The notes beneath the pieces were generated by a model. The model was given only the letters and a program-made list of their open reading frames with translations. It made no database searches and was not told where the DNA came from. Shown here piece after piece: positions 1 to 64,000 of a DNA stretch of 64,000 nucleotides. The stretch is from Chitinophagaceae bacterium (GTDB taxonomy: Bacteria > Bacteroidota > Bacteroidia > Chitinophagales > Chitinophagaceae), in contig JAIYAN010000023.1 of assembly GCA_027489035.1 (NCBI GenBank), forward strand, positions 62,001 through 126,000, given 5' to 3'. How positions within the stretch are numbered: position 1 is the first letter of the stretch; each line of letters starts with the position of its first letter. A program made the translations under genes and the position numbers.

Positions 1-608
1 TCATTACAAAAAACGATGTTATTTTACTAGATACTGGTTTGGGATTTACCACCGAAAATGATGTGCTTCAATTGCATCAAAACTTAATGGAAAACGATAT
101 CGACCCTATGAGTGTAACTAAAGTATTGATGAGTCATTTGCATAAAGATCATGCAGGCGGAATAAGCAAACACGACAAACAGCTCAATAAATCATTTTTA
201 AGTTTCCCTAATGCTACATATTATGTAAACAAGCAAGAACTTGAGTTTTCTATGCAACCTGGAAATCCTTCTTATAAAAAAGAAAAATTGGAGGTTTTGT
301 ATCATTCGGATAATGTACATTTTATAGAAGGCAATGGGACTATAGATGGATATATTCGATTTGAATTAACAAGCGCCCATTCTAATTTTCATCAGGTATT
401 TTGGATTGAAGATGCAGGAGAAATTGCATTTTTTGGTGCAGATGATGCGCCTCAATTGCAGCAAATGAAAAATAAGTTTGTTGCCAAATATGATTTCGAT
501 GGGAAAAAATGTATGGAATTACGTTCAAAATGGTGGGAAGAAGGCAAAGAATTGGGCTGGAATTTTTTATTTTATCACGATATAAAAACGCCTCAATTTA
601 AGTTTTAA
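1..608 (+). CDS. MBL-fold metallo-hydrolase (5' end outside window)
   Basis: The reading frame is open from base 3, so the N-terminus lies to the left of the window. The first visible residues (ITKNDVILLDTGLG) form the beta-strand-Asp-Thr-Gly motif that opens most metallo-beta-lactamase folds. The zinc-binding HxHxDH motif follows as SHLHKDHAGG, near base 150. A later His and Asp (SAHSNFH, FFGADDAP) could supply the remaining ligands. The family covers quorum-quenching lactonases, glyoxalases and other hydrolases, and the visible part does not allow a choice. A GC-rich hairpin lies just after the stop codon. The family call is firm; the substrate is unknown. Confidence 0.85.
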   Translation, partial: ITKNDVILLDTGLGFTTENDVLQLHQNLMENDIDPMSVTKVLMSHLHKDHAGGISKHDKQLNKSFLSFPNATYYVNKQELEFSMQPGNPSYKKEKLEVLYHSDNVHFIEGNGTIDGYIRFELTSAHSNFHQVFWIEDAGEIAFFGADDAPQLQQMKNKFVAKYDFDGKKCMELRSKWWEEGKELGWNFLFYHDIKTPQFKF

Positions 609-616
609 AAAAGAGA

Positions 617-640
617 GGCCTGCCCTAGACAGGGCTGGCC
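617..640. terminator. GC-rich hairpin after the MBL gene
   Basis: GGCCTGCCCT and AGGGCTGGCC form ten-base arms with one mismatch around an AGAC loop, eight bases after the stop codon. There is no clear T-tract on the plus strand, so this is a terminator-like or mRNA-stabilising hairpin rather than a classical intrinsic terminator. Confidence 0.45.
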
Positions 641-749
641 GTTGCTAACCTATGAAAAACACCTGCCCCAAAAATAAACAATTTTGTTATACGCGTGATT
701 ATTAATTTAGAATGAATACAAGATGAAGGATGCCACATAGTTGAAGGTT

Positions 750-800
750 CCAACACCAAACACCAAACGCCAAACAATAAACCACAAACAATAACCAAAA
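750..800. repeat. CCAAACA-type short tandem repeat
   Basis: A degenerate array of CCAAACAC / CCAAACGC / CCAAACAATAA units precedes paaZ. Related stretches lie at about 41311-41348 and 59048-59070. It belongs with the other composite intergenic repeats in the window. The rest of the 609-833 gap shows only the hairpin and the paaZ promoter. Confidence 0.5.
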
Positions 801-828
801 ATTTTTTCTAAAATAACCTATCCACCTA

Positions 829-836
829 TACCTTTG
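829..836 (+). promoter_or_regulatory. -7 box of the paaZ promoter
   Basis: TACCTTTG matches the Bacteroidota -7 consensus TAnnTTTG exactly and predicts a transcription start near 840. It overlaps an in-frame TTG at 834. That makes the TTG unlikely as a start and favours the ATG at 852. No clear -33 TTTG was found. Confidence 0.65.
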
Positions 837-851
837 ACGCAAAATAAAAAC

Positions 852-2930
852 ATGGAAAAACTTGGCAATTATATACTAGGAAAATGGATTGAAGGAGATG
901 GAGACGGACAAATTTTATATAACGCAGTTAATGGAAATCCAATTGCAACAGCAACCACACAAGGATTTGATTTTGAATCTGTATTAAATTATGCTAGAAC
1001 AAAAGGAAACCCTGCCTTAAGAAAAATGACTTTTCAAGAAAGGGGAAGAATGCTACGGGCTTTGGCATTGCATTTAATGGAAAAAAAAGAAAAGTTCTAT
1101 GCATTAAGTTATCAATCAGGTGCAACTAGAATTGACAGTTGGATTGACATTGAAGGCGGTATTGGAAATCTTTTTTCTAATGCCTCATTACGTAGAAAAT
1201 TACCGGATGAAACATTTGCTATGGATGGAGATGCCATTTCATTGAGCAAACAAAATACATTTATTGGCCATCATATTCTTGTACCAAAAGAAGGTGCTGC
1301 CATTCATATCAATGCATACAATTTTCCAATTTGGGGAATGCTCGAAAAAATTGCAGTTAACTTACTGGCTGGCGTACCCGCAATTGTAAAGCCCGCTACG
1401 GTTACCTCTTACCTAACAGAAGCCGTTGTACGAGAAATTATTGTTTCTAATATTTTACCCGATGGTGCTTTACAACTATTATGTGGGAGTGCAGGTAATT
1501 TGCTAAACTATGTTAATTCACAAGACGTAGTAACTTTCACCGGTTCGGCACAAACAGGGTTAATGCTAAAATCTCATCCAAATATTTTGGCTGAATCAGT
1601 TCCATTTAATATGGAAGCCGATTCTTTAAATTGTATTGTTTTAGGCGAAGACGTTGAGCCTGGTATGGAAGAGTGGGGTCTTTTTGTCAAAGAAGTGAAA
1701 AAAGAAATGACGGTAAAAGCCGGCCAAAAATGTACCGCCATCAGAAGAATTTTCGTTCCTGAAAATAAAATAGAAAATGTTTGGAAATCGATTTCTACTG
1801 AGCTTGATAAAACAGTTATTGGAAATCCAATCAACGAAAAAGTTAGAATGGGTGCTTTAGCAAGCAGCCATCAACGTGATGAAGTAAGGGCTCAAGTTAA
1901 AAAACTATTGACTACATCCGAATTGGTTTACGGTAATATGGACAATGTGGAAGTGATGGATGCAGATGCTCATCTTGGCGCATTTATTAGTCCGATGTTG
2001 TTGATCAATAAAACACCTTTTTCATGTGAAGAACCCCATAATGTAGAAGCTTTCGGACCAGTAAGCACCATCATGCCGTATAAAAACATTGAGGAAGCGA
2101 TTGAGTTGAGTAAAAAAGGAAAGGGAAGTTTGGTTTCGTCTATTGTTACCAGTGATGCATCAACAGCAAGAGATTATGTATTAGGTGCAGCAAGTCATCA
2201 TGGTAGGATTTTGGTATTAAATAATGAATGTGCAAAAGAGAGTACGGGACATGGCTCACCGTTGCCATTGTTGGTTCATGGTGGACCAGGACGTGCAGGT
2301 GGTGGTGAGGAAATGGGCGGTTTAAGGGGTGTAAAACATTATATGCAACGCACCGCTATTCAAGGTTCTCCAACGATGATAACAGCTATAAGTAATGTAT
2401 ATCAAACACATGCTAAGGGCAATGTTGATGGTATTCATCCGTTTAAAAAATATTTTGAAGAACTTAAAATTGGCGATCAAATCGTTACAGAAAAAAGATT
2501 GATTACTTCCGAAGACATTACCAAGTTTGCGGATTTAAGCGGCGATCATTTTTATGCGCATATGATTGATACTGATTTTACTGGAACTATGTTTGAAGAA
2601 CAAGTGGCGCATGGTTACTTTATCATGAGCGCTTCTGCTGGCTTATTTGTAGATAGCTATGATAGAAATCCAGTTTTACTGAATTATGGTATTGATGAAT
2701 TGAGATTCACGAAGCCAATGTATGCGGGCGCTTCTTTGTACATTCGATTTACTTGTAAAGAAAAAATTGCACAAGAACTTAAGGAAGCAAACCCAGATGT
2801 GCCAATGGTTAAAGGCGCCGACATTCCTAAAGGTATTGTAAAATGGTTGGTGGAAATGTTTGACCAAACAGATGAACTAGTAGGCATTGCAACTATTTTA
2901 ACCATGGTAGAAATGAAAAATAAAATTTAA
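852..2930 (+). CDS. paaZ: Bifunctional PaaZ: aldehyde dehydrogenase + MaoC-type oxepin-CoA hydrolase
   Basis: In aerobic phenylacetate degradation PaaZ opens the oxepin-CoA ring by hydration and oxidises the resulting semialdehyde. The 692-aa length matches the two-domain form (E. coli PaaZ is 681 aa). Residues 1-520 are an aldehyde dehydrogenase with the general-base Glu in NMEAD (about E255) and the nucleophile Cys in GQKCTA (about C294). Residues 540-690 are a MaoC hot-dog hydratase with the active-site motif FADLSGDHFYAH. An in-frame TTG at 834 is rejected because it lies in the -7 box. An enoyl-CoA hydratase follows after 10 bp, so the two are probably co-transcribed. No paaABCD genes are nearby. 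Confidence 0.93.
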   Translation: MEKLGNYILGKWIEGDGDGQILYNAVNGNPIATATTQGFDFESVLNYARTKGNPALRKMTFQERGRMLRALALHLMEKKEKFYALSYQSGATRIDSWIDIEGGIGNLFSNASLRRKLPDETFAMDGDAISLSKQNTFIGHHILVPKEGAAIHINAYNFPIWGMLEKIAVNLLAGVPAIVKPATVTSYLTEAVVREIIVSNILPDGALQLLCGSAGNLLNYVNSQDVVTFTGSAQTGLMLKSHPNILAESVPFNMEADSLNCIVLGEDVEPGMEEWGLFVKEVKKEMTVKAGQKCTAIRRIFVPENKIENVWKSISTELDKTVIGNPINEKVRMGALASSHQRDEVRAQVKKLLTTSELVYGNMDNVEVMDADAHLGAFISPMLLINKTPFSCEEPHNVEAFGPVSTIMPYKNIEEAIELSKKGKGSLVSSIVTSDASTARDYVLGAASHHGRILVLNNECAKESTGHGSPLPLLVHGGPGRAGGGEEMGGLRGVKHYMQRTAIQGSPTMITAISNVYQTHAKGNVDGIHPFKKYFEELKIGDQIVTEKRLITSEDITKFADLSGDHFYAHMIDTDFTGTMFEEQVAHGYFIMSASAGLFVDSYDRNPVLLNYGIDELRFTKPMYAGASLYIRFTCKEKIAQELKEANPDVPMVKGADIPKGIVKWLVEMFDQTDELVGIATILTMVEMKNKI

Positions 2931-2940
2931 ATTCTTTTTT

Positions 2941-3711
2941 ATGACAGATCAACAATTGGTAGGTTATGTACAAAGTAGTACATCAGAAAATATAACTACG
3001 ATAGAATTTTTTCATCCTCAAAGCAATTCGTTGCCAGGTAAAATCCTTGAAAAAATTGCAGAAGAAATTCATAATGCGGGTTCAAATAAAGATTCAAATG
3101 TAATCGTACTAAAAAGTGCAGGCAATAAAACATTTTGTGCCGGCGCTTCATTTGATGAGTTGTTACAAATCACCAATGAAGAAGAAGGATTAAAATTTTT
3201 CAGCGGCTTTGCAAAGGTTATCAATGCCATTCGCGTATCACCCAAATTGGTCATTGCACGTATTCAAGGTAAATGTGTTGGTGGTGGTGTTGGATTAGCA
3301 GCAGCAGCAGATTATGCCATTGCTTTAGATACTGCTGAAATAAAATTAAGTGAGTTGGCTGTTGGAATCGGCCCGTTTGTGGTTGGTCCTGCAGTTGAAA
3401 GAAAAATGGGTAAAAGTGCTTTTTCCGCATTAGCTATAGATGCTACAAGCTGGAGAAATGCAAGTTTTGCCATGAACAATGGATTATTTGCAGAAGTATA
3501 TGCAACCATTGAAGAGGTTGATGCTGCTGTATTAAAATTAGCTACAACACTTGCCAATTCTAGTCCAGAGGCCATGAAAGAATTAAAAACTATTTTTTGG
3601 AAAGGCACAGAAAACTGGGATCAATTGCTAATAGAAAGAGCGGGTATAAGCGGTAAATTAATCCTTAGTGATTTTTCAAGAAATGCGATAGAGAAGTTTA
3701 AGGCGAAGTAG
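2941..3711 (+). CDS. Enoyl-CoA hydratase/isomerase family protein (phenylacetate context)
   Basis: A 256-aa crotonase-fold protein lies 10 bp after paaZ. The oxyanion-hole segments are visible as KTFCAGASFDEL (about residue 65) and GKCVGGGVGLAAAADY (about residue 105). A Glu (KLSELAVG) sits where the first catalytic Glu of enoyl-CoA hydratase is expected. In the following helix (GKSAFSALAI) Ala seems to replace the second catalytic Glu. That suggests an isomerase-like or altered reaction rather than plain hydration, but this alignment was made by eye. From its position it probably acts as a PaaF/PaaG-type enzyme. The family is certain; the exact reaction is not. Confidence 0.82.
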   Translation: MTDQQLVGYVQSSTSENITTIEFFHPQSNSLPGKILEKIAEEIHNAGSNKDSNVIVLKSAGNKTFCAGASFDELLQITNEEEGLKFFSGFAKVINAIRVSPKLVIARIQGKCVGGGVGLAAAADYAIALDTAEIKLSELAVGIGPFVVGPAVERKMGKSAFSALAIDATSWRNASFAMNNGLFAEVYATIEEVDAAVLKLATTLANSSPEAMKELKTIFWKGTENWDQLLIERAGISGKLILSDFSRNAIEKFKAK

Positions 3712-3715
3712 GGAG

Positions 3716-3985
3716 AGAGGTTTAAGAGGTATGTGAAGTTTGAGAGGTTTATGAGGTTAGGAATGTTCAAAAGTTCAATGCGTTCAATGTGTTCAATGTG
3801 TTCAAAAGGTTGGATGTATTTTCCATTTATCAGCATATTTGTTTTACAAAAAAAACTTTGTGTCTTTGTGTCTTCGCGACTTTGTGTCAAAAAAACATAC
3901 AAAAGGTTGAAAGCATTTTCAATGAAGAATAATTTCAACCTTAAACCATTAAACCGTTAAACATTAAACAAGCGAAGCGCCTTCC
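3716..3985. repeat. Composite intergenic repeat (modules D, C, B, A)
   Basis: This fills the gap between the hydratase and a convergent glycosyltransferase. In order it holds GAGGTTTATGAGG-like units (3716-3760), TTCAATGTG / TTCAAAAGG units (3768-3815), CTTTGTGTCTT units (3855-3898) and TTAAACC heptamers ending in AAGCGAAGCG (3938-3980). The same modules recur in other gaps of the window. No gene is credible here. Confidence 0.75.
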
Positions 3986-3987
3986 AA

Positions 3988-4983
3988 TCACGCTGTTGCC
4001 GTTTTTGATACCTCGTTTTCAGACGGAACGAATACCGCGCGTAAAAATTTAGAAACTGATTTTATTATCGAAGTTGTTATCGGACTTGTAGATATTTCAT
4101 GCATTCGCATTTGAATTGATATGTCGTTAGCAGAATAATTACTTGTAAACGCATGTATCATTGGCCAAAATGCAAAACTTGCTTTCTTTATTTTATTTTC
4201 TTTTTGTTTAATTAGCATCATTCCCGAGAATGCAAACACAAAACAACAGTAAAATACAAACGCGATTATGGGATTGTTGTATTTCGCTTTCAACACCTGA
4301 TATCTATTTCGCACAAAAAAATACATTTTCCAAGATGTTTTTAAATCCCATTCTTGATTCATCCCAATGTTTTGTTGCGGATGATATTGAATGCTATTGG
4401 TAACTGTTTTTGCAGGTATTTTAAATTTATTTACAACACGATAAAAATATTCAGAACCTTCGCCCCAATAAAATAAATTTGATTTAGGTAATCCTGCTTT
4501 TTCAATGATTGAACGATGTATTAATGTGCCATTAAAAGGCTGACTTATCCCTTCTATTACATCTGTTTTAACCTCTTCTAAACAAGTATATTTTTTTGTT
4601 TTCCAAACAAAAGAAGATTTATCCGCATTATTAATCACGACGCTATTTAGCAGTTCTACATTTGGGCCTCTATGTTTAAAAAGCATTTCTAGCGCATTGT
4701 TTTTTGGACAGCTATCATCATCCATACACCAAATAAAATCATAGCCGTTTTCATAAGCCCATTTAATACCAGTATGATAACCACCTGCTGGTCCTGCATT
4801 TTCCTGATACAATTGAATGATATCGGTTTGCTTATCTAGCCAAACACTCGTATAGTCTGAGCTTCCATTATTCACAACTAAAATGGTATTGGGTAATTCT
4901 GACTGGTTACGTATTGCGGCTATACATTTTGCCAATAAAGTATGGCGATTGTGTGAAACAATTACAGCGATTATTTTTTCCAT
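3988..4983 (-). CDS. Glycosyltransferase family 2
   Basis: A 331-aa GT-A glycosyltransferase. The N-terminus (IIAVIVSHNRHTLLAKCIAA) is the usual nucleotide-sugar-binding start, and the acidic metal-binding motif is MDDDS at residues 87-91. The ENAGPAGGYHTGIKWAYENG segment is typical of rhamnosyl- and galactofuranosyltransferase-like GT2 proteins. A hydrophobic segment near residues 240-260 suggests membrane association. It lies downstream of the rmlB-rmlA-acetyltransferase genes on the same strand after a 136-bp gap, so it probably adds a sugar to the same surface polysaccharide. Donor and acceptor cannot be read from the sequence. Confidence 0.85.
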   Translation of the reverse strand: MEKIIAVIVSHNRHTLLAKCIAAIRNQSELPNTILVVNNGSSDYTSVWLDKQTDIIQLYQENAGPAGGYHTGIKWAYENGYDFIWCMDDDSCPKNNALEMLFKHRGPNVELLNSVVINNADKSSFVWKTKKYTCLEEVKTDVIEGISQPFNGTLIHRSIIEKAGLPKSNLFYWGEGSEYFYRVVNKFKIPAKTVTNSIQYHPQQNIGMNQEWDLKTSWKMYFFVRNRYQVLKAKYNNPIIAFVFYCCFVFAFSGMMLIKQKENKIKKASFAFWPMIHAFTSNYSANDISIQMRMHEISTSPITTSIIKSVSKFLRAVFVPSENEVSKTATA

Positions 4984-5119
4984 AGGGGTGGTTTTCTGAG
5001 GTTCTATTGTTATTTAGTATCCCAAAAACGCATTCCCATTTAAAAAATTGTTTTTTTCTAAAAACAGGGTATTATCACGCTATATAAATTATAGAAAATG
5101 TGGAAATTACGGTTTCACT

Positions 5120-5689
5120 TTAAGCAACAAGTGTGATTTGATCGTTTGAAAGCATATATTTTTGACCTGTTTCGCTACATATCGCTTCGCCATTGTTAAA
5201 TTGGAGCTTCTGCCCATTCTCGCTCATCCAACCTGTTTGTATAGCTGGGTTACCAACCATTAAAGCGTATGGTTTTACAGATTTTGTAATTACTGCTCCT
5301 GCACCAATAAACGAATAAGCCCCAATTTCATTTCCACATACAATCGTAGCATTTGCACCTATTGTAGCGCCCTTTCGAATTATGGTTGATTTAAATTCAG
5401 CTTTACGATTAATTGCACTTCGAGGATTTATTACGTTGGTAAGTACAACGCTTGGACCTAAAAAAACATCGTCTTCGCAAACAACGCCTTCGTAAACACT
5501 TACATTATTTTGTATGCGAACGTTTTCACCCAAAATTACATTTGGACCAATCATTACATTTTGTCCGAGATTACAATTTTTACCAATTAGAGCTCCTGGC
5601 ATAATATGGGAAAAATGCCAAATTTTTGTGCCTTCTCCAATTTGGCAACCCTCGTCAATTACAGCAGTAGGATGTGCAAAAAACGACAT
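5120..5689 (-). CDS. Left-handed beta-helix N-acetyltransferase for an amino-sugar nucleotide (WbpD/WlbB/FdtC-like)
   Basis: A 189-aa hexapeptide-repeat protein. From about residue 10 it shows imperfect [LIV]-G-x-x-x-x repeats. It also has the segments [21 protein letters not shown] and GNPA-x-QTGWMSE, which are characteristic of acetyl-CoA-dependent acetyltransferases acting on 3-amino sugars linked to UDP or dTDP. Next to rmlA and rmlB, a dTDP-3-amino-3,6-dideoxyhexose (Fuc3NAc or Qui3NAc type) is the natural inference. The ketoisomerase and aminotransferase needed for that route are not in the window. It starts 53 bp after rmlA on the same strand. Confidence 0.85.
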
Positions 5690-5742
5690 GTTTTACCAAT
5701 TTAGGTGTTTATTAATATTGAATTTGTGCTCAGATGTTGAGT

Positions 5743-6603
5743 TTATTGAGAAACTTTTCTTAGATAATCGCCGTACCCGCTTTTTTGTAAGTTCGTTGCT
5801 AACTTTTCAAGTTGTTCTTTTGAAATAAAGCCCATTCTCCAAGCAATTTCCTCTGGACAACCCACTTTCAATCCTTGTCTTTTTTCAATAACACGAACAT
5901 ACTCACTAGCATCATTCAACGAATCAAACGTTCCGGTATCCAACCAAGCAAATCCACGGTTTAACGTAACCACTTTAAGTTGCTTTTTTTCCATGTACAC
6001 ACGATTTACGTCTGTAATTTCATATTCACCTCTTGGACTTGGGGCAATGTTTTTTGCAATTTCAACAACTTCATTATTGTAGAAATACAAACCTGGTACA
6101 GCATAATTGCTTTTAGGTTGAACCGGCTTTTCTTCAATACTCAATGCATTAAAATCAGCATCAAATTCTACCACACCGTATCTTTCAGGGTCGCTAACAG
6201 GATAAGCAAAAATCACAGCTCCAGAAGGGTCTGCCGCATCTTGAAGCATTTTACTAAATCCACTACCATAAAATATATTATCACCCAATACCAATGCTAC
6301 GCTATCATTACCAATAAATTTTTCGCCAATTACAAATGCTTGTGCAAGTCCATTAGGCACTTCTTGTTTTTCATAAGAAATATTACATCCCCATTGTGAG
6401 CCATCACCCAGCAAACGCATAAACTGCGACTGATCATCGGGAGTGGTAATAATTAAAATGTCTTTTATACCGGCAAGCATCAACGTACTCAACGGATAAT
6501 AAATCATTGGCTTATCATAAATCGGCATCAATTGTTTGCTAATGCCCATGGTAATTGGGTAAAGTCTTGTACCTGACCCTCCTGCTAAAATGATTCCCTT
6601 CAT
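5743..6603 (-). CDS. rfbA: Glucose-1-phosphate thymidylyltransferase
   Basis: RmlA makes dTDP-glucose from glucose-1-phosphate and dTTP, the first step toward dTDP-deoxysugars. The 286-aa length is standard. The signature GGSGTRLYP is at residues 8-16, followed by [17 protein letters not shown], the acceptor-site segment LGDNIFYG and the EKP motif in SIEEKPVQP. It follows rmlB by 41 bp on the minus strand, so the two are surely one transcript. No rmlC or rmlD is present in the window. Confidence 0.96.
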
Positions 6604-6644
6604 AATTTATTTTTAAATGTTTTACGTCTTATTTAAGATGCTCA

Positions 6645-7694
6645 TTAAGCACCATACATTCCCTCATAATACTTTTGGTAAGCACCGCTTGTTACATTTG
6701 TTAACCACTCGGTATTTGCTAAATACCAATCAATAGTTTTTGAAAGTCCTTCTTCAAACTGCAAAGAAGGCATCCAACCCAATTCCTCTTTTAATTTTGT
6801 AGCGTCAATGGCATATCTCATATCATGCCCAGCTCTGTCCGTTACATAAGTAAGTAACTTTTCGTTTGTGCCTGGTTCTCTGTTTAATTTTGCATCCATT
6901 TGTTTGCATAATTCTTTAACCAAAGCAATGTTCGTCCATTCGTTATGACCGCCTATATTGTAGGTTTCTCCAATTTTTCCATGGTGAAAAATAGTGTCAA
7001 TAGCACTTACATGATCTTCAACAAAAAGCCAATCGCGCACATTTTCCCCTTTTCCGTAAATTGGAAGTGGTTTGTTGTTGATGATATTATGAATGCAAAG
7101 CGGGATCAATTTTTCGGGAAAATGAAAAGGTCCGTAATTATTTGAGCAGTTAGATATTTTTATTGGAAGTTTATACGTGTGGTGATATGCACGTACAAAA
7201 TGATCAGAAGAAGCTTTTGAAGCAGAATATGGACTGCGTGGGTCATAAGCGGTATCCTCAACAAAAAATCCAGTTTCACCCAATGAACCGTAAACCTCAT
7301 CTGTAGAAATATGGTAAAACAATTTGCCTTCCATATTATTTTTCCAAAATTCTTTCGCGGCTTGTAATAAAGTAACTGTTCCAATTACATTAGTTCTAAC
7401 AAAAGAAAGCGGGTCAGTAATCGAGCGATCAACATGACTTTCGGCAGCACAATGTAAGATTCCTGTAAATTGGTATTGTTCAAATAAAGATTGTAACAAC
7501 TGTTCGTCGCAAATATCCCCTTTTACAAATGTATAATTGGGTGCGTTTTCAATATCTTTCAAATTTTCAAGATTGCCTGCGTAAGTAAGCTTGTCTAAAT
7601 TTACGATACGATATTGCGGGTATTTTTGAACAAACAACCTAGTTAAATGAGATCCTATAAATCCAGCCCCTCCAGTTATTAAAATATTTGACAT
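6645..7694 (-). CDS. rfbB: dTDP-glucose 4,6-dehydratase
   Basis: RmlB converts dTDP-glucose to dTDP-4-keto-6-deoxyglucose. It is an extended SDR with the NAD-binding motif ITGGAGFIGSHL at residues 5-16, the substrate-binding STDEVYGSLGE, and the catalytic Tyr-Lys pair in YSASKASSDH. The 349-aa length is typical. It is the first gene of a minus-strand run (rmlB, rmlA, acetyltransferase, GT2). It is divergent from a plus-strand glycosyltransferase, with 138 bp of shared regulatory space. Confidence 0.96.
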   Translation of the reverse strand: MSNILITGGAGFIGSHLTRLFVQKYPQYRIVNLDKLTYAGNLENLKDIENAPNYTFVKGDICDEQLLQSLFEQYQFTGILHCAAESHVDRSITDPLSFVRTNVIGTVTLLQAAKEFWKNNMEGKLFYHISTDEVYGSLGETGFFVEDTAYDPRSPYSASKASSDHFVRAYHHTYKLPIKISNCSNNYGPFHFPEKLIPLCIHNIINNKPLPIYGKGENVRDWLFVEDHVSAIDTIFHHGKIGETYNIGGHNEWTNIALVKELCKQMDAKLNREPGTNEKLLTYVTDRAGHDMRYAIDATKLKEELGWMPSLQFEEGLSKTIDWYLANTEWLTNVTSGAYQKYYEGMYGA

Positions 7695-7802
7695 AATTTA
7701 TAATTTTTTAAAAAAACGCTATTATTTGTTTGATTTTGTTCGTAATTAAAACAAATTTCAAAAATGCTTTATTATGAAACGCAAAAATAAAGATTAGTTT
7801 AG

Positions 7803-7810
7803 TATTTTTG
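7803..7810 (+). promoter_or_regulatory. -7 box for the glycosyltransferase-flippase operon
   Basis: TATTTTTG fits TAnnTTTG and predicts a transcript starting near 7814, about 19 bases before the TTG start codon of the next gene. It lies in the divergent region shared with rmlB. Confidence 0.55.
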
Positions 7811-7832
7811 AGATTATTACAAATTTGATTTT

Positions 7833-8897
7833 TTGAAAATATTATTTCTAACATCTGCTCCTAAAAATATATCTCCCAGTCAGAGATTTAGGTTTGAGCA
7901 ATATATTGGGCTTGAGGATTTCAGAGATATTACATGTACTGTAAAATCTTTTTATAGTGATAGCGCGTGGAGTGTTTTACACAAAAACAACTATCAATTT
8001 AAAAAGTCGGTTGGTATCCTTTCTGGTTTTTTAAGAAGATGGTTAATGATATTAACCGTTTATAAATACGACTTTGTGTACATACATAGAGAGGTGACCC
8101 CTATTGGCCCACCTATTTTTGAATGGATTATTGCAAAAATCTTCAAAAAGAAAATAATTTTCGATTTCGATGATTCTATTTGGGTAAAAATTGCTTCGGT
8201 AGCAAATCCAAAAGTAGCTAGTTTAAAATGCTCTTGGAAAGTGGCCAACATATGTAAATATAGCAAAACGGTGAGTGTAGGGAATGATTTTCTTGCTGAA
8301 TATGCTAGAAAATATTGTAACGACGTTAGGATTATTCCAACAGTTGTCAATACAGATTCATACCACAATAAGCTAAAAAATCAAGAAGAGAACAATTTTA
8401 CCATAGGTTGGACAGGTACTTATACCAATTTGTATAACCTACAACTTATAAAAAATGTAATTTTTGAGCTGCAAAAAAAATACATTTTCAATTTTCTAAT
8501 TATTGCCAATAGAGATCCAATGTTGGAGAAGGTAAAATATACCTACAAAAAATGGGAATTGGCCACAGAAATAGAAGACTTACTTCAAATGCACATTGGA
8601 ATAATGCCATTGATTAACTCCGAAGTTGAATTGGGTAAATGCGCATTCAAAGCTATTCAATACATGAGTTTAGGTATACCTCCGGTAGTCAGTCCGGTGG
8701 GTGCTAATAAAAAAGTAGTCATTGATGGCGAAAATGGATTTTGGGCTAATGACGAAAAAGAATGGTATGATAATTTAGAAAAATTAATCACCAACCATCA
8801 ATTACGCACCGAAATGGGTACAAAGGCCCGTAATAGAATTATTTCCAATTATTCAGTAGAAGCAAACAAAGAAAAGTTTTTGAAATTATTTTCTTGA
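7833..8897 (+). CDS. Glycosyltransferase, GT4/GT1 type (GT-B fold)
   Basis: A 354-aa protein whose start is TTG. No ATG lies near, and the N-terminus MKILFLTSAPKNISPSQRFR is the expected GT-B opening. The C-terminal half carries the nucleotide-sugar-binding pattern (IGWTGTYTN, then GKCAFKAIQYMSLGIPPVVSPVGAN), where E-x7-E-like retaining GT4 enzymes bind the donor. It is first in an operon with a flippase (57 bp on) and a GT2 enzyme, so it probably assembles the repeat unit that the flippase exports. Sugar specificity is not readable. Confidence 0.85.
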   Translation: MKILFLTSAPKNISPSQRFRFEQYIGLEDFRDITCTVKSFYSDSAWSVLHKNNYQFKKSVGILSGFLRRWLMILTVYKYDFVYIHREVTPIGPPIFEWIIAKIFKKKIIFDFDDSIWVKIASVANPKVASLKCSWKVANICKYSKTVSVGNDFLAEYARKYCNDVRIIPTVVNTDSYHNKLKNQEENNFTIGWTGTYTNLYNLQLIKNVIFELQKKYIFNFLIIANRDPMLEKVKYTYKKWELATEIEDLLQMHIGIMPLINSEVELGKCAFKAIQYMSLGIPPVVSPVGANKKVVIDGENGFWANDEKEWYDNLEKLITNHQLRTEMGTKARNRIISNYSVEANKEKFLKLFS

Positions 8898-8954
8898 TAC
8901 ATTTTTTCAGGAAATAGCATTTTAAATATTTCAAAAAATGGAAATTTAAAATAA

Positions 8955-10190
8955 ATGAAAAATTTTTTTAAAAGCTTTTTCTCTTTAGGTTTAATCCAAG
9001 TGTTTGGACTTTTAACTCCATTGATTTTAACGCCTTATATCATTCATAAAGTTGGTTTATCTGTTTTTGGTATTATTGCTACCGCTCAGAGCATTATTGT
9101 ATTTTTTAACCTCATTACGGAATTTGGATTTAATACAACTACCGTTAGAAATCTATCTCAACAAAAAAACAATCATGCGGAATCTGAAAAAATCGTAACC
9201 ACTGTTTTTTATTTAAAGTTAATCTTACTCTTCATAGCATTCGGGGTATACTTCGCCTTGATTTATTGGGTTCCAAACTTTAAAAATCATTTTGGCATTT
9301 TTTTGCTCAGCTTTTCAATGGTAATTGGACAAACCTTGCTTCCAATTTGGTTTTATCAAGGAACAGAAAAAATAAGTAAGACCACCATTCCTATTCTTAT
9401 TTTTAAATTATTGAGTGTTGCACTCATTTTTATTTGTATAAAAAAACCAGAAGACGCGTTGTATGTAAATTTGATTTATGGTTTTTGTAACCTTTGTGCT
9501 GGTGTTTATTTATACATCTACATTTTTAAAAACTATAATTTTTCATTGAAGCATGTACAATTTTCAAATATTGTAAATGAACTTAATGAAAATATGGCCA
9601 TGTTTTTATCCAATGTGAGTATTGTAGCTTATGCCAATTCTACAATTATAATTTTAAGTTTTTTTATTTCTCCTGTAGCCTTAGGTGTTTATGGAGTGAT
9701 TGACAAAATTTTACAACTAATGAAATCCGTGCTTGTGTTGGTTCACAATTCTGTTTATCCCATGATTTGTAATATCGTAAAATTTGAGAAAGAAACCTTA
9801 ATTGGTTTTTTAAAGAAGATATATTTAATCCTATGGATCTTGGTTTTTTCAGGATCTGTTTTTCTTTATTTTTTCCCTAATTTAATTCTTGGTTATTTCA
9901 TTGATAACCCAAGTGAAGGCTCAAACTATTTAAAGTACCTTGGATTTTTAATTTTTATCGTTAGTCTTAATATGCCTTTCAACCAAAGTTTGCTGGCATT
10001 AAAAAAAGATTGGCTGGTTTTAAGAATTGTATTCTTTAGCTCCATTATTAGTTTGCTAATGAACTTTTTAATTGTACCCAAATTCGGCGTAAATGGTTCT
10101 ATTTTAACGATGTTCGTTACAGAAACAATTGTTACCTGTTCATTTATTTATTGTTTTTTAAAAACAGATTTAATTAAAATTCAAAAATAA
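8955..10190 (+). CDS. Wzx-like polysaccharide flippase (MATE/MOP superfamily)
   Basis: A 411-aa, very hydrophobic protein with about 12 membrane segments. The amphipathic N-terminus (FFKSFFSLGLIQVFGLLTPLILTPYIIHKVG) is the conserved first helix of O-antigen and capsule repeat-unit flippases. It lies between two glycosyltransferase genes and ends 7 bp before the next one. It is inferred to move undecaprenyl-linked oligosaccharide across the inner membrane. No Wzy polymerase was recognised within the window. Confidence 0.87.
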   Translation: MKNFFKSFFSLGLIQVFGLLTPLILTPYIIHKVGLSVFGIIATAQSIIVFFNLITEFGFNTTTVRNLSQQKNNHAESEKIVTTVFYLKLILLFIAFGVYFALIYWVPNFKNHFGIFLLSFSMVIGQTLLPIWFYQGTEKISKTTIPILIFKLLSVALIFICIKKPEDALYVNLIYGFCNLCAGVYLYIYIFKNYNFSLKHVQFSNIVNELNENMAMFLSNVSIVAYANSTIIILSFFISPVALGVYGVIDKILQLMKSVLVLVHNSVYPMICNIVKFEKETLIGFLKKIYLILWILVFSGSVFLYFFPNLILGYFIDNPSEGSNYLKYLGFLIFIVSLNMPFNQSLLALKKDWLVLRIVFFSSIISLLMNFLIVPKFGVNGSILTMFVTETIVTCSFIYCFLKTDLIKIQK

Positions 10191-10197
10191 ATCCAGT

Positions 10198-11064
10198 ATG
10201 AAAATTTGCTCGGTTACCATTTTATTTCACCCAGAAGAATCTGTAAAATTTAATGTGGCCAGTTATTTGCATGCTGTTGAATTAGCGTACATCATAGACA
10301 ATACAGAAAGTGCAGCAATAAACAATCGTGCATTATTTGATGGGGTAGCAGGAGCAGAAAAAATTGTATTTATAAAAAACGAATCCAATTTAGGCATTGG
10401 AAAATCTTTAAACATCGCATTTCAAATGGCTGTTGATGCTGGATTTGATTGGATGTTGACCATGGATCAGGATTCTAATTTTAATGGAAATTCTTTTTTT
10501 GAATTAGCAGCAACAAAGTATAAAGACAAAAGTATCGGAATAATTGGCGCATCAGCACATCAAAATATGCCTTTCAAAAATGCTTTTGATGAAAATTTTA
10601 ATCGCAATCTTTTTTTGATCACTTCCGGAAATTTAGTTCAAGTAAATGCTTGGCAAAAAGTTGGCGGCTATAATGAAAAATTATTCATTGATGAAGTGGA
10701 TACAGATTTTTGTTTGAGGTTACAGAAAATGAATTTCAACATTTTAAGTACAAAAGAAAATCATCTGCAACATAAACTGGGTAACACCTTCAATGTAAAA
10801 ATTCCCTTTGCTAAAAACGCATGGCCAATTGGCATACACGCTCCGTTTAGAATGTATTATATTACAAGGAATGGATTGTTTATGACTAAAAAATATGCAT
10901 TTAGCCATCCTAAATATGCGCTGTATCGAGTAAAAAGTTTAATGGCCAAGTTTTTATTTATCGTATTTTTTTACCCCAATAAATCACAATACTTTAAAAG
11001 TTTTTTTGGCGGTGTGAAAGATTTTGCGCTGGCGAAATATGGAGCGCGCAGTACAAGTAATTGA
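10198..11064 (+). CDS. Glycosyltransferase family 2, rhamnosyltransferase-like
   Basis: A 288-aa GT-A enzyme. The N-terminus MKICSVTILFHPEESV and the NESNLGIGKSLNIAFQMAVDAGFDW segment are typical of the RfbN/WsaF-like rhamnosyltransferase group. The metal-binding motif is MDQDS at residues 89-93, and DEVDTDFCLR provides the later acidic motif. It is the last gene of the flippase operon, 7 bp after wzx. The intergenic space that follows is AT-rich and ends in a strong terminator. The specific sugar is inferred from family resemblance only. Confidence 0.85.
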   Translation: MKICSVTILFHPEESVKFNVASYLHAVELAYIIDNTESAAINNRALFDGVAGAEKIVFIKNESNLGIGKSLNIAFQMAVDAGFDWMLTMDQDSNFNGNSFFELAATKYKDKSIGIIGASAHQNMPFKNAFDENFNRNLFLITSGNLVQVNAWQKVGGYNEKLFIDEVDTDFCLRLQKMNFNILSTKENHLQHKLGNTFNVKIPFAKNAWPIGIHAPFRMYYITRNGLFMTKKYAFSHPKYALYRVKSLMAKFLFIVFFYPNKSQYFKSFFGGVKDFALAKYGARSTSN

Positions 11065-11338
11065 TCCATTTAAACATATTGAATTGGCTTAGCCTCATTA
11101 ACAGCTCAAGCATTTAGATTCTAATCAAAATATTTATTATTAAAAATAATTATAATAAATTAATGCAGCATTGGCTTTCATTTTAAATATGACAACAATA
11201 ACTTCAAATAAAATATTTATTTTGGGTGCATTACACAATAATTCAAGCATTTATTCGCTTATGTAGAAACAAAAATAAAATAACCTAAAATAATAACACC
11301 TCATTAAACATTCTTTTGTTAGGAACTACAGGTCAAAC
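11065..11338. other. AT-rich intergenic region, no gene seen
   Basis: About 270 bases between the end of the polysaccharide operon and a strong terminator. It is very AT-rich and lacks a -7 box with a following start codon. A 25-codon reading frame near 11188 has no other support. No repeat module of the kinds found elsewhere was noticed. Confidence 0.5.
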
Positions 11339-11368
11339 AAAAAGCCCCGGTATTGGACGGGGCTTTTT
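11339..11368. terminator. Bidirectional intrinsic terminator
   Basis: Nine-base arms AAAGCCCCG and CGGGGCTTT enclose an eight-base loop, with A-rich sequence on the left and T-rich on the right. It can end both the plus-strand polysaccharide operon and the minus-strand prfA-tatC-rpiB-peptidase operon. Confidence 0.85.
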
Positions 11369-11385
11369 AATTTTTATTTCGATTT

Positions 11386-12960
11386 TTAATCTTTTGGTAT
11401 AGATTTATTTCTTTTAAGCATTTTTTCTCGATTTGCCATTTCCCAAGCGGTATAAAAAATCATCTGTGCTCTTTTTTGAAATAGTGGCCAATTGATTTTA
11501 TCTACATCATCGGTTGGTTGATGATAATCTGCTAGAAGCATACCATCATAAAAAAACAATACCGGTACACCTTTACGGGCAAAATTATAATGATCGCTGC
11601 GGTAATAAATTCTATTTGGATCGTTGGGATCATCAAATTTATAATCCAATACAAGATTTGTATATTTTTTGTTCATGCCTTCGTTAACTACTGGTAGCTC
11701 CGAACTTATTTTATCGTGCCCAACAACATATACATAATTTAATGTGTCTGCAGTTTTTCTTTCTGTATCAACCCTACCAATCATATCTGTATTTAAATCA
11801 ACGCTGGTTTTTTCTAAAGGAAATAATGGATGGTCGGAATAATATTCACTTCCCCACAATCCTTTTTCTTCGCCACTAACGGTCATGAATACCATTGTTC
11901 TTCTTGGACCATGACCATCTTTCTTAGCCTGAGCAAATGCTTGTGCCATCTGCATTACCGTTACCGTTCCACTTCCATCATCATCTGCCCCATTGTAAAT
12001 AACCCCATCTTGAATACCTAAATGATCGTAATGTGCTGTAAGAAAAACATACTCATCTTTTTTATCAGATCCTTCTACAACACCCAATACATTACTGGCG
12101 TTTACAGAACCCGATGATTTTTGAAAATCAAATGTTGAGGTAATTGAAAAAGATTTTTTGAGCTCATTTAAAAGCATAAACTTTTTGGCTGCATCTATAA
12201 TATTATCAAAATCATCACCGATTATTTTTTTACCCGCCTCGTGACTGATATATGCATAACTCATTGCACTTTCTTGTACTTCATTTTCATTATTTGAATT
12301 GAAAGAAAAACCCGTTTTGCTGTTTCTCATAATCATTCCCTTGCTGAAAGTTGACATTGATTTATCAATAATTAATGCACCTACAGCTCCTTTATCCTTG
12401 GCCGTTTGCAGTTTAAAATCCAAATCCCATGTTACATCATCTTTGTTTGCCCTTAAAAAAAACTTATCTTTTTTCTTGGGTTCACCAGTAATCATTACCA
12501 CTAATTTTCCAGCAACAATGATGTTTGTATAATCTGAATATTGCGAATCATCAATGCCATAACCAACAAATACAATTTCATTTGACGTAAAATGATTCGT
12601 TTTGTTTTTTGAAATTGGGCATATGAAATCCTTTCCGTAATTCCATTTTTCATTTGAAATCGATAAAGAACTTGAAATAACTGAATCAAATTTTAATGGA
12701 AAGAATTGTTGATACCCATTTAATTCTGCGATTGGTTTTAGTCCAATTGCTTTAAAGTGCTGTTCAATGTATGCCGCTGCTTTTCTTTGTCCTTCTGTAC
12801 CTGTTTCACGGCCTTCCATGCTATCACTTGCAATGATGGTTAAATGTTTTTTTAAGGTATTTATGTTAATGAATCTAGCATATTTCGCTTCAATTGGGTT
12901 TTGAGCAAATCCCAAAATTGAGACCATCATTAAACAAACAGAGGAGATGATTTTTTTCAT
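11386..12960 (-). CDS. M28-family metallopeptidase, secreted
   Basis: A 524-aa zinc aminopeptidase-like protein. Residues 1-19 are a Sec signal peptide ending in GFAQ. A PA-like insert occupies roughly residues 110-270. The M28 catalytic region shows the zinc-binding His-x-Asp in TAHYDHLG, the bridging Asp in NGADDDGSG, the catalytic Glu pair in VSGEEKGLWGS, an Asp in NTDMIGR, and the last His in YRSDHYNFARKGVP. It probably trims peptides in the periplasm or outside the cell. It is the last gene of the prfA-tatC-rpiB run, 10 bp after rpiB, with the bidirectional terminator just beyond. Confidence 0.92.
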   Translation of the reverse strand: MKKIISSVCLMMVSILGFAQNPIEAKYARFININTLKKHLTIIASDSMEGRETGTEGQRKAAAYIEQHFKAIGLKPIAELNGYQQFFPLKFDSVISSSLSISNEKWNYGKDFICPISKNKTNHFTSNEIVFVGYGIDDSQYSDYTNIIVAGKLVVMITGEPKKKDKFFLRANKDDVTWDLDFKLQTAKDKGAVGALIIDKSMSTFSKGMIMRNSKTGFSFNSNNENEVQESAMSYAYISHEAGKKIIGDDFDNIIDAAKKFMLLNELKKSFSITSTFDFQKSSGSVNASNVLGVVEGSDKKDEYVFLTAHYDHLGIQDGVIYNGADDDGSGTVTVMQMAQAFAQAKKDGHGPRRTMVFMTVSGEEKGLWGSEYYSDHPLFPLEKTSVDLNTDMIGRVDTERKTADTLNYVYVVGHDKISSELPVVNEGMNKKYTNLVLDYKFDDPNDPNRIYYRSDHYNFARKGVPVLFFYDGMLLADYHQPTDDVDKINWPLFQKRAQMIFYTAWEMANREKMLKRNKSIPKD

Positions 12961-12970
12961 AAAATAATTA

Positions 12971-13423
12971 TTAGTTGCAATTAATTTTTAAAACCCTTTT
13001 TTCATGACGTCCGCCTTCAAATGCTGTTTGCATAAAAATATTCACCATATTTTCAGCTTCATCCATTTGAACAAAACGTGCTGGTATACAAATGATATTG
13101 GCGTTATTGTGTAAACGAGCCAATTCTGCGATTTCATTTTTCCAACAAATGGCAGCTCTAATACCAGCATGTTTATTCGCAGTGATTGCTACACCATTTG
13201 CGCTGCCACAAATTAAAATTCCAAAACCAGTTTCATTGGTTTCAACAGATTGAGCTACAGGATGTGCATAATCCGGATAGTCAACAGAATCATTGGTGTA
13301 TGTGCCAAAGTCTTTTACGGAGTAATTATTTTTTTCTAAAAAAGCAATCAATGCGGCTTTATAATCTAGTCCTGCATGATCGCAGCCAATGGCGATGGGT
13401 TTTTGTAAATCAAATGCGTACAT
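12971..13423 (-). CDS. rpiB: Ribose-5-phosphate isomerase B
   Basis: RpiB interconverts ribose-5-phosphate and ribulose-5-phosphate. The 150-aa protein has the family opening IAIGCDHAGLDYK, the DYPDYAHP segment, the catalytic Cys in ILICGSANGV and the NIICIPAR motif. It lies between tatC (48 bp upstream) and the M28 peptidase (10 bp downstream) on the minus strand, probably in one transcript. Confidence 0.95.
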   Translation of the reverse strand: MYAFDLQKPIAIGCDHAGLDYKAALIAFLEKNNYSVKDFGTYTNDSVDYPDYAHPVAQSVETNETGFGILICGSANGVAITANKHAGIRAAICWKNEIAELARLHNNANIICIPARFVQMDEAENMVNIFMQTAFEGGRHEKRVLKINCN

Positions 13424-13471
13424 TATTTTTAGGTTTGGTTTTTATTTTAAAAAGTAAAATGTAAAAATTGA

Positions 13472-14350
13472 CTAACTCCACTCTTTTTCTTCTTTAGCTT
13501 TTTTCTTGTCTACACTTGCTGCTATAAATACGCTTATCTCATAGAGTAAAAGTAAAGGAATTGCAACAATAACCTGACTAGTCCAATCTGGTGAAGGGGT
13601 TATAACAGCAGCTAAAATCAAAATAATTACAAATGCATATTTTCGATAATTTCTTAAAAAATCAGCTGTAATCAAACCGATTTTTGATAGGATATAAGCC
13701 AATACAGGTAGTTCAAAAGAAATGCCGCAGCCTAAAATGATGTTGTTTAACGTATCAATGTAATCGTCTAATGTGGGGATGTATTTATAAGCGCCTACAC
13801 TACCCAAACTAAAATTGGCTAAAAAATTAAACGTAAATGGAGCCAATAAAAAATAACCAAAAGCAGCTCCGGAAAAAAAACATAACGACACCCAGAAAAT
13901 ACTGCCTCTAGAGTATTTGATTTCTTTAGGAGAAAGAGCGGGCTTTATAAATCGCCAAAGTTCCCAAAACAAATAAGGAAATGTAATGATTAATCCACCA
14001 ATCATGGAAATAGAAACTGCAGCCATAAAAGGACCGCTAATTGTATTTCCTTGAAGTTGCAGGTTCATTGGAGGCATACAAAGCGAATCTCCAACGCCTA
14101 ATTTATGTCCGAGTTTGCAGAGTAAATCATAAGTAATAAAACCATTTTGTGCCGGAGCGAAAATGATATTATCAAACACCCAATCAATATTAGTAAAAAT
14201 GACAATTGCTGATAAAATCCAAACGATGGCCGAACGAACAACATGCCAACGAAGTGCTTCAAGATGTTCAACGAAACTCATTTCGGTAGCATTATCGTTA
14301 TTGAAACGACGCTTTAAAAATATTTTTTTATTCGTTTTATCGTTTGCCAA
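13472..14350 (-). CDS. tatC: Sec-independent protein translocase subunit TatC
   Basis: TatC binds twin-arginine signal peptides in the inner membrane. The protein has six predicted membrane helices. The conserved N-terminal MSFVEHLEALRWHVVRS motif precedes the first helix, and FWELWRFIKPALSPKE lies before the third. The loop between helices one and two is long (about residues 55-105). At 292 aa the protein is longer than E. coli TatC (258 aa), as is usual in Bacteroidota. No tatA gene is visible in the window. It sits 46 bp after prfA and 48 bp before rpiB on the minus strand. Confidence 0.95.
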   Translation of the reverse strand: MANDKTNKKIFLKRRFNNDNATEMSFVEHLEALRWHVVRSAIVWILSAIVIFTNIDWVFDNIIFAPAQNGFITYDLLCKLGHKLGVGDSLCMPPMNLQLQGNTISGPFMAAVSISMIGGLIITFPYLFWELWRFIKPALSPKEIKYSRGSIFWVSLCFFSGAAFGYFLLAPFTFNFLANFSLGSVGAYKYIPTLDDYIDTLNNIILGCGISFELPVLAYILSKIGLITADFLRNYRKYAFVIILILAAVITPSPDWTSQVIVAIPLLLLYEISVFIAASVDKKKAKEEKEWS

Positions 14351-14396
14351 TTAGCATTGATTTTAAGGCGATTTTTTTTAAAAGCCTATTGATTAT

Positions 14397-15464
14397 TTAT
14401 TGTTCCTGACTGGTTAATTTTTCTGCATTTTCAGCAAATTGAAGCGCTTCAATAAATTCCTGCACTTCACCATTAAGCACACTATCAAGATTATAAACCG
14501 TTAAGCCAATTCTATGATCGGTTACCCTTCCTTGTGGATAATTGTATGTTCTGATTTTTGCACTTCTATCTCCAGTACTAACCAAACTTTTTCTTTTATG
14601 CGAAATAGCTTCTTCTGCTTTACGCACTTCTTCATCATATAATTTGGTACGAAGCATGTCCATCGCTTTTTCGCGGTTACCCAACTGGCTTCTTTCTGTT
14701 TGACAAACCACTACGATACCCGTAGGCTTATGCGTTAGAAATACTTTTGTTTCTACTTTGTTTACGTTTTGTCCGCCGGCTCCACCACTTCGGGCGGTTT
14801 CCATTTTTACATCACTTTCTTTCAATTCAAAATCTACTTCTTCGGCTTCGGGCATTACCGCTACCGTAGCTGCACTGGTATGTACACGTCCGCTTGCTTC
14901 TGTATCAGGAACGCGCTGAACCCTATGAACGCCACTTTCAAATTTCAATGTACCATACACATCATCGCCAACCACTTCTAGCTGAACTTCCTTGTATCCG
15001 CCAACAGTACCTTCGCTTTCACTGAGTACTGAAGTTTTCCAACCTTTCTTTTCGCAGTATTTTAAATACATACGCAATAAATTACCAGCAAATAAAGAAG
15101 CTTCATCGCCACCGGTTCCAGCACGAATTTCTAAAATGGCATTTTTCTCATCATAAGGATCTTTTGGAATCAACAAGTTTCTAATCTGTTTTTCCAGATT
15201 ATCTTTTGTAATCTCTAATTCTGGCAATTCCATTTTTGCCATTTCACGCATCTCCTCATCATCCGAATTTAAAACCTCTTTATTGAATTCGATATCATCC
15301 AATACTTTTACATAAGCGTTTCTAACATCTACAATTTTACCCAAACTTCGATATTCTTTGCTCATTGCACTATACTTCTTGTTATCGCTAACAATTTCGG
15401 GATTAGTAAGTGCCACGCCAATATTATCAAATTTTGCCTTTATTGCATCCAGTTTATCTAACAT
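14397..15464 (-). CDS. prfA: Peptide chain release factor 1
   Basis: RF1 terminates translation at UAA and UAG. The 355-aa length, the [12 protein letters not shown] segment and the GGQ peptidyl-tRNA hydrolysis motif ([13 protein letters not shown], about residue 225) identify a class I release factor. The anticodon-like tripeptide is P-D-T in [15 protein letters not shown], fitting the RF1 P-x-T pattern rather than the RF2 S-P-F pattern. It heads the prfA-tatC-rpiB-peptidase run and is divergent from an amidohydrolase gene. Confidence 0.96.
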
Positions 15465-15507
15465 AGTGTAATTTTAACTTTAATTGGTTTACCAAAACCA
15501 AGGCGTG

Positions 15508-15515
15508 CAAATTTA
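15508..15515 (-). promoter_or_regulatory. -7 box of prfA
   Basis: On the minus strand this reads TAAATTTG, an exact TAnnTTTG match. It predicts a leader of about 40 nt before the prfA ATG. Confidence 0.6.
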
Positions 15516-15535
15516 CAGTATATCAACCAATCATT

Positions 15536-16684
15536 TTGTATAGAAAATTAACAGCCACAAGAATTTTTAATGGTTACCAATATTTACCGGAAGGTTCTGC
15601 GCTTTTGGTAGATGAAAATGGTAGAATTGTAGATGTTTTACCAGAAACAGAAGCTGGAAATGAGGTCGAATTTTTTGAAGGCACGCTATCTCCGGGGTTT
15701 ATAAACTGCCATTGTCATTTGGAATTATCCCATCTGAAAGGGAAAATAGAAAAAAATACGGGCTTGATTGATTTTTTGGGAAAGATTATGGTGGAACGAA
15801 ATGCCACGGATTTAGAAATATCAACAGCAATTGCGTCAGCAGAAAGTGAAATGCTTCAAAATGGCATTTTGGCGGTAGGGGACATTTGTAATAACGTTAA
15901 TACTATTACACAAAAAACAAAGCAGCATTTATTTTATCATAATTTTATTGAAGTGGCGGGTTTTCCAGAGGAAATGGCAAATCCTCGTTTTGAAAAAATA
16001 TTAGAGGTTTATCATCAATTCAAAACGCATTTTTCAAAATCATCTATTGTTCCGCATGCGCCATATTCTGTTTCAACTGCGCTTTTACAAAAAATAGTGG
16101 ACTTTGAAGATAACAACCTCATTAGCATTCACAATCAAGAAACCATAGAAGAAACTATTTTGTATCAACAAAAATCAGGCGGGTTTGCTGATTTTTATAG
16201 TCGATTCAACATTTCAATGGATTCATTTGAACCAAAAGGCAAAAGCAGTTTGCAAGATATTTTGCCTCAATTTAAAATCAACCAGCCGCTAATATTGGTA
16301 CACAATGTGTTTACCGAAGAAGCAGATGTGCAATACGCCAAATCTTTTTATGGCGATTTAATTTCGAATTTGTATTTCTGTCTTTGTCCGAATGCCAATT
16401 TATACATCAGCAATCGCTTACCAAATGTGGAGATGCTATTTAATAACAACTGCAATTTTGTAATTGGTACGGATAGTTTGGCTTCGAATGATCAGCTTTG
16501 TATTTATAATGAAATCAACGTTTTAAAAAAACATTTTCCGTTTATTCCTATGGAAAATTTGCTGCAGTGGGCAACGATAAATGGTGCGCGGGCATTACAA
16601 GTTGATGATATTTATGGCAGTTTTGAAAAAGGAAAAACGCCAGGTGTTTTGTTGTTGGGGGAAGGAGTGATGCGGATTGTGTAA
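15536..16684 (+). CDS. Amidohydrolase (deaminase-like, metal-dependent)
   Basis: A 382-aa TIM-barrel amidohydrolase with the N-terminal beta-sandwich strand (ILxDENGRIVDV-type). Metal-binding motifs are visible: HxH in NCHCHLELSHLKG, a His in VPHAPYSVS, HNQETIEET, and the Asp in IGTDSLASND. The GTDSxxSND pattern resembles S-adenosylhomocysteine / aminodeoxyfutalosine deaminases, so a role in futalosine-type menaquinone synthesis is possible but unproven here. The start is TTG: no ATG is close and the fold needs these residues. The sequence TCATTTTG overlapping the start is one base from a -7 box, so the promoter position is unclear. Confidence 0.82.
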   Translation: MYRKLTATRIFNGYQYLPEGSALLVDENGRIVDVLPETEAGNEVEFFEGTLSPGFINCHCHLELSHLKGKIEKNTGLIDFLGKIMVERNATDLEISTAIASAESEMLQNGILAVGDICNNVNTITQKTKQHLFYHNFIEVAGFPEEMANPRFEKILEVYHQFKTHFSKSSIVPHAPYSVSTALLQKIVDFEDNNLISIHNQETIEETILYQQKSGGFADFYSRFNISMDSFEPKGKSSLQDILPQFKINQPLILVHNVFTEEADVQYAKSFYGDLISNLYFCLCPNANLYISNRLPNVEMLFNNNCNFVIGTDSLASNDQLCIYNEINVLKKHFPFIPMENLLQWATINGARALQVDDIYGSFEKGKTPGVLLLGEGVMRIV

Positions 16685-16695
16685 GGAGGTGGATT

Positions 16696-16992
16696 TTAGA
16701 AACACGAAGTCACGAAGGTTTAAGGGTTTAAATTGCTGCGCGGGTTTAATGGTTTCAACCGTTGGTGGATGTGATTGCAAATTATCGATGTACCTTAAAC
16801 CATTAAATATTAAACCAGCGAAGCGCTTTAACCCTTCTACTATAATCGTAATGCTGGATTGGATTTGAATCCAATTTAATCTGCCATGACACCGTTTAGG
16901 AAACCGGCGCCAATATTGATAATATTGAACAAAAAAAATGTCGATTAACCTTTAAACCATTAAACCCTTAAACCAGCGAAGCGATTTAAACC
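16696..16992. repeat. Composite intergenic repeat between convergent genes
   Basis: This fills the gap between the amidohydrolase and lysS. It holds ACACGAAG units (16700-16717), TTTAA heptamers in both orientations (16713-16758, 16793-16834 and 16947-16992, the last two with CCAGCGAAGCG caps), a partial copy of a GGTTTCAACCG palindrome (16750-16768), and a perfect eight-base inverted repeat ATTGGATT/AATCCAAT at 16858-16875. No gene is seen. Confidence 0.75.
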
Positions 16993-17000
16993 TCCACGTC

Positions 17001-18524
17001 CTACCCATTATTCTCCGGTCTCATCATCGGGAAGAACAACACATCTTGAATGCTATGCTGATTCGTTAACAACATACAGATTCTGTCAATTCCAAAGCCA
17101 ATACCACTTGTTGGCGGCATGCCGTATTCTAATGCTCTTAAAAAATCATGGTCGATAAACATCGCTTCATCATCACCTCTTTCCATTAATTTAACTTGTT
17201 CTTCAAAACGCTCACGTTGCTCGATAGGGTCGTTTAACTCGCTATAGGCGTTTGCAATTTCTTTTCCATTTACCATTAATTCAAAACGCTCTACCAATCC
17301 GGGTTTGCTGCGATGCTTTTTTGTAAGCGGACTCATCTCTACGGGATAATCAGTAATGAATGTTGGTTGTATATAATGGCCTTCACATTTTTCACCAAAA
17401 ATCTCATCAATCAATTTGCCTTTACCCCATTTTGCATCGGCATGTAATCCCAATTTTACACAAACCTCTCTAATGCCTGCTTCATCCATTTCACTGATAT
17501 CAAAACCTGTATGTTCTTTAATGGCATCATACATGGTTATTCTTTTGAAAGGAGCTTTGAAACTGATTTCTTTATCACCAACCGTACATGTAGATGTTCC
17601 ATTAACGGCAATTGCAGCATGTTCCAGCATTTGCTCTGTGGTATCCATCATCCACTCGTAATCTTTATACGCCACATAAAATTCTAATACCGTAAACTCA
17701 GGATTGTGTGTTCTATCCATGCCTTCATTTCTGAAGTTTCTGCTGAATTCATACACCCATTCAAAACCACCAACAATCAATCTTTTTAAATAAAGTTCAT
17801 TGGCAATACGCATATACATTGGCACGTCCAACGCATTGTGATGTGTAGTAAAAGGACGCGCCGCAGCACCACCAGGAATACTTTGCAATACAGGCGTATC
17901 TACTTCCAGCGCACCGCGATCATTTAAAAAGCTACGTACCGCATTGATGAATTTCGTACGTTTTACAAATACATCTTTTACGCCAGGATTCACAATCAAA
18001 TCTGCATAACGCTGTCTGTATCTGAATTCCGGATCTGTAACCTCATCGAATGACTCGCCATCTTTTTCTTTAACGATTGGCAAAGGACGTAATGCTTTAC
18101 TCAAAATGGTAAACTCACGTACATGAATAGAGGTTTCTCCGGTTTTTGTGGTAAACACATATCCTTTAATGCCTACGAAATCGCCAATGTCGATTAATTT
18201 TTTCCAAACTTGTTGAAAAAGTGATTTGTCTTCGCCGGGGCAGATATCATCTTGCTTAATATAAAATTGAATTTTTCCAGTACCGTCCTGCATCACCGCA
18301 AAATTGGCTTTACCCATATCGCGTACACTCATGATTCTACCAGCAACACATACGTCGGCAAAATCAGCTTTGTTTTCTTCGCCTTTATAATTTGCTTTGA
18401 TAAATTCAGCAGTAGTATTTACCGGATACAATGCTGCCGGATATGGATCGATGCCCAAATTTTCAAGTTCAGTTTTCTTTTCTCTACGGATGATTTCTTG
18501 TTCCGACAAATGCTGTGTACTCAT
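17001..18524 (-). CDS. lysS: Lysyl-tRNA synthetase, class II
   Basis: LysRS charges tRNA-Lys. The 507-aa protein has an N-terminal OB-fold anticodon-binding domain (about residues 60-170, with VAGRIMSVRDMGKANFAVMQD). The class II catalytic domain shows motif 2 (FRNEGMDRTHNPEFT) and motif 3 (GIGFGIDRICMLLT). Length and order are standard. A -7 box 27 bp upstream gives it its own promoter. It converges on the amidohydrolase across a repeat-rich gap. Confidence 0.97.
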   Translation of the reverse strand: MSTQHLSEQEIIRREKKTELENLGIDPYPAALYPVNTTAEFIKANYKGEENKADFADVCVAGRIMSVRDMGKANFAVMQDGTGKIQFYIKQDDICPGEDKSLFQQVWKKLIDIGDFVGIKGYVFTTKTGETSIHVREFTILSKALRPLPIVKEKDGESFDEVTDPEFRYRQRYADLIVNPGVKDVFVKRTKFINAVRSFLNDRGALEVDTPVLQSIPGGAAARPFTTHHNALDVPMYMRIANELYLKRLIVGGFEWVYEFSRNFRNEGMDRTHNPEFTVLEFYVAYKDYEWMMDTTEQMLEHAAIAVNGTSTCTVGDKEISFKAPFKRITMYDAIKEHTGFDISEMDEAGIREVCVKLGLHADAKWGKGKLIDEIFGEKCEGHYIQPTFITDYPVEMSPLTKKHRSKPGLVERFELMVNGKEIANAYSELNDPIEQRERFEEQVKLMERGDDEAMFIDHDFLRALEYGMPPTSGIGFGIDRICMLLTNQHSIQDVLFFPMMRPENNG

Positions 18525-18550
18525 AACTATATTAAACGTTTAAAGAGGCA

Positions 18551-18558
18551 CAAAGGTA
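18551..18558 (-). promoter_or_regulatory. -7 box of lysS
   Basis: On the minus strand this reads TACCTTTG, an exact TAnnTTTG match, giving a leader of about 23 nt. Confidence 0.6.
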
Positions 18559-18597
18559 AACCAAGAAAAGCAGTAAATGAATATGAATTATAGAAAA

Positions 18598-19482
18598 TTA
18601 TGCGGAAGCAAGCAATACCTGCCAAGCTGCATCAACTTGATTTTTTTCAAGCAGCTTTTTTGCATAATGATGTAGCTCTTTTTCCATGTCATCGGGGTTT
18701 ATGGAAAAGTATTGAATGATGTTTTTGAGCGTGTCATCATGAAAAGTAGGATCTACAAAAGGCATTTCACTCACATTGGCCAACATACCCAAATCATTGC
18801 CACATAAAATGGCGCTGTTTTTTATAGAAGTAGGCAGCGCATCAAAGCCAATACCTAAGTTTAAATTGGGTTTGGGTACTTCAAATAAATTATTCGCATT
18901 TACACGTGCATACCAATTGGCACCCAAACGTGCTACCAAATCCAATTTGGTTTGATCTATTTTATTATCGGCGTTTAAAACGCTTTCATCAATATGCATC
19001 ATCAAAATTTCTGCAATCACTAAATTGCCCGCACCACCTTCGGTTCCCAATGGAATCACTTGATTTACTTTACACTCTAATTTTATTTTACTCTCTTTCA
19101 CCATCGGCGGACGAACCAAGGTTGACTTTTCTTCTGTAAAACCTGCTTTTTGAAATTCGTTGGTGTACTTATCATAATCGCAAGAAGATAAAGACATTTG
19201 TTGTACCATATCATAATCCACAATATTAATCACCACTTCAGGAACCTCAAGCACATTTTGTAAGGTATGTTTGGTAGAATTGTCGCGTACCCTTCTGGCT
19301 GGAGAAAACACAACAATGGGTGGATTTGAAGAAAATAAATTGAAAAAACTATAGGGACTCAAATTTACATGTCCATCTGTATCAATTGTAGACGCAAAAC
19401 AAATTGGACGAGGTGCAATCGTATGTTGCAAATAGTTTTGAACGTCGGCTGGCTTTAGTGTAGAAAGATTTAATGTAAGCAT
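18598..19482 (-). CDS. Flavin reductase-like, FMN-binding split-barrel protein
   Basis: A 294-aa protein with the flavin-reductase-like domain in its first 200 residues: TIAPRPICFASTIDTDGHVNLSPYSFFNLFSSNPP is the conserved phosphate/FMN-binding region, followed by VVINIVDYDMVQQM. Such proteins reduce or bind FMN, and in this longer subfamily the substrate is usually unknown. The C-terminal 90 residues are helical. Neighbours are lysS (73 bp downstream) and pnuC (89 bp upstream), giving little functional hint. A second, shorter family member lies at 21968-22459. Confidence 0.85.
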   Translation of the reverse strand: MLTLNLSTLKPADVQNYLQHTIAPRPICFASTIDTDGHVNLSPYSFFNLFSSNPPIVVFSPARRVRDNSTKHTLQNVLEVPEVVINIVDYDMVQQMSLSSCDYDKYTNEFQKAGFTEEKSTLVRPPMVKESKIKLECKVNQVIPLGTEGGAGNLVIAEILMMHIDESVLNADNKIDQTKLDLVARLGANWYARVNANNLFEVPKPNLNLGIGFDALPTSIKNSAILCGNDLGMLANVSEMPFVDPTFHDDTLKNIIQYFSINPDDMEKELHHYAKKLLEKNQVDAAWQVLLASA

Positions 19483-19571
19483 GATTATTTGAGTGTATTA
19501 AAAATTACAGTTTCTGAAAAGCGATCTATTTTTTAAAAAATAAAAATACATTAGTTAGTCCAAAATCTTGA

Positions 19572-20198
19572 TTAAACTGATTTTTTTGATTCCAATTCTA
19601 ATTTCCAAGCTTTATAACCAAGAACGGCTAACCATAAAAACAGTACATACATCAAAGTAAACAACATAAATCCTTTGTAAAAATTTAATGGAATGGCAAT
19701 GATGTTTGAGACAATCCATGCGATCCAATTTTCCATTTTTCTTTTTGCCATCCACCACATTGCTGTAATTGCTGTGGAAGAAACCAAGGTATCTAAAATA
19801 GGGGTGTTGCTATTGGTGAGTTTTATCAACATCCAATAAATAATTCCAGTAAAAAATAAAAACAAACCCAATCCGATTTTTATTTCTGAAGCGTTGCACC
19901 AGCTGATGGGATAACTTATTTTATTGCTATTTTTTCTGGTCCAAAAATACCAGCCATAAATGCTCATGGCAAAGTAGTACATATTTAAAATGGTGTCCGC
20001 ATATAACGGTGGTGTAGAAACGAAGTAGTAAATGTATGCTGCCAATACAACGCCGATGATGCCGGTAGGGTAAACAAGCACATTGTTTTTACGGGCAAAC
20101 CAAACGCTGGCAATTTGAAACACAAAGCTTACCCACTCTTGCCAAGTGGTAGCGAGTGTGTTTAAATAAAATGAATGCCAAATTTCTGATGCCCACAT
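19572..20198 (-). CDS. pnuC: Nicotinamide riboside transporter PnuC
   Basis: A 208-aa membrane protein with about seven helices. The PnuC features are NVLVYPTGIIGVVLAAYIYY, the MSIYGWYFW motif, and the C-terminal WIAWIVSNIIAIPLNFYKGF segment whose Trp/Asn pattern lines the substrate channel. PnuC brings in nicotinamide riboside for NAD synthesis by facilitated diffusion. Length is slightly below that of the enterobacterial protein. No NAD riboswitch or nadR homologue is visible next to it. Confidence 0.9.
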   Translation of the reverse strand: MWASEIWHSFYLNTLATTWQEWVSFVFQIASVWFARKNNVLVYPTGIIGVVLAAYIYYFVSTPPLYADTILNMYYFAMSIYGWYFWTRKNSNKISYPISWCNASEIKIGLGLFLFFTGIIYWMLIKLTNSNTPILDTLVSSTAITAMWWMAKRKMENWIAWIVSNIIAIPLNFYKGFMLFTLMYVLFLWLAVLGYKAWKLELESKKSV

Positions 20199-20229
20199 TT
20201 GTGTTCTACAAATTTCTTTTTATAAAAAT

Positions 20230-20254
20230 AAAGCACTCCAAAATGAAGTGCTTT
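20230..20254 (-). terminator. Intrinsic terminator after the Nfu gene
   Basis: Eight-base arms AAAGCACT/AGTGCTTT enclose a nine-base loop. On the minus strand they are followed by ATTTTT. It lies between the end of the Nfu gene and pnuC. Confidence 0.7.
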
Positions 20255-20275
20255 TATAATCGTGTTTAGTATTTT

Positions 20276-20875
20276 TTATTCGGCTTCAGCTACAACTTCT
20301 TTTACTTCGGGAATCATTCTTTTCATCATGCCTTCAATACCCGCTTTTAGCGTAATCATTGAAGAAGGACAACCGCTGCAACTTCCTTGCAACATTAAAT
20401 TCACTTTTCCGTTTTCAAAACTTTTAAACTGAATAGCACCGCCATCCATTTCAACAGCAGGTTTTACATAGTTTTCAAGCAATTCTTTAATGCGTTTTAC
20501 CACATCGTTATCATCCGCATTGATTTCGTTGCTGCTTTCTGCTTTTATTTTCAAAACTTCTTCATCATTAACCACCGCTTTACCTTCTTCCAAATAATCT
20601 TTCAAAAATTGTTTGATGGTAGGAATCATATCTTGCCAATCTTCAGTTTCGGAAGTTTTGGTAAGGGTAATAAAATTGCTGGCTATGAAAACGGCTTTTA
20701 TAAAAGGAAAACTGAATAATTCTTGAGCCAATGGTGATGGTTTTGCGCTGGCCTCATCGGGGAAGTCGATGCTTTTACCGGGATATAATAATTTGTTGGC
20801 TACAAATTTCATTGTTTCCGGATTCGGTGTCATCTCGGTATAAATACTGATAACTGGGTTTCCTGTTTTGATCAT
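20276..20875 (-). CDS. Nfu-type iron-sulfur scaffold protein
   Basis: A 199-aa two-domain protein. Residues about 10-95 are the Nfu N-terminal domain (TPNPETMKFVANKLL). Residues about 125-195 are the NifU C-terminal domain with the cluster-binding C-x2-C in GSCSGCPSS. Nfu proteins carry 4Fe-4S clusters to target enzymes. It has its own -7 box and terminator, so it is likely a single-gene transcript. Confidence 0.93.
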   Translation of the reverse strand: MIKTGNPVISIYTEMTPNPETMKFVANKLLYPGKSIDFPDEASAKPSPLAQELFSFPFIKAVFIASNFITLTKTSETEDWQDMIPTIKQFLKDYLEEGKAVVNDEEVLKIKAESSNEINADDNDVVKRIKELLENYVKPAVEMDGGAIQFKSFENGKVNLMLQGSCSGCPSSMITLKAGIEGMMKRMIPEVKEVVAEAE

Positions 20876-20892
20876 AAAAAAATATTAATAAA

Positions 20893-20900
20893 CAAAAGTA
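20893..20900 (-). promoter_or_regulatory. -7 box of the Nfu gene
   Basis: TACTTTTG on the minus strand, an exact TAnnTTTG match, with a predicted leader of about 14 nt. Confidence 0.6.
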
Positions 20901-21008
20901 AAAGAAATCGCTTGAAAATGGCATTGATTAAAGGGATAAACCTCATTCAGCTTAAAAAATTTCTCATTTCGCAAAAGCATTAGAAACTATCTCATTATTT
21001 ATTATTTC

Positions 21009-21170
21009 GCTCCTATGGAGCTATTGATGTTGTTATGATTTTTATTGTTATAATTTCACCCCTACGGGGTTTGCTGTATAGTTTGTAAAGCAATGCTCAT
21101 TTTATTTAAACATACAGTACGATTTGAAAATTACCTATTCTAATAAACTGTCAATCTGCTCCGTAGGAGC
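21009..21170. repeat. Cluster of three short GC-rich palindromes
   Basis: Three hairpins of the same 5-3-5 layout lie in this 300-bp gap: GCTCC-TAT-GGAGC (21009-21021), ACCCC-TAC-GGGGT (21058-21070) and GCTCC-GTA-GGAGC (21158-21170). They stand out from the AT-rich surroundings and resemble REP-like elements common between Bacteroidota genes. The third ends eight bases before the stop of the SDR gene. No gene is seen in 20901-21177. Confidence 0.7.
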
Positions 21171-21177
21171 AAAATGT

Positions 21178-21894
21178 TTATATAGCTTGGTGGTTAAAAG
21201 GTTGCAACACCATTTCGCTGATAACTCCGCTTGTTGGCTGCTGGCATAAAAACCAAATGGCTTTGGCAGCTTCTTCGGAAGTAATCATTTTATCGCGTTG
21301 AACCCGAAGGTCGATATTGTCCCAAAACGGTGAATCCACACCCCCCATGAAAATATTGGTAATGCGAATGTCGGTGCGTTTAATTTCTTCCCGAATACTT
21401 TGCAACATGCCAACCAATCCGTATTTGCTCGCAGAATAAGCCGCAGCTCCAGCCATTGGTACTTTACCCAAAACTCCTGGAACATGAATCATTAATCCTT
21501 TTTTTGCTTCTTTCATTGCAGGTAAAAATGCACGAATGATTAAGTATGGCGAAAATAAATTAATCATAATCGTTTGTAAAAATTCTGTTTCGCTTAATTG
21601 GTCCATATTTTTAATGATGCCAATTCCTGATGCATTAATTAAAACATCAATGGTATTGTATTTTGCGAAATATGCTTCCTTAAGTTTGGTTACATTTTCG
21701 GCTAAGGTTAAATCGCCAACGAAGCATTGACTTGCATCTATTTTTAAATCAGCTGCTGTTGATTGTAAAATCGATTCGTTTCTACCGGTAATAAATAAAT
21801 TGGCACCAGAACTTGCGAGTAATTTAATGGTTTCTTTTCCGATTCCACCTGTTGCGCCTATAACTAAAATGTTTTTTCCTTTAATCGTTTCCAT
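21178..21894 (-). CDS. Short-chain dehydrogenase/reductase
   Basis: A 238-aa classical SDR. The NAD(P)-binding motif GATGGIGKE is at about residue 14, NASGIGI carries the NAG-like motif, and the catalytic Tyr-Lys is in YSASKYGLVG. The Ser expected before it is probably in the GVLGKVPMAG stretch. The substrate is not evident. It is divergent from a flavin reductase gene at 21968 with 73 bp between, so shared control is possible. Confidence 0.88.
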   Translation of the reverse strand: METIKGKNILVIGATGGIGKETIKLLASSGANLFITGRNESILQSTAADLKIDASQCFVGDLTLAENVTKLKEAYFAKYNTIDVLINASGIGIIKNMDQLSETEFLQTIMINLFSPYLIIRAFLPAMKEAKKGLMIHVPGVLGKVPMAGAAAYSASKYGLVGMLQSIREEIKRTDIRITNIFMGGVDSPFWDNIDLRVQRDKMITSEEAAKAIWFLCQQPTSGVISEMVLQPFNHQAI

Positions 21895-21967
21895 TTGATT
21901 TTTTATTTAAAACAAATTCTTTTTCTATTTGTTTAATGGTTTTAAAAATTCATAAAAAAACAAAATC

Positions 21968-22459
21968 GTGCCCGTTCAAATTAAGAAAAAGCCATGGAAT
22001 AGAGTTGACTTGCCCGTGTATAGCATAAGCAGCAAAGGAAATAAATACGACAACATGAACATCATTACCTATGCATCTGCGGTAAGCATGAAACCCAAAC
22101 GATTCATTTGTGCGGTATATAAAAACACCAAAACTTTAGAAAACGTTCGTTTAAAAGGATCATTTGTACTTCAGATTTTATCAGATAATCAATATGCATT
22201 GGTCCGTTTATTGGGCAAACAAACGGGAAATAAAATCAATAAAACAGATCGATTGCGCAAACGAAATTTAATTTCGGAATGGAAGGGGTTTAATATTTTG
22301 AAAGATGCTTTGGCGGTGATGGAAATGAACATTATACAAGAAATAGACGGCGGTGATCATGTTTGTTTTTTATGTGATGTTGTGGCGTATAAAAATTTAA
22401 ATGATGGGAAAGAATTGACCCTACATATTTTAAGTGAAAAGAAAATTATTTCGATTTGA
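21968..22459 (+). CDS. Flavin reductase family protein (short)
   Basis: A 163-aa FMN-binding split-barrel protein. It begins with GTG (the next ATG, in YDNMNIITYAS, would cut into the fold). The NIITYASAVSMKPKRFICAVYKNTKTLENV region is the flavin-binding core seen in NADH:FMN reductase-like proteins. The partner enzyme is unknown. It is the last housekeeping-type gene before the direct repeat that starts the accessory island, 12 bp after its stop. Confidence 0.82.
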   Translation: MPVQIKKKPWNRVDLPVYSISSKGNKYDNMNIITYASAVSMKPKRFICAVYKNTKTLENVRLKGSFVLQILSDNQYALVRLLGKQTGNKINKTDRLRKRNLISEWKGFNILKDALAVMEMNIIQEIDGGDHVCFLCDVVAYKNLNDGKELTLHILSEKKIISI

Positions 22460-22471
22460 GTGAATTGTTGA

Positions 22472-22612
22472 CGCGAAGACACAAAGACACAAAGACACGA
22501 AGACACGAAGTTTTTTTGAAATAAAAAATGCTAATTATTGGAAAATGATTCTAACCGTTAAACCCTTAAACATTAAACCAGTGTAGCGATTTAAACTTTA
22601 TTTGTTTCGCTT
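22472..22612. repeat. Left direct repeat of the island
   Basis: It starts with a CGAAGACACAAAG-type array, then a T-run, then a core (TGCTAATTATTGG, AAAATGATTCTAACCG), TTAAACC heptamers, CCAGTGTAGCGATTTAAAC and TTATTTGTTTCGC. The right copy at 26531-26640 has the same elements in the same order and orientation. It differs by one heptamer-sized deletion and a few substitutions. GTGTAGCG is shared by these two copies only; other family members have GCGAAGCG. Confidence 0.8.
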
Positions 22613-22675
22613 CCCACCTTTTAAACTTTTTTTATTTAGATGCAGTACTTCTTCAAAGAATTGTTGTGTTTTCAT
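22598..22675 (-). CDS. Possible 25-aa microprotein gene overlapping the left repeat
   Basis: A minus-strand frame of 25 codons runs from an ATG at 22675 to a TAA inside the repeat edge, ending GGKRNK. The right repeat copy also carries a short frame ending in ARNK at the same place, so the end may simply be repeat sequence. No promoter box was found for it. Reported as a weak candidate, not a confident gene. Confidence 0.15.
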   Translation of the reverse strand: MKTQQFFEEVLHLNKKSLKGGKRNK

Positions 22676-22775
22676 TTTCCTTCTCTGAAAATTGTGAATA
22701 TCCCACATTTTTTAGACAAAATTTTAAATTATATTTCATGTTGAACTAATTATAAAAATAAATAGTATAAATTTA

Positions 22776-22806
22776 TTTGCTTATAATCTCAATTATATTA
22801 TTTTTG
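22776..22806 (+). promoter_or_regulatory. Full Bacteroidota promoter for the island's first operon
   Basis: TTTG at 22776-22779 and TATTTTTG at 22799-22806 are separated by exactly 19 bases, a full match to the TTTG-N19-TAnnTTTG consensus. It predicts a transcript starting near 22810 and an 85-nt AT-rich leader before the 89-aa gene. The rest of 22613-22894 is AT-rich with nothing else recognised. Confidence 0.7.
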
Positions 22807-22894
22807 GTACAACATTTTAAAAGAATGTTAGTTTTAATAAAGCTTTTGTGTAAAAAATGTAATTTTAATTTATATTATTTAAAAAGACTAAAAC

Positions 22895-23164
22895 ATGAAA
22901 TTAGATTCTTCTCAACGAAATCAAATTGCATCTTATAAAATTACAATTGAAGGGTACAGACGTGATTTAGACCGTTTGAAAGAGGAAAAAAAACGTCAAT
23001 CCGAATATTATGCAAGAATGATAAAATCTGCTAGTACTCAAGATAGCAAAAGATCATACAGACAAACAAAAATTTCTACAATAAACGGAATTAATAACCG
23101 AATTGAATCTAAAAAGCGACAAATAGATCAATACAAAACATATATTAAAAATATCAGAAGCTAG
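22895..23164 (+). CDS. Small basic helical-hairpin protein, unknown function
   Basis: An 89-aa protein rich in Lys, Arg, Gln and Ile with no recognised domain. Two stretches (about residues 5-45 and 58-88) have heptad-like spacing and should form a helical hairpin or coiled coil, joined by a polar hinge (SASTQDSKRS). The size and two-helix layout recall WXG100-like or adaptor proteins, but no WxG motif is present. It has no signal peptide. It is the first gene after the island promoter, 32 bp before the tail-anchored protein gene. Function unknown. Confidence 0.7.
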   Translation: MKLDSSQRNQIASYKITIEGYRRDLDRLKEEKKRQSEYYARMIKSASTQDSKRSYRQTKISTINGINNRIESKKRQIDQYKTYIKNIRS

Positions 23165-23196
23165 TTTAACAAGTTTCATTAAATCTTTATTTTAAG

Positions 23197-23820
23197 ATGC
23201 CTAAAAGAATAGACTATTTATCTTCAGATGAAAAAAAGCAACTAAAAAAGGGTGTTATTAGTGTGGCATCAAAATCAATGAACAGAACCGCTTTAGGGAT
23301 AGTTGATGCAGTAATTCAATTATATCCGAATTGTTCATTACAGGAGCTTAAAGAAATTTTACCTGACGATTCGAACCCCGCAGCTCCAAAAAATTACAAA
23401 TCAATTTTCAAGCCATATACAGACAGAAAATATGGCGTAATACAACCGGATAGTATAATAAAAGAATGCGAAGCGCAAGGATTAGATGTGGCAGCATCTC
23501 ATTTTACTGCTGAAGGTGAATCTTTTATTTTAAAAGACGGAACTAAAATATTAGTTTCTCGTTCTTGGGAAAGTAAAGACACAGAAACCGGAGAACATGA
23601 TTTGCAAAATTTGATCAATCATGTAAAACAATATGGTGTAATCGTGTCAGAAAATGAAACTGAAAAAATTACAGGAGAAAATGGATATCAAACAAAAATT
23701 ATTAACCAGGAATTATACGATGTTTTACGAAGTCCAAAACAAAATAAACTAATTATTTGGATAATAGTTACAGCAATAGTTTTAGCAGCTATCGCATACT
23801 ATTTTTTTGTAAAAAAGTAA
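23197..23820 (+). CDS. Tail-anchored protein of unknown function
   Basis: A 207-aa protein with a soluble N-terminal region (about 1-180) and one C-terminal membrane helix at about 184-204 (IIWIIVTAIVLAAIAYYFF) followed by KK. That is a tail-anchor layout with the main domain probably in the cytoplasm. The first 60 residues look helical; the rest mixes strands and helices (KDGTKILVSRSWESKD, YGVIV). No known motif was recognised. It sits between the 89-aa and 126-aa genes (32 and 19 bp gaps), so it is very likely co-expressed with both. It may hold the complex at the membrane. Confidence 0.72.
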   Translation: MPKRIDYLSSDEKKQLKKGVISVASKSMNRTALGIVDAVIQLYPNCSLQELKEILPDDSNPAAPKNYKSIFKPYTDRKYGVIQPDSIIKECEAQGLDVAASHFTAEGESFILKDGTKILVSRSWESKDTETGEHDLQNLINHVKQYGVIVSENETEKITGENGYQTKIINQELYDVLRSPKQNKLIIWIIVTAIVLAAIAYYFFVKK

Positions 23821-23839
23821 CCAATTAAAATTAAATTAT

Positions 23840-24220
23840 ATGGCAGAAATTACATTCACAGGAAACAAGAAATTAAAATCAATTGCTCATGAATTTTCAA
23901 AAAAATTCCCTTATTTATTTTTACGTTTTTGGAATAATGAAGGAGCTCATGTGCATGATTGGGAATTAACACACTCTTCAATTCGTGGAAAAAAAGCAGC
24001 TGAAGATTTAAGTACAAATGCTAGTATGCTCGTTAGTACTTTTGAAAATAGATACGAGGCAACTTTTGGTTGTAAAATTGAAATTATGTACTTAAAAAAT
24101 GGAAGAAGATACAGATCATTGGATGGAAATAATAAACAAACATTAAATGAATTTAAAGAATGGGCAAAAGCAAAAGGTGCTGACAACATAATTGAAAAGC
24201 ATTCTAGTTTTTTTGCATAG
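23840..24220 (+). CDS. Small soluble protein of unknown function
   Basis: A 126-aa protein with no recognised family. It begins with a strand-like MAEITFTGNKKLKSIAHEFSK stretch. A central WNNEGAHVHDWELTHSSIRGKKAAEDLS region has two His and two Asp/Glu that could bind metal. It ends with an EFKEWAKAKGADNI helix. The alternation suggests a small alpha/beta fold. It is the last gene of the three-gene run: 19 bp after the tail-anchored protein gene and 28 bp before a strong terminator. A toxin, immunity or adaptor role cannot be decided from sequence. Confidence 0.7.
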   Translation: MAEITFTGNKKLKSIAHEFSKKFPYLFLRFWNNEGAHVHDWELTHSSIRGKKAAEDLSTNASMLVSTFENRYEATFGCKIEIMYLKNGRRYRSLDGNNKQTLNEFKEWAKAKGADNIIEKHSSFFA

Positions 24221-24248
24221 AAAATACGTTTAATTTCTTAATAATAGA

Positions 24249-24278
24249 GGCTGCCTGATTGTACAGGCAGCCTTTATT
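24249..24278 (+). terminator. Intrinsic terminator after the three-gene run
   Basis: Perfect nine-base arms GGCTGCCTG/CAGGCAGCC enclose a six-base loop and are followed by TTTATT. It separates the small-protein operon from the KAP NTPase gene, which then needs its own promoter or read-through. Confidence 0.88.
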
Positions 24279-24378
24279 AATTAAAATTGTTTCTGTTAAG
24301 AAATTATGCTTTACAATAAGCGCGCTAAAAATATAAAGCGTCATAACTTCAATATTAATCAAACAAATTTCACTTCAA

Positions 24379-26379
24379 ATGAACTCGAATACAAAATCAA
24401 GCGTTGTAGACATCCCTAAAAAAGCCGAAGAAAATGATCTATTTGGTATCGACAAGTACAAAAATGGGTTAATTAGATTTATATCAAATTCAGATACACC
24501 AATTACGATTGCTATCCAGGGAGAATGGGGAAGTGGAAAAACTTCTCTAATGAATTCTTTACAAGATAATTTGTGTGGCGGATATTTAACTTCAGATCAA
24601 TTAAAAGAACACAACCATGACTTTTATGGTGTTTGGATAAATACTTGGCAATATTCTTTGATGAGAAGTGAATCTGAAACATTAGTCAGTATTGTTACAG
24701 GATTAAGCACAAAGATTTTAGAAATTATAAATGCTCGCCATAAAACTAGTGTTCAGAAATTAGGGAATGCCGTATTAAGTTTCGGATCGAAAATATTCAA
24801 AAAAGCTGCTACAGTTGCGGCGGAGCAAACCTTAGGAGAAAGTGCGGGAGCTGCTATTGATTCTATGTTAGAAAAAGAGGCCGAACAACAAACCATCAAA
24901 CATCTTAGAGATGAGCTTCAGAATGCCATTAATGAATGTTTGGAAAATGATAAAAAAATCGGAAAAGAAAAAAAAGGATTTATATTTTTTATAGATGATT
25001 TAGACAGAATAGATCCAGCAATTGCAGTACAAATTTTAGAATTGCTAAAGAACATTTTCGATTTAAACAATTGCATTTTTGTATTAGCTATTGATTACGA
25101 TGTAGTGGTAAAAGGATTGAAACCAAAATTCGGTGAGCTAACAGATAAAAACGAAAGAGAATTCCGTTCATTCTTTGATAAGATTATTCAGATGCCATTT
25201 TCAATGCCTGTAGCATCATATAAAATCGATGATTTTTTAATTGAAAATCTATCAAAAATCAGGTTCTTAAATGAGGCTCAAACTAAGGACACTGCTCTAT
25301 CAGAAAAAATCAGCATGATTTGTAACCTTAGTGTTGGTAATAATCCGCGCTCTTTAAAAAGATTGATGAATACCATTTCACTAATTACAATTATTAATGA
25401 AGAAAACGAAGGAAATACATCAGATGGAAAAACGGAAAACGAATCTTTGCTCATCAATTTTGCATTAATATGTATTCAGATTTCTTATCCGCTTATATAC
25501 AAATGTCTTTGTATTGAAAGTGATTTCAAGAGCTGGAATGAAGATTTGGCCAATAAATTAAAGTTGAGAGAATTAAGCGACCACGAAATTCAAAAACTAA
25601 AACTGTCTGAAGAATTTGATGAATTGTGGGAACAAATTTTATTTAGACTTTGTGAAAAGGATACGTATTTGTCTAACCGCGCTAGTCAAATTTCTCAGCT
25701 ACTTAATTTGATTTCTACCTACATTACAGATGGCGCGAATTTAGGCGAGGTAATCGAAGAAATCCTTGAACTATCTGCTGTTACTGATATTCAAGCTTTT
25801 GACAAACCACAACAAGCCATAAATAAAGGAGTGGTATTGAAATCTGTTGGTGATGCATTGATTCCAATTTTGAAATCACAATTGCCATCTTGTTACCCAG
25901 ATGTAAGAAAACAAAGTAAAAAAGTACAATCAAATTATTACATCTCATATAGCAAAGCTAAAGAAGGTTGGAAAGATTGGGTAGGCTTAACCGTTAGTAA
26001 CAATAAAGAGGTGTTGTCTCTTGTTGTATGGAGTCACCCATGGTTGCTTCAGTCTAAATCTAACGATATGAGAAAGGATTTAAAAGAGCTTGGATTTTTA
26101 GAACAATTTGAAAGCATAGGTAAGTCATACAATGAAATGCTCAGCAAATTTCCGAAATTCAAAATGAAGTTTCCTAGTATAAGCTCATCAGGTATTGCCA
26201 ATAAAAAATGGCATGTTCCACATCTGACTTTTTTATACAATTTTAGTAACCCTCAAGAACTTGTTGAGAAAGAAGTGCTAAATGATATTGCTAGTTTCAC
26301 TACAGAGCACATGAAATTATACGCAGAATTATTGGAGCTTTCAAAAGCGTATAATGATAAGTTCAATCAAATGAAATAA
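24379..26379 (+). CDS. KAP-family P-loop NTPase
   Basis: A 666-aa protein. The Walker A motif is GEWGSGKTS at residues 48-56 and the Walker B motif is FIFFIDDLDRIDP at 201-213. WINTWQYS (about 87-94) matches the KAP signature between them, and CIFVLAIDYDVV follows Walker B. Many KAP proteins carry membrane helices between Walker A and B. Here that interval (about 125-195) is amphipathic and Ala/Gly-rich with no clear helix, so the protein is probably soluble or peripheral. The C-terminal 300 residues are of unknown fold. The family includes the F-plasmid phage-exclusion protein PifA. It is the last gene of the island. Confidence 0.88.
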   Translation: MNSNTKSSVVDIPKKAEENDLFGIDKYKNGLIRFISNSDTPITIAIQGEWGSGKTSLMNSLQDNLCGGYLTSDQLKEHNHDFYGVWINTWQYSLMRSESETLVSIVTGLSTKILEIINARHKTSVQKLGNAVLSFGSKIFKKAATVAAEQTLGESAGAAIDSMLEKEAEQQTIKHLRDELQNAINECLENDKKIGKEKKGFIFFIDDLDRIDPAIAVQILELLKNIFDLNNCIFVLAIDYDVVVKGLKPKFGELTDKNEREFRSFFDKIIQMPFSMPVASYKIDDFLIENLSKIRFLNEAQTKDTALSEKISMICNLSVGNNPRSLKRLMNTISLITIINEENEGNTSDGKTENESLLINFALICIQISYPLIYKCLCIESDFKSWNEDLANKLKLRELSDHEIQKLKLSEEFDELWEQILFRLCEKDTYLSNRASQISQLLNLISTYITDGANLGEVIEEILELSAVTDIQAFDKPQQAINKGVVLKSVGDALIPILKSQLPSCYPDVRKQSKKVQSNYYISYSKAKEGWKDWVGLTVSNNKEVLSLVVWSHPWLLQSKSNDMRKDLKELGFLEQFESIGKSYNEMLSKFPKFKMKFPSISSSGIANKKWHVPHLTFLYNFSNPQELVEKEVLNDIASFTTEHMKLYAELLELSKAYNDKFNQMK

Positions 26380-26431
26380 TAGGTTTTAACCTTCATGTAT
26401 TAATGCAGGAAGTTGATATTATTTGAATAGT

Positions 26432-26467
26432 AATCGCGTTTTTCGACATGAAGGCGCGATTTTTTTT
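26432..26467 (+). terminator. Intrinsic terminator after the KAP gene
   Basis: Seven-base arms AATCGCG/CGCGATT with a 16-base loop and a run of T. The loop contains CGACATGAAGG. It ends the island transcript. Confidence 0.7.
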
Positions 26468-26469
26468 AA

Positions 26470-26766
26470 CATGAAGATTTTTAACACGAAGACACGAAGG
26501 TTTTTTAACACGAAGACACGAAGGCACGAAGACACAAAGGCACGAAGTTTTTTTTAAAACAAAAATGCTAATGATTGGAAAATGATTCTAACCGTTAAAC
26601 CATTAAACCAGTGTAGCGATTTAAACCTTATTTGTTTCGCGCAAAACCTTTGCTGTTGAAAAATTTCATTAATGTAGATGCGTCCAACATTTTGAACTCA
26701 TTGAACGTATTGAACCTTTTGAACGGGTTGAAAATATTCATCCACTACAACCTCACAAACCTCTTC
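26470..26766. repeat. Right direct repeat of the island plus composite repeat
   Basis: CACGAAGA-type units (26486-26551) lead into the right direct repeat (26531-26640). TTGAAC-type units (26685-26735) come next, then a degenerate GGTTGAAAATATTCA hairpin near 26729 and CTCACAAACC units up to the end of the PhnA-like gene. No gene is seen in 26468-26768. Confidence 0.75.
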
Positions 26767-26768
26767 CT

Positions 26769-27350
26769 CTACCCCTGCTTTCTTACATATTTTGTAAGAA
26801 TGACAATCAATTGGCCTTCAACTTTTCCTTCAATTTGTTCTGTGTTATCTGCTACGATTTTAATGTTTTTAACCACCGTTCCCATTTTGGCGTTTAATGT
26901 AGAACCTTTCACATCCAGAGATTTTGTAAGCACAACGGTATCTCCATCTTGTAGTTGTTGCCCATTAGCATCTCTATGAAGATCAATCACACTGCTGTTT
27001 TCATGATCGCCAGTTGCTTTTGCCCAAATTAAAGTATCGTCATCTAAAAACATCATGTCTAAATTATCTGATGCCCAACTTTCATCGCGAAGACGATTTA
27101 GCATACGCCAAGAAATCACTTGAATAGCGGGCACTTCGCTCCACATTGTTTCAGTTAAACAATTCCAATGTTGGTAGTTAAGCATTTCCTTCTTCTCAAT
27201 TTGAGCGCTACAAGTACCACATATCATAGCACAACCTTGTTCATCTTTATATTTTGCAAATGGCACTTCGTATAATATTGTGGTGGTTTCCGCCTTACAT
27301 AATTCGCATTTATTTTCGCTACGTAATTTTAAAATTTCTTCTAGTTTCAT
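26769..27350 (-). CDS. PhnA/YjdM-like zinc-ribbon protein
   Basis: A 193-aa protein. The N-terminal half carries zinc-ribbon Cys pairs (CELCKAE and CGTCSAQ). The C-terminal half is the PhnA domain (DANGQQLQDGDTVVLTKSLDVKGSTLNAKMGTVVKNI). The E. coli homologue YjdM/PhnA is shorter (about 111 aa); the longer form with an extra central helical part is common in Bacteroidota. Despite the name, a role in phosphonate use is doubtful. It directly follows the island's right repeat, and its transcript runs toward the island. Confidence 0.88.
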   Translation of the reverse strand: MKLEEILKLRSENKCELCKAETTTILYEVPFAKYKDEQGCAMICGTCSAQIEKKEMLNYQHWNCLTETMWSEVPAIQVISWRMLNRLRDESWASDNLDMMFLDDDTLIWAKATGDHENSSVIDLHRDANGQQLQDGDTVVLTKSLDVKGSTLNAKMGTVVKNIKIVADNTEQIEGKVEGQLIVILTKYVRKQG

Positions 27351-27475
27351 TTTTTATTGTTTTATAAAATCGATATTAGTTCACAACTTTTTTGTTTTAA
27401 ACTAACTTGATTCTTCTGTTGATAATGGCCGCAAATGTTACAATTGATTAATGAAATAATTTAATCATTATGTAA

Positions 27476-29107
27476 TCAATACACCTTAACCCCATCAATA
27501 AAAGTTGAAACTACTTTTGTTTTTAAAACGTCTTCTTTTTTGCATTGTATTAAATCGGTATCAATTATAATAAAATCAGCTACTTTGCCGATTTCTAAAC
27601 TTCCTTTTTCCTTTTCCTCAAATGCTGCTTTTGCTGCCCAAATGGTCATGCCTCTGATGGCTTGCTCTCTAGTTAATCCTTGTTCTATTTGAAAGCCATC
27701 ATTTGGGAAACCTTTATCATCCACCCTAAAAACCGCTGCTAAAAACGTTTTAAATGGACTAATATATTCCACCGGAAAATCTGTGCCCAATGGCAACCAT
27801 CCATTTTCTTTTAAAAGAGTTTTATAAGCATATGCACCTTTTATTCTTTCAACCCCTATTCTATCTTTTGCCCAATACATATCGCTTGTAGCATGTGTTG
27901 GTTGTACAGATGGAATTATGCTAAATGATCTGAAATGATGAAAGTCGTATGGATTGATTACCTGAGCATGCTCAATTCGCCAGCGTTTGTCGTTTTTCTC
28001 TTTCAATACATCACCATATATTTTTAGAATTGTTCTATTGCCACTATCGCCTATTGCATGTGTACACATTTGAAAATCAGTATGCACCAACTTTTCAGCA
28101 ACTTCTCGAAAATGCTTTTCATCACTCAATAAAAATCCATGCCAGTGTTTTTTGTCGTTGTATTCACTCAGCATACAAGCCCCGCGAGATCCAAGCGCAC
28201 CATCAGCATACAATTTAAATCCACCTACATGCAAACCGTTTGTTTTGTAAGGACCTTTTTTGATCCACTTGTCGTAATAATTTGAACTGTCAGATAATAA
28301 TGCAAAAATCTTCATTTTTAAATCACCTGATTTCTGTGCCTGTTCTATCAATTCAATCGTATGCTCACTTACACCACAATCATGAACGCCGGTTAATCCT
28401 TGCTCAAAGCACATTTGCTGCATTTCATTAAAATATTTTTTTGCCAAATCATCTGTAATTGATGGAATGTTTTTTTCTACCAAGTCCATCGCATTGTCGA
28501 TTAAAATACCAGTTAGCTTACCATCTTTTATTTCAACACTGCCGCCCTTGATAATTGTTTGTGTATTTAAACCAGATAAATCAAGTGCTTTCTGATTGGC
28601 TAAAGCCGCATGACCATCCACACGTTTTAAAAAAACAGGTCTATTGGGAAACAAGCTGTCTAACACTTTTTTATTGGGAAACGATTTAATTCCCCAATCA
28701 TTTTGGTCCCAACCTCTTCCATAAATCCATTCCATCGGGGCGGATTTGCTGTAATTGATTATTTTATCTACAATCTCTTCAAATGAATGGGTGCCCGTTA
28801 AATCACATTTCCATTGATCTGTAGCATACCCAGTAAAATGGCAATGCGCATCAATAAGTCCTGGAAATATATATTTGTTGTTTGCATCTATTGTGCTGTC
28901 TGATTCATAGGTTTTTAAGATGTTTTCATTGCTTCCTGTTGCTACAATTTTTCCGTCTTTTATGGCCATTGCTTCAACAACACTGAAACCGCTATCAACG
29001 GTGTAAATTTTGGCATTATGCACAATCAAAGAAACAGTCGTTTTATTGCTACAAGAAAATAGAAATAAAATAGAGCAAATGGAAATTAATTTTTGAATAG
29101 AAAGCAT
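27476..29107 (-). CDS. Amidohydrolase of the YtcJ/Amidohydro_3 type, lipoprotein
   Basis: A 543-aa protein with a lipoprotein signal (lipobox LFSC, Cys at about residue 19). The metal-binding HxH is in DAHCHFTGYA, and later motifs are ERHHA-like HGHAALA, IGDSGNRTIL, WRIEHAQVI and LGTDFPVEYISP. These are the marks of the Amidohydro_3 family, often annotated as imidazolonepropionase-like or N-acyl-amino-acid hydrolase-like. The substrate is unknown, and the location is outer membrane or periplasm. It is divergent from ligA with 71 bp between, and each gene has its own -7 box. Confidence 0.88.
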   Translation of the reverse strand: MLSIQKLISICSILFLFSCSNKTTVSLIVHNAKIYTVDSGFSVVEAMAIKDGKIVATGSNENILKTYESDSTIDANNKYIFPGLIDAHCHFTGYATDQWKCDLTGTHSFEEIVDKIINYSKSAPMEWIYGRGWDQNDWGIKSFPNKKVLDSLFPNRPVFLKRVDGHAALANQKALDLSGLNTQTIIKGGSVEIKDGKLTGILIDNAMDLVEKNIPSITDDLAKKYFNEMQQMCFEQGLTGVHDCGVSEHTIELIEQAQKSGDLKMKIFALLSDSSNYYDKWIKKGPYKTNGLHVGGFKLYADGALGSRGACMLSEYNDKKHWHGFLLSDEKHFREVAEKLVHTDFQMCTHAIGDSGNRTILKIYGDVLKEKNDKRWRIEHAQVINPYDFHHFRSFSIIPSVQPTHATSDMYWAKDRIGVERIKGAYAYKTLLKENGWLPLGTDFPVEYISPFKTFLAAVFRVDDKGFPNDGFQIEQGLTREQAIRGMTIWAAKAAFEEKEKGSLEIGKVADFIIIDTDLIQCKKEDVLKTKVVSTFIDGVKVY

Positions 29108-29121
29108 ACGTTTAATTTTTT

Positions 29122-29129
29122 CAAAAATA
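29122..29129 (-). promoter_or_regulatory. -7 box of the amidohydrolase lipoprotein gene
   Basis: TATTTTTG on the minus strand, an exact TAnnTTTG match, about 11 nt from the predicted start of transcription to the ATG. Confidence 0.6.
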
Positions 29130-29154
29130 CTATATTTTAAGGGTTGCTTTTTTT

Positions 29155-29162
29155 TAACTTTG
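29155..29162 (+). promoter_or_regulatory. -7 box of ligA
   Basis: TAACTTTG, an exact TAnnTTTG match, with a predicted leader of about 13 nt. It lies back to back with the amidohydrolase promoter. Confidence 0.6.
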
Positions 29163-29178
29163 ATTGAATTTATAATTT

Positions 29179-31266
29179 ATGTACACCAAAGAACAAATAA
29201 AAGAGATACAAGATAAAAGCGAGTTATTTTTAAAATACACGCAAGAAAATATTGATACCAATAACATTGAGTCATTACGAAATATTCTAAGATTTCATGA
29301 GCATAGATATTATGTAGAAAACGATCCGTTGATTAGCGATTACGAGTATGACATTTTGTATAAATTGCTTGAAAAATTTGAACAATCAAATCCGCAAAGT
29401 ATCACAAAAGATTCACCCACACAACGTGTAGGCGTAGGATTGATAAAAGACTTCCCCAAAACGAATCATTTGGTTCCGATGCTCTCGCTCGAAAATTCTT
29501 ATGACGATGCGGATTTATTGGATTGGGATAGAAAGGCAAAAGAACTTTCAGGATTGGATGAAATTGAATATTCCATTGAACCAAAGTTTGATGGTGCAAG
29601 TATTTCATTGGTGTATGAAAATGATTTTTTGGTCCGGGGTGTTACAAGAGGAGATGGAGAAATAGGCGATAACATTACCCAGAATATCCATCAGATAAAA
29701 TCGATTCCATTATCGGCTGAATTTAGCAAACACAACATCCAGCAAATTGAAATAAGAGGTGAAATTTTAATCAATAAAAACAACTTTAAAATATATAATG
29801 AACATCTAATGGAGGAAGGACTTCCGCCATTGGCAAATCCTCGTAATGCAGCAGCCGGCTCATTAAGAATAAAAGATTCTTCAATTGTAAGCAAAAGAAA
29901 CTTGGAAGGGTTTTTATATCATGTGAGCTACATTTCAAAAACTGATGAAAACAAACCGGTTGATATTCATTCACATTCCAACATGCTGGAACTATTGTGG
30001 GATCTGGGTTTTAGAAGTCCCAAAAAAGAAATGAAAGTGGTTCGTGGCATTAATGCCGTTATACATGAGATTAATGAATTTGAAAAAAAGCGCGATGATT
30101 TGCCTTATGAAATTGATGGTATGGTTATAAAAGTCAATAATCTTGATTTACAAGATAATTTGGGAATGACATCTCATCATCCAAGATGGGCGATAGCTTT
30201 TAAATTTAAGGCCCGTCAAGCAACGAGTAAATTAATGGCTGTTGAATATCAAGTTGGTCGAACTGGCGCTGTTACACCCGTTGCAAAGATTAAACCTGTT
30301 CAGGTAGGAGGTGTTACCGTTAGTAGCATTTCAATTCACAACGAAGATTATATCAAAGAAAAAGATTTGCGCATTGGTGATGGTATTTTGATTGAACGTA
30401 GTGGAGATGTGATTCCACAAATTGTAAAATCATTGCCCGATTTAAGAGATGGGAGCGAAACAGAAATTGTATTCCCAAAAAATTGTCCTGCTTGCGATGA
30501 TTTACTATACAAGCCTGAAGGAGAGGCAGTTTGGCGATGTGTAAATATCAATTGTACTGCACAAGTTTTGGAGCGAATTATACATTTTGTGAGTAAAGAT
30601 GCTATGGATATTAAAAGTTTTGGCGAAGCTAATGTGCGCAAATTTGTAGAGTTAGGTTTGCTAAAAAGCATCCCCGACATTTATGAAATGGATTTATCTA
30701 AATTGAATAACATTGAAGGATTTGGCCAAAAATCTATAACCAATTTACAAGAAGCAATAGAACAAAGTAAACAACAACCTTTACATCGTTTGATTTATGC
30801 AATGGGCATAAGGTATGTGGGGGAAACAACGGCAAAAGCGCTTGCCCAAAAAGTTAAAAATATTTTTGATCTTGAAGCAATGAATCTCGAGCAACTTCAG
30901 CAGTTAGACGATGTAGGGGTAAAAGTGGCAGGTAGCATTTTTGAATTTTTTAAAAATGAAGACAATATTTTAATGCTGAAAAAATTGCAAGATCTAGGTA
31001 TTAAAGTTGAAGCTGAAGTAAGAGAACAAGTGATAGGTAACTTATCTGATCAAACATTTTTATTCACGGGCACTTTATCAAAACTAAAAAGAAGTGAAGC
31101 CGAATTGCAGGTTGAAAATCTCGGTGGAAAAATTTTAAGTGGCGTTAGCAGTAAATTAAATTATTTGGTTTGCGGCGAAGATGCAGGCAGTAAATTGGAA
31201 AAGGCAAAAAAAATTCCCAGTATAAAAATACTGTCGGAAGAAGATTTTTTGGACCTGTTGAAGTAA
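29179..31266 (+). CDS. ligA: NAD-dependent DNA ligase
   Basis: LigA seals nicks in replication and repair. The 695-aa protein has the expected order: Ia domain (YYxxDxPxxSDxEYD near residue 50), adenylation domain with the AMP-accepting Lys in EPKFDGASI, OB fold, Cys4 zinc finger (CPACDDLL and CVNINC), helix-hairpin-helix domain and C-terminal BRCT domain (TFLFTGTLSKLKRSEAE). Length is slightly above E. coli LigA (671 aa). It has its own promoter. Confidence 0.97.
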   Translation: MYTKEQIKEIQDKSELFLKYTQENIDTNNIESLRNILRFHEHRYYVENDPLISDYEYDILYKLLEKFEQSNPQSITKDSPTQRVGVGLIKDFPKTNHLVPMLSLENSYDDADLLDWDRKAKELSGLDEIEYSIEPKFDGASISLVYENDFLVRGVTRGDGEIGDNITQNIHQIKSIPLSAEFSKHNIQQIEIRGEILINKNNFKIYNEHLMEEGLPPLANPRNAAAGSLRIKDSSIVSKRNLEGFLYHVSYISKTDENKPVDIHSHSNMLELLWDLGFRSPKKEMKVVRGINAVIHEINEFEKKRDDLPYEIDGMVIKVNNLDLQDNLGMTSHHPRWAIAFKFKARQATSKLMAVEYQVGRTGAVTPVAKIKPVQVGGVTVSSISIHNEDYIKEKDLRIGDGILIERSGDVIPQIVKSLPDLRDGSETEIVFPKNCPACDDLLYKPEGEAVWRCVNINCTAQVLERIIHFVSKDAMDIKSFGEANVRKFVELGLLKSIPDIYEMDLSKLNNIEGFGQKSITNLQEAIEQSKQQPLHRLIYAMGIRYVGETTAKALAQKVKNIFDLEAMNLEQLQQLDDVGVKVAGSIFEFFKNEDNILMLKKLQDLGIKVEAEVREQVIGNLSDQTFLFTGTLSKLKRSEAELQVENLGGKILSGVSSKLNYLVCGEDAGSKLEKAKKIPSIKILSEEDFLDLLK

Positions 31267-31344
31267 ACAATGATTTTTTTGTTATATTTATAACTTGACG
31301 ATTACTTGTAAAACACACCAATACTAACTTTAAAACCAACTACA

Positions 31345-31908
31345 ATGATCAAACAAAAATCTGGAGAAATTTGGAAACAAATGCAATTTGAAGGCTACAA
31401 AAATCTAAAAAAGAAATACGCAGTGTCAAATTTAGGTAGAGCCGCCAGTTATGTTTTAGGACTTGAGAAGGATGGTAATTTGTTGAATGGGTCTTTAACA
31501 TCTGGTTACAGAACTTTAAACTTACATGTAGAAGATGGAAATGGTACCATTTATTTTCACAGAGAAATTGCGAAATTGTTTTGCAAAAAAAAATCACCCA
31601 AAACAAAATTTGTAATTCATATCAATCATAAAAAAGAAGACAATTCTGCAAAAAACTTACAATGGGTTTCGCAGGAAGAAATGAATGAGCACCAACAAAA
31701 AAGTCCTTCAAAAATTGCCTATAAAAAAGTTCAAGCAAGCAGAACAGTTGGTTTAAAATTGAGTGCCGCACAAGTTTTAAAAATAAAAGAAACCATTGCT
31801 AATCCAAAAAGAAAATTAACCTACAAACAATTGGCCGAAAAATATGGCGTAAGTGAAATGACACTTTATCGCATAAAGAGTGGGGAGAATTGGGGGAAGG
31901 TGAAATAG
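31345..31908 (+). CDS. NUMOD4-HNH protein with C-terminal helix-turn-helix
   Basis: A 187-aa protein. Residues about 5-40 are NUMOD4-like (EIWKQMQFEGYKNLKKKYAVSNLGRAAS). The middle carries an HNH_3-type motif (HINHKKEDNSAKNLQWVS) with His-Asn and Asp-Asn at the usual positions. Residues about 140-187 form a helix-turn-helix (LTYKQLAEKYGVSEMTLYRIKSG). This layout is seen in free-standing homing-endonuclease-like genes of phage and Bacteroidota. Whether it still cuts DNA is unknown. It lies 78 bp after ligA and is followed by composite repeats. Confidence 0.82.
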   Translation: MIKQKSGEIWKQMQFEGYKNLKKKYAVSNLGRAASYVLGLEKDGNLLNGSLTSGYRTLNLHVEDGNGTIYFHREIAKLFCKKKSPKTKFVIHINHKKEDNSAKNLQWVSQEEMNEHQQKSPSKIAYKKVQASRTVGLKLSAAQVLKIKETIANPKRKLTYKQLAEKYGVSEMTLYRIKSGENWGKVK

Positions 31909-32143
31909 GTTTAATAGTTTAATGGTTTAATTTGCTACGCTGGTTTAAACGTTGAAGCATTTACATTAAAGAAACTTTGTGTCTTTGCGCCTTCGTGTCA
32001 AAAAATTTTCGTTCCTTTTCGTTTTTGCTTTCTTTAGAGAAACCAAAATTTAAACATCACAAACCTCAAGGTAAGGGTTGAAGATTTTCAACCTCACAAA
32101 CCTTACAAACCTTACAAACCTCACAAACCTCACAAACTTTCTT
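31907..32143. repeat. Composite intergenic repeat with CTCACAAAC array
   Basis: TTTAA heptamers with a GCTACGCTGG cap (31907-31950), CTTTGTGTC units (31970-32003), a hairpin GGTTGAA/TTCAACC (32076-32093) and five to six CTCACAAAC / CTTACAAAC units (32094-32140). It fills the gap between the HNH protein and the DUF2461 gene. Confidence 0.75.
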
Positions 32144-32148
32144 TAAAA

Positions 32149-32811
32149 ATGACTTTAACGCAAATCCTTCAATTCCTCCAAAAGTTAGAAAAAAACAACA
32201 ACAAAGTTTGGATGGATGAGCATCGTAATGAATATTTAGACGCTAAAACTTCATTTGAAGAATTTGTAGATGAATTGCTTGTTGAGATGAAATCGATCGA
32301 TAAAAATCTAGACACATTAATTGCAAAAGATTGCACCTTTCGCATAAATAGAGACGTTAGGTTTAGTAAAAATAAGAATCCATATAAAAACAATATGTCT
32401 GCTTATTTTAATCAAAACGGAAAAAAGGGAATTGGCGCAGGATATTATTTTCACCTCGAACCAAAAAAATGTTTTATTGCCTGTGGAATTTGGATGCCAG
32501 CAAATGACGAGTTGAAAAAAATAAGACAAGAAATTGACTACAATATAGACGAGTTAAAGTCATTGATGAAGAAAACAGAATTCAAAAAGCAATTTGAAAA
32601 TGGCCTGAATCAATCAGACAAATTGGTAAGACCACCAAAAGGATACGAAGAAGATAATGAAGCTATAGAATTTTTAAAACTAAAAAGCTTTATTGTTCAA
32701 AAAAATATTAGCGATGACTTATTGCTATCAAAGGATGTAAAAAAGAAAATCATAGCCATTATGAAAACTGCAAAGCCATTAGTAGAATTTATAAATCGAG
32801 GCTTAATTTAA
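32149..32811 (+). CDS. DUF2461 / TIGR02453 family protein
   Basis: A 220-aa protein of a widespread family of unknown function. The features are the N-terminal LQKLEKNNNKVWMDEHRNEY helix, FRINRDVRFSKNKNPYKNNMSAYF and GAGYYFHLEPKKCFIACGIWMP. Family members often occur near stress or antioxidant genes, but none is adjacent here. It is transcribed alone, with a long hairpin right after the stop. Confidence 0.92.
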   Translation: MTLTQILQFLQKLEKNNNKVWMDEHRNEYLDAKTSFEEFVDELLVEMKSIDKNLDTLIAKDCTFRINRDVRFSKNKNPYKNNMSAYFNQNGKKGIGAGYYFHLEPKKCFIACGIWMPANDELKKIRQEIDYNIDELKSLMKKTEFKKQFENGLNQSDKLVRPPKGYEEDNEAIEFLKLKSFIVQKNISDDLLLSKDVKKKIIAIMKTAKPLVEFINRGLI

Positions 32812-32848
32812 CCCAGATTTTGCAATGCAAAATCTGAGTTAAAAAAAT
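32808..32848 (+). terminator. Long-armed terminator after DUF2461
   Basis: Arms of about 17 bases with one mismatch (left 32808-32824, right 32826-32842) are followed by a run of seven A. The stop codon lies inside the left arm. The opposite strand offers a T-run on the other side, so orientation is uncertain. Confidence 0.55.
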
Positions 32849-33138
32849 GGCCAATGATAGAAATCACCGGCCTTGCTTACCTCTGAAACCACAAGAAAAA
32901 CGTTGTGCGTTATTTAGCACATAAAATATGTAAAATAGACGACCATTATACACGGCAATCTCAGTAAAATATTATCTTTTTATTGGGGGAAGCTTTGGAT
33001 AAGATACTTCGGATTAGAAGTTTAAAAATTCGGCGGCTAAAGTAGAAACTAAAAAATCAAATTCATAATTTTTTCAAATTTATTTTTCAAAAATCCTTTT
33101 AAGTAGAAAAATACCTTCAATTAAAAACGAATAAGCGT
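32849..33138. other. Intergenic region before the TetR gene
   Basis: About 290 bases without a credible gene. A small TGTGC/GCACA hairpin lies at about 32896-32914, and the remainder is AT-rich. An unknown regulator-binding site would be expected here if the TetR protein controls itself, but no clear palindrome was found. Confidence 0.4.
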
Positions 33139-33146
33139 TAGTTTTG
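33139..33146 (+). promoter_or_regulatory. -7 box of the TetR-paaE operon
   Basis: TAGTTTTG, an exact TAnnTTTG match, with a predicted leader of about 10 nt before the ATG at 33160. Confidence 0.6.
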
Positions 33147-33159
33147 TAAAAAGCGTAGA

Positions 33160-33750
33160 ATGTCTAAAATTATTTCTGTACCGAACGAATCGAAGAAAGA
33201 AACGATTTCCAAAAATGCGGCAAAACTTTTTAGGAAGAAAGGCTTTTCAGCAACATCAATGCGAGAATTGGCGGTTGATATTGGTGTAGAAGCATCGAGT
33301 TTGTATAATCACATCGGTTCTAAAAGTGAATTATTACAAATCATTTGCTTTAAAGTGGCCAATGATTTTATCAATCAAATCAATGAATTAGAGCAAGTTG
33401 AAATTGAGGTTACAAGTAAATTAGAAAAAATAATTCGTTTTCATATACACAAAATGCTTGAAGATTATGATATGGTTTATGTTGCCAATCATGAGTGGAA
33501 GCATTTACAAGAGCCTTTTTTAAAAAATTTTTTAAATCAACGAAAACTCTACGAAAACAAATTGATTGAGTTGATTAAAATCGGGATTTCTGAAAAGTCA
33601 ATAAAAAAATTAAATCCACAGGTTTTAGCATTTACCATTTTATCAGCTGTGAGGGGTTTGGAATTTTGGCAACAACATAAAAAAAATATCGACATAGCGG
33701 AATTGGAAAAAACAATGGTAACTCAATTGTTAACTGGTATAATAAAATAA
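33160..33750 (+). CDS. TetR/AcrR-family transcriptional regulator
   Basis: A 196-aa protein. The N-terminal helix-turn-helix spans about residues 15-60 (KNAAKLFRKKGFSATSMRELAVDIGVEASSLYNHIGSKSELL), which is the TetR signature. The rest is the ligand-binding helical bundle. It ends two bases before paaE, so the two are translated together. In the phenylacetate context the ligand may be phenylacetyl-CoA or another acyl-CoA, as for other TetR regulators of paa genes; this is inferred. Confidence 0.93.
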   Translation: MSKIISVPNESKKETISKNAAKLFRKKGFSATSMRELAVDIGVEASSLYNHIGSKSELLQIICFKVANDFINQINELEQVEIEVTSKLEKIIRFHIHKMLEDYDMVYVANHEWKHLQEPFLKNFLNQRKLYENKLIELIKIGISEKSIKKLNPQVLAFTILSAVRGLEFWQQHKKNIDIAELEKTMVTQLLTGIIK

Positions 33751-33752
33751 AA

Positions 33753-34829
33753 ATGGCACATCAATTTTACGCACTTCGCATCAAAGAAATTATTAGAGAA
33801 ACTTCAGATTGTATTTCAATTGATTTTGATTTGCCTGAAGATTTACAAGATAAATTTCAATTTAAAGCGGGTCAAAACATTACCATAAAACAAGAAATAA
33901 ATGGGGAGGAAATTAGAAGATCTTATTCCATTTGTGCGGCACCATTTGAAAAAAAATTAAAAATTGCGATTAAAAAAATTAATGGAGGTTTGTTTTCAAC
34001 TTTTGCAAATGATGTATTGAAAAGTGGAGAAGTATTAAATGTTATGCCCCCAACAGGAAATTTTACTACAAAGCATAATGAGGATCAGCCACAATATTTA
34101 GGCATTGCTGCAGGTAGTGGCATTACGCCAATCATGTCAATAATCAAAGACACGTTAACCACTCAACCCAATAGCACATTTACCCTAATTTATGGTAATA
34201 AAAATAGAAGCTCAATTGCTTTTTTTGAAGAACTTGAGAATCTTAAAAATAAATACATAGAAAGGTTTACGCTTATAAATATTTTGAGCCGTGAAAAAAT
34301 GGATGCGGACATATTTTATGGTAGAATTGATTCGGATAAATTGAATGTTTTACAAAAACTGATTGATTATAAAGCATTTTCGGCAGCTTATTTATGTGGA
34401 CCAGAAGCAATGATTTTTGCTGGATCAGATTTTCTACAAACTGCAGGTATGGAAAAAAATCAAATTCATTTTGAACTTTTTGGCGCTTCTGTTTTGCAAA
34501 CAAAATCAAACTTAAATGGCATAATTGATGCAGAAAATGTTGGTCCAAAAAGTGATGTTTCCATAAAGTTAGATGGTAGAACTTTTGATTTTCAATTGGC
34601 GTACAATGGACAAAATATTTTAGATGCTGCATTACAACAAGGCGCTGATTTACCATTTGCATGCAAAGGCGGTGTATGCTGTACTTGCAGGGCAAAATTG
34701 ATGAGTGGAAATGTGCGCATGGACGTAAATTATGCGTTAGAACAAGAAGAAGTAGAGCAAGGATTTATTTTAACTTGTCAAGCTCATCCTACAACAGAAA
34801 AGGTATTTATTGATTTTGATGTGAAGTAA
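33753..34829 (+). CDS. paaE: PaaE-like ferredoxin:NAD(P)H oxidoreductase
   Basis: PaaE passes electrons to the PaaABC(D) phenylacetyl-CoA epoxidase. The 358-aa protein has the FAD-binding RRSYSICAAP motif (about residue 55), the NAD(P)-binding GIAAGSGITPIMSI (about 115) and a C-terminal plant-type 2Fe-2S domain with CKGGVCCTCRAKLMSG and a later Cys in LTCQAHP. Domain order and length fit PaaE. It follows the TetR gene by 2 bp. No paaABCD gene is next to it, so an epoxidase elsewhere or another oxygenase partner must be assumed. Confidence 0.88.
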   Translation: MAHQFYALRIKEIIRETSDCISIDFDLPEDLQDKFQFKAGQNITIKQEINGEEIRRSYSICAAPFEKKLKIAIKKINGGLFSTFANDVLKSGEVLNVMPPTGNFTTKHNEDQPQYLGIAAGSGITPIMSIIKDTLTTQPNSTFTLIYGNKNRSSIAFFEELENLKNKYIERFTLINILSREKMDADIFYGRIDSDKLNVLQKLIDYKAFSAAYLCGPEAMIFAGSDFLQTAGMEKNQIHFELFGASVLQTKSNLNGIIDAENVGPKSDVSIKLDGRTFDFQLAYNGQNILDAALQQGADLPFACKGGVCCTCRAKLMSGNVRMDVNYALEQEEVEQGFILTCQAHPTTEKVFIDFDVK

Positions 34830-34835
34830 ACCATT

Positions 34836-35564
34836 CTAGTTTTGCTGATCATAATAGGCCTGTGCTTTTGCCAAATCTTCGGGCACATCAATTTTTACAC
34901 CAGTATGTTCGGTCAAAACCATTTTAATCGAAACGCCATTTTCAAGATATCTTAAACATTCTATTTTTTCAATAGACTCTAAAGGTGTCATCTCCCATTT
35001 TGTAAATTGAAGCAACATTTCTTTACGGAATGCATACACGCCAATGTGTTCAAAATATACAGCATCCAATGATTTGTCTCTGTGGTATGGTATTGGACTT
35101 CGACTAAAAAACAACGCATTATTATTTTTATCAACCACCACTTTTACATAATTCACATCGGACACATTTGCTTCGTTTGTAAATTTTTTCATTACAGATG
35201 CCACACTTACTTTTTTGTCATTGAATACTTCAATCAGTTTTTTTAAAGATAAAGCTTCAATAAAAGGCTCATCGCCTTGTACATTAATAACTACATCAGC
35301 TTCCATGTCCAAGATGGCTTCAGCAATTCTATCACTTCCACTTTCATGAACTTGCTTACTCATTATTGCTTTCCCGCCTGCTTTTGTAATTTCCTCGAAA
35401 ATAATTTCACTATCTGTTACAACGGCCACTTCATCAAATAATTTTGTGGCAACAGTGTTTAGATATGTGTGTACAATCACAGACATATTGCCAATTTTTT
35501 GCATTAATTTAAATGGAAATCGGGTTGCGGCATATCTAGCAGGAATAAGTGCAATTATTTTCAT
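34836..35564 (-). CDS. kdsB: 3-deoxy-manno-octulosonate cytidylyltransferase
   Basis: KdsB activates Kdo as CMP-Kdo for lipid A core assembly. The 242-aa protein begins with the diagnostic IPARYAATRFPFKLM and also shows VVINVQGDEPFIEA and an HIGVYAFRKEML segment. Length is standard. It converges with paaE (6 bp between the stops) and is divergent from the T9SS cargo gene. Confidence 0.96.
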   Translation of the reverse strand: MKIIALIPARYAATRFPFKLMQKIGNMSVIVHTYLNTVATKLFDEVAVVTDSEIIFEEITKAGGKAIMSKQVHESGSDRIAEAILDMEADVVINVQGDEPFIEALSLKKLIEVFNDKKVSVASVMKKFTNEANVSDVNYVKVVVDKNNNALFFSRSPIPYHRDKSLDAVYFEHIGVYAFRKEMLLQFTKWEMTPLESIEKIECLRYLENGVSIKMVLTEHTGVKIDVPEDLAKAQAYYDQQN

Positions 35565-35694
35565 CTTTTTTCTCGTGAAATTAAAGGGAATTTACAATTT
35601 AAAGCTTTTATTTTAAGTTTGGGTTAAGTAATTATTTTATTTTGGTTAAAGCCTTCAAATAAATTAAATTGCGTAAAAATTTAAAAACAAAATT

Positions 35695-37752
35695 ATGAAG
35701 CGTTTTTTATTACCAATTACTTTTTTATTGGCTTGTATATCGACAATTGCACAAACAATTAGAATTGATAGTGCAACAAATAGTCCAAGCAGTCCAAATT
35801 ATATTATTGGTGCTGCAGGCGCTGCTCCAAATACAACTAAATTTCATGTAAGTGAGTTTATTTATACCAATAATGAAATTGGAACAAATAATTTTACTTC
35901 AGCAGGTTCAGCAATTCAAGAAGTTAGTTTTTTTGTACTTACCGTTGGTTCTCCAACAAACATTTCCAACTTTAAATTATACATGAAGAATGTTTCTGCA
36001 GCTACTCAAACTTTTACTTCAGGAACATATTTAGCTAATCGACCAACATACACTTTGGTTTATGATAGCGCGTTGAATGCAAATCCTGTAAATGGAATCA
36101 TAACGGTGAGATTACAAACACCATTTGTAAGAACTGCAGGTAATAATTTACAAATTTTAGTTGAAAGACTTGATGGCATATCTTATCCTGGGTATGCTTT
36201 TTATTGCACACAAGGTAATCGATCAAATACAGGATTACTTACCGCACGCAGATATAATAGTAGTACGACTTTGAGTTCAAATCCTTCACTTGTTGCTAAT
36301 GGATTCAGGCCTTCAATTCAATTGAAACACACTTATAATCTTGATGCAAGTGTTGCTAGTATTATTAACCCAACTGTATCTTGTTTTAATAGCAATCAAA
36401 CCATTAAAGTTTCATTGTCTAACCAAGGGTTAAATACATTGCCAGCTGGTGCAGTAACCGTAAATTTAAAAGTTTCTGGCTCAAATTCATATGTTGGAAA
36501 CGTTTCTAATTCCAGCCCAATTTTGCCAGGAGCAAACGAAATAATTAATTTTACTGGAGTGGATTTAAATAACCCAGGTCAGTATTTTGATACCGCAAAT
36601 GTTGTTTATTCTAGTGATCAAAATGCTTTAAATGATGTAGTGTCAAGTTCAAGTTCTACGTCAACTACGTTAACAAGCTATCCTATTTCTGAAGATTTTG
36701 AGTCTGCGATTCCAACAAGTTTTCCAAATACGGAATTAGTAGCAGGAAGTTTAAACTTATGGTCAAAGCAAACAGGAGATTTTACCAGCTACAACACATT
36801 GAGCCCTAGATCAACAGGGAGCAGTTATTATTTATTTGATTGTTATAGTGGTTCAGCTTCAAACGGATTTACCAGTAGATTATTTAGCAAGTGTATTACT
36901 TTACCAACACCAGCGTCTTTAAACAGTGTGGTTTCTACCCTTAGTTTTTATATGAGTCATGACAATGAAGCAGGAGCCAATAATGATAGTTTGTTTGTGT
37001 GTGTATCAACAGACAGAGGTGCTACATGGACAAGAATTGCTGGTTATCAAAGATATGATGCCACATTTGCAACGCCAGGGTGGATAAACGAATTGGTTGA
37101 CATTTCGGCGTATAATGGTCAAACCATTCAAATTGGGTTTGAAGGGGTAAGTGACTATGGTAATGTAATTGGGTTAGATGACATTAATATTTCTTATTTA
37201 GGAACTGTACCTGTAACTATGTTAAGTTTTGATGCAGTACGTGCTGGTAAATCAAATAACTTGATATGGACAACAACAAATGAGATCAATTCTAGCAGAT
37301 TTGAAATAGAACGCAGTACCAATGGTATAAATTATGTATCAATTGGTAGCGTTAATACAATTGGAAATGGCACTTCAAAGCAGACCTATCGTTTTATGGA
37401 TCTAAATCCTGCAAAAGGGAATAATTATTATCGCATTAAATCAATTGATTTAGATAATAGTTACAAATTAAGTGTAGTTAGAAACGTGAAAAATCTTGGT
37501 TTTGTAGAAATGATGATTAATCCAAATCCAGTGGCTTCAATAATGAATATTTCATTGGAGGCAGAATCAAATGAAAAAGCTTCAATCATAATTACAGATT
37601 TAAGCGGCAGAAAAGTTTATTCGGGAACGAAAAATGTAATTGCAGGTAGCAACAATATCCCTGTTGATGTAAATAATCTAAACAAAGGAATTTATATTGT
37701 AACACTTCGTTTGAGTGGAGAAACGTTAATTAAAAAAATCACGAAGTTGTAA
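35695..37752 (+). CDS. Secreted protein with type A T9SS sorting domain
   Basis: A 685-aa protein with a Sec signal peptide (residues 1-19, ending in TIAQ). It has beta-rich repeats, a MAM-like segment at about 330-500 (ISEDFESAIPTSFPNT to GFEGVSDYGNVIGLDDINISYLG) and a region at about 505-600 typical of T9SS cargo (FEIERSTNGINYVSIGSV, NYYRIKSIDLDN). The C-terminal 80 residues (INPNPVASIMNIS to GIYIVTLRLSGETLIKKITKL) are the type A sorting signal. It is thus exported by the type IX system, and its substrate or binding role is unknown. The gene ends at a strong terminator. Confidence 0.9.
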   Translation: MKRFLLPITFLLACISTIAQTIRIDSATNSPSSPNYIIGAAGAAPNTTKFHVSEFIYTNNEIGTNNFTSAGSAIQEVSFFVLTVGSPTNISNFKLYMKNVSAATQTFTSGTYLANRPTYTLVYDSALNANPVNGIITVRLQTPFVRTAGNNLQILVERLDGISYPGYAFYCTQGNRSNTGLLTARRYNSSTTLSSNPSLVANGFRPSIQLKHTYNLDASVASIINPTVSCFNSNQTIKVSLSNQGLNTLPAGAVTVNLKVSGSNSYVGNVSNSSPILPGANEIINFTGVDLNNPGQYFDTANVVYSSDQNALNDVVSSSSSTSTTLTSYPISEDFESAIPTSFPNTELVAGSLNLWSKQTGDFTSYNTLSPRSTGSSYYLFDCYSGSASNGFTSRLFSKCITLPTPASLNSVVSTLSFYMSHDNEAGANNDSLFVCVSTDRGATWTRIAGYQRYDATFATPGWINELVDISAYNGQTIQIGFEGVSDYGNVIGLDDINISYLGTVPVTMLSFDAVRAGKSNNLIWTTTNEINSSRFEIERSTNGINYVSIGSVNTIGNGTSKQTYRFMDLNPAKGNNYYRIKSIDLDNSYKLSVVRNVKNLGFVEMMINPNPVASIMNISLEAESNEKASIIITDLSGRKVYSGTKNVIAGSNNIPVDVNNLNKGIYIVTLRLSGETLIKKITKL

Positions 37753-37773
37753 GAATTATTTTAAAAAATATTT

Positions 37774-37808
37774 AAACCGCTGTATTAAAAGTACGGCGGT
37801 TTTTTTTG
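37774..37808 (+). terminator. Intrinsic terminator after the T9SS cargo gene
   Basis: AACCGC/GCGGTT arms plus an inner GTA/TAC pair enclose a short A-rich loop and are followed by eight T. Confidence 0.85.
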
Positions 37809-37842
37809 CCCCCCAACCCTTGCACCGATATAAGATTGCTTT

Positions 37843-38202
37843 AAATGTTCAAGAGGTTCAATTTGTTCAATAAGTTCAAAAGGTTGGAAGTATTTTCCGT
37901 TTTGACATTTTGAACATATTGTAGTGGTTGAAAATATTCAACCTCTACAATATACGGATGCTCCCTTTCGGGGGATGGGCTGGGGATGGGGGCTTTTAAA
38001 AGGTTGGAAGACAATTTGTAAATCTCGTCCACCCACGGTTTCAACCGTGGGCTATTGAAAATGATATAACAATAGGTAATAGTAAAATGTTGAACAAAAT
38101 CCACTTCCTTTTTCCTTATTTCTTATTTCCTAAACCGCTCCATTGGAAAATACTTCCTACCATTAAACTGTTAAACTTGTAAACCAGCAAAGCGAATTAA
38201 AC
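37843..38202. repeat. Composite intergenic repeat with two hairpins
   Basis: TTCAA-type units (37848-37890), a hairpin GGTTGAA/TTCAACC (37926-37943) with matching GTAG/CTAC flanks, a G-rich block (37961-37998) shared with 59117-59157, a perfect palindrome with nine-base arms CCCACGGTT/AACCGTGGG (38032-38051), and TTAAAC heptamers ending in CAGCAAAGCG (38161-38202). No gene is credible. Confidence 0.75.
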
Positions 38203-38203
38203 C

Positions 38204-38866
38204 TTATTCCCTCCCCAAAGCTTCCTCGACTTCCCTCCCCAATGGATCAATACTTGAGTTAAAAAAATCTACCAATACGCCTTGTTCATTAATGAGGTAT
38301 TTACAAAAATTCCAAGTGGGAACTTGATCATTCCAGCCGTTTATTGATTTATGGGTTAGCCAATTATACACGTCTTGTTGGTTGTCACTTTTTAAAACTT
38401 CACCTTTTATGGCTATTGGAAATTGAACACCATAATTGATTTTACAAAAACTAGCAATGGATGCGTCGTTTCCTTTTTCTTGATTTCCAAATTCGTTTGT
38501 TGGAAATCCAATGACGATTAAACGGTCTTTATGTTTTTGATATAATTTTTCCAGTTGATCGTATTGTCCTGTAAAACCACAATCAGATGCGGTATTTACA
38601 ATCAATATTTTTTTTCCTTTAAATGAATCCAAAGGAAGCATAGAACCATCATTTAACGTGATTTTTAAATTTAAAAAATCAGATGTTGGCTTTTCATTTT
38701 TAATATTATTGAGGTGGTTTTTTTTGCTCATTTTCATCACCAATGGGTAAGCAGCTTTTAAAATACGTTGTTTGATATTCATATGTTTGTTTGATTTTTT
38801 TGGAATAGCAATGTATACAATTGCTCCAGATACAATAATTAAAAGGCCAATTAGAATTGACTTCAT
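38204..38866 (-). CDS. Glutathione peroxidase (Cys type), membrane-anchored
   Basis: A 220-aa protein with an N-terminal hydrophobic anchor (about residues 2-20). The peroxidase domain shows the catalytic Cys in NTASDCGFTGQY, the Gln-containing GFPTNEFGNQE segment and the Trp-Asn pair in PTWNFCKYLI. Cys replaces the Sec of animal enzymes, as usual in bacteria; these Cys enzymes often use thioredoxin. It is divergent from tadA with 54 bp between. Confidence 0.93.
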   Translation of the reverse strand: MKSILIGLLIIVSGAIVYIAIPKKSNKHMNIKQRILKAAYPLVMKMSKKNHLNNIKNEKPTSDFLNLKITLNDGSMLPLDSFKGKKILIVNTASDCGFTGQYDQLEKLYQKHKDRLIVIGFPTNEFGNQEKGNDASIASFCKINYGVQFPIAIKGEVLKSDNQQDVYNWLTHKSINGWNDQVPTWNFCKYLINEQGVLVDFFNSSIDPLGREVEEALGRE

Positions 38867-38894
38867 AAATGAAAAATTGATTTGTAATATACCT

Positions 38895-38902
38895 TACTTT
38901 TG
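38895..38902 (+). promoter_or_regulatory. -7 box of tadA
   Basis: TACTTTTG, an exact TAnnTTTG match, overlapping an in-frame TTG at 38900. This puts the true start at the ATG at 38921, with a leader of about 15 nt. Confidence 0.6.
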
Positions 38903-38920
38903 AATAAAGTTAGTAAACAA

Positions 38921-39364
38921 ATGAAGAGCGATGAATATTATATGAAGTTGGCTTTGCAAGAAGCAGAAAAAGCATTCAATATTGAAGAGGTACCGATAGG
39001 AGCGATAGTGGTCATGCAAGATAAGATTATTGCCAAAGGGCATAACCAAGTAGAGCTTTTAAATGATTGTACGGCTCATGCAGAAATATTAGCATTAACT
39101 ACAGCTTTTCAACATTTAGGCAGCAAATATTTACCAGATGCAACGCTTTATGTAACGGTTGAACCTTGTTTAATGTGCAGTGGCGCATTGTATTGGAGTA
39201 AAATCGCTAGGATAGTGTTTGGTGCCTATGATGAAAAAAATAGCTATCGAAAATCTACAGGAACCAATAATCCTTTTCATCCCAAAACAGAAATCGTTGG
39301 TGGGGTTTTAGAAGATGAATGTAGCATACTGATGAAAACATTTTTTCAAAAATTAAGGGAATGA
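38921..39364 (+). CDS. tadA: tRNA adenosine deaminase
   Basis: TadA makes inosine at the wobble position of tRNA-Arg(ACG). The 147-aa protein has the zinc- and proton-shuttle motif CTAHAEILAL (HAE) and the second zinc motif PCLMCSGAL. A TTG seven codons upstream lies in the -7 box and is rejected as the start. The sequence after the catalytic core (ARIVFGAYDEKNSYRKS) fits TadA better than a nucleoside deaminase. It is followed by sod after 152 bp. Confidence 0.9.
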   Translation: MKSDEYYMKLALQEAEKAFNIEEVPIGAIVVMQDKIIAKGHNQVELLNDCTAHAEILALTTAFQHLGSKYLPDATLYVTVEPCLMCSGALYWSKIARIVFGAYDEKNSYRKSTGTNNPFHPKTEIVGGVLEDECSILMKTFFQKLRE

Positions 39365-39474
39365 GGATAAATGTATTCTGAGAAAAATATTTCAATCATT
39401 GTTTGTAAAACTTTTTTCAATTAATATTATTACATAAAAAATTAAAATCAGAACAATTTGATGGGCTAAAATCT

Positions 39475-39482
39475 TAACTTTG
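39475..39482 (+). promoter_or_regulatory. -7 box of the superoxide dismutase gene
   Basis: TAACTTTG, an exact TAnnTTTG match, with a predicted leader of about 31 nt. A TTTG at 39457 is 14 bases upstream, closer than the usual 19. Confidence 0.6.
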
Positions 39483-39516
39483 GTTCTCAAATTTCAAAAC
39501 TTAAAAAATCTAAAAA

Positions 39517-40122
39517 ATGTCATTTACATTAGCACCTTTACCTTACGCATACGAAGCATTAGAGCCACATATTGATGTACAAACCATGCAAATTCATCAT
39601 GGAAAACACCATCAAGCTTATGTTGATAATTTAAACAAAGCCATTGCTGGTACAGAACACGAATCAAAAACAATTGAAGAGATTGTAGCACATGCAGGAA
39701 GCATCAGTGCTGCGGTTAGAAATAATGGTGGCGGACATTGGAACCATACTTTTTTTTGGGCTAGTATGGCGCCAAATGCAGGCGGAGCGCCTTCGGGCAA
39801 ATTAGCAGAAGCGATTGATGCAGCTTTCGGTTCGTTTGATGCGTTTAAAGAAAAATTCAATTTAGCTGGCATGACACGCTTTGGTAGTGGTTGGGCTTGG
39901 TTGATTGTAAAGGACGGAAAATTAGACATTTGTTCTACGCCAAATCAAGATAATCCTTTGATGGATGTGGCAGATGTAAAAGGCACACCAATTTTAGGTG
40001 CTGATGTTTGGGAGCATGCTTATTATTTAAAATACCAAAACAAACGTGCCGATTATTTAAGCGCATTTTGGAATGTAGTAAACTGGGCGGTTGTAGAAGA
40101 GAGGATGATGGCGGCGATGTAG
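39517..40122 (+). CDS. Fe/Mn superoxide dismutase
   Basis: A 201-aa SOD that removes superoxide. Metal ligands are visible in [13 protein letters not shown] and [12 protein letters not shown], and in [18 protein letters not shown] near the C-terminus, which gives the Asp and the last His. GSGWAWLIV is the conserved pocket. Whether it uses Fe or Mn cannot be told safely. It stands alone behind its own promoter, and the repeats that follow mark the end of the unit. Confidence 0.95.
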
Positions 40123-40148
40123 GATTGGTTGGATTCTGGATAGGAAAA

Positions 40149-40396
40149 AGTTTAAAACACTTCGTTGGTTTAATGGTTTAATGGTGGAAGTATCTTCGCC
40201 TTTAACACATTTTGCTTATTTGGGTCTTTTCTTGAAAATAAACTATACCTGGATACCAGTTCTTTTCATCAATAAACAATATATTTTAAACTTGGATTTT
40301 ATTAAGCTCTATTTTGTGTATTTAATAAAACTATTAACAAAAAGTCGATCAACCTTTAAACCATTAAACCATTAAACCAGCGGAGCGATTTAAACC
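40149..40396. repeat. Composite intergenic repeat between sod and yidD
   Basis: TTTAATGG heptamers with a CTTCGTTGG cap (40149-40190) and, in the other orientation, TTAAACC heptamers with CCAGCGGAGCG (40350-40394). In between is AT-rich sequence without a gene. Confidence 0.7.
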
Positions 40397-40433
40397 ACTG
40401 AAACCACTTTTCGAACGAGACAAAATGATGTGC

Positions 40434-40664
40434 TTAAGGTACCGGATCATAACCATGTCCGCCCCAAGGATGACATTTACCCAAGCGTTTAGCTGTAAGC
40501 CACAAACCTTTTATCGGTCCATATTTCCTTAAAGCTTGTAGTCCATAATTTGAACAAGTTGGCGTAAACCTACATTTTGGCCCAAGCAATGGCGATAATA
40601 TCCATTGATACAATTTTATCAATAGAATAAAAGGCATACTGCCTATCTTTTTTAATATTTTCAT
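40434..40664 (-). CDS. yidD: Membrane protein insertion efficiency factor YidD
   Basis: A 76-aa protein with the family pattern: [35 protein letters not shown] and the C-terminal [13 protein letters not shown]. YidD helps YidC-dependent insertion of inner membrane proteins. It follows rnpA (105 bp) on the minus strand, the classical rpmH-rnpA-yidD order. Confidence 0.96.
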
Positions 40665-40769
40665 TTGTTCTTAATTAAGTAAAAAGTAAAAATTTAAAAT
40701 TCAAAAAGCTATTTCAATTAGACAGATCTCAACTTCGCATTCTATTTTTCACTTTTTACTTTTGAATTT

Positions 40770-41177
40770 TTACTTTGAATTTCCTTTATTTTCATCTGCT
40801 ATTTTCACAATTCGTTTTATAATTTTTTCAGTGCTTTCCATCAATTGATCATATTCGGGCATTTCTTTTCCGATATACATAAAAAAAACAGACAGGGTTT
40901 GTTTGTTTTGAATTAAATGGTTTTCAAGTGTTGGCTTTTGCACCCGATAGGTTTCACGAATCAATCGTTTTATTCTATTTCGATCTACTGCTTTTTTGAA
41001 GTTTCTCTTGCTTGCGGATACGCCTGCTTGCAAATGATGTTTTTCGTTACCAAAAATATACACCGCTTTCAAAGGATAAACTAAAACATGCTTTCCCTCA
41101 GTAAACAATTGTTGTATTAGATTTCTGCTTTTTAGCTTGCTTTCTTTTCCAAAAAAATATCGTTGTGTATTTTCCAC
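40770..41177 (-). CDS. rnpA: Ribonuclease P protein component
   Basis: A 135-aa protein that helps the RNase P RNA bind pre-tRNA. The RNR motif is clear in SASKRNFKKAVDRNRIKRLIRETYR. The N-terminus (FGKESKLKSRNLIQQLFTEGK) is also typical. It lies between rpmH and yidD, but a terminator and a repeat block separate it from rpmH, so it probably has its own promoter. Confidence 0.95.
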   Translation of the reverse strand: MENTQRYFFGKESKLKSRNLIQQLFTEGKHVLVYPLKAVYIFGNEKHHLQAGVSASKRNFKKAVDRNRIKRLIRETYRVQKPTLENHLIQNKQTLSVFFMYIGKEMPEYDQLMESTEKIIKRIVKIADENKGNSK

Positions 41178-41221
41178 TTATTGTAATTTATACCAAAATC
41201 TTTATTTATACCAAGATAAAT

Positions 41222-41348
41222 TTCTGCGCGAGTTAAGTAGTTTAACGGGTTAACGGTTTATTGGTTTAACGGTTGATCGACATTTTGTTATTAGAATTAA
41301 ATATCTAACCTACCAAACACCAACAACTAACACCAAACAATAAACCAT
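41222..41348. repeat. Composite repeat between rpmH and rnpA
   Basis: TTTAACGG-type heptamers (41231-41283) followed by CCAAACA-type units (41311-41348). Position matters: it interrupts an operon that is compact in many bacteria. Confidence 0.65.
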
Positions 41349-41356
41349 TTATTAAC

Positions 41357-41384
41357 TAAAAAAGCCCTTGCAAATGCAAAGGCT
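41357..41384 (-). terminator. Intrinsic terminator of rpmH
   Basis: On the minus strand the arms AGCC-TTTGCA and TGCAAGGGCT form a hairpin followed by a run of T. It ends 36 bases after the rpmH stop and separates rpmH from rnpA. Confidence 0.75.
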
Positions 41385-41419
41385 GTATAATTTTCAATGG
41401 CATTTGCCAAAGTATTATT

Positions 41420-41587
41420 TTATTTTTTTGAACCGTGCTCGTCAGAAACAGTTAATTTATGACGCCCTTTTGCTCTACGGCTTGCTAATACTTTACGTCC
41501 GTTTGCATCTTGCATACGAGCACGAAATCCATGCACTGATTTTCTACGACGTGTATGGGGTTGATAAGTCCTTTTTTTACCTGGCAT
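41420..41587 (-). CDS. rpmH: 50S ribosomal protein L34
   Basis: A 55-aa basic protein found by reading the minus strand. It starts [20 protein letters not shown] and continues [22 protein letters not shown], the invariant L34 pattern. The N-terminal PGKKRTYQP form is usual in Bacteroidota. It heads the rpmH-rnpA-yidD set and has its own promoter, a hairpin-bearing leader and its own terminator. Confidence 0.97.
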
Positions 41588-41634
41588 TGTTTTAAGTTTT
41601 TCCTTTTACAAATGTTGTTTGCTTAATACTGTCG

Positions 41635-41652
41635 GCCAGGCACCATCCCGGC
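41635..41652 (-). promoter_or_regulatory. GC-rich hairpin in the rpmH leader
   Basis: On the minus strand GCCGGG-AUGGUG-CCUGGC forms a six-pair stem (one G-U) with a six-base loop. It lies about 48 bases before the rpmH start, in an otherwise AT-rich context. It could be an autoregulatory element or an RNA-stabilising stem; this is a suggestion from position only. Confidence 0.4.
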
Positions 41653-41669
41653 TTCATGTGAAAGGACGG

Positions 41670-41677
41670 CAAAGGTA
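41670..41677 (-). promoter_or_regulatory. -7 box of rpmH
   Basis: TACCTTTG on the minus strand, an exact TAnnTTTG match, with a predicted leader of about 79 nt that contains the hairpin. Confidence 0.65.
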
Positions 41678-41737
41678 GGGGAATTAAACAAAAAATGAAA
41701 GAAGATTGTAAAAGATTTTATGAGTTTTTTTAATTTT

Positions 41738-42559
41738 TTAAAAAATCAGTTTTTTTGCAGTAATATCTGCGCCAAAAAATAAACTCGCATGTTCATTAAA
41801 ATCTAAAACATCACCAGTTGTAAAAAAATCCTTTTTGCCCATTTTACTACAACTCGCTTCCATTTCTTTATGGTTACTCAAATAATTTTTCAAACTTTTT
41901 GCTACAATTTCACCCTGAGCTATAATTTGTATTCCGGTTGGGGTAAACTGCTTTATTTTATCGATTAATATTGGGTAATGTGTACATGCCAATAATAAGG
42001 TGTCAATTTTTGAATCTTTTGATAAAATGGAATCGATATGACTTTTTACAAAATAATCAGCTTCCGTTGATGCGTAAAGATTTTTTTCTACCAATGAAAC
42101 CCATTCTGGACAAGCTTCTTGAGTTACTTTTACTTCTGGAAAAAACTTGTCAATTTCTATTAAATAAGATTCCGACTTTATGGTGCCAAGGGTTCCCATA
42201 ATACCAATATGCTTCGAATCTGTTAATTGGCCTATTACTTCAGATGTTGGACGAATTACGCCCAATACCCTTTTATTAGGGGCTATTAATGGTAAATTGT
42301 TTTGTTGTATTGTTCTTAAAGCTTTGGCCGAGGCGGTGTTGCATGCTAAAATAACCAATGAACAGCCCTGATTAAAAAACCATTCTACACTTTGCAAGGT
42401 ATATGAGTATACTTCTTCGAAGGTTTTATCGCCATAAGGAGAACGCGCATTATCTCCTAGATATAAATAATCATAATCGGGTAAAGCGGCCACCAATTCT
42501 TTTAAAATGGTTAAACCACCATACCCACTATCAAATACACCAATTGGATTATTACTCAT
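41738..42559 (-). CDS. murI: Glutamate racemase
   Basis: MurI makes D-glutamate for peptidoglycan. The 273-aa protein has the catalytic Asp in GVFDSGYGGLT and the two catalytic Cys in LACNTASAKAL and LACTHYPIL. Length and motif order are standard. It follows the bamA-ompH-ompH genes on the minus strand. A -7 box ends 4 bases before the ATG, which would give a leaderless transcript in addition to any read-through. Confidence 0.96.
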   Translation of the reverse strand: MSNNPIGVFDSGYGGLTILKELVAALPDYDYLYLGDNARSPYGDKTFEEVYSYTLQSVEWFFNQGCSLVILACNTASAKALRTIQQNNLPLIAPNKRVLGVIRPTSEVIGQLTDSKHIGIMGTLGTIKSESYLIEIDKFFPEVKVTQEACPEWVSLVEKNLYASTEADYFVKSHIDSILSKDSKIDTLLLACTHYPILIDKIKQFTPTGIQIIAQGEIVAKSLKNYLSNHKEMEASCSKMGKKDFFTTGDVLDFNEHASLFFGADITAKKLIF

Positions 42560-42563
42560 TGCT

Positions 42564-42571
42564 CAAAAATA
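42564..42571 (-). promoter_or_regulatory. -7 box directly upstream of murI
   Basis: TATTTTTG on the minus strand, an exact TAnnTTTG match. The predicted start of transcription falls on or next to the murI ATG. The same bases form the T-tract of the hairpin at 42574-42599. Confidence 0.45.
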
Positions 42572-42573
42572 AC

Positions 42574-42599
42574 AAAGCCACCCGATAATGAGTGGCTTT
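42574..42599 (-). terminator. Hairpin between ompH and murI
   Basis: Arms AAAGCCAC/GTGGCTTT enclose about ten bases. On the minus strand it is followed by GTTATTTTT, so it can act as a terminator or attenuator between the Skp-like gene and murI. Confidence 0.6.
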
Positions 42600-42621
42600 G
42601 TAAAAAGATTATGTGTAAAAA

Positions 42622-43161
42622 TTATGGTTTTTTGATCGGAGCAGCTGGCACAACTTCTTTTATACCCAATTTTGCTTTTACAATTGGCAAAATATCATCT
42701 CCTGGAGGACCTACCAAAACCGCATTGTTGTCTAAGATATATGTGTAGCCTTTTTCTTTTGAAACAGTACGAATTGTTTCTACCGCTTTTTGTTGTATTG
42801 GGGTCATTTTTTGTTGACCAATTTGTTTGATTTTTTCTTGTGCTTCATTTGAATAGTTTTGTACACGTTGAATCAATTTGATCAACTCTTCACGCTTGAT
42901 TTCTTTCATCGTTGGTGTGTACGTAGATGAATCTTTTAGAAACTGATCACGTTTTTGTTCAGCTTCATCATTCAATTCTTGCCCTTGTTTGTCTAATGAC
43001 TCTTGCAAATCCTGCATTTCTTTCATTGCAGTTTGATATTCAGGCATTATTGCAATTAATTCATCAGTATTGATATATCCAATTTTAATTTCTGATTTAT
43101 TCTGTGCGCTTGCTCCGAATCCTGTCAAAGCCAATGCAGCAACTACGAACATTTTTTTCAT
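42622..43161 (-). CDS. OmpH/Skp-family periplasmic chaperone (second copy)
   Basis: A 179-aa protein with a Sec signal peptide ending in ASAQ (residues 1-19). The OmpH core (KIGYINTDELIAIMPEYQTAMKEMQDLQESLDKQGQELNDEAEQKRDQF) has the long coiled-coil tentacle and the YILDNNAVLVGPPGDDI end. Skp carries outer-membrane proteins to BamA. It is the second of two such genes after bamA, 74 bp after the first, with a Pro-rich tail. Confidence 0.92.
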   Translation of the reverse strand: MKKMFVVAALALTGFGASAQNKSEIKIGYINTDELIAIMPEYQTAMKEMQDLQESLDKQGQELNDEAEQKRDQFLKDSSTYTPTMKEIKREELIKLIQRVQNYSNEAQEKIKQIGQQKMTPIQQKAVETIRTVSKEKGYTYILDNNAVLVGPPGDDILPIVKAKLGIKEVVPAAPIKKP

Positions 43162-43235
43162 TGCGTTTTTTATTTTTTTGATTAAAGGTTAATTGTTGAT
43201 TATTAAGAAAATGCTTGTTAATGTAATATTTGATT

Positions 43236-43748
43236 TTATTTTACGCCCATACTTTTCAAAATCTCCTCACTTTTATCCAATTTTGGGTCGGCAAATATAA
43301 TGGTAATTCCTTCACTTTTATCTAAGATGAAATCATATTGTTTCTCTAATGCCAATTTTTGTACAGCATTGTATACTTTATCTTGAACTGGTTTTATTAA
43401 TTCTTGTCTTTTTTTAAATAAATCTCCTTCAAATCCAAATCGCTTTCTTTGTAAATCACGTAGCTCTTTTTCTTTATTAAAAATCTCGTCTTCACGCTTC
43501 TTTTTTAAATTATCGGGCAACATAATCTGCTCTGCTTCAAAGTCTTTTACCATTTTATCCATTGCCACTTGTTTTTGATCTATTTCTTGTTGCCATAATT
43601 CACTAAATTGATCAAGCTTAGTTTGAGCCTCTTTATATTCTGGCATTTTATCTAAAATAAATTTAGAATCGATAACAGCATATCGTTGTGCAATACCAGC
43701 TGCTGTAATCAACATCGAAAAGGTAAATAATAAAAATATTTTTTTCAT
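43236..43748 (-). CDS. OmpH/Skp-family periplasmic chaperone (first copy)
   Basis: A 170-aa protein with a signal peptide ending in GIAQ and the OmpH fold: YAVIDSKFILDKMPEYKEAQTKLDQFSE, a long coiled coil, and QYDFILDKSEGITIIFADPKLDKS. It follows bamA by 19 bp, so they are co-transcribed. Two adjacent Skp paralogues are common in Bacteroidota and may split the client set or form mixed trimers. Confidence 0.92.
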   Translation of the reverse strand: MKKIFLLFTFSMLITAAGIAQRYAVIDSKFILDKMPEYKEAQTKLDQFSELWQQEIDQKQVAMDKMVKDFEAEQIMLPDNLKKKREDEIFNKEKELRDLQRKRFGFEGDLFKKRQELIKPVQDKVYNAVQKLALEKQYDFILDKSEGITIIFADPKLDKSEEILKSMGVK

Positions 43749-43767
43749 AAAAAGGTTTATTAATTTT

Positions 43768-46491
43768 TTATTCTGGCTCTTGTCCCAACATAAATGTAAA
43801 TTTAGCTGCTCCTTTTATGCCCGTGTTTTGGTCAAAGCGATCTAGTCCAACTCCATAATCAAACCCAAGCAATCCAAACATTGGTAAGAAAAAGCGCATA
43901 CCCACACCCGCCGAACGTCTTAATTTAAAAGGATTGTAGGTTTTAAAATCGTACCATCCATTTGCTGCTTCAAAAAAGGTTAATCCATAAATGGTACTGC
44001 TCGCACTAGTACTAAATGGATAGCGCAACTCCACAACATATTTATTATAAATCGTAAAAAATTGTGATGGACTTATTCCATCGGGATTAACCCTTGGATT
44101 AGAATTGCTATAAACTGGATACCCACGGTGTGCGATGATATCATAACCAAGTAATGCTTGAGTATTACTTAAGCCCGCATCTCCAACCTGAAAACGTTCA
44201 AATGGAGACACGTCTAAATTTTGATTGTATCTACCAATAAATCCAAACTTAGCAGCAGTACGTAAAATAAATTGTCTGTTTTTTTCAGCCCCCCTTGCTC
44301 TTCCAATTGGTGTGTACCAATCTCCTGAAAAACGCCATTTATGAAACTCTGGCAATTCGAATTTGTTTTTCGAATTTGAATTTATACCCAATAATGAGTA
44401 TGGCAAAGTAAACTGACCACTCAAAGAAAAATTAGATCCACTAGTTGGGAAAATTGGATTTGGACCAGCAGAGTTCCTAAGCAAAGTAAGTTTCAAACTA
44501 ATGTTGGTAGAATTTCCATTGCTGAAACCACTAAATATTTGACCATAATTTTTCAACTTGTACTGTTGAAAATTAAGAGAGTATATCAAATTGAAATAAT
44601 CATCAGGCCATTTTAATTGTTTGCCCAAAGAGATACCCATACCAACTGTTTTTACGTAAGAAGTATCACCACAATTTTTACAAAAGTTTCCAAATTGATC
44701 TGTAGAATTTGAAAATTTGGTGTTGTAATAATTAATAGAGAAGGAATTTCTTTTTTTACCACCTAGCCAAGGTTCAGTAAATGAGAAATTGTATGAACGA
44801 TAAGCACGTCCGTTAGATTGAATACGTAAACTTAATTTTTGACCATCTCCGGAAGGAAGCGGATCCCAAGTGGATTTGCTGGTGATATTTTTTATAGAGA
44901 AATTATTAAACGTAACCCCCAAAGTACCTGTTAAACCAATTCCTCCTCCAAATCCTGCTGATAATTCCAGCTGATCAGATGATTTTTCTTCTACTTCCCA
45001 ATTGATGTCTACCGTTCCATTATCAGAGTTTGGCACCACATTTGGATTTATTTTTTCAGGATTAAAGTATCCAAGTTGAGAAAGCTCACGTTGTGTACGG
45101 ATAATATCTGCGCGACTAAACTTTTGACCAGGAACGGTACGCATTTCACGCAAAATCACGTAATCCTTTGTTTTATCGTTACCTGATACAGTTATATTTC
45201 CATAAGTAGCTTGTGGACCTTCAGCCAATCGGATTTCAAAATCTATTGTGTCGTTGTAAACTGAAGTTTCAATTGGGTCGATATGAAAAAATAAAAACCC
45301 ATCGTCTTGGTACAAACTGCTGATGTCGCCACCTTCTGCAGACATTTGCTTACCTAATCTTTTATTAAGCAATTCGTTGTTATAAACATCACCTTTTTCG
45401 ATACCCAGTAAAATATTTAGTATAGAATCTGAATATTTAGTGTTTCCTTTCCAAGCAATATTACCAAAATAGTATTTTCTTCCTTCATCAATTTTGATAT
45501 CAATATTCAGATTTCCTTTGTTGTTTAAAACTTGCGTATCTGCTACTAGTTGAGCATCTCTTAAACCTTGTGCATTATAGTATTCAAGAACTTTTTCTTT
45601 ATCTTCTTGATATTTTGTTTCATTGAATTTTGCGCCACTAAATTTAACCCGGATATAAGGATCTAAGTAGCTAAGGATTTTTGAAGGGGATAAAAAATCG
45701 CGGTTATGTACAAAGCTTTTAAAATTGTATCCTTTAGATGAATCGCCATAAGGGCTTACAATATTTTCAGGAAACAAAGTGAATCTCGGCATTTCTTTTG
45801 TGCCTTTCATTTGCTTTTTCAAACGGGAATCTTCAACTTGTTCATTTCCAGAAAAATTGATGGAATTGATTCTAACTTTATTTCCTTTTTCAACGGTAAA
45901 CGTAAGTGAAACGCCATTGCTGATTCCTTCAATAATGTCTTCTTTCATTTGAATAGAAACATTTCTAAATCCTTTTTCGTAGAAGAATTTACGCATGATT
46001 TCAACAGCACTAAGTTTCATATTTTCGGTAAGCACTCTATCTTTAGCTAAGCCAATTTTTGTATCAAGATCATCTTTTTCACCACTCGAAACGCCAATAA
46101 TTTTATAATCAATCAATCTTGCGCGTTCAGTAATTTCAATTTCAAGGAAAATATTTTGATCCTCTAATTTGGTGATATTGATAACTACATTTGAAACCAA
46201 GCTTTGCTTCCACAATTTTGCGATGGCTTTTCCAAAAACATCAGTACCTGGAATTTGCACTTTATCGCCAACAGCAAGGCCAGAGATAGAGCTGATGAGC
46301 GCGGGGTCGAAAGCTTTTGTTCCAGTGACAGAAATTTCAGCGATAGTGTAAGATTTTGGATATTTAGCATTAAAAATTTCCATTAAGGCAGGGTTAACAG
46401 AAACGGGAATGCTATCATTTTGAGCATAAGATTGAAATCCAATCGTACAAAAAATAGAGAAAAATATAAACCTACTTAAATTCCTATGCAT
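43768..46491 (-). CDS. bamA: Outer membrane protein assembly factor BamA
   Basis: BamA inserts beta-barrel proteins into the outer membrane. The 907-aa protein has a signal peptide (MHRNLSRFIFFSIFCTIGFQSYAQ), five POTRA-type repeats to about residue 480 and a C-terminal 16-strand barrel with the Omp85 signature (GFGGGIGLTGTLGVTFNN onward). A further in-frame ATG at 46524 is rejected because a near-consensus -7 box lies between the two. It lies between uppS and two Skp genes, a typical arrangement for this phylum. Confidence 0.95.
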   Translation of the reverse strand: MHRNLSRFIFFSIFCTIGFQSYAQNDSIPVSVNPALMEIFNAKYPKSYTIAEISVTGTKAFDPALISSISGLAVGDKVQIPGTDVFGKAIAKLWKQSLVSNVVINITKLEDQNIFLEIEITERARLIDYKIIGVSSGEKDDLDTKIGLAKDRVLTENMKLSAVEIMRKFFYEKGFRNVSIQMKEDIIEGISNGVSLTFTVEKGNKVRINSINFSGNEQVEDSRLKKQMKGTKEMPRFTLFPENIVSPYGDSSKGYNFKSFVHNRDFLSPSKILSYLDPYIRVKFSGAKFNETKYQEDKEKVLEYYNAQGLRDAQLVADTQVLNNKGNLNIDIKIDEGRKYYFGNIAWKGNTKYSDSILNILLGIEKGDVYNNELLNKRLGKQMSAEGGDISSLYQDDGFLFFHIDPIETSVYNDTIDFEIRLAEGPQATYGNITVSGNDKTKDYVILREMRTVPGQKFSRADIIRTQRELSQLGYFNPEKINPNVVPNSDNGTVDINWEVEEKSSDQLELSAGFGGGIGLTGTLGVTFNNFSIKNITSKSTWDPLPSGDGQKLSLRIQSNGRAYRSYNFSFTEPWLGGKKRNSFSINYYNTKFSNSTDQFGNFCKNCGDTSYVKTVGMGISLGKQLKWPDDYFNLIYSLNFQQYKLKNYGQIFSGFSNGNSTNISLKLTLLRNSAGPNPIFPTSGSNFSLSGQFTLPYSLLGINSNSKNKFELPEFHKWRFSGDWYTPIGRARGAEKNRQFILRTAAKFGFIGRYNQNLDVSPFERFQVGDAGLSNTQALLGYDIIAHRGYPVYSNSNPRVNPDGISPSQFFTIYNKYVVELRYPFSTSASSTIYGLTFFEAANGWYDFKTYNPFKLRRSAGVGMRFFLPMFGLLGFDYGVGLDRFDQNTGIKGAAKFTFMLGQEPE

Positions 46492-46510
46492 CAATATTAT
46501 TTTAGAGCGG

Positions 46511-46518
46511 CAAATTAA
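46511..46518 (-). promoter_or_regulatory. Near-consensus -7 box of bamA
   Basis: TTAATTTG on the minus strand differs from TAnnTTTG by one base. It lies between two candidate starts and supports the ATG at 46491, with a leader of about 16 nt. Confidence 0.4.
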
Positions 46519-46581
46519 GCCCATTAATTAAAACTATTTGTTAAAGGACCATCAAATTAGACAATCCATATTATTTTAAAA

Positions 46582-47325
46582 CTACAATTTAACCTGACTG
46601 CTTGTTTTTCCGAATCTTCTTTCTCTTTGTTGAAAGTTAACAATGGCCTCATATAAATTTTCTTTTCTAAAATCTGGCCAAAGGGTTTCTGTAAAATACA
46701 GTTCGGTATAAGCCAATTGGTATAAAAGAAAATTGCTGATTCTATGCTCACCGCTTGTTCTAATCATTAATTCAGGATCAGGGATATGTGCAGTAGTTAA
46801 ATATTGGTTGTATGTGTTTTGATTGATTTCTTCGGGCTGTAATTTTCCAGATTTAATGTCTTTGGCAATATTTTGTGTGGCTTGAATGATTTCCCATCTG
46901 CTGCTGTAACTGAGCGCCATTACCAAATTTAATCCGGTGTTGTGAGATGTTTTATCAATGGCTTCTTGAAGTTCCGATTGAGCAGACGCTGGCATCATAT
47001 GCGTAGCGCCAATTACATGAAGTTTAATGTTATTTTTATTTAATGTAGGCACCTCTTTTTTAATGGTGTCCACTAGTAACTCCATTAACCCTATGACTTC
47101 ATATTCGGGACGGTCCCAATTCTCGGTGCTAAAAGCATATAAAGTAAGATAGTTGATTCCTATTTCTGCGCATCCTTCTACGATATCACGCACACTTTCA
47201 ACGCCATGAAGATGTCCAAATAAACGGTCCTGGCCTTTTTCCTGAGCCCATCTTCCATTGCCATCCATGATAATAGCAATGTGTTTTGGTAACTTATTAA
47301 TATCAACGATTTCTTTTGAGCCCAT
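46582..47325 (-). CDS. uppS: Isoprenyl transferase (undecaprenyl diphosphate synthase)
   Basis: UppS builds the C55 lipid carrier for peptidoglycan and surface sugars. The 247-aa protein shows the catalytic Asp in IAIIMDGNGRWAQ, the LYAFSTENWDRP segment, and RTSGEHRISNFLLYQLAYTELYF. Length is standard. It has its own -7 box and precedes bamA by 90 bp on the minus strand. Confidence 0.96.
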   Translation of the reverse strand: MGSKEIVDINKLPKHIAIIMDGNGRWAQEKGQDRLFGHLHGVESVRDIVEGCAEIGINYLTLYAFSTENWDRPEYEVIGLMELLVDTIKKEVPTLNKNNIKLHVIGATHMMPASAQSELQEAIDKTSHNTGLNLVMALSYSSRWEIIQATQNIAKDIKSGKLQPEEINQNTYNQYLTTAHIPDPELMIRTSGEHRISNFLLYQLAYTELYFTETLWPDFRKENLYEAIVNFQQRERRFGKTSSQVKL

Positions 47326-47357
47326 TTATGTAGTTATAAATTCAATTTCTAAAGTGG

Positions 47358-47365
47358 CAAAAGTA
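47358..47365 (-). promoter_or_regulatory. -7 box of uppS
   Basis: TACTTTTG on the minus strand, an exact TAnnTTTG match, with a predicted leader of about 29 nt. Confidence 0.6.
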
Positions 47366-47534
47366 ACGAAATTGAATGAAAGTAAAATCCTTTGTGGCGC
47401 TTGCTTTTAAACCCGAAAGATTTAAACTTTTATCCAATTGATTTAAGGATAGTCAATTTTAATTTTTCAGTTGAGTATAATTGAAAAAAATCCGACGAAT
47501 TTGATCAAACTAAAAATTCAGTTACAGTGAGTAA

Positions 47535-48113
47535 CTAATTCAGTATTTTATCTATTTCCAAACAAAGGTTTTGATAAATTTCATCAATAGATCCTTCTCC
47601 TTTTATCATTTTTACCTTGTCGAATTGCTGATAATAGTCTGCAACTGCAGCTGTTTTGTTTAAATACTCAGAAATTCTAGCACGAATGACTACTTCATTC
47701 GTATCGTCGCTACGGCCACTGGTTTCGCCGCGTTTCATTAATCTCTTAACCAATTCTTCTTCTGATACGTCAAGAGCCAGCATAACGCTTATTGGGGCTT
47801 TTTTTAATTCTAATAAATTATCAAGTGCTTCTGCTTGAGCAGGTGTTCTAGGAAATCCATCAAATAAAAATCCCTTTACAGATTCGTTTGAATCTATTGA
47901 AGAACTAATCATGCCAATCACCACTGCATCCGGAACCAATTCCCCTTTATCCATAAATTGCTTTGCTTCCAATCCTAATGCAGTTTGATTTGCAATTTCG
48001 GAGCGTAATAAATCTCCCGTGCTCAAATGTTTTAAACCATATTGAGCCATTATTTTTTCGCTTTGTGTGCCTTTTCCACTTCCTGGAGGCCCAAACAGAA
48101 TTAAATTAAACAT
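47535..48113 (-). CDS. adk: Adenylate kinase
   Basis: Adk interconverts ATP, AMP and ADP. The 192-aa protein has the P-loop LFGPPGSGKGTQSEK, the AMP-binding LSTGDLLR and FLFDGFPRTPAQAE, and a short LID region (KRGETSGRSDD), so it is the short non-zinc type. It stands alone between two AT-rich gaps. A TAACTTTA sequence upstream is one base off the -7 consensus. Confidence 0.96.
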   Translation of the reverse strand: MFNLILFGPPGSGKGTQSEKIMAQYGLKHLSTGDLLRSEIANQTALGLEAKQFMDKGELVPDAVVIGMISSSIDSNESVKGFLFDGFPRTPAQAEALDNLLELKKAPISVMLALDVSEEELVKRLMKRGETSGRSDDTNEVVIRARISEYLNKTAAVADYYQQFDKVKMIKGEGSIDEIYQNLCLEIDKILN

Positions 48114-48490
48114 AAATAAAGTTAATGTACCTACAATATAAATTATTTGAAAATTGTATCAAAAAAAACGATAGACATTTTTATATAAAATCCTTCTGAA
48201 TGATTAATGCCCTTTAAGCAACTTATTGGTTCAATAACATAGCCTAAACAAAGACATCATAACAGAATTACATCAAAAAATGTTTACTAATTGGAAAAAC
48301 TCAAAAACAATCTTTTAATGCTTCAAAAATTCGATTTTTTTTCTGATACGGAAACAAAGATAAGATTCAATAGCTAATTTTCACAAATCAATCAATTTTT
48401 ATCTAATATTTGAATTTATTTGAGTCAATAGGTATATTTTTTTAAATAACTTTTAATGTTGTGGTTAAGTTTTTGAAAATGCTACTTCAA
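48114..48490. other. AT-rich intergenic region between adk and an aminotransferase
   Basis: About 380 bases between divergent genes. No credible reading frame, RNA gene or repeat module was recognised apart from the promoter at its right end. It is longer than usual here and could hide a regulatory RNA, but nothing in the sequence shows one. Confidence 0.4.
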
Positions 48491-48492
48491 TT

Positions 48493-48523
48493 TTTGTTTT
48501 AAAGTTCTTTAGCAATACTTTTG
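48493..48523 (+). promoter_or_regulatory. Full promoter of the aminotransferase gene
   Basis: TTTG at 48493-48496 and TACTTTTG at 48516-48523 are separated by 19 bases, a full match to the Bacteroidota consensus. It predicts a start near 48527 and a leader of 25 nt. Confidence 0.75.
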
Positions 48524-48551
48524 TGCTTTAGAAAATCGTAATAAATAATAT

Positions 48552-49817
48552 ATGTCAAAAAATAAGCTTAGCCATTTGGCTGAAACATTAATTGCTTCCG
48601 AAATTGTGAAGTTGGGTGCTATTGTTAAAGAAAAAATTGCTGCGGGAGACCATATTTATAATTATACAATAGGAGATTTCGATTCGAAAGAATTTCCCAT
48701 TCCTGAAGAACTTAAAGAAAATATTATAAAAGCATATACGGAAGGCTTTACAACCTATCCGGCAGCCGATGGAGAATTGGATTTAAGAAAAGCTGTTTTG
48801 TCATTTGTAGAAAAAAATCAGGGTTTAAAATACGGAACCAATGAAATTTTAGTTGCTTGTGGAGGCCGTCCTTTGATTTATTCTATTTTTAGAAGCATCG
48901 TGGATAAAAAAGACAAAGTGATTTATCCAGTTCCAAGTTGGAATAACAATCATTATACGCATTTCAATGAAGGCGAGCATATTCAGATTACTTCATTGCG
49001 TGAAAATAATTTTATGCCTACAGCCGAACAAATTGCGCCACATTTAAAAGGAGCAACACTTTTAGCATTATGTTCGCCTTTAAATCCGACAGGAACTGTG
49101 TTTACGAAAGAGGAGCTTGAAAAAATATGCGATTTGATTGTAAATGAAAATGAAAGCAGGGGAGCAGAAGAAAAAAAATTGTATGTGATGTACGATCAAA
49201 TTTATAGTGCATTAACTTTTGGAGATACCAAACATCATGATCCGGTTTCATTAAATCCTAAAATGCGCGATTATACCATTTTTGTTGATGGAATCAGTAA
49301 AGCATTTGCTGCTACTGGTGTTCGTGTTGGTTGGTCGATGGGACCAGAATTTGTTATCAATAAAATGAAAGCGATTAACAGTCACGTTGGCTCTTGGGCT
49401 CCTATGGCAGAACAAAAAGCAGTTGCCAAATATTTAATCAACGAACCCGCAGTAAATAGCTACTTGACAAACATTAAAAATGAAATTTCATATCGTTTAA
49501 CCCATTTGCATCAAGGATTTCAGCAATTGAAAAGCGAAGGATTTACTGTTGATTCTATTGAGCCTCAAGCTGCCATTTATTTAACCGTTCAAATAAACTT
49601 GGTGGGTAAAAAAACAGCTGATGGAAAACAATTAGACAATCAAGCTGCTGTTACAGAATATGTTTTGTCAGAGGCGAAATTGGCGTTAGTGCCATTTGGT
49701 TATTTTGGATCAGACCGCGAAAACAATTGGTATAGAATAAGTGTGGGATGTTGTAAGAAAGCAGATATCGAAAAAAAAAAAAAAAAATTGAGAAATGCAT
49801 TATCTCAGTTGAGCTAA
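48552..49817 (+). CDS. PLP-dependent class I/II aminotransferase
   Basis: A 421-aa fold-type I aminotransferase. SPLNPTGTVFTKEEL, the Tyr/Asp segment MYDQIYSALTF and the PLP-Lys motif GISKAFAATGVRVGWSMG are clear. The amino donor and substrate are not evident; aspartate/tyrosine-type transfer is the default guess. A run of 17 A near the 3' end (49771-49787) encodes five Lys in a row and may cause slippage. The next gene on the minus strand begins one base after its stop. Confidence 0.88.
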   Translation: MSKNKLSHLAETLIASEIVKLGAIVKEKIAAGDHIYNYTIGDFDSKEFPIPEELKENIIKAYTEGFTTYPAADGELDLRKAVLSFVEKNQGLKYGTNEILVACGGRPLIYSIFRSIVDKKDKVIYPVPSWNNNHYTHFNEGEHIQITSLRENNFMPTAEQIAPHLKGATLLALCSPLNPTGTVFTKEELEKICDLIVNENESRGAEEKKLYVMYDQIYSALTFGDTKHHDPVSLNPKMRDYTIFVDGISKAFAATGVRVGWSMGPEFVINKMKAINSHVGSWAPMAEQKAVAKYLINEPAVNSYLTNIKNEISYRLTHLHQGFQQLKSEGFTVDSIEPQAAIYLTVQINLVGKKTADGKQLDNQAAVTEYVLSEAKLALVPFGYFGSDRENNWYRISVGCCKKADIEKKKKKLRNALSQLS

Positions 49818-50066
49818 TTAGTTTAGGTTGGATATAAAAACAAAAGGATGATCTTTTTTTGACCGGATTAATCTTTTGATTTCAAAACTATGTTTGTGTA
49901 TTTTATATCTATTTAGGTCAATCAATTCGTGTGCAGCTACAAAGCAATCAAGTCGCTCTGTTTTATATAAAAGCTCGTGTAATTTATTCACCTCAATTTC
50001 TACAGATTGAGGTGTCATTAATTCTTGCTTGAGCATTACCAATAAATCTCGATTAGATTTATGCAT
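49818..50066 (-). CDS. Hypothetical 82-aa protein
   Basis: A small basic, mostly helical protein with no recognised domain or signal peptide (MHKSNRDLLVMLKQELMTPQ; LDCFVAAHELIDLNRYKIHKHS). It lies 9 bp after a tiny lipoprotein gene on the same strand. It ends base to base with the convergent aminotransferase. The tight spacing supports it as real, though without homology the case is moderate. Confidence 0.55.
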   Translation of the reverse strand: MHKSNRDLLVMLKQELMTPQSVEIEVNKLHELLYKTERLDCFVAAHELIDLNRYKIHKHSFEIKRLIRSKKDHPFVFISNLN

Positions 50067-50075
50067 TTTTAAAAT

Positions 50076-50183
50076 TTAAAATCCTGTCATTCCTCTTGTG
50101 CCTGGACATCCACAGTGTACTTTTTTCGAACATCCAGTAGAAACAATTAGGGCTGCTAATAATACGATTAACAATGTTTTCAT
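50076..50183 (-). CDS. Tiny lipoprotein (35 aa)
   Basis: Found by reading the minus strand. MKTLLIVLLAALIVSTGCSKK is a perfect lipoprotein signal with the lipobox VSTGC (Cys 18). The mature part is only about 18 residues and has three Cys in total (VHCGCPGTRGMTGF). Similar very short lipoproteins are frequent in Bacteroidota. The two Cys of HCGC may form a disulfide or bind metal. It precedes the 82-aa gene by 9 bp. Confidence 0.7.
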   Translation of the reverse strand: MKTLLIVLLAALIVSTGCSKKVHCGCPGTRGMTGF

Positions 50184-50269
50184 TCTAAGGTTCATTTTTA
50201 TGAAAACTAAAATAAACTAATTTTACCAAATTCTAGTCTCGTTTTTATTTTTTTTAAAAATTATTTTGA

Positions 50270-51349
50270 ATGGCGTTAAATAATAATCGGATTTTAATTG
50301 CGCCTTTGGATTGGGGTTTGGGGCACGCCACTAGATGTGTACCTATCATAAAACACTTATTATCACAAAATTGCACCGTATTTGTAGGAGCTGAGGGCTC
50401 AATAGCAACATTGTTAAAATCAGAATTTCCCGACATTACCATTTTGCCATTAAAAGGCTATCGAGTAAAATACAGCAAAACCCGATTTTCTTTTTTGTTG
50501 AAAATCATTACACAATTACCTCGGATTTCAAAAGTCATTCGTTATGAAAAAAGATGGGTAGAAGAAGCCATAAAAACCCATAAAATCAATGGAGTTATCA
50601 GCGATAACAGATTGGGTTTTTACTCAATCAAAATACCTTCAGTTTATATAACCCATCAGCTATTAATAAAAACGGGATTAAACATATTTGATACAATTGT
50701 ACAAAAAATTCACTTTCATTTTATCAATAAATTTAGTGCTTGCTGGGTGCCAGATTTTGAAAAAGAACTAACCCTAGCTGGTGATTTATCGCACCCTAAG
50801 AAACTACCCAATATACCTATACAATATCTAGGCACTTTATCTAGGTTTAAAAGATTATCACTTGATTTAGAATACAAACTTTGCATAATCATTTCCGGTC
50901 CCGAACCGCAACGTTCTGTATTTGAAAAAATCATTTTATCACAAGTACATCAATTAAAAGAAAAATTGGTGATGGTAAGGGGATTGCCAAATGAACAAAA
51001 GGAATTAAATCATTCATTTGAAAACCTGACCATTTTTAATCATCTAGATGCTGAAAAATTGAATACAATAATTGCGCAATCAGAGTTGGTGTTATCTAGA
51101 TCTGGGTATTCAACCATTATGGATTTAATCATGCTGAATAAAAATGCAATTCTTGTACCCACACCCGCACAACCAGAACAAGAATATTTAGCCATTCATT
51201 TGAAAAATAATGGACTCTTTCAATTTGTACAACAAGCGGATTTAAAATGTAGCGAATTGTTAAAATGTTCAAAAGCGAATAATAAAACTGCTCAAATTCA
51301 ATCAGAAAATTTTAAGAAAATCATTGAAAATTGGCTTAATCAATTGTAG
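50270..51349 (+). CDS. GT-B glycosyltransferase, MurG/GT28-like
   Basis: A 359-aa protein of a conserved Bacteroidota family. The N-terminus RILIAPLDWGLGHATRCVPIIKHLL has the Gly/His-rich MurG-type loop. The C-terminal half has the donor-binding pattern (IISGPEPQRSVFEK; SELVLSRSGYSTIMDLIMLNKNAILVPTPAQPEQEYLA). Substrates are unknown; a lipid or pigment acceptor is possible because a lycopene-cyclase-type gene is close. Its 3' end overlaps the convergent GT2 gene by 14 bp. Confidence 0.83.
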   Translation: MALNNNRILIAPLDWGLGHATRCVPIIKHLLSQNCTVFVGAEGSIATLLKSEFPDITILPLKGYRVKYSKTRFSFLLKIITQLPRISKVIRYEKRWVEEAIKTHKINGVISDNRLGFYSIKIPSVYITHQLLIKTGLNIFDTIVQKIHFHFINKFSACWVPDFEKELTLAGDLSHPKKLPNIPIQYLGTLSRFKRLSLDLEYKLCIIISGPEPQRSVFEKIILSQVHQLKEKLVMVRGLPNEQKELNHSFENLTIFNHLDAEKLNTIIAQSELVLSRSGYSTIMDLIMLNKNAILVPTPAQPEQEYLAIHLKNNGLFQFVQQADLKCSELLKCSKANNKTAQIQSENFKKIIENWLNQL

Positions 51350-52580
51350 CGACCTCCTCCATATTTTCAGCAATAATAAAATTGTTGCCAAAAATAAAAG
51401 GCTGATTATTCAAGTTGAATAAACATGTTGATTTTTTGGGATGGCTTTTTAAGGCTTCAATGATTTCTAAAAAAGAAAGATTTTTATTTCCTTCGCAGAA
51501 TAAAATAAAATCAGTTTGGTTTTTGGAAAAATAATCATTTAGTTCTTGTAATGTTGTAGATGCAGGATCAATATCTTGATCATTTATTTTTATTCTTCCA
51601 GAAATCAACAACTTATTTTTTGCATATTTGATTACATGCAACATTTGGTTGAAAGTTTCATTGTTAGCAGCAATAATAATGCTTTTACCCTGCTTGCTTT
51701 CATTAAATGGAAATGATTTATTCTTCCAAATATTATTTATTCTTCTTTTTGAGTTGGCGAAAAATTGAGCAGTAGCAATCGAAATCATCATTGCATTTTT
51801 GATAAAATTTTCTTGACGATAATGTTTCTGTACAAACAATTTCATTGCGCCGTAAAAATTTTGAACATATTCAGCGTCTGTTTTTTTAGTGCTTTCGCCC
51901 TTGAAATGAATGATGCTGGTTTCTGCATAATAATAATTTTTAAAACCTGTTTTTTTGACGCGATAACTCAAGTCTATATCTTCTGCATACATGAAATAGT
52001 CTTCATCAAATCCTTTTACCCGGTCCATGATTTTTTTAGAAATCATCATAAAAGCACCAGACAAAACTTCAACAGAAGCGGTTTTATTTTCGGGCAAATG
52101 CCCTGCATAATAGGAAGCAAATAATTTAGATTTTGGAAATAAATTCGAAAGTCCAATCATTTTGTAAAATGAAACAGCAGGTGCAGGAAAACTACGTTTA
52201 CTTTCTTTATGAAAGTTTCCATTTCCATCGATCATGTGCACACCAAGTGCTCCGGCATCATGATGCTTGGAAAAAAATGACAAGCATTTTTCAAAACAAT
52301 CCTCCGGCACAATGGTATCGGGGTTTAAAAATAAAATGTATTGTCCAATAGCTTTTTTAATGGCCAAGTTGTTGGCTTTCGAAAAACCGAGATTAACTTC
52401 ATTCCAAATGAAATGTACTTTTGGGAAAAGTGTTGGAAGTACCAATTTGCTATCATCTGTTGAAGCATTGTCTACTACAAATATTTCTGCTTCGATGTTT
52501 TTACATGCTTTTTCAACCGAGTGCAAACAAGCTTCGATGAAATATCTAACATTGTAATTAACGATTATTATAGAAAGCAT
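51336..52580 (-). CDS. Glycosyltransferase family 2 with C-terminal extension
   Basis: A 414-aa protein. The first 290 residues are a GT-A domain: LSIIIVNYNVRYFIEACL, the metal-binding NPDTIVP (residues 86-92) and MYAEDIDLSYRVKK, which carries the acid. The last 120 residues (from about KQGKSIIIAANNE) have an extra alpha/beta region resembling a small Rossmann-like domain of unknown role. It lies 30 bp after the lycopene-cyclase-domain gene and has a -7 box in that gap. Confidence 0.85.
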   Translation of the reverse strand: MLSIIIVNYNVRYFIEACLHSVEKACKNIEAEIFVVDNASTDDSKLVLPTLFPKVHFIWNEVNLGFSKANNLAIKKAIGQYILFLNPDTIVPEDCFEKCLSFFSKHHDAGALGVHMIDGNGNFHKESKRSFPAPAVSFYKMIGLSNLFPKSKLFASYYAGHLPENKTASVEVLSGAFMMISKKIMDRVKGFDEDYFMYAEDIDLSYRVKKTGFKNYYYAETSIIHFKGESTKKTDAEYVQNFYGAMKLFVQKHYRQENFIKNAMMISIATAQFFANSKRRINNIWKNKSFPFNESKQGKSIIIAANNETFNQMLHVIKYAKNKLLISGRIKINDQDIDPASTTLQELNDYFSKNQTDFILFCEGNKNLSFLEIIEALKSHPKKSTCLFNLNNQPFIFGNNFIIAENMEEVATID

Positions 52581-52596
52581 TATAAAAATATTGGAT

Positions 52597-52604
52597 CAAA
52601 AATA
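52597..52604 (-). promoter_or_regulatory. -7 box of the GT2 gene
   Basis: TATTTTTG on the minus strand, an exact TAnnTTTG match, in the 30-bp gap after the lycopene-cyclase gene, with a predicted leader of 13 nt. Confidence 0.5.
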
Positions 52605-52610
52605 AGTTAT

Positions 52611-53288
52611 TTATTTTTTGTGGTTTTTCATCAGATGCTCATAACCCAAGCAGTTCATCATCACCAATAGCATTCCATAAAATACATCTTCAAATGGAAT
52701 GGTAAAAATGCGAATGCCTAAATTCTCTGCATCGTTGTAAAGCACTACTGGTATAGCTGTTAGAAATCCGTTTACAATTAAAAATGGAATTAAAATGATG
52801 AGATAAGAAACCAAGAAAGCAGCTTGATTAAATTGTTTTGAAAGGATAAATAAAATAAAAATGCTACAAAAAAGAAAGGTATAAAAAGTATAGTCGTGAT
52901 TAAAATTAAAACAAGCAATAATAAAAAATATTACAGCTAAGCTTTTTAAAATTAAGCCTGTAGTTTTATTTGATTGCAGTTTTGGAAAATAACTTTTAAC
53001 GCAAGCATAAATAAATGTGCAACAATAAGGAACTACAAAAAAGAAAAGCATTTCCTCAATCGGTAGATTAAAATATTTTATTCCAGTGATGTATAATTGA
53101 TTAAATGACCAAACACCTTTTTGCGTAAAAATAATATCCCAAACCACATAAAAAAAAGCGGGTAAAAGCATTGCGCCAAACACCTGTTTCCAGTGCTTAT
53201 AAAACGCTACTTTTTTATCGAAGCTTAATGCCAATGGACCAAGAATAGACAATAAAAGGATGGCGAAATATGTGTAATGTGTATTCAA
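52611..53288 (-). CDS. Lycopene cyclase domain protein (fused CrtYc/CrtYd type)
   Basis: A 225-aa membrane protein with about seven helices. Two related halves are visible: the first with the catalytic-type motif FNLPIEEMLFFFVVPYC (P-x-E-E), the second with FTIPFEDVFYGMLLVMM (P-x-E-D). This fits the fused heterodimeric lycopene beta-cyclase family used for carotenoids. The start is TTG; no ATG lies in range and the family N-terminus (HYTYFAILLLSILGPLALSF) begins right after it. TACATTTG overlaps that TTG and may be chance. No other crt gene is in the window. Confidence 0.85.
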   Translation of the reverse strand: MNTHYTYFAILLLSILGPLALSFDKKVAFYKHWKQVFGAMLLPAFFYVVWDIIFTQKGVWSFNQLYITGIKYFNLPIEEMLFFFVVPYCCTFIYACVKSYFPKLQSNKTTGLILKSLAVIFFIIACFNFNHDYTFYTFLFCSIFILFILSKQFNQAAFLVSYLIILIPFLIVNGFLTAIPVVLYNDAENLGIRIFTIPFEDVFYGMLLVMMNCLGYEHLMKNHKK

Positions 53289-53438
53289 ATGTAAAAGTTG
53301 TGTTTGATTTATTCAAAATTAATTAAGCTAAGTAACTGATTAATATCATGTAAATATACAATCATGGTCAGTTTAAATCAATTCAATATTTTGTTTTTTA
53401 CATTATAAAAAATACCAAAACCTATAAATCAACCCAAT

Positions 53439-53846
53439 ATGAAAAATATTATCATAGAACAATTAATTTACGAAGTTGACACTTGGAAAAGATTAATTGT
53501 ATTTATTAAAAACGAGAATTTAATGCGCATTAATCGGTTGAATGATATCATTAAATCGATTAATGATAAAAATGTTTTATTTAAAATTGAAAACTTCCAA
53601 GTACAATTTATGATGTTAGAGGAAATCTATTTTATTTTGAATAATGAAGTTATTGAACAACAAAATCGGTTGATGTTGATACGGCAAAAAGAATATGATA
53701 TTGATTTAATCCAAATTATTAAACAACAACAAGACATCAGGGTTAATTTGGAAAAACTAATCAACAAAATCAACAAAATAAAAGCTGATTTCTTTCAAGA
53801 GTTTTCCGAGAAACTATATGAATCTTGTAAAATCCATAATTTGTAA
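53439..53846 (+). CDS. Hypothetical coiled-coil protein
   Basis: A 135-aa protein rich in Ile, Asn, Lys and Gln with heptad-like hydrophobic spacing through most of its length (QQQDIRVNLEKLINKINKIKADF). No signal peptide or membrane helix is present. It is divergent from the lycopene cyclase gene and converges on a DUF2911 gene. No homologue was recognised. Codon use matches the neighbours. Confidence 0.6.
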   Translation: MKNIIIEQLIYEVDTWKRLIVFIKNENLMRINRLNDIIKSINDKNVLFKIENFQVQFMMLEEIYFILNNEVIEQQNRLMLIRQKEYDIDLIQIIKQQQDIRVNLEKLINKINKIKADFFQEFSEKLYESCKIHNL

Positions 53847-53901
53847 CTAGCATCTCGAATAAAAATTCAGAATTTAAAATCTGGTAGTTTTTTAAAAGAA
53901 T

Positions 53902-54744
53902 TTATTTCATTTTAGCTTTCACCCCTTTTTGAAAATCTTTGTTTGATTTAATGTAATCTGGGTTATCTGCTTTTTTTGCTGCGTCCATAGATTGTTGCGA
54001 GGTTTTTAAAGCGCCTTTGAAATCACCCATTTTTTCTTGAATTTTTGCTTTGTACAGCATTATCCAATAAGCGGTTGCATTTGCTTCAATGGCTTTATCT
54101 ACGTACATCAATGCTTTTGGCAAGTCTGTTTCATATTCGTTGTAAAATTGTGCAGCTTGATAGTAAGGTTTTTTATCAGCATTCAAGCCTGCTTCAATTT
54201 GAGCTTTCAATTTTTCTTTTACATCCATTGTTACAGAAAAAGAAACATCGGTTTTCTCCCAAATTAAATGAATATCGCAAGCAGAAGGTTTCATATTTTC
54301 AAAAGCTATGGTAAATGTTTCAACTGCTTTTTTTAATTTATGAACGGGTACGGTTATACGAAGTACGTCTTCAGCTTCTTTGTAGCCATCAGTTCCCCAA
54401 TTTGAAACACCTTTGTTGAAAATGATTTCCCAGTTTTTTTTGTGAGGAATGGCATAAACAGCATAAGAGCCAGTGTCTAAAACTTTATCGTTGATGGTTA
54501 CTTTATCTGTAAACTTTATCAATGTTGCTGCATTAGCACCAGTACGCCACATGGTTTTATAAGGCACTACATCTCCAAAAATTTTTCGACCACGAACGCT
54601 AGGGCGAGCATATTTTAATTCAATAAAACCAACGCCTATTTCTTGTTTGATGGTTTGTACGGGCGACAATGCCGGCATTTTAACTTGAGCAAAGCTCATT
54701 GAAAAACTAAGGTGTAGCATTAAAAACAAAATCGTTTTCTTCAT
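53902..54744 (-). CDS. DUF2911 domain protein, secreted
   Basis: A 280-aa protein with a signal peptide ending in SFAQ (residues 1-19). The DUF2911 signature is VGFIELKYARPSVRGRKIFGDVVPYKTMWRTGANAAT. The last 90 residues look like a short tetratricopeptide-type helical repeat (DADKKPYYQAAQFYNEYETDLPKALMYVDKAIE). The function of the family is unknown. It sits 67 bp downstream of the response regulator gene, on the same strand. Confidence 0.9.
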   Translation of the reverse strand: MKKTILFLMLHLSFSMSFAQVKMPALSPVQTIKQEIGVGFIELKYARPSVRGRKIFGDVVPYKTMWRTGANAATLIKFTDKVTINDKVLDTGSYAVYAIPHKKNWEIIFNKGVSNWGTDGYKEAEDVLRITVPVHKLKKAVETFTIAFENMKPSACDIHLIWEKTDVSFSVTMDVKEKLKAQIEAGLNADKKPYYQAAQFYNEYETDLPKALMYVDKAIEANATAYWIMLYKAKIQEKMGDFKGALKTSQQSMDAAKKADNPDYIKSNKDFQKGVKAKMK

Positions 54745-54811
54745 AAAATTTCTTTTAATAAAGATAAACGATTGTTTTAAAATTTAACTATAAGTTTTAA
54801 AATAATAGGTA

Positions 54812-55870
54812 TTAATTCATCATGCCTTCAAGTTTTTTATCGTTTATTATGGTAATGTGCCCGTCTTTTATGTCAATTATTTTTTCGCTTTTAAAATCAC
54901 TCAATGTTCTGATTAATGATTCTGTGGCAGTGCCGGCAATATTGGCTAAATTCTCTCTACTAATATCAATACTAAAATTTCCCTCATTTGTTTCTTGGTA
55001 TTTGTTTTTTAACACCACCAATGCATCAGCCACTTTTTTGCGCAATGAGTTATAGGCAAGGCTAATTAAATGATGTTCTTTATCAGAAATGTTTTTTGCC
55101 AATAAATTAATGAATTTCTGTGCTACCTCTTTACTGTTGTGAAGTAAATCTTCAAATTCTTTTTTGGGAATAATGGCAACTTCGCAATCATCAATGGCTT
55201 CTGCAGTTTCTTTATAAATGCCGCCTTGCAAAAGGGCAATATGTCCTAAAAAATCACCTTGAGAATATAAATCAGTAACCAATTCTTTACCGTCGTCATT
55301 TGATTTAAAGGTTTTAATTTTTCCACTTAATACATAATAAAGCTGTGTAGGATGGTTGCCTTCTTTATAAATCAGTTGTTTCTTTTTATATAGGTTGGTG
55401 CTTCTATTTTCAACCATTGATTTTAATAAATCACCGCCAGAGGTTTCGTAAATCAATTGTTGAATGCCATCCATATCTTTTGAATATTCTTTTTTAAGGA
55501 TTTCTACTTTTTTCAAGCGACTATCCACTGCGTTTAAAAGTTCTGTTCCTTCAAATGGCTTTGTGATATAATCATCAGCACCAATTTCCATTGCCTTTCT
55601 TACGTCTTGTCGTTCAGATTTTGCCGTTAAAAATATAAATGGCGTGTTTTTTATTGCGTCATTTTTTTGAATAGCATGCAATACACCATACCCATCTAAT
55701 ATTGGCATCATAATATCGCAAATAATTAAATCTGGTTTTAAATCAATGGCTTTTTCTACGCCCACTTTACCATTTTCGGCAGTATGTACATTGTACATCG
55801 CCAATTCCAATATTTCAGCAGTATTTTCTCTGATTTCATCATTGTCTTCAATTAATAAGATTGTCTTCAT
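54812..55870 (-). CDS. Response regulator with CRP/FNR-type output
   Basis: A 352-aa protein with three parts. The receiver is at about 1-120 (phospho-acceptor Asp in LIICDIMMP, Thr in FLTAKSE, Lys in YITKPFEGTE). A cyclic-nucleotide-binding-type domain follows at about 140-260 (YYVLSGKIKTFKSNDDGKE; GDFLGHIALLQGG). A CRP helix-turn-helix comes last at about 270-345 (SRENLANIAGTATESLIRTLSDFKSE). It joins phosphorelay input to a CRP-like DNA-binding module. Its start overlaps the kinase gene by 23 bp. Confidence 0.92.
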   Translation of the reverse strand: MKTILLIEDNDEIRENTAEILELAMYNVHTAENGKVGVEKAIDLKPDLIICDIMMPILDGYGVLHAIQKNDAIKNTPFIFLTAKSERQDVRKAMEIGADDYITKPFEGTELLNAVDSRLKKVEILKKEYSKDMDGIQQLIYETSGGDLLKSMVENRSTNLYKKKQLIYKEGNHPTQLYYVLSGKIKTFKSNDDGKELVTDLYSQGDFLGHIALLQGGIYKETAEAIDDCEVAIIPKKEFEDLLHNSKEVAQKFINLLAKNISDKEHHLISLAYNSLRKKVADALVVLKNKYQETNEGNFSIDISRENLANIAGTATESLIRTLSDFKSEKIIDIKDGHITIINDKKLEGMMN

Positions 55871-57515
55871 GTTCTTTTAATTTTAAATGGTTAAAAATGA
55901 TTTGTATCGATGTGCCCTGTTCTAGATTACTTTTAAATGTGAGTTTTCCACCCAATGTTTCCACGTATTTTGAAACGATGTGAAGTCCCAATCCGGTGCC
56001 TTGAATATTGGTTACATTGCTTCCCCTAAAAAATCGTTCCATTAAATGTCCTTGATCCTCTTCTGAAATGCCAATACCATAATCCCTAACCTCAACGATA
56101 AAATAATTAGCATCAATGTTTGTTTTAATATCTATTTTGCTTTCTTCAGCAGAAAATTTAATGGCATTAGAAATCAAATTCAGCATGATGTTTTTCAATA
56201 AATTTTGATCTGTTATTACTTTTTCATTTCCTTCGTGCGTTAGATTTAAATATTGTCCTTTTTTCAGGGTGTGTTTAATTTCTTTTAGTAAAGCAGTTAA
56301 AAAATCATTGATAGAACATTCTGTTAAATGGGTAACAATTTTCCCTTCCTCAATTTTACCAACACTTAAAAACTCATTTAAAATATTGGTGAGGTTATTT
56401 ACTGCCGATACAATTCTATTTAAATGTTTTTCTCTTTTTGGTTGATCATCTTTTTCTGCATATTGTTCTATTAAATATGCAGAAGATAAAATGGTACTTA
56501 ATGGTGTTCTGAATTCGTGTGATGCCATAGAAACAAATCGGCTTTTTAACTCACCTAATTTCCGCTCTTTGCTAAGTGCTTCTAATAAATTGTTTTGTGC
56601 TTCTTTTCTGATTGTTAAATCCATGGCTACACCCATGAAACCCGTTAATTGTTTTTTTTTATTATAAACCGGTGTGATGCTCAATGCAACTGGGAATTCA
56701 TTTCCGTTTTTATGTACAAAAAAACATTCTAAATCAATGATTTCATTCCGAATCGACTTTTCTTTTAACACATCGAAATCGTTATCAAAAAACAAATTGT
56801 GTTTATTCTCAAATTCTTCTTTACACAATTGAATTTCGTTTTTTCGAATAAAAAGTAAAGGGTCTTTTTTTAAAATGACTTCACTTTCACTATAACCAGT
56901 AAGTTTTGCAGTTTCAGGGTTGAAAAATTTAAACAAGCCATTTTCATACATAGAAAACATCATCACTTTGGCATTGTCTAAAATTGCTTTTTGATTATCA
57001 TAAACATCTTCAAGTTTTTCATTCAATAATTCTAAAACCTGCAATGTTCTCGACAATTCTTTGTTTTTATTCTCAACAGCAAACTCCAGATTTTCTTTAA
57101 TACTTTCCAGATCTCCTAAATCAAACTCTTTTTTACTCACATTGGTAATACAAGCAACTATATATTTTTCACCTCCGTAAACATGTGGATCTAAACTAAT
57201 TTCAACGGGGAATTCGCTACCATCTTTCTTTTTGCCAAAAAGCGATTTTCCTAAACCCATTGGGCGACTTACTGAGTTTTTATAAAAATTTTCCCTATTG
57301 GCAACATGGTTATGGTGATATCTACTAGGTATAATATACTCAATAGGTTTGTTTTTAATTTCACTGGCTTCATAACCAAACATGCTTAAAAAAAAATTAT
57401 TTCCATTAATAATCATTCCTTTTTGATCCACAATTACAATTCCAATGGAAGCATTATGAAACAATTGCTCATATTGGTTATTGGGATTTATTTCAATAGT
57501 TGATAAAATGGACAT
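55848..57515 (-). CDS. Cytosolic PAS-PAS sensor histidine kinase
   Basis: A 555-aa protein without membrane helices. Two PAS domains lie at about 15-130 (GIVIVDQKGMIINGNNFFLSMFGY) and 180-305 (FFNPETAKLTGYSESE), joined by a coiled coil. The HisKA domain has the phospho-acceptor His in MASHEFRTPLSTIL (about residue 335). The ATPase domain has NLISNAIKFS, VRDYGIGI and GTGLGLHIV. It overlaps the regulator gene by 23 bp, so the two are translationally coupled partners. The PAS ligand (haem, flavin or other) cannot be told. Confidence 0.93.
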   Translation of the reverse strand: MSILSTIEINPNNQYEQLFHNASIGIVIVDQKGMIINGNNFFLSMFGYEASEIKNKPIEYIIPSRYHHNHVANRENFYKNSVSRPMGLGKSLFGKKKDGSEFPVEISLDPHVYGGEKYIVACITNVSKKEFDLGDLESIKENLEFAVENKNKELSRTLQVLELLNEKLEDVYDNQKAILDNAKVMMFSMYENGLFKFFNPETAKLTGYSESEVILKKDPLLFIRKNEIQLCKEEFENKHNLFFDNDFDVLKEKSIRNEIIDLECFFVHKNGNEFPVALSITPVYNKKKQLTGFMGVAMDLTIRKEAQNNLLEALSKERKLGELKSRFVSMASHEFRTPLSTILSSAYLIEQYAEKDDQPKREKHLNRIVSAVNNLTNILNEFLSVGKIEEGKIVTHLTECSINDFLTALLKEIKHTLKKGQYLNLTHEGNEKVITDQNLLKNIMLNLISNAIKFSAEESKIDIKTNIDANYFIVEVRDYGIGISEEDQGHLMERFFRGSNVTNIQGTGLGLHIVSKYVETLGGKLTFKSNLEQGTSIQIIFNHLKLKEHEDNLIN

Positions 57516-57897
57516 TTTAAATATTTAATTAACTCGAAAAAGAACAAAAAAGTTTTAAGCGTTTTTTATATTAATTAAATGTAGTACTATATTTCAGTTT
57601 AATTGTTTTGCATATACATGACATATGTCATCTGCCATAGTGATAAAAACGTTCAAAAGTTTATGATAAAACACATGAGCGAGACGATATGAAACATAGA
57701 TGCGTTTTGAATTAGGAAAAATTGAGAATAAAAAAACTTGTTTTCATTGAGAATAACTTGTTTTTTTTACAAAATGTCGCTCGACCAACATTTAAATGGT
57801 GGGATTATTCAGTCCATCTCGCTCGATATCCATCATCTGGTATCCAAGATCTAATTCCATCATCTATGATATTTCTTTCGCGTTGCATTTGTTTTAC
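57516..57897. promoter_or_regulatory. Divergent control region of the kinase and an epimerase gene
   Basis: A 380-bp region without a credible gene. It holds a perfect 12-base palindrome TGACATATGTCA (57619-57630), about 104 bases upstream of the kinase start. It also holds a direct repeat of ATTGAGAATAA...ACTTGTTTT (two copies, 57721-57765). The palindrome has the size and symmetry of a CRP/FNR-type operator and may be the target of the neighbouring regulator; this is inferred. Confidence 0.45.
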
Positions 57898-57905
57898 TAA
57901 ATTTG
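57898..57905 (+). promoter_or_regulatory. -7 box directly upstream of the epimerase start
   Basis: TAAATTTG, an exact TAnnTTTG match, ends four bases before the ATG at 57910. The predicted transcript would start at the ATG itself and be leaderless. Confidence 0.55.
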
Positions 57906-57909
57906 GCGC

Positions 57910-58929
57910 ATGAAAAAAATAATGATTACAGGAGCATCAGGTTTTTTGGGTAGCCATATGGTTGTTGAAGGTTTGAAAAGAGGTTATAAAGTTGTTGGCA
58001 CCATTAGAAATAAAGATAAAGAAGCAGAAGTTGTATCAACTTTGAAACCTTATGTATCTGAACATCAATTAAACAATTTACAATTCTCGTATTGTGATTT
58101 AACCATTGCTGAAGGATGGTCTAAAGCCATGGAAGGTTGCGAAGCCATTATCCATGTGGCATCTCCATTTAATTTAGAATTGCCAAAGCACGAAGATGAT
58201 TTGATAATACCAGCCAGGAATGGCGTGAAGCATGTATTTGAAGCTGCATTGCAAAACAACATCCATCGAATAGTTCAAACTTCCTCTATTGTTTCCATTA
58301 TGTACGGTCATGAAAATGGCAAAACAAATTTTGACGAAACAAATTGGACAGACATCAATGGTCCAATGGTTTCACCATACACAAAAAGTAAAACCTTGGC
58401 TGAAAAATTGGTTTGGGAATTTGTGCAAAATAATCCTCAATTAAAAGTTACTACCATCAACCCTGGATTTATATTAGGTCCAATTTTAGGGAAAGATCCT
58501 GGTACAAGTGCAGCAGTAGTTTTAAAAATGATGAAAGGCGAATATCCTGGTGTGCCTCAATTGGGTTTTCCAACGGTAGATGTTAGGGATGTGGTAGACT
58601 TACATTTTAAAGCGCTTGAATCTGAAACGGCTATTGGTCAACGCTATGCTGCTGTTTCCGAATCGATTTGGTTTAAAGAAATTGCCCAATTTGTTTTAGA
58701 CGCCCAACCTTCTTACAATAAAAAAGTAAAAGCAAAAGAATTGCCCAATTGGTTTATGAAGATTTTCGCTTTATTTGAAAAATCTACTAAAATGATTATC
58801 CCTGAATTAGGGTTTAAAGCCATTGTATCTAACGAAAAAGCAAAAAAGCAACTTGGCTTTGCTCCCCGTAGCGCAAAAGAAGCCGTAATGGCAACAGCTA
58901 ATGCTTTGGTGGAGATGAAGATGGTGTAG
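57910..58929 (+). CDS. NAD-dependent epimerase / dihydroflavonol-reductase-like SDR
   Basis: A 339-aa extended SDR. The NAD(P)-binding motif ITGASGFLGSHM is at about residues 5-16, and the catalytic Tyr-Lys is in YTKSKTLAEK. The family resemblance is to dihydroflavonol-4-reductase and related aldehyde or ketone reductases. The substrate is unknown. It is divergent from the sensor kinase gene and has its -7 box abutting the start codon. Confidence 0.87.
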   Translation: MKKIMITGASGFLGSHMVVEGLKRGYKVVGTIRNKDKEAEVVSTLKPYVSEHQLNNLQFSYCDLTIAEGWSKAMEGCEAIIHVASPFNLELPKHEDDLIIPARNGVKHVFEAALQNNIHRIVQTSSIVSIMYGHENGKTNFDETNWTDINGPMVSPYTKSKTLAEKLVWEFVQNNPQLKVTTINPGFILGPILGKDPGTSAAVVLKMMKGEYPGVPQLGFPTVDVRDVVDLHFKALESETAIGQRYAAVSESIWFKEIAQFVLDAQPSYNKKVKAKELPNWFMKIFALFEKSTKMIIPELGFKAIVSNEKAKKQLGFAPRSAKEAVMATANALVEMKMV

Positions 58930-58934
58930 AGAAA

Positions 58935-59157
58935 AGGTTTAAATCGCTTCGCGGGTTTAAAAGTAGGATGCTAGATTGGAAAAAGTTTAAATCGCTTCGT
59001 TGGTTTAAGGGTTTAATGGTTTAAAGGTTGCATACTTGATTGTGGATTGTTCCAACCCCAAACGCCAAACAACATAAAATTGATACTTGATACTGTGTTT
59101 TGGAAAATGGATAAACTCCCTTCACCTTTCGGGGGAAGGGTTGGGGATGGGGGCTTT
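58935..59157. repeat. Composite intergenic repeat with G-rich block
   Basis: GGTTTAAATCGCTTCG-type heptamers (58936-58960 and 58981-59030), CCAAACG-type units (59048-59070) and a G-rich block (59117-59157) matching the one at 37961-37998. It fills the gap between two convergent genes. Confidence 0.7.
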
Positions 59158-60256
59158 ACTCAGCTACATAATCATAAGGCAATGCATCAGCCATTTTTGT
59201 CCAAGCCCAATATTCATTAAAGGTGATGTCATTTTGATCGTAATAGAATCCATTGTTTTCAATAAAAATTTTCTCTTTATTTTGAAAAGTAATGGATGAA
59301 AACTGAAAGGTTTTAGGTGCATCGCTATTTTCTGCTAAGTATTTTTCAGAAGGAACTTCATCTTTATACAAAATACCAAACTTCCATTGTTTGGGATAGA
59401 ATGAAGCAGGATTGGCACTATCGCTTGGCACAAAATTTAATGCACCATAAAAATCTTTTACTACAATTGCTGTTTCTTTTCCGTTGGATTCTGTTAATAA
59501 TTGAATTTCAAAGCCATCAGCTTGAAGTTGCTTTTTTAATAAACTTCTCATAAAGTGAAGCGTTGAACCGTAATAGGTTTCTTCTCTTGCATTTTTCCAA
59601 ATTTGCAATTGAGCGGCTGAGGTATCTTTTTTTTCTTCAAATAATGGGTAACCCGAATAAACAGTAACCGCGGAATTGTATTCATGGACAAAAGAGTCCA
59701 TGTCGTATTTTATCGTATATCCAATGGCGTTATTTTCAATTATAATGCTTTCGTTTGCCAATACTTTCAATCTGTTTTTTCTTTTTGAAAAATAAAATTT
59801 TATAACCTCCGGATTTTTTATAGAGCATTGTTCACTGTTTTTAGTTTTGCCGATAAATTCTTCTAAAAAGAACTTGCCATATTTTTCCCATCCGTTTTTT
59901 ACTTCTCCATTAGAAACGATGGCCACATCTGACATCAATTTTTCTTTTAGCGAAAGCTCGAAAGTTAATTCAGCAGGGGCTTGCGAAGCATTGCCAGAAA
60001 TTCTTTCATTTTTGGTGTTGAAACCAGCATAGCTTACAATTAAATCGTATCCACCATTTGGCAATGCCAATACAAATTTTCCATCTTGATCAGTAACGGT
60101 ACCCAATGTGGTGTTCTCTGCAAATACAGATGCGCCTTGCATGGGTAATTTGGTTTCAGCATTTATAACTGTACCTTTTGCATAAAAATAAGTTGTTTGA
60201 CAAAAGACGTTTATAGAAAAAAAGACACAAAAACTTGCGAATAATAATTTTTGCAT
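59156..60256 (-). CDS. Secreted protein with carboxypeptidase-like regulatory domain
   Basis: A 366-aa protein with a signal peptide ending in VFCQ (residues 1-19). An N-terminal CarboxypepD_reg-like beta-sandwich follows (GTVINAETKLPMQGASVFAENTTLGTVTDQDGKFVLALPNGGYDLIVSYAGF), as found at the start of many TonB-dependent and surface proteins of this phylum. The remaining 260 residues have no known domain. There is no TonB plug or barrel. The family is common in Bacteroidota; its function is unknown. Confidence 0.85.
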   Translation of the reverse strand: MQKLLFASFCVFFSINVFCQTTYFYAKGTVINAETKLPMQGASVFAENTTLGTVTDQDGKFVLALPNGGYDLIVSYAGFNTKNERISGNASQAPAELTFELSLKEKLMSDVAIVSNGEVKNGWEKYGKFFLEEFIGKTKNSEQCSIKNPEVIKFYFSKRKNRLKVLANESIIIENNAIGYTIKYDMDSFVHEYNSAVTVYSGYPLFEEKKDTSAAQLQIWKNAREETYYGSTLHFMRSLLKKQLQADGFEIQLLTESNGKETAIVVKDFYGALNFVPSDSANPASFYPKQWKFGILYKDEVPSEKYLAENSDAPKTFQFSSITFQNKEKIFIENNGFYYDQNDITFNEYWAWTKMADALPYDYVAE

Positions 60257-60291
60257 AATAAATAGTTTAAAAAATATGCTACGAAAATAGC

Positions 60292-61284
60292 TTATTGATT
60301 GTTAACTTTTTGTTGCAAAATTTTACAACAATAGGCAATTGTATTTTCGATGGGTTGGTATTTAAATTCGGGAAGAAACTTCAATAGTTTTGAATTATCG
60401 TATTGCACATAATCTAAAGCAGCTTTTGCGGTTTCCTTTGTAATTAGTGGTTCTTGTTTTGTAAAGAAACATTTGATTTTTTCAAAACGCCAAACCATTG
60501 AAGCGATAAATGGGGTAACTAATTTTGATGGCTTATTTTTTTTGAAACCATCTGCAATTTTATTGAAAACATCTTGATAGGTTCTGTTTTCAGCACTGAT
60601 GATAAATTTCTCGTTAGAAACATCAGATTGCATCAACAAAACCATTGAATTTGCTACATCACGTACATCAACAAAACCATTGATGCCGGTGGTGTACCAT
60701 TTAAATTCATGATACACATTTTTAAAGATTGCTGTTGAACCTTGATTCCAATTTCCAGGCCCGAGGATGATGCTTGGGGAAACAATAACGGCATTTAATC
60801 CTTCAGCAATACCTCGCCAAACCTCAAGTTCTCCCAAATATTTGCTATGTCCGTAGCTACTGCCATTGGCATCATTCGTCCATTGTAGGGTTTCGTCAAC
60901 CAATTTGTTTTTTATATTTTTCCCAAGTGCAGCGACAGAACTCACATGAACCAGCTTTTTTATGTTTGCAGATAAACAAGCATTCACTACATTGGCAGTA
61001 GCTTCGAAATTAATGTTATAAAGTTGTGTTCTGTTTTTAGGTGAATAGCTAATGAATCCAGCGCAATGATACACGTAATCTACGTCTTCCATGATTTCTT
61101 CAAGTTCAATCACATCAAGTAAATCGCATTGAATGGGCAATAGATTTTCATTGTTATTTGAAGCAATTGGATGTTGAAAATAAACTGCTTTAACTTTTTT
61201 ACCTTCCTTTAATAAATGACTCACCAATTCTGCACCCAATAAGCCAGATGCGCCAGTAACCAAATGATATTTTTGATGGTTCAT
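60292..61284 (-). CDS. NAD-dependent epimerase/dehydratase family protein
   Basis: A 330-aa extended SDR. The NAD-binding motif VTGASGLLGAEL is at about residues 7-18, and the catalytic Tyr-Lys is in YGHSKYLGELE. VYHCAGFISYS and VSSVAALGK are also typical. It is unlike the 57910 protein in detail but belongs to the same superfamily. The substrate is unknown. It lies 35 bp upstream of the CarboxypepD_reg gene on the same strand. Confidence 0.87.
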   Translation of the reverse strand: MNHQKYHLVTGASGLLGAELVSHLLKEGKKVKAVYFQHPIASNNNENLLPIQCDLLDVIELEEIMEDVDYVYHCAGFISYSPKNRTQLYNINFEATANVVNACLSANIKKLVHVSSVAALGKNIKNKLVDETLQWTNDANGSSYGHSKYLGELEVWRGIAEGLNAVIVSPSIILGPGNWNQGSTAIFKNVYHEFKWYTTGINGFVDVRDVANSMVLLMQSDVSNEKFIISAENRTYQDVFNKIADGFKKNKPSKLVTPFIASMVWRFEKIKCFFTKQEPLITKETAKAALDYVQYDNSKLLKFLPEFKYQPIENTIAYCCKILQQKVNNQ

Positions 61285-61365
61285 TTTTTGGTAATTTAAA
61301 AATCAAAAGTCAAAATGCAAAAGTTAACATTCTCAATCCTTTTTTAAACTTTCACTTTTTAATTT

Positions 61366-62214
61366 TTACTTTGAATACGCATAAAATCCTTTCCCTGTTT
61401 TTCTACCCAACTCGTTATTTTTTACTTTATTAATTTGTAGAATAGAAGGTTCAAATCTGTGTTCGTGATTAAATGCTTCGTATAAAGATGTAGTAACGGC
61501 AAGGTTTATATCGTTGCCAATTAAATCCATTAATTTAAAAGGTCCCATTTTAAATCCTGATGCTTCCATGATTTCATCAACTGAATCCATGGTCGCCAAA
61601 TTCAGTTCCACCAATTTCATGGCTTCTAAATAATAATGACGTGCAACTCGATTTACAATAAACCCTGGCGCGTCAATACAAAGTACCGGCGTTTTTTTGA
61701 GGTTGATACAAAGCTGCATCAGAACAGAAATTACATCATCCGATGTTTTCTCAGCTTTAACTACTTCAACCAATTTCATAATTTGAGCTGGGTTGAAAAA
61801 ATGCAAACCAGCTACACGCGCTGGATTTGAAATCCCTTCTTGTAATAGGTTTATTGAAAGTGATGAGGTATTGCTGGCAAAAATGGTGGATGACTCATTA
61901 ATTGCTGCCAATTGATTGAATAAACTGATTTTAATGTCTGCTTTTTCAACTATGGCTTCGATGATTAACGGGGCAATGCAATCTTCAATATTTTTTGTAA
62001 AGACCAACCGATGAAGGATCTCCGATTTATCTAATTCGCTTATTTTGTTTTTATCTAAAAGTGCCTCTAGATTTTTATTGATGCTTTTCTGCGCATTAGC
62101 AATTACGGTTTCGTTGGTATCAAACAAGATGGTTTGATACCCATTTTGAGCAGCACATAGCGCAATTCCACTTCCCATTGTTCCTGCGCCGGTTACACAT
62201 ATTTTGTTGATCAT
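61366..62214 (-). CDS. 3-hydroxyacyl-CoA dehydrogenase (HBD/PaaH type)
   Basis: A 282-aa NAD-dependent dehydrogenase. The Rossmann motif CVTGAGTMGSGIA starts the protein, FASNTSSLSI follows, and the catalytic His and Glu lie in GLHFFNPAQIMKLVEVV. The C-terminal domain has GFIVNRVARHYYLEAMKLVE. Single-domain enzymes of this size serve butyrate metabolism, beta-oxidation or the PaaH step of phenylacetate breakdown. The other paa-type genes in the window make the last option attractive but unproven. A -7 box abuts its ATG. Confidence 0.92.
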   Translation of the reverse strand: MINKICVTGAGTMGSGIALCAAQNGYQTILFDTNETVIANAQKSINKNLEALLDKNKISELDKSEILHRLVFTKNIEDCIAPLIIEAIVEKADIKISLFNQLAAINESSTIFASNTSSLSINLLQEGISNPARVAGLHFFNPAQIMKLVEVVKAEKTSDDVISVLMQLCINLKKTPVLCIDAPGFIVNRVARHYYLEAMKLVELNLATMDSVDEIMEASGFKMGPFKLMDLIGNDINLAVTTSLYEAFNHEHRFEPSILQINKVKNNELGRKTGKGFYAYSK

Positions 62215-62218
62215 AATG

Positions 62219-62226
62219 CAAAAATA
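62219..62226 (-). promoter_or_regulatory. -7 box directly upstream of the dehydrogenase start
   Basis: TATTTTTG on the minus strand, an exact TAnnTTTG match, ends four bases before the ATG at 62214, which predicts a leaderless transcript. Confidence 0.5.
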
Positions 62227-62270
62227 AAAAAGAGTATCCTATAATGTTGAACTAAATTAGGAATTGTAAA

Positions 62271-62296
62271 AAAGGCATCTCCATCGAGATGCCTTT
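62271..62296. terminator. Intrinsic terminator between two minus-strand genes
   Basis: Perfect 11-base arms AAAGGCATCTC/GAGATGCCTTT enclose a CATC loop, with A-runs and T-runs on both sides. It ends the 174-aa protein gene and insulates the dehydrogenase gene. Confidence 0.88.
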
Positions 62297-62347
62297 TTAT
62301 TTATTGAATAGAAGTAAGAATTACATTCTATTTTGTATAAAATTGAA

Positions 62348-62872
62348 TTAATATTTGTAAGCAATTCCTTTCTTTATAGCTTGACTTCCTCCTATTTGAT
62401 TTGAACTAGATCCCACTGTGGTTTTGTCAGAAGTCATGAAAATAAAAGGGCAACCTATTGCAGCAGCAGCCATTTTTAATTTCTTATCAGCTTTTTTATC
62501 GCCTGTGTTTCCAGTTTGAAAATTAATCATTGCAGTTTTACCCTTGATTTCATCAACCCTAGTTAAACCAGCAATGTATGACTTATCTTCAAATACAATT
62601 ACTTTTTCCCAATCTTCATCAGAACTTACACTGATTTTTTCAGTTACTTTCTCAATACGGCCAGATTTTCCATAAACAATCTTTTCGATTGCATATTTGC
62701 TTACTGAATTTTCTGCATCTTCGCCTTCATACTTGTACGTGATTACAAACTCATCAACTTTAACAACCTTTCCTTTGATCGTTTCACCTGAATGCTTTGT
62801 AATAACGTCACTTTGAGCAAAAGAAACCATAAAACTAAATAGCAAAAATGCAAATACTGTAATCTTTTTCAT
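62348..62872 (-). CDS. Secreted hypothetical protein
   Basis: A 174-aa protein with a signal peptide ending in SFAQ (residues 1-19). The next 90 residues are strand-rich (ITKHSGETIKGKVVKVDEFVITYKYEGED) and look like a small beta-barrel often found in Bacteroidota periplasmic proteins. An Ala-rich segment near KLKMAAAAIGCPF precedes the C-terminus. No function is known. It has its own -7 box and terminator, so it is transcribed alone. Confidence 0.75.
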   Translation of the reverse strand: MKKITVFAFLLFSFMVSFAQSDVITKHSGETIKGKVVKVDEFVITYKYEGEDAENSVSKYAIEKIVYGKSGRIEKVTEKISVSSDEDWEKVIVFEDKSYIAGLTRVDEIKGKTAMINFQTGNTGDKKADKKLKMAAAAIGCPFIFMTSDKTTVGSSSNQIGGSQAIKKGIAYKY

Positions 62873-62888
62873 AATTTTTATTTTTTTT

Positions 62889-62896
62889 CAAATGTA
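62889..62896 (-). promoter_or_regulatory. -7 box of the secreted hypothetical gene
   Basis: TACATTTG on the minus strand, an exact TAnnTTTG match, with a predicted leader of about 13 nt. Confidence 0.55.
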
Positions 62897-62999
62897 GCAA
62901 AAAAATTAAACTTGTGTTATTTTTTTATGGGGTTTTTTGATTCAAGGCTTTCAATAATTTAAATAAATCGCCTCAAAATTTCACTTTAAATATTGTGTT

Positions 63000-64000
63000 T
63001 TAAATTGCTGAAGTAAATTGTTTTAAAAATCGAACATCATTTTCACTGAACAACCGCAAATCTTTAACTTGATAGGTTAACATGGTAATTCTTTCGATGC
63101 CCATTCCAAAAGCAAAGCCGGTATATTTTTTACTATCAATGCCACAGTTGTCAAGTACAGAAGGATGCACCATTCCGCAACCTAAAATTTCTACCCAACC
63201 TGTTCTTTTGCAAACACTACAACCCTCGCCACCACAAATCAAACAACTGATGTCCATTTCGGCACTTGGTTCGGTAAATGGAAAATATGAAGGACGGAAT
63301 CGAACTTTTACATTTTCGCCAAACATCTCTTTTACAAAGAAGTAAAGGGTTTGTTTAAGATCGGCAAAAGATACATTTTCGGCAATGTATAATCCCTCCA
63401 CCTGATTAAAAAAGCAATGTGCTCTTGCGCTGATGGTTTCGTTTCTATAAACTCTACCTGGACAAATAATTCTCAAAGGCAATTCGCCTTTCTCCATTGC
63501 TCTAATTTGCGCACTGCTTGTGTGTGTGCGTAAAAGCCAATCTGGGTTTTGGCTGATATAAAACGTATCCTGCATGTCTCTAGCCGGATGATTTTCGGGA
63601 AGATTTAATGCGGTAAAATTGTGCCAGTCGTCTTCAATTTCTGGTCCTTCTGCAACCGAAAAGCCCAAGCGTTGAAAAATGGATATGATTTTATTGTGTA
63701 CAATGCTGATGGGATGACGGGCGCCGATATTGATTGGCTGACCAGGCAAACTTAAATCCATGTTAAAATCTATCTGATCTGCTTTGGATTCAACCGCATT
63801 AGAAAAATTTTCAAAAGCCGCTTCTGTAAATATCTTGAATTCATTCAAAAGTTGTCCGGCATCTTTTTTTTGTTCAACAGGCACGTTCTTCATTTCGCCC
63901 ATAATGGCTTTCACAATGCCCTTTGTGCCTAAATATTTTATACGAAATGCTTCCAGTTCTTCTTTATTGGTAACAACTGAAGATTCGATTTCCTTTTTAT
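63000..64000 (-). CDS. pheS: Phenylalanyl-tRNA synthetase alpha subunit (5' end outside window)
   Basis: The frame stays open to the right edge, so the start lies outside. At least 333 residues are visible, near the full length of about 340. The helical N-terminal part includes FRIKYLGTKGIVK. The class II catalytic domain shows HPISIVHNKI, the RTHTSSAQIRAM motif, the FNQVEGLYIAE segment and motif 3 as GFAFGMGIERITML. It also has the Cys-rich CLICGGEGCSVCKRTGW insert typical of many bacterial forms. pheT is not in view. It charges tRNA-Phe with the beta subunit. Confidence 0.95.
   Translation of the reverse strand, partial: KKEIESSVVTNKEELEAFRIKYLGTKGIVKAIMGEMKNVPVEQKKDAGQLLNEFKIFTEAAFENFSNAVESKADQIDFNMDLSLPGQPINIGARHPISIVHNKIISIFQRLGFSVAEGPEIEDDWHNFTALNLPENHPARDMQDTFYISQNPDWLLRTHTSSAQIRAMEKGELPLRIICPGRVYRNETISARAHCFFNQVEGLYIAENVSFADLKQTLYFFVKEMFGENVKVRFRPSYFPFTEPSAEMDISCLICGGEGCSVCKRTGWVEILGCGMVHPSVLDNCGIDSKKYTGFAFGMGIERITMLTYQVKDLRLFSENDVRFLKQFTSAI

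Follow-up and report, generated by a model that had tools for sequence, protein, structure and literature searches.

A Polymorphic Site in a Chitinophagaceae Chromosome Carries a KAP-Family NTPase and Three Small Proteins of a Possible Envelope-Anchored Conflict System

Four plus-strand genes in a 64,000-nucleotide stretch of a Chitinophagaceae bacterium genome (contig JAIYAN010000023.1; hereafter the window) are tentatively interpreted as a gain-and-loss island that carries one version of a modular, envelope-anchored KAP-NTPase conflict system from the Bacteroidota, with phage defence as its most probable role. Judged from sequence, this is the reading that we prefer, with a confidence just short of even. 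At weaker strength, there are hints of an anti-phage or stress system that has not yet been described. KAP NTPases recur in several anti-phage systems. If the reading is true, a KAP NTPase combined with a membrane-anchored, sometimes peptidoglycan-binding partner, with two more families of unassigned type, and in relatives with a UDG-type protein would provide a testable link between envelope sensing and attack on DNA.

All four reading frames given in a preliminary description of this DNA were present, and homologues of each were found in other genomes (Table 1). The gaps between genes A and B (32 nt) and between B and C (19 nt) are short, consistent with the single A-B-C transcript proposed there, while 158 nt separate C from the KAP gene. 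The KAP gene had also been placed behind a terminator. In support of this, an 86-nt stretch between C and KAP, with a hairpin at 24248-24273, folded at -34.9 kcal/mol (z of -7.7, with 0 of 200 shuffles as good); however, a scan for consensus terminators listed this hairpin on the minus strand only and did no better than shuffles (2 sites versus 1.9), leaving a terminator likely. The GC content of A-B-C was 29.7%, compared with 34.4% on average (sd 2.7) across 54 mechanically called ORFs of ≥150 aa in the window, a composition signal that is suggestive only. No RNA families were detected in positions 21000-28000, and no tRNAs in the window.

Table 1. Features of the four-gene segment and its flanks (window coordinates).
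Feature	Position	Strand	Description	Basis
Gene A	22895-23164	+	89 aa, charged, probably helical	ORF list; homologues in other genomes
Gene B	23197-23820	+	207 aa, soluble domain (~residues 10-175) and C-terminal membrane helix (185-203)	
Gene C	23840-24220	+	126 aa, alpha/beta, two similar halves (by eye)	
KAP-family P-loop NTPase	24379-26379	+	666 aa; PF07693; member of 666-aa subclade	
Hairpin between C and KAP	24235-24300	+	Probable terminator or processing site	
Left copy of dispersed intergenic repeat	22465-22621	.	Not an element end	
Right copy of dispersed intergenic repeat	26502-26640	.	Not an element end	
Flavin reductase-like gene	21968-22459	+	Left flank of polymorphic site	
PhnA/YjdM-like gene	26769-27350	-	Right flank of polymorphic site	

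The largest protein matched the KAP family with 129 bits against a cut-off of 20 over residues 25-337, and its Walker motifs, GEWGSGKTS and FFIDDLDR, are intact and were invariant in 11 of 11 aligned sequences, confirming the family to which it had been assigned. Its best 19-residue hydropathy means were 1.77, 1.53, and 1.29, with no pair of transmembrane-like segments. Protein B contains a conserved domain of ~170 residues followed by one strong hydrophobic segment (residues 185-203 of 207), a hydropathy profile that agrees with the tail anchor predicted earlier. In two loci, L006 and L012, B runs on from this point into an OmpA domain (2e-19 and 5.8e-18, respectively). This continuation suggests that the C-terminus of B is periplasmic and its conserved domain cytosolic, and the B-helix-OmpA fusions lend support to B as a membrane anchor. 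The predicted fold of B (pLDDT 81.8) had no usable match in the PDB, while that of C (pLDDT 84.7) is alpha/beta with weak ubiquitin-like matches only; the C family has five members in the window genome (G000). Protein A is short, highly charged, and probably helical. Sequence searches of the PDB with KAP, B, and C returned nothing at E <0.1. Housekeeping relatives of the small proteins would have refuted the original proposal, and none were seen: A, B, and C gave nothing above noise in Pfam, NCBIfam, PHROGs, or the PADLOC defence models, and they represent three protein families outside the coverage of these libraries.

A pattern scan for B across 84,980 species genomes, which reaches close relatives only, yielded 66 candidate stretches and 12 confirmed loci, whose gene content was assigned with profile models. 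In the divergent genomes, B was 49-55% identical to the window protein. C was positioned <1 kb from B in 10 of the 12 loci. Recurrence of the set, the check that the preliminary description had itself proposed, was largely borne out, and its opposite, that the small genes and KAP never co-occur, was contradicted: in 7 of the 12 loci, KAP follows B on the same strand within 1.8 kb, with C also present. Against this, all four genes were linked in only three loci (L009, L010, and L012), and B and C also occur together without KAP. The order C-(A or TerB-like)-B-KAP was found in L001, L002, L004, L009, L010, and L012, with A itself in the last three of these and a TerB-like gene in L001, while the order B-C-C-KAP of L006 corresponds to the B-C-KAP order of the window. 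Loci L003, L005, and L007 displayed B-C-C with no KAP nearby; in L003, a peptidase M43/PKD protein lies downstream. In L008 and L011, the sequence stops <500 bp downstream of B.

Searches of whole assemblies recovered strong KAP homologues in 8 of the 12 genomes with B. In G488, the strong KAP was located on a different contig, in an HTH370-C-TerB-KAP locus without B, and four assemblies with B (G490, G492, G493, and G496) contained no KAP of this kind. KAP scores >370 bits, a cut-off set after the list was seen, occurred in two of 393 phylum genomes other than G000 and G192, and KAP was found in six of 395 in all at E ≤1e-60. A was present in seven of the 12 B genomes (three copies linked to B and four elsewhere, the G490 copy being broken), with G471, one of five further genomes searched, giving a weak match, and in none of 394 other phylum genomes (393 in the Fisher comparison). 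Comparing B genomes with other phylum genomes gave Fisher p values of ~1e-12 each for KAP and A, figures that ignore kinship and the differing route by which the B genomes were found. C was detected in seven of 395 phylum genomes at E ≤1e-5, and only its matches in G000 and G192, the B carriers of that sample, scored above 60 bits. In G192, a distant B lies two genes away from C, and neither a KAP nor an A of these families is present; together with the four KAP-less B assemblies, this genome counts against our preferred reading. Of the 93 genomes in the genus sample, 5 had a strong KAP (7 at E ≤1e-10) and one had B, and in four of the five genomes with a strong match KAP stood without A, B, or C nearby.

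Comparison with genomes of the same genus supported the view of the segment as an island, whereas the repeats that had been proposed to bound it proved to be of another nature. The two flanking copies are 86% alike and belong to a dispersed, intergenic family with at least 51 BLAST pieces in G000 (3.04 Mb), both window copies included; this is a lower bound, with 40 of 176 first-look candidates scored. Further copies were 85% alike over 116-119 bases. Because the family is dispersed in the genome, the flanking repeats provide no evidence of element ends, and a repeat-bounded mobile element was rejected. In G409, a spacing of 628 bp separates the flavin-reductase-like gene from the PhnA/YjdM-like gene, and A, B, C, and KAP are all missing from this interval. 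In G471, the same flanks enclose a 93% identical KAP, and upstream of it A-B-C is replaced by DUF2779, a DNA-ligase-like gene, and other genes. The empty site of G409 and the arrangement in G471 thus make the locus polymorphic, with KAP and A-B-C separable, and show that the segment was inserted or exchanged at a gain-and-loss site. An origin from a phage or plasmid was not supported by the searches with B and KAP. At an E limit of 1e-5, B matched none of 50,697 phage records and none of 72,556 plasmid records, and its seven candidate stretches in IMG/VR contigs all went unconfirmed. KAP gave a single plasmid match, 32% identical (E limit 1e-20), and no phage match (E limit 1e-10).

The neighbours of KAP in relatives include several genes of envelope or DNA-directed type. 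DUF481 genes, which we take to encode proteins of outer-membrane type, were found with a custom model downstream of KAP in five of the seven B-KAP loci, that of L002 being just under the Pfam cut-off. HTH370, our label for an upstream gene for which no family was found, was likewise present in five of the seven. UDG-like genes were positioned downstream of KAP in L002, L004, L006 (partial), and L009, and also in the B-less L024 and L025; L012 had only an upstream fragment of 51 residues and 28 bits. Relative to the PF03167 cut-off of 24.3, L009 (29.3 bits) and L025 (25.6 bits) scored above and L002 (22.8 bits) below, the partial L006 gene had no match, and L116 contained a different UDG-type protein (28.6 bits). 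The best solved-structure match of a UDG-like neighbour was a UDG, at an E of only 0.028. DUF2779 occurred within ~4 kb of KAP in all four B-less genus KAP loci (L022-L025), and directly upstream in G471. The TerB-like gene that takes the place of A in L001 scored 21.1 bits, under the Pfam cut-off of 24.4, and has a relative in L062. By eye, remote C relatives in L042, L043, and L045 adjoin apparent universal-stress and CBS-domain genes.

Known defence genes were found near more distant KAPs. In G042, a KAP of 33% identity has Zorya type II genes (ZorA2, ZorB2, and ZorE2) at a distance of ~1.3-4.3 kb, and in G226, both copies of a 43% identical KAP are followed after 4-5 nt by GmrSD. A weak PDC-S26 match sits beside the KAP of G477. 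A PADLOC scan of 10 hand-picked neighbour proteins, with the B-C-C loci left out, gave no match for the UDG-like, LRR, and HTH370 proteins and only a weak Cas4 match for DUF2779. The distant-KAP loci L065, L066, and L068, viewed by eye and outside the PADLOC scan, had no comparable defence-like neighbour. No UDG-like or DUF2779 effector-type neighbour was seen in the window. That the defence-like neighbours sit at other loci counts against our reading; a defence role would be carried over, by analogy, from the neighbours of relatives and not from the window locus. The membrane-linked defence or conflict system first suggested therefore stands in part: the OmpA fusions favour B as its anchor, the KAP-less B loci weigh against it, and defence is inferred from relatives' neighbours.

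To place the set among known systems, we compared it with defence models and published descriptions. The window KAP matched PifA (2.1e-33), PDC-S20 (2.4e-29), and also QatA in PADLOC. PifA, itself a KAP NTPase, shares the KAP P-loop domain with the window protein, but window residues 9-335 align only to positions 6-315 of its 720, short of a whole-model match. Coverage of PDC-S20 was 6-379 of 464 positions with 101 bits, in a model without a given cut-off. Zorya joins cytosolic effectors to an inner-membrane protein that also binds peptidoglycan, and the window set may resemble it by analogy only; the four window proteins had no Zor match, the window B has no OmpA part, and no MotA-like partner is present. 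According to PMC11846954, Tmn is a KAP-family NTPase that contains two transmembrane domains. By hydropathy, the window KAP differs in having no two clear membrane segments, and a membrane link would come from B. Qat likewise uses a KAP NTPase (PMC13279940), but the window KAP scored 72.3 bits against QatA, whose cut-off is 600, and A, B, and C had no Qat match. The iSTAND conflict systems (eLife 2020) carry OmpA/PEGA and similar domains after a transmembrane segment (PMC7159879), a layout of NTPase and TM-OmpA similar to the B fusions; however, their NTPase is STAND rather than KAP, a term not found in the main text. Brig1 is reported as an antiviral DNA glycosylase (PMC11078745). By analogy, the UDG-like KAP neighbours in relatives make a glycosylase effector conceivable, with none beside the window set. 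Searches of an open-licence library listed no paper recognised as dealing with the gene set, a weak negative with most subscription papers outside its scope, and the set did not appear in the portions consulted of PMC11846954, PMC13279940, PMC10952713, PMC7159879, and PMC11078745.

Under the preferred conflict-system reading, in which complex formation, topology, defence, and the order of events are all inferred, C and A would serve as cytosolic sensor or adaptor proteins. B would be a single-pass inner-membrane protein that keeps its conserved domain in the cytosol and holds the complex at the membrane, with additional tethering to peptidoglycan in L006 and L012. The cytosolic KAP NTPase would then act as an ATP-driven switch or motor linking a sensed event to an effector; the event may be entry of DNA from a phage or damage to the envelope. 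Among relatives, this effector is possibly the adjoining UDG-superfamily or DUF2779 protein; because no such neighbour was seen in the window, the effector there would be KAP itself, B, or an unlinked protein. A more far-reaching version, which we regard as unlikely, describes a trans-envelope immune system in which KAP would be tethered by B to the inner membrane and, in its fuller forms, via OmpA to peptidoglycan and via DUF481 to the outer membrane, and would sense phage DNA injection to engage a UDG-family glycosylase, the window being a reduced form whose B has no periplasmic domain.

TerB-type (Ter-dependent) stress systems are the model for a different explanation, a chromosomal stress-response or envelope-maintenance complex with B at the membrane or peptidoglycan, DUF481 at the outer membrane, KAP in a chaperone-like role, and the UDG-like protein in DNA repair. 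The OmpA fusions of B and the DUF481 neighbours fit such a complex, as do the TerB-like genes in L001 and L062 and the stress-type genes beside remote C relatives. However, a maintenance function does not fit well with the very patchy distribution of B within the genus or with the cleanly empty site in G409, and TerB domains also occur in the defence systems Shango and Bunzi (PMC10952713). We consider this explanation improbable, though a serious competitor. The small variable genes and duplicated C copies would agree with a locus for toxin/immunity or contact-dependent competition, in which B/OmpA and DUF481 would supply the envelope components, but family searches matched no toxin or immunity family in the window set, and we hold this to be very unlikely.

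It is also conceivable, if rather doubtful, that A-B-C forms one accessory unit and KAP another, unrelated to it, which happened to land in the same variable site, with KAP in the genus pairing with DUF2779, as it does in all four B-less loci. The phylogenies bear on this directly, with the caveat that several rows have long branches and that B placement is without resolution. The window KAP grouped with the KAPs of G471 and G477, both without A, B, or C nearby, while the window C grouped with the C of KAP-less loci (99/98). From these groupings, the window KAP and the window C have different affinities, the KAP with one clade and the C with a different type of locus; this and the hairpin between C and KAP count against the preferred reading, and 4 of the 12 B genomes are without such a KAP. 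The genes may have come together by accident at a hotspot. Nevertheless, two KAP clades adjoin B, and the likelihood of chance adjacency is small in ~3 Mb genomes. The reading favoured over accident is that B and C were exchanged between KAP clades and would work with KAPs in general, since B sits just upstream of KAP in a second clade too, in seven loci of around five distinct contexts (six directly, and L006 with C copies between).

The genome that carries the window contains a large family of dispersed intergenic repeats, in which CACGAAGACACGAAG-like runs lead into a tail rich in A and T; at least 49 further pieces were counted besides the two copies in the window.

Coordinates of the dispersed repeats and of related loci.
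Feature	Sequence	Position
Dispersed repeat copy	Window	22465-22621
Dispersed repeat copy	Window	26502-26640
A relative adjoining C and UDG-superfamily genes	L116 (G471)	7522-8883
Ligase-like gene group	L022 (G471)	1395-6375
C3 and ankyrin-repeat genes	L039 (own genome)	9574-15247

In the same-genus genome G471, a weak relative of the small-protein family A (28-29 bits) immediately adjoins C and a gene of the UDG superfamily at L116, which is an A-C locus of a second kind. The site occupied by the island in the window holds, in G471, an ATP-dependent DNA-ligase-like gene accompanied by small genes of no known function and by a Fib_succ_major protein; this gene group could be another conflict cassette.

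C3, in the window's own genome, is a 499-aa protein with the C domain at its N-terminus and is followed by a 1280-aa ankyrin-repeat protein. Judged by eye, remote C-family genes adjoin apparent universal-stress genes in L042, L043, and L045, apparent CBS-domain genes also in L043 and L045, and a response-regulator-like gene in L046. These remote genes are possibly housekeeping relatives of C.

Cassettes of a beta-flower-like gene, KAP, and GmrSD, apparently identical, occupy two chromosomal sites in G226 (L063 and L064). At one of them, the cassette is part of an array that also holds five copies of a 263-aa gene, which share their first 60 residues and are interspersed with different genes; this arrangement resembles a cassette-collecting array. 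In the tree of family B, the protein from L008, a record titled Actinomyces viscosus, clusters with Bacteroidota sequences, and the record is probably a mislabelled MAG.
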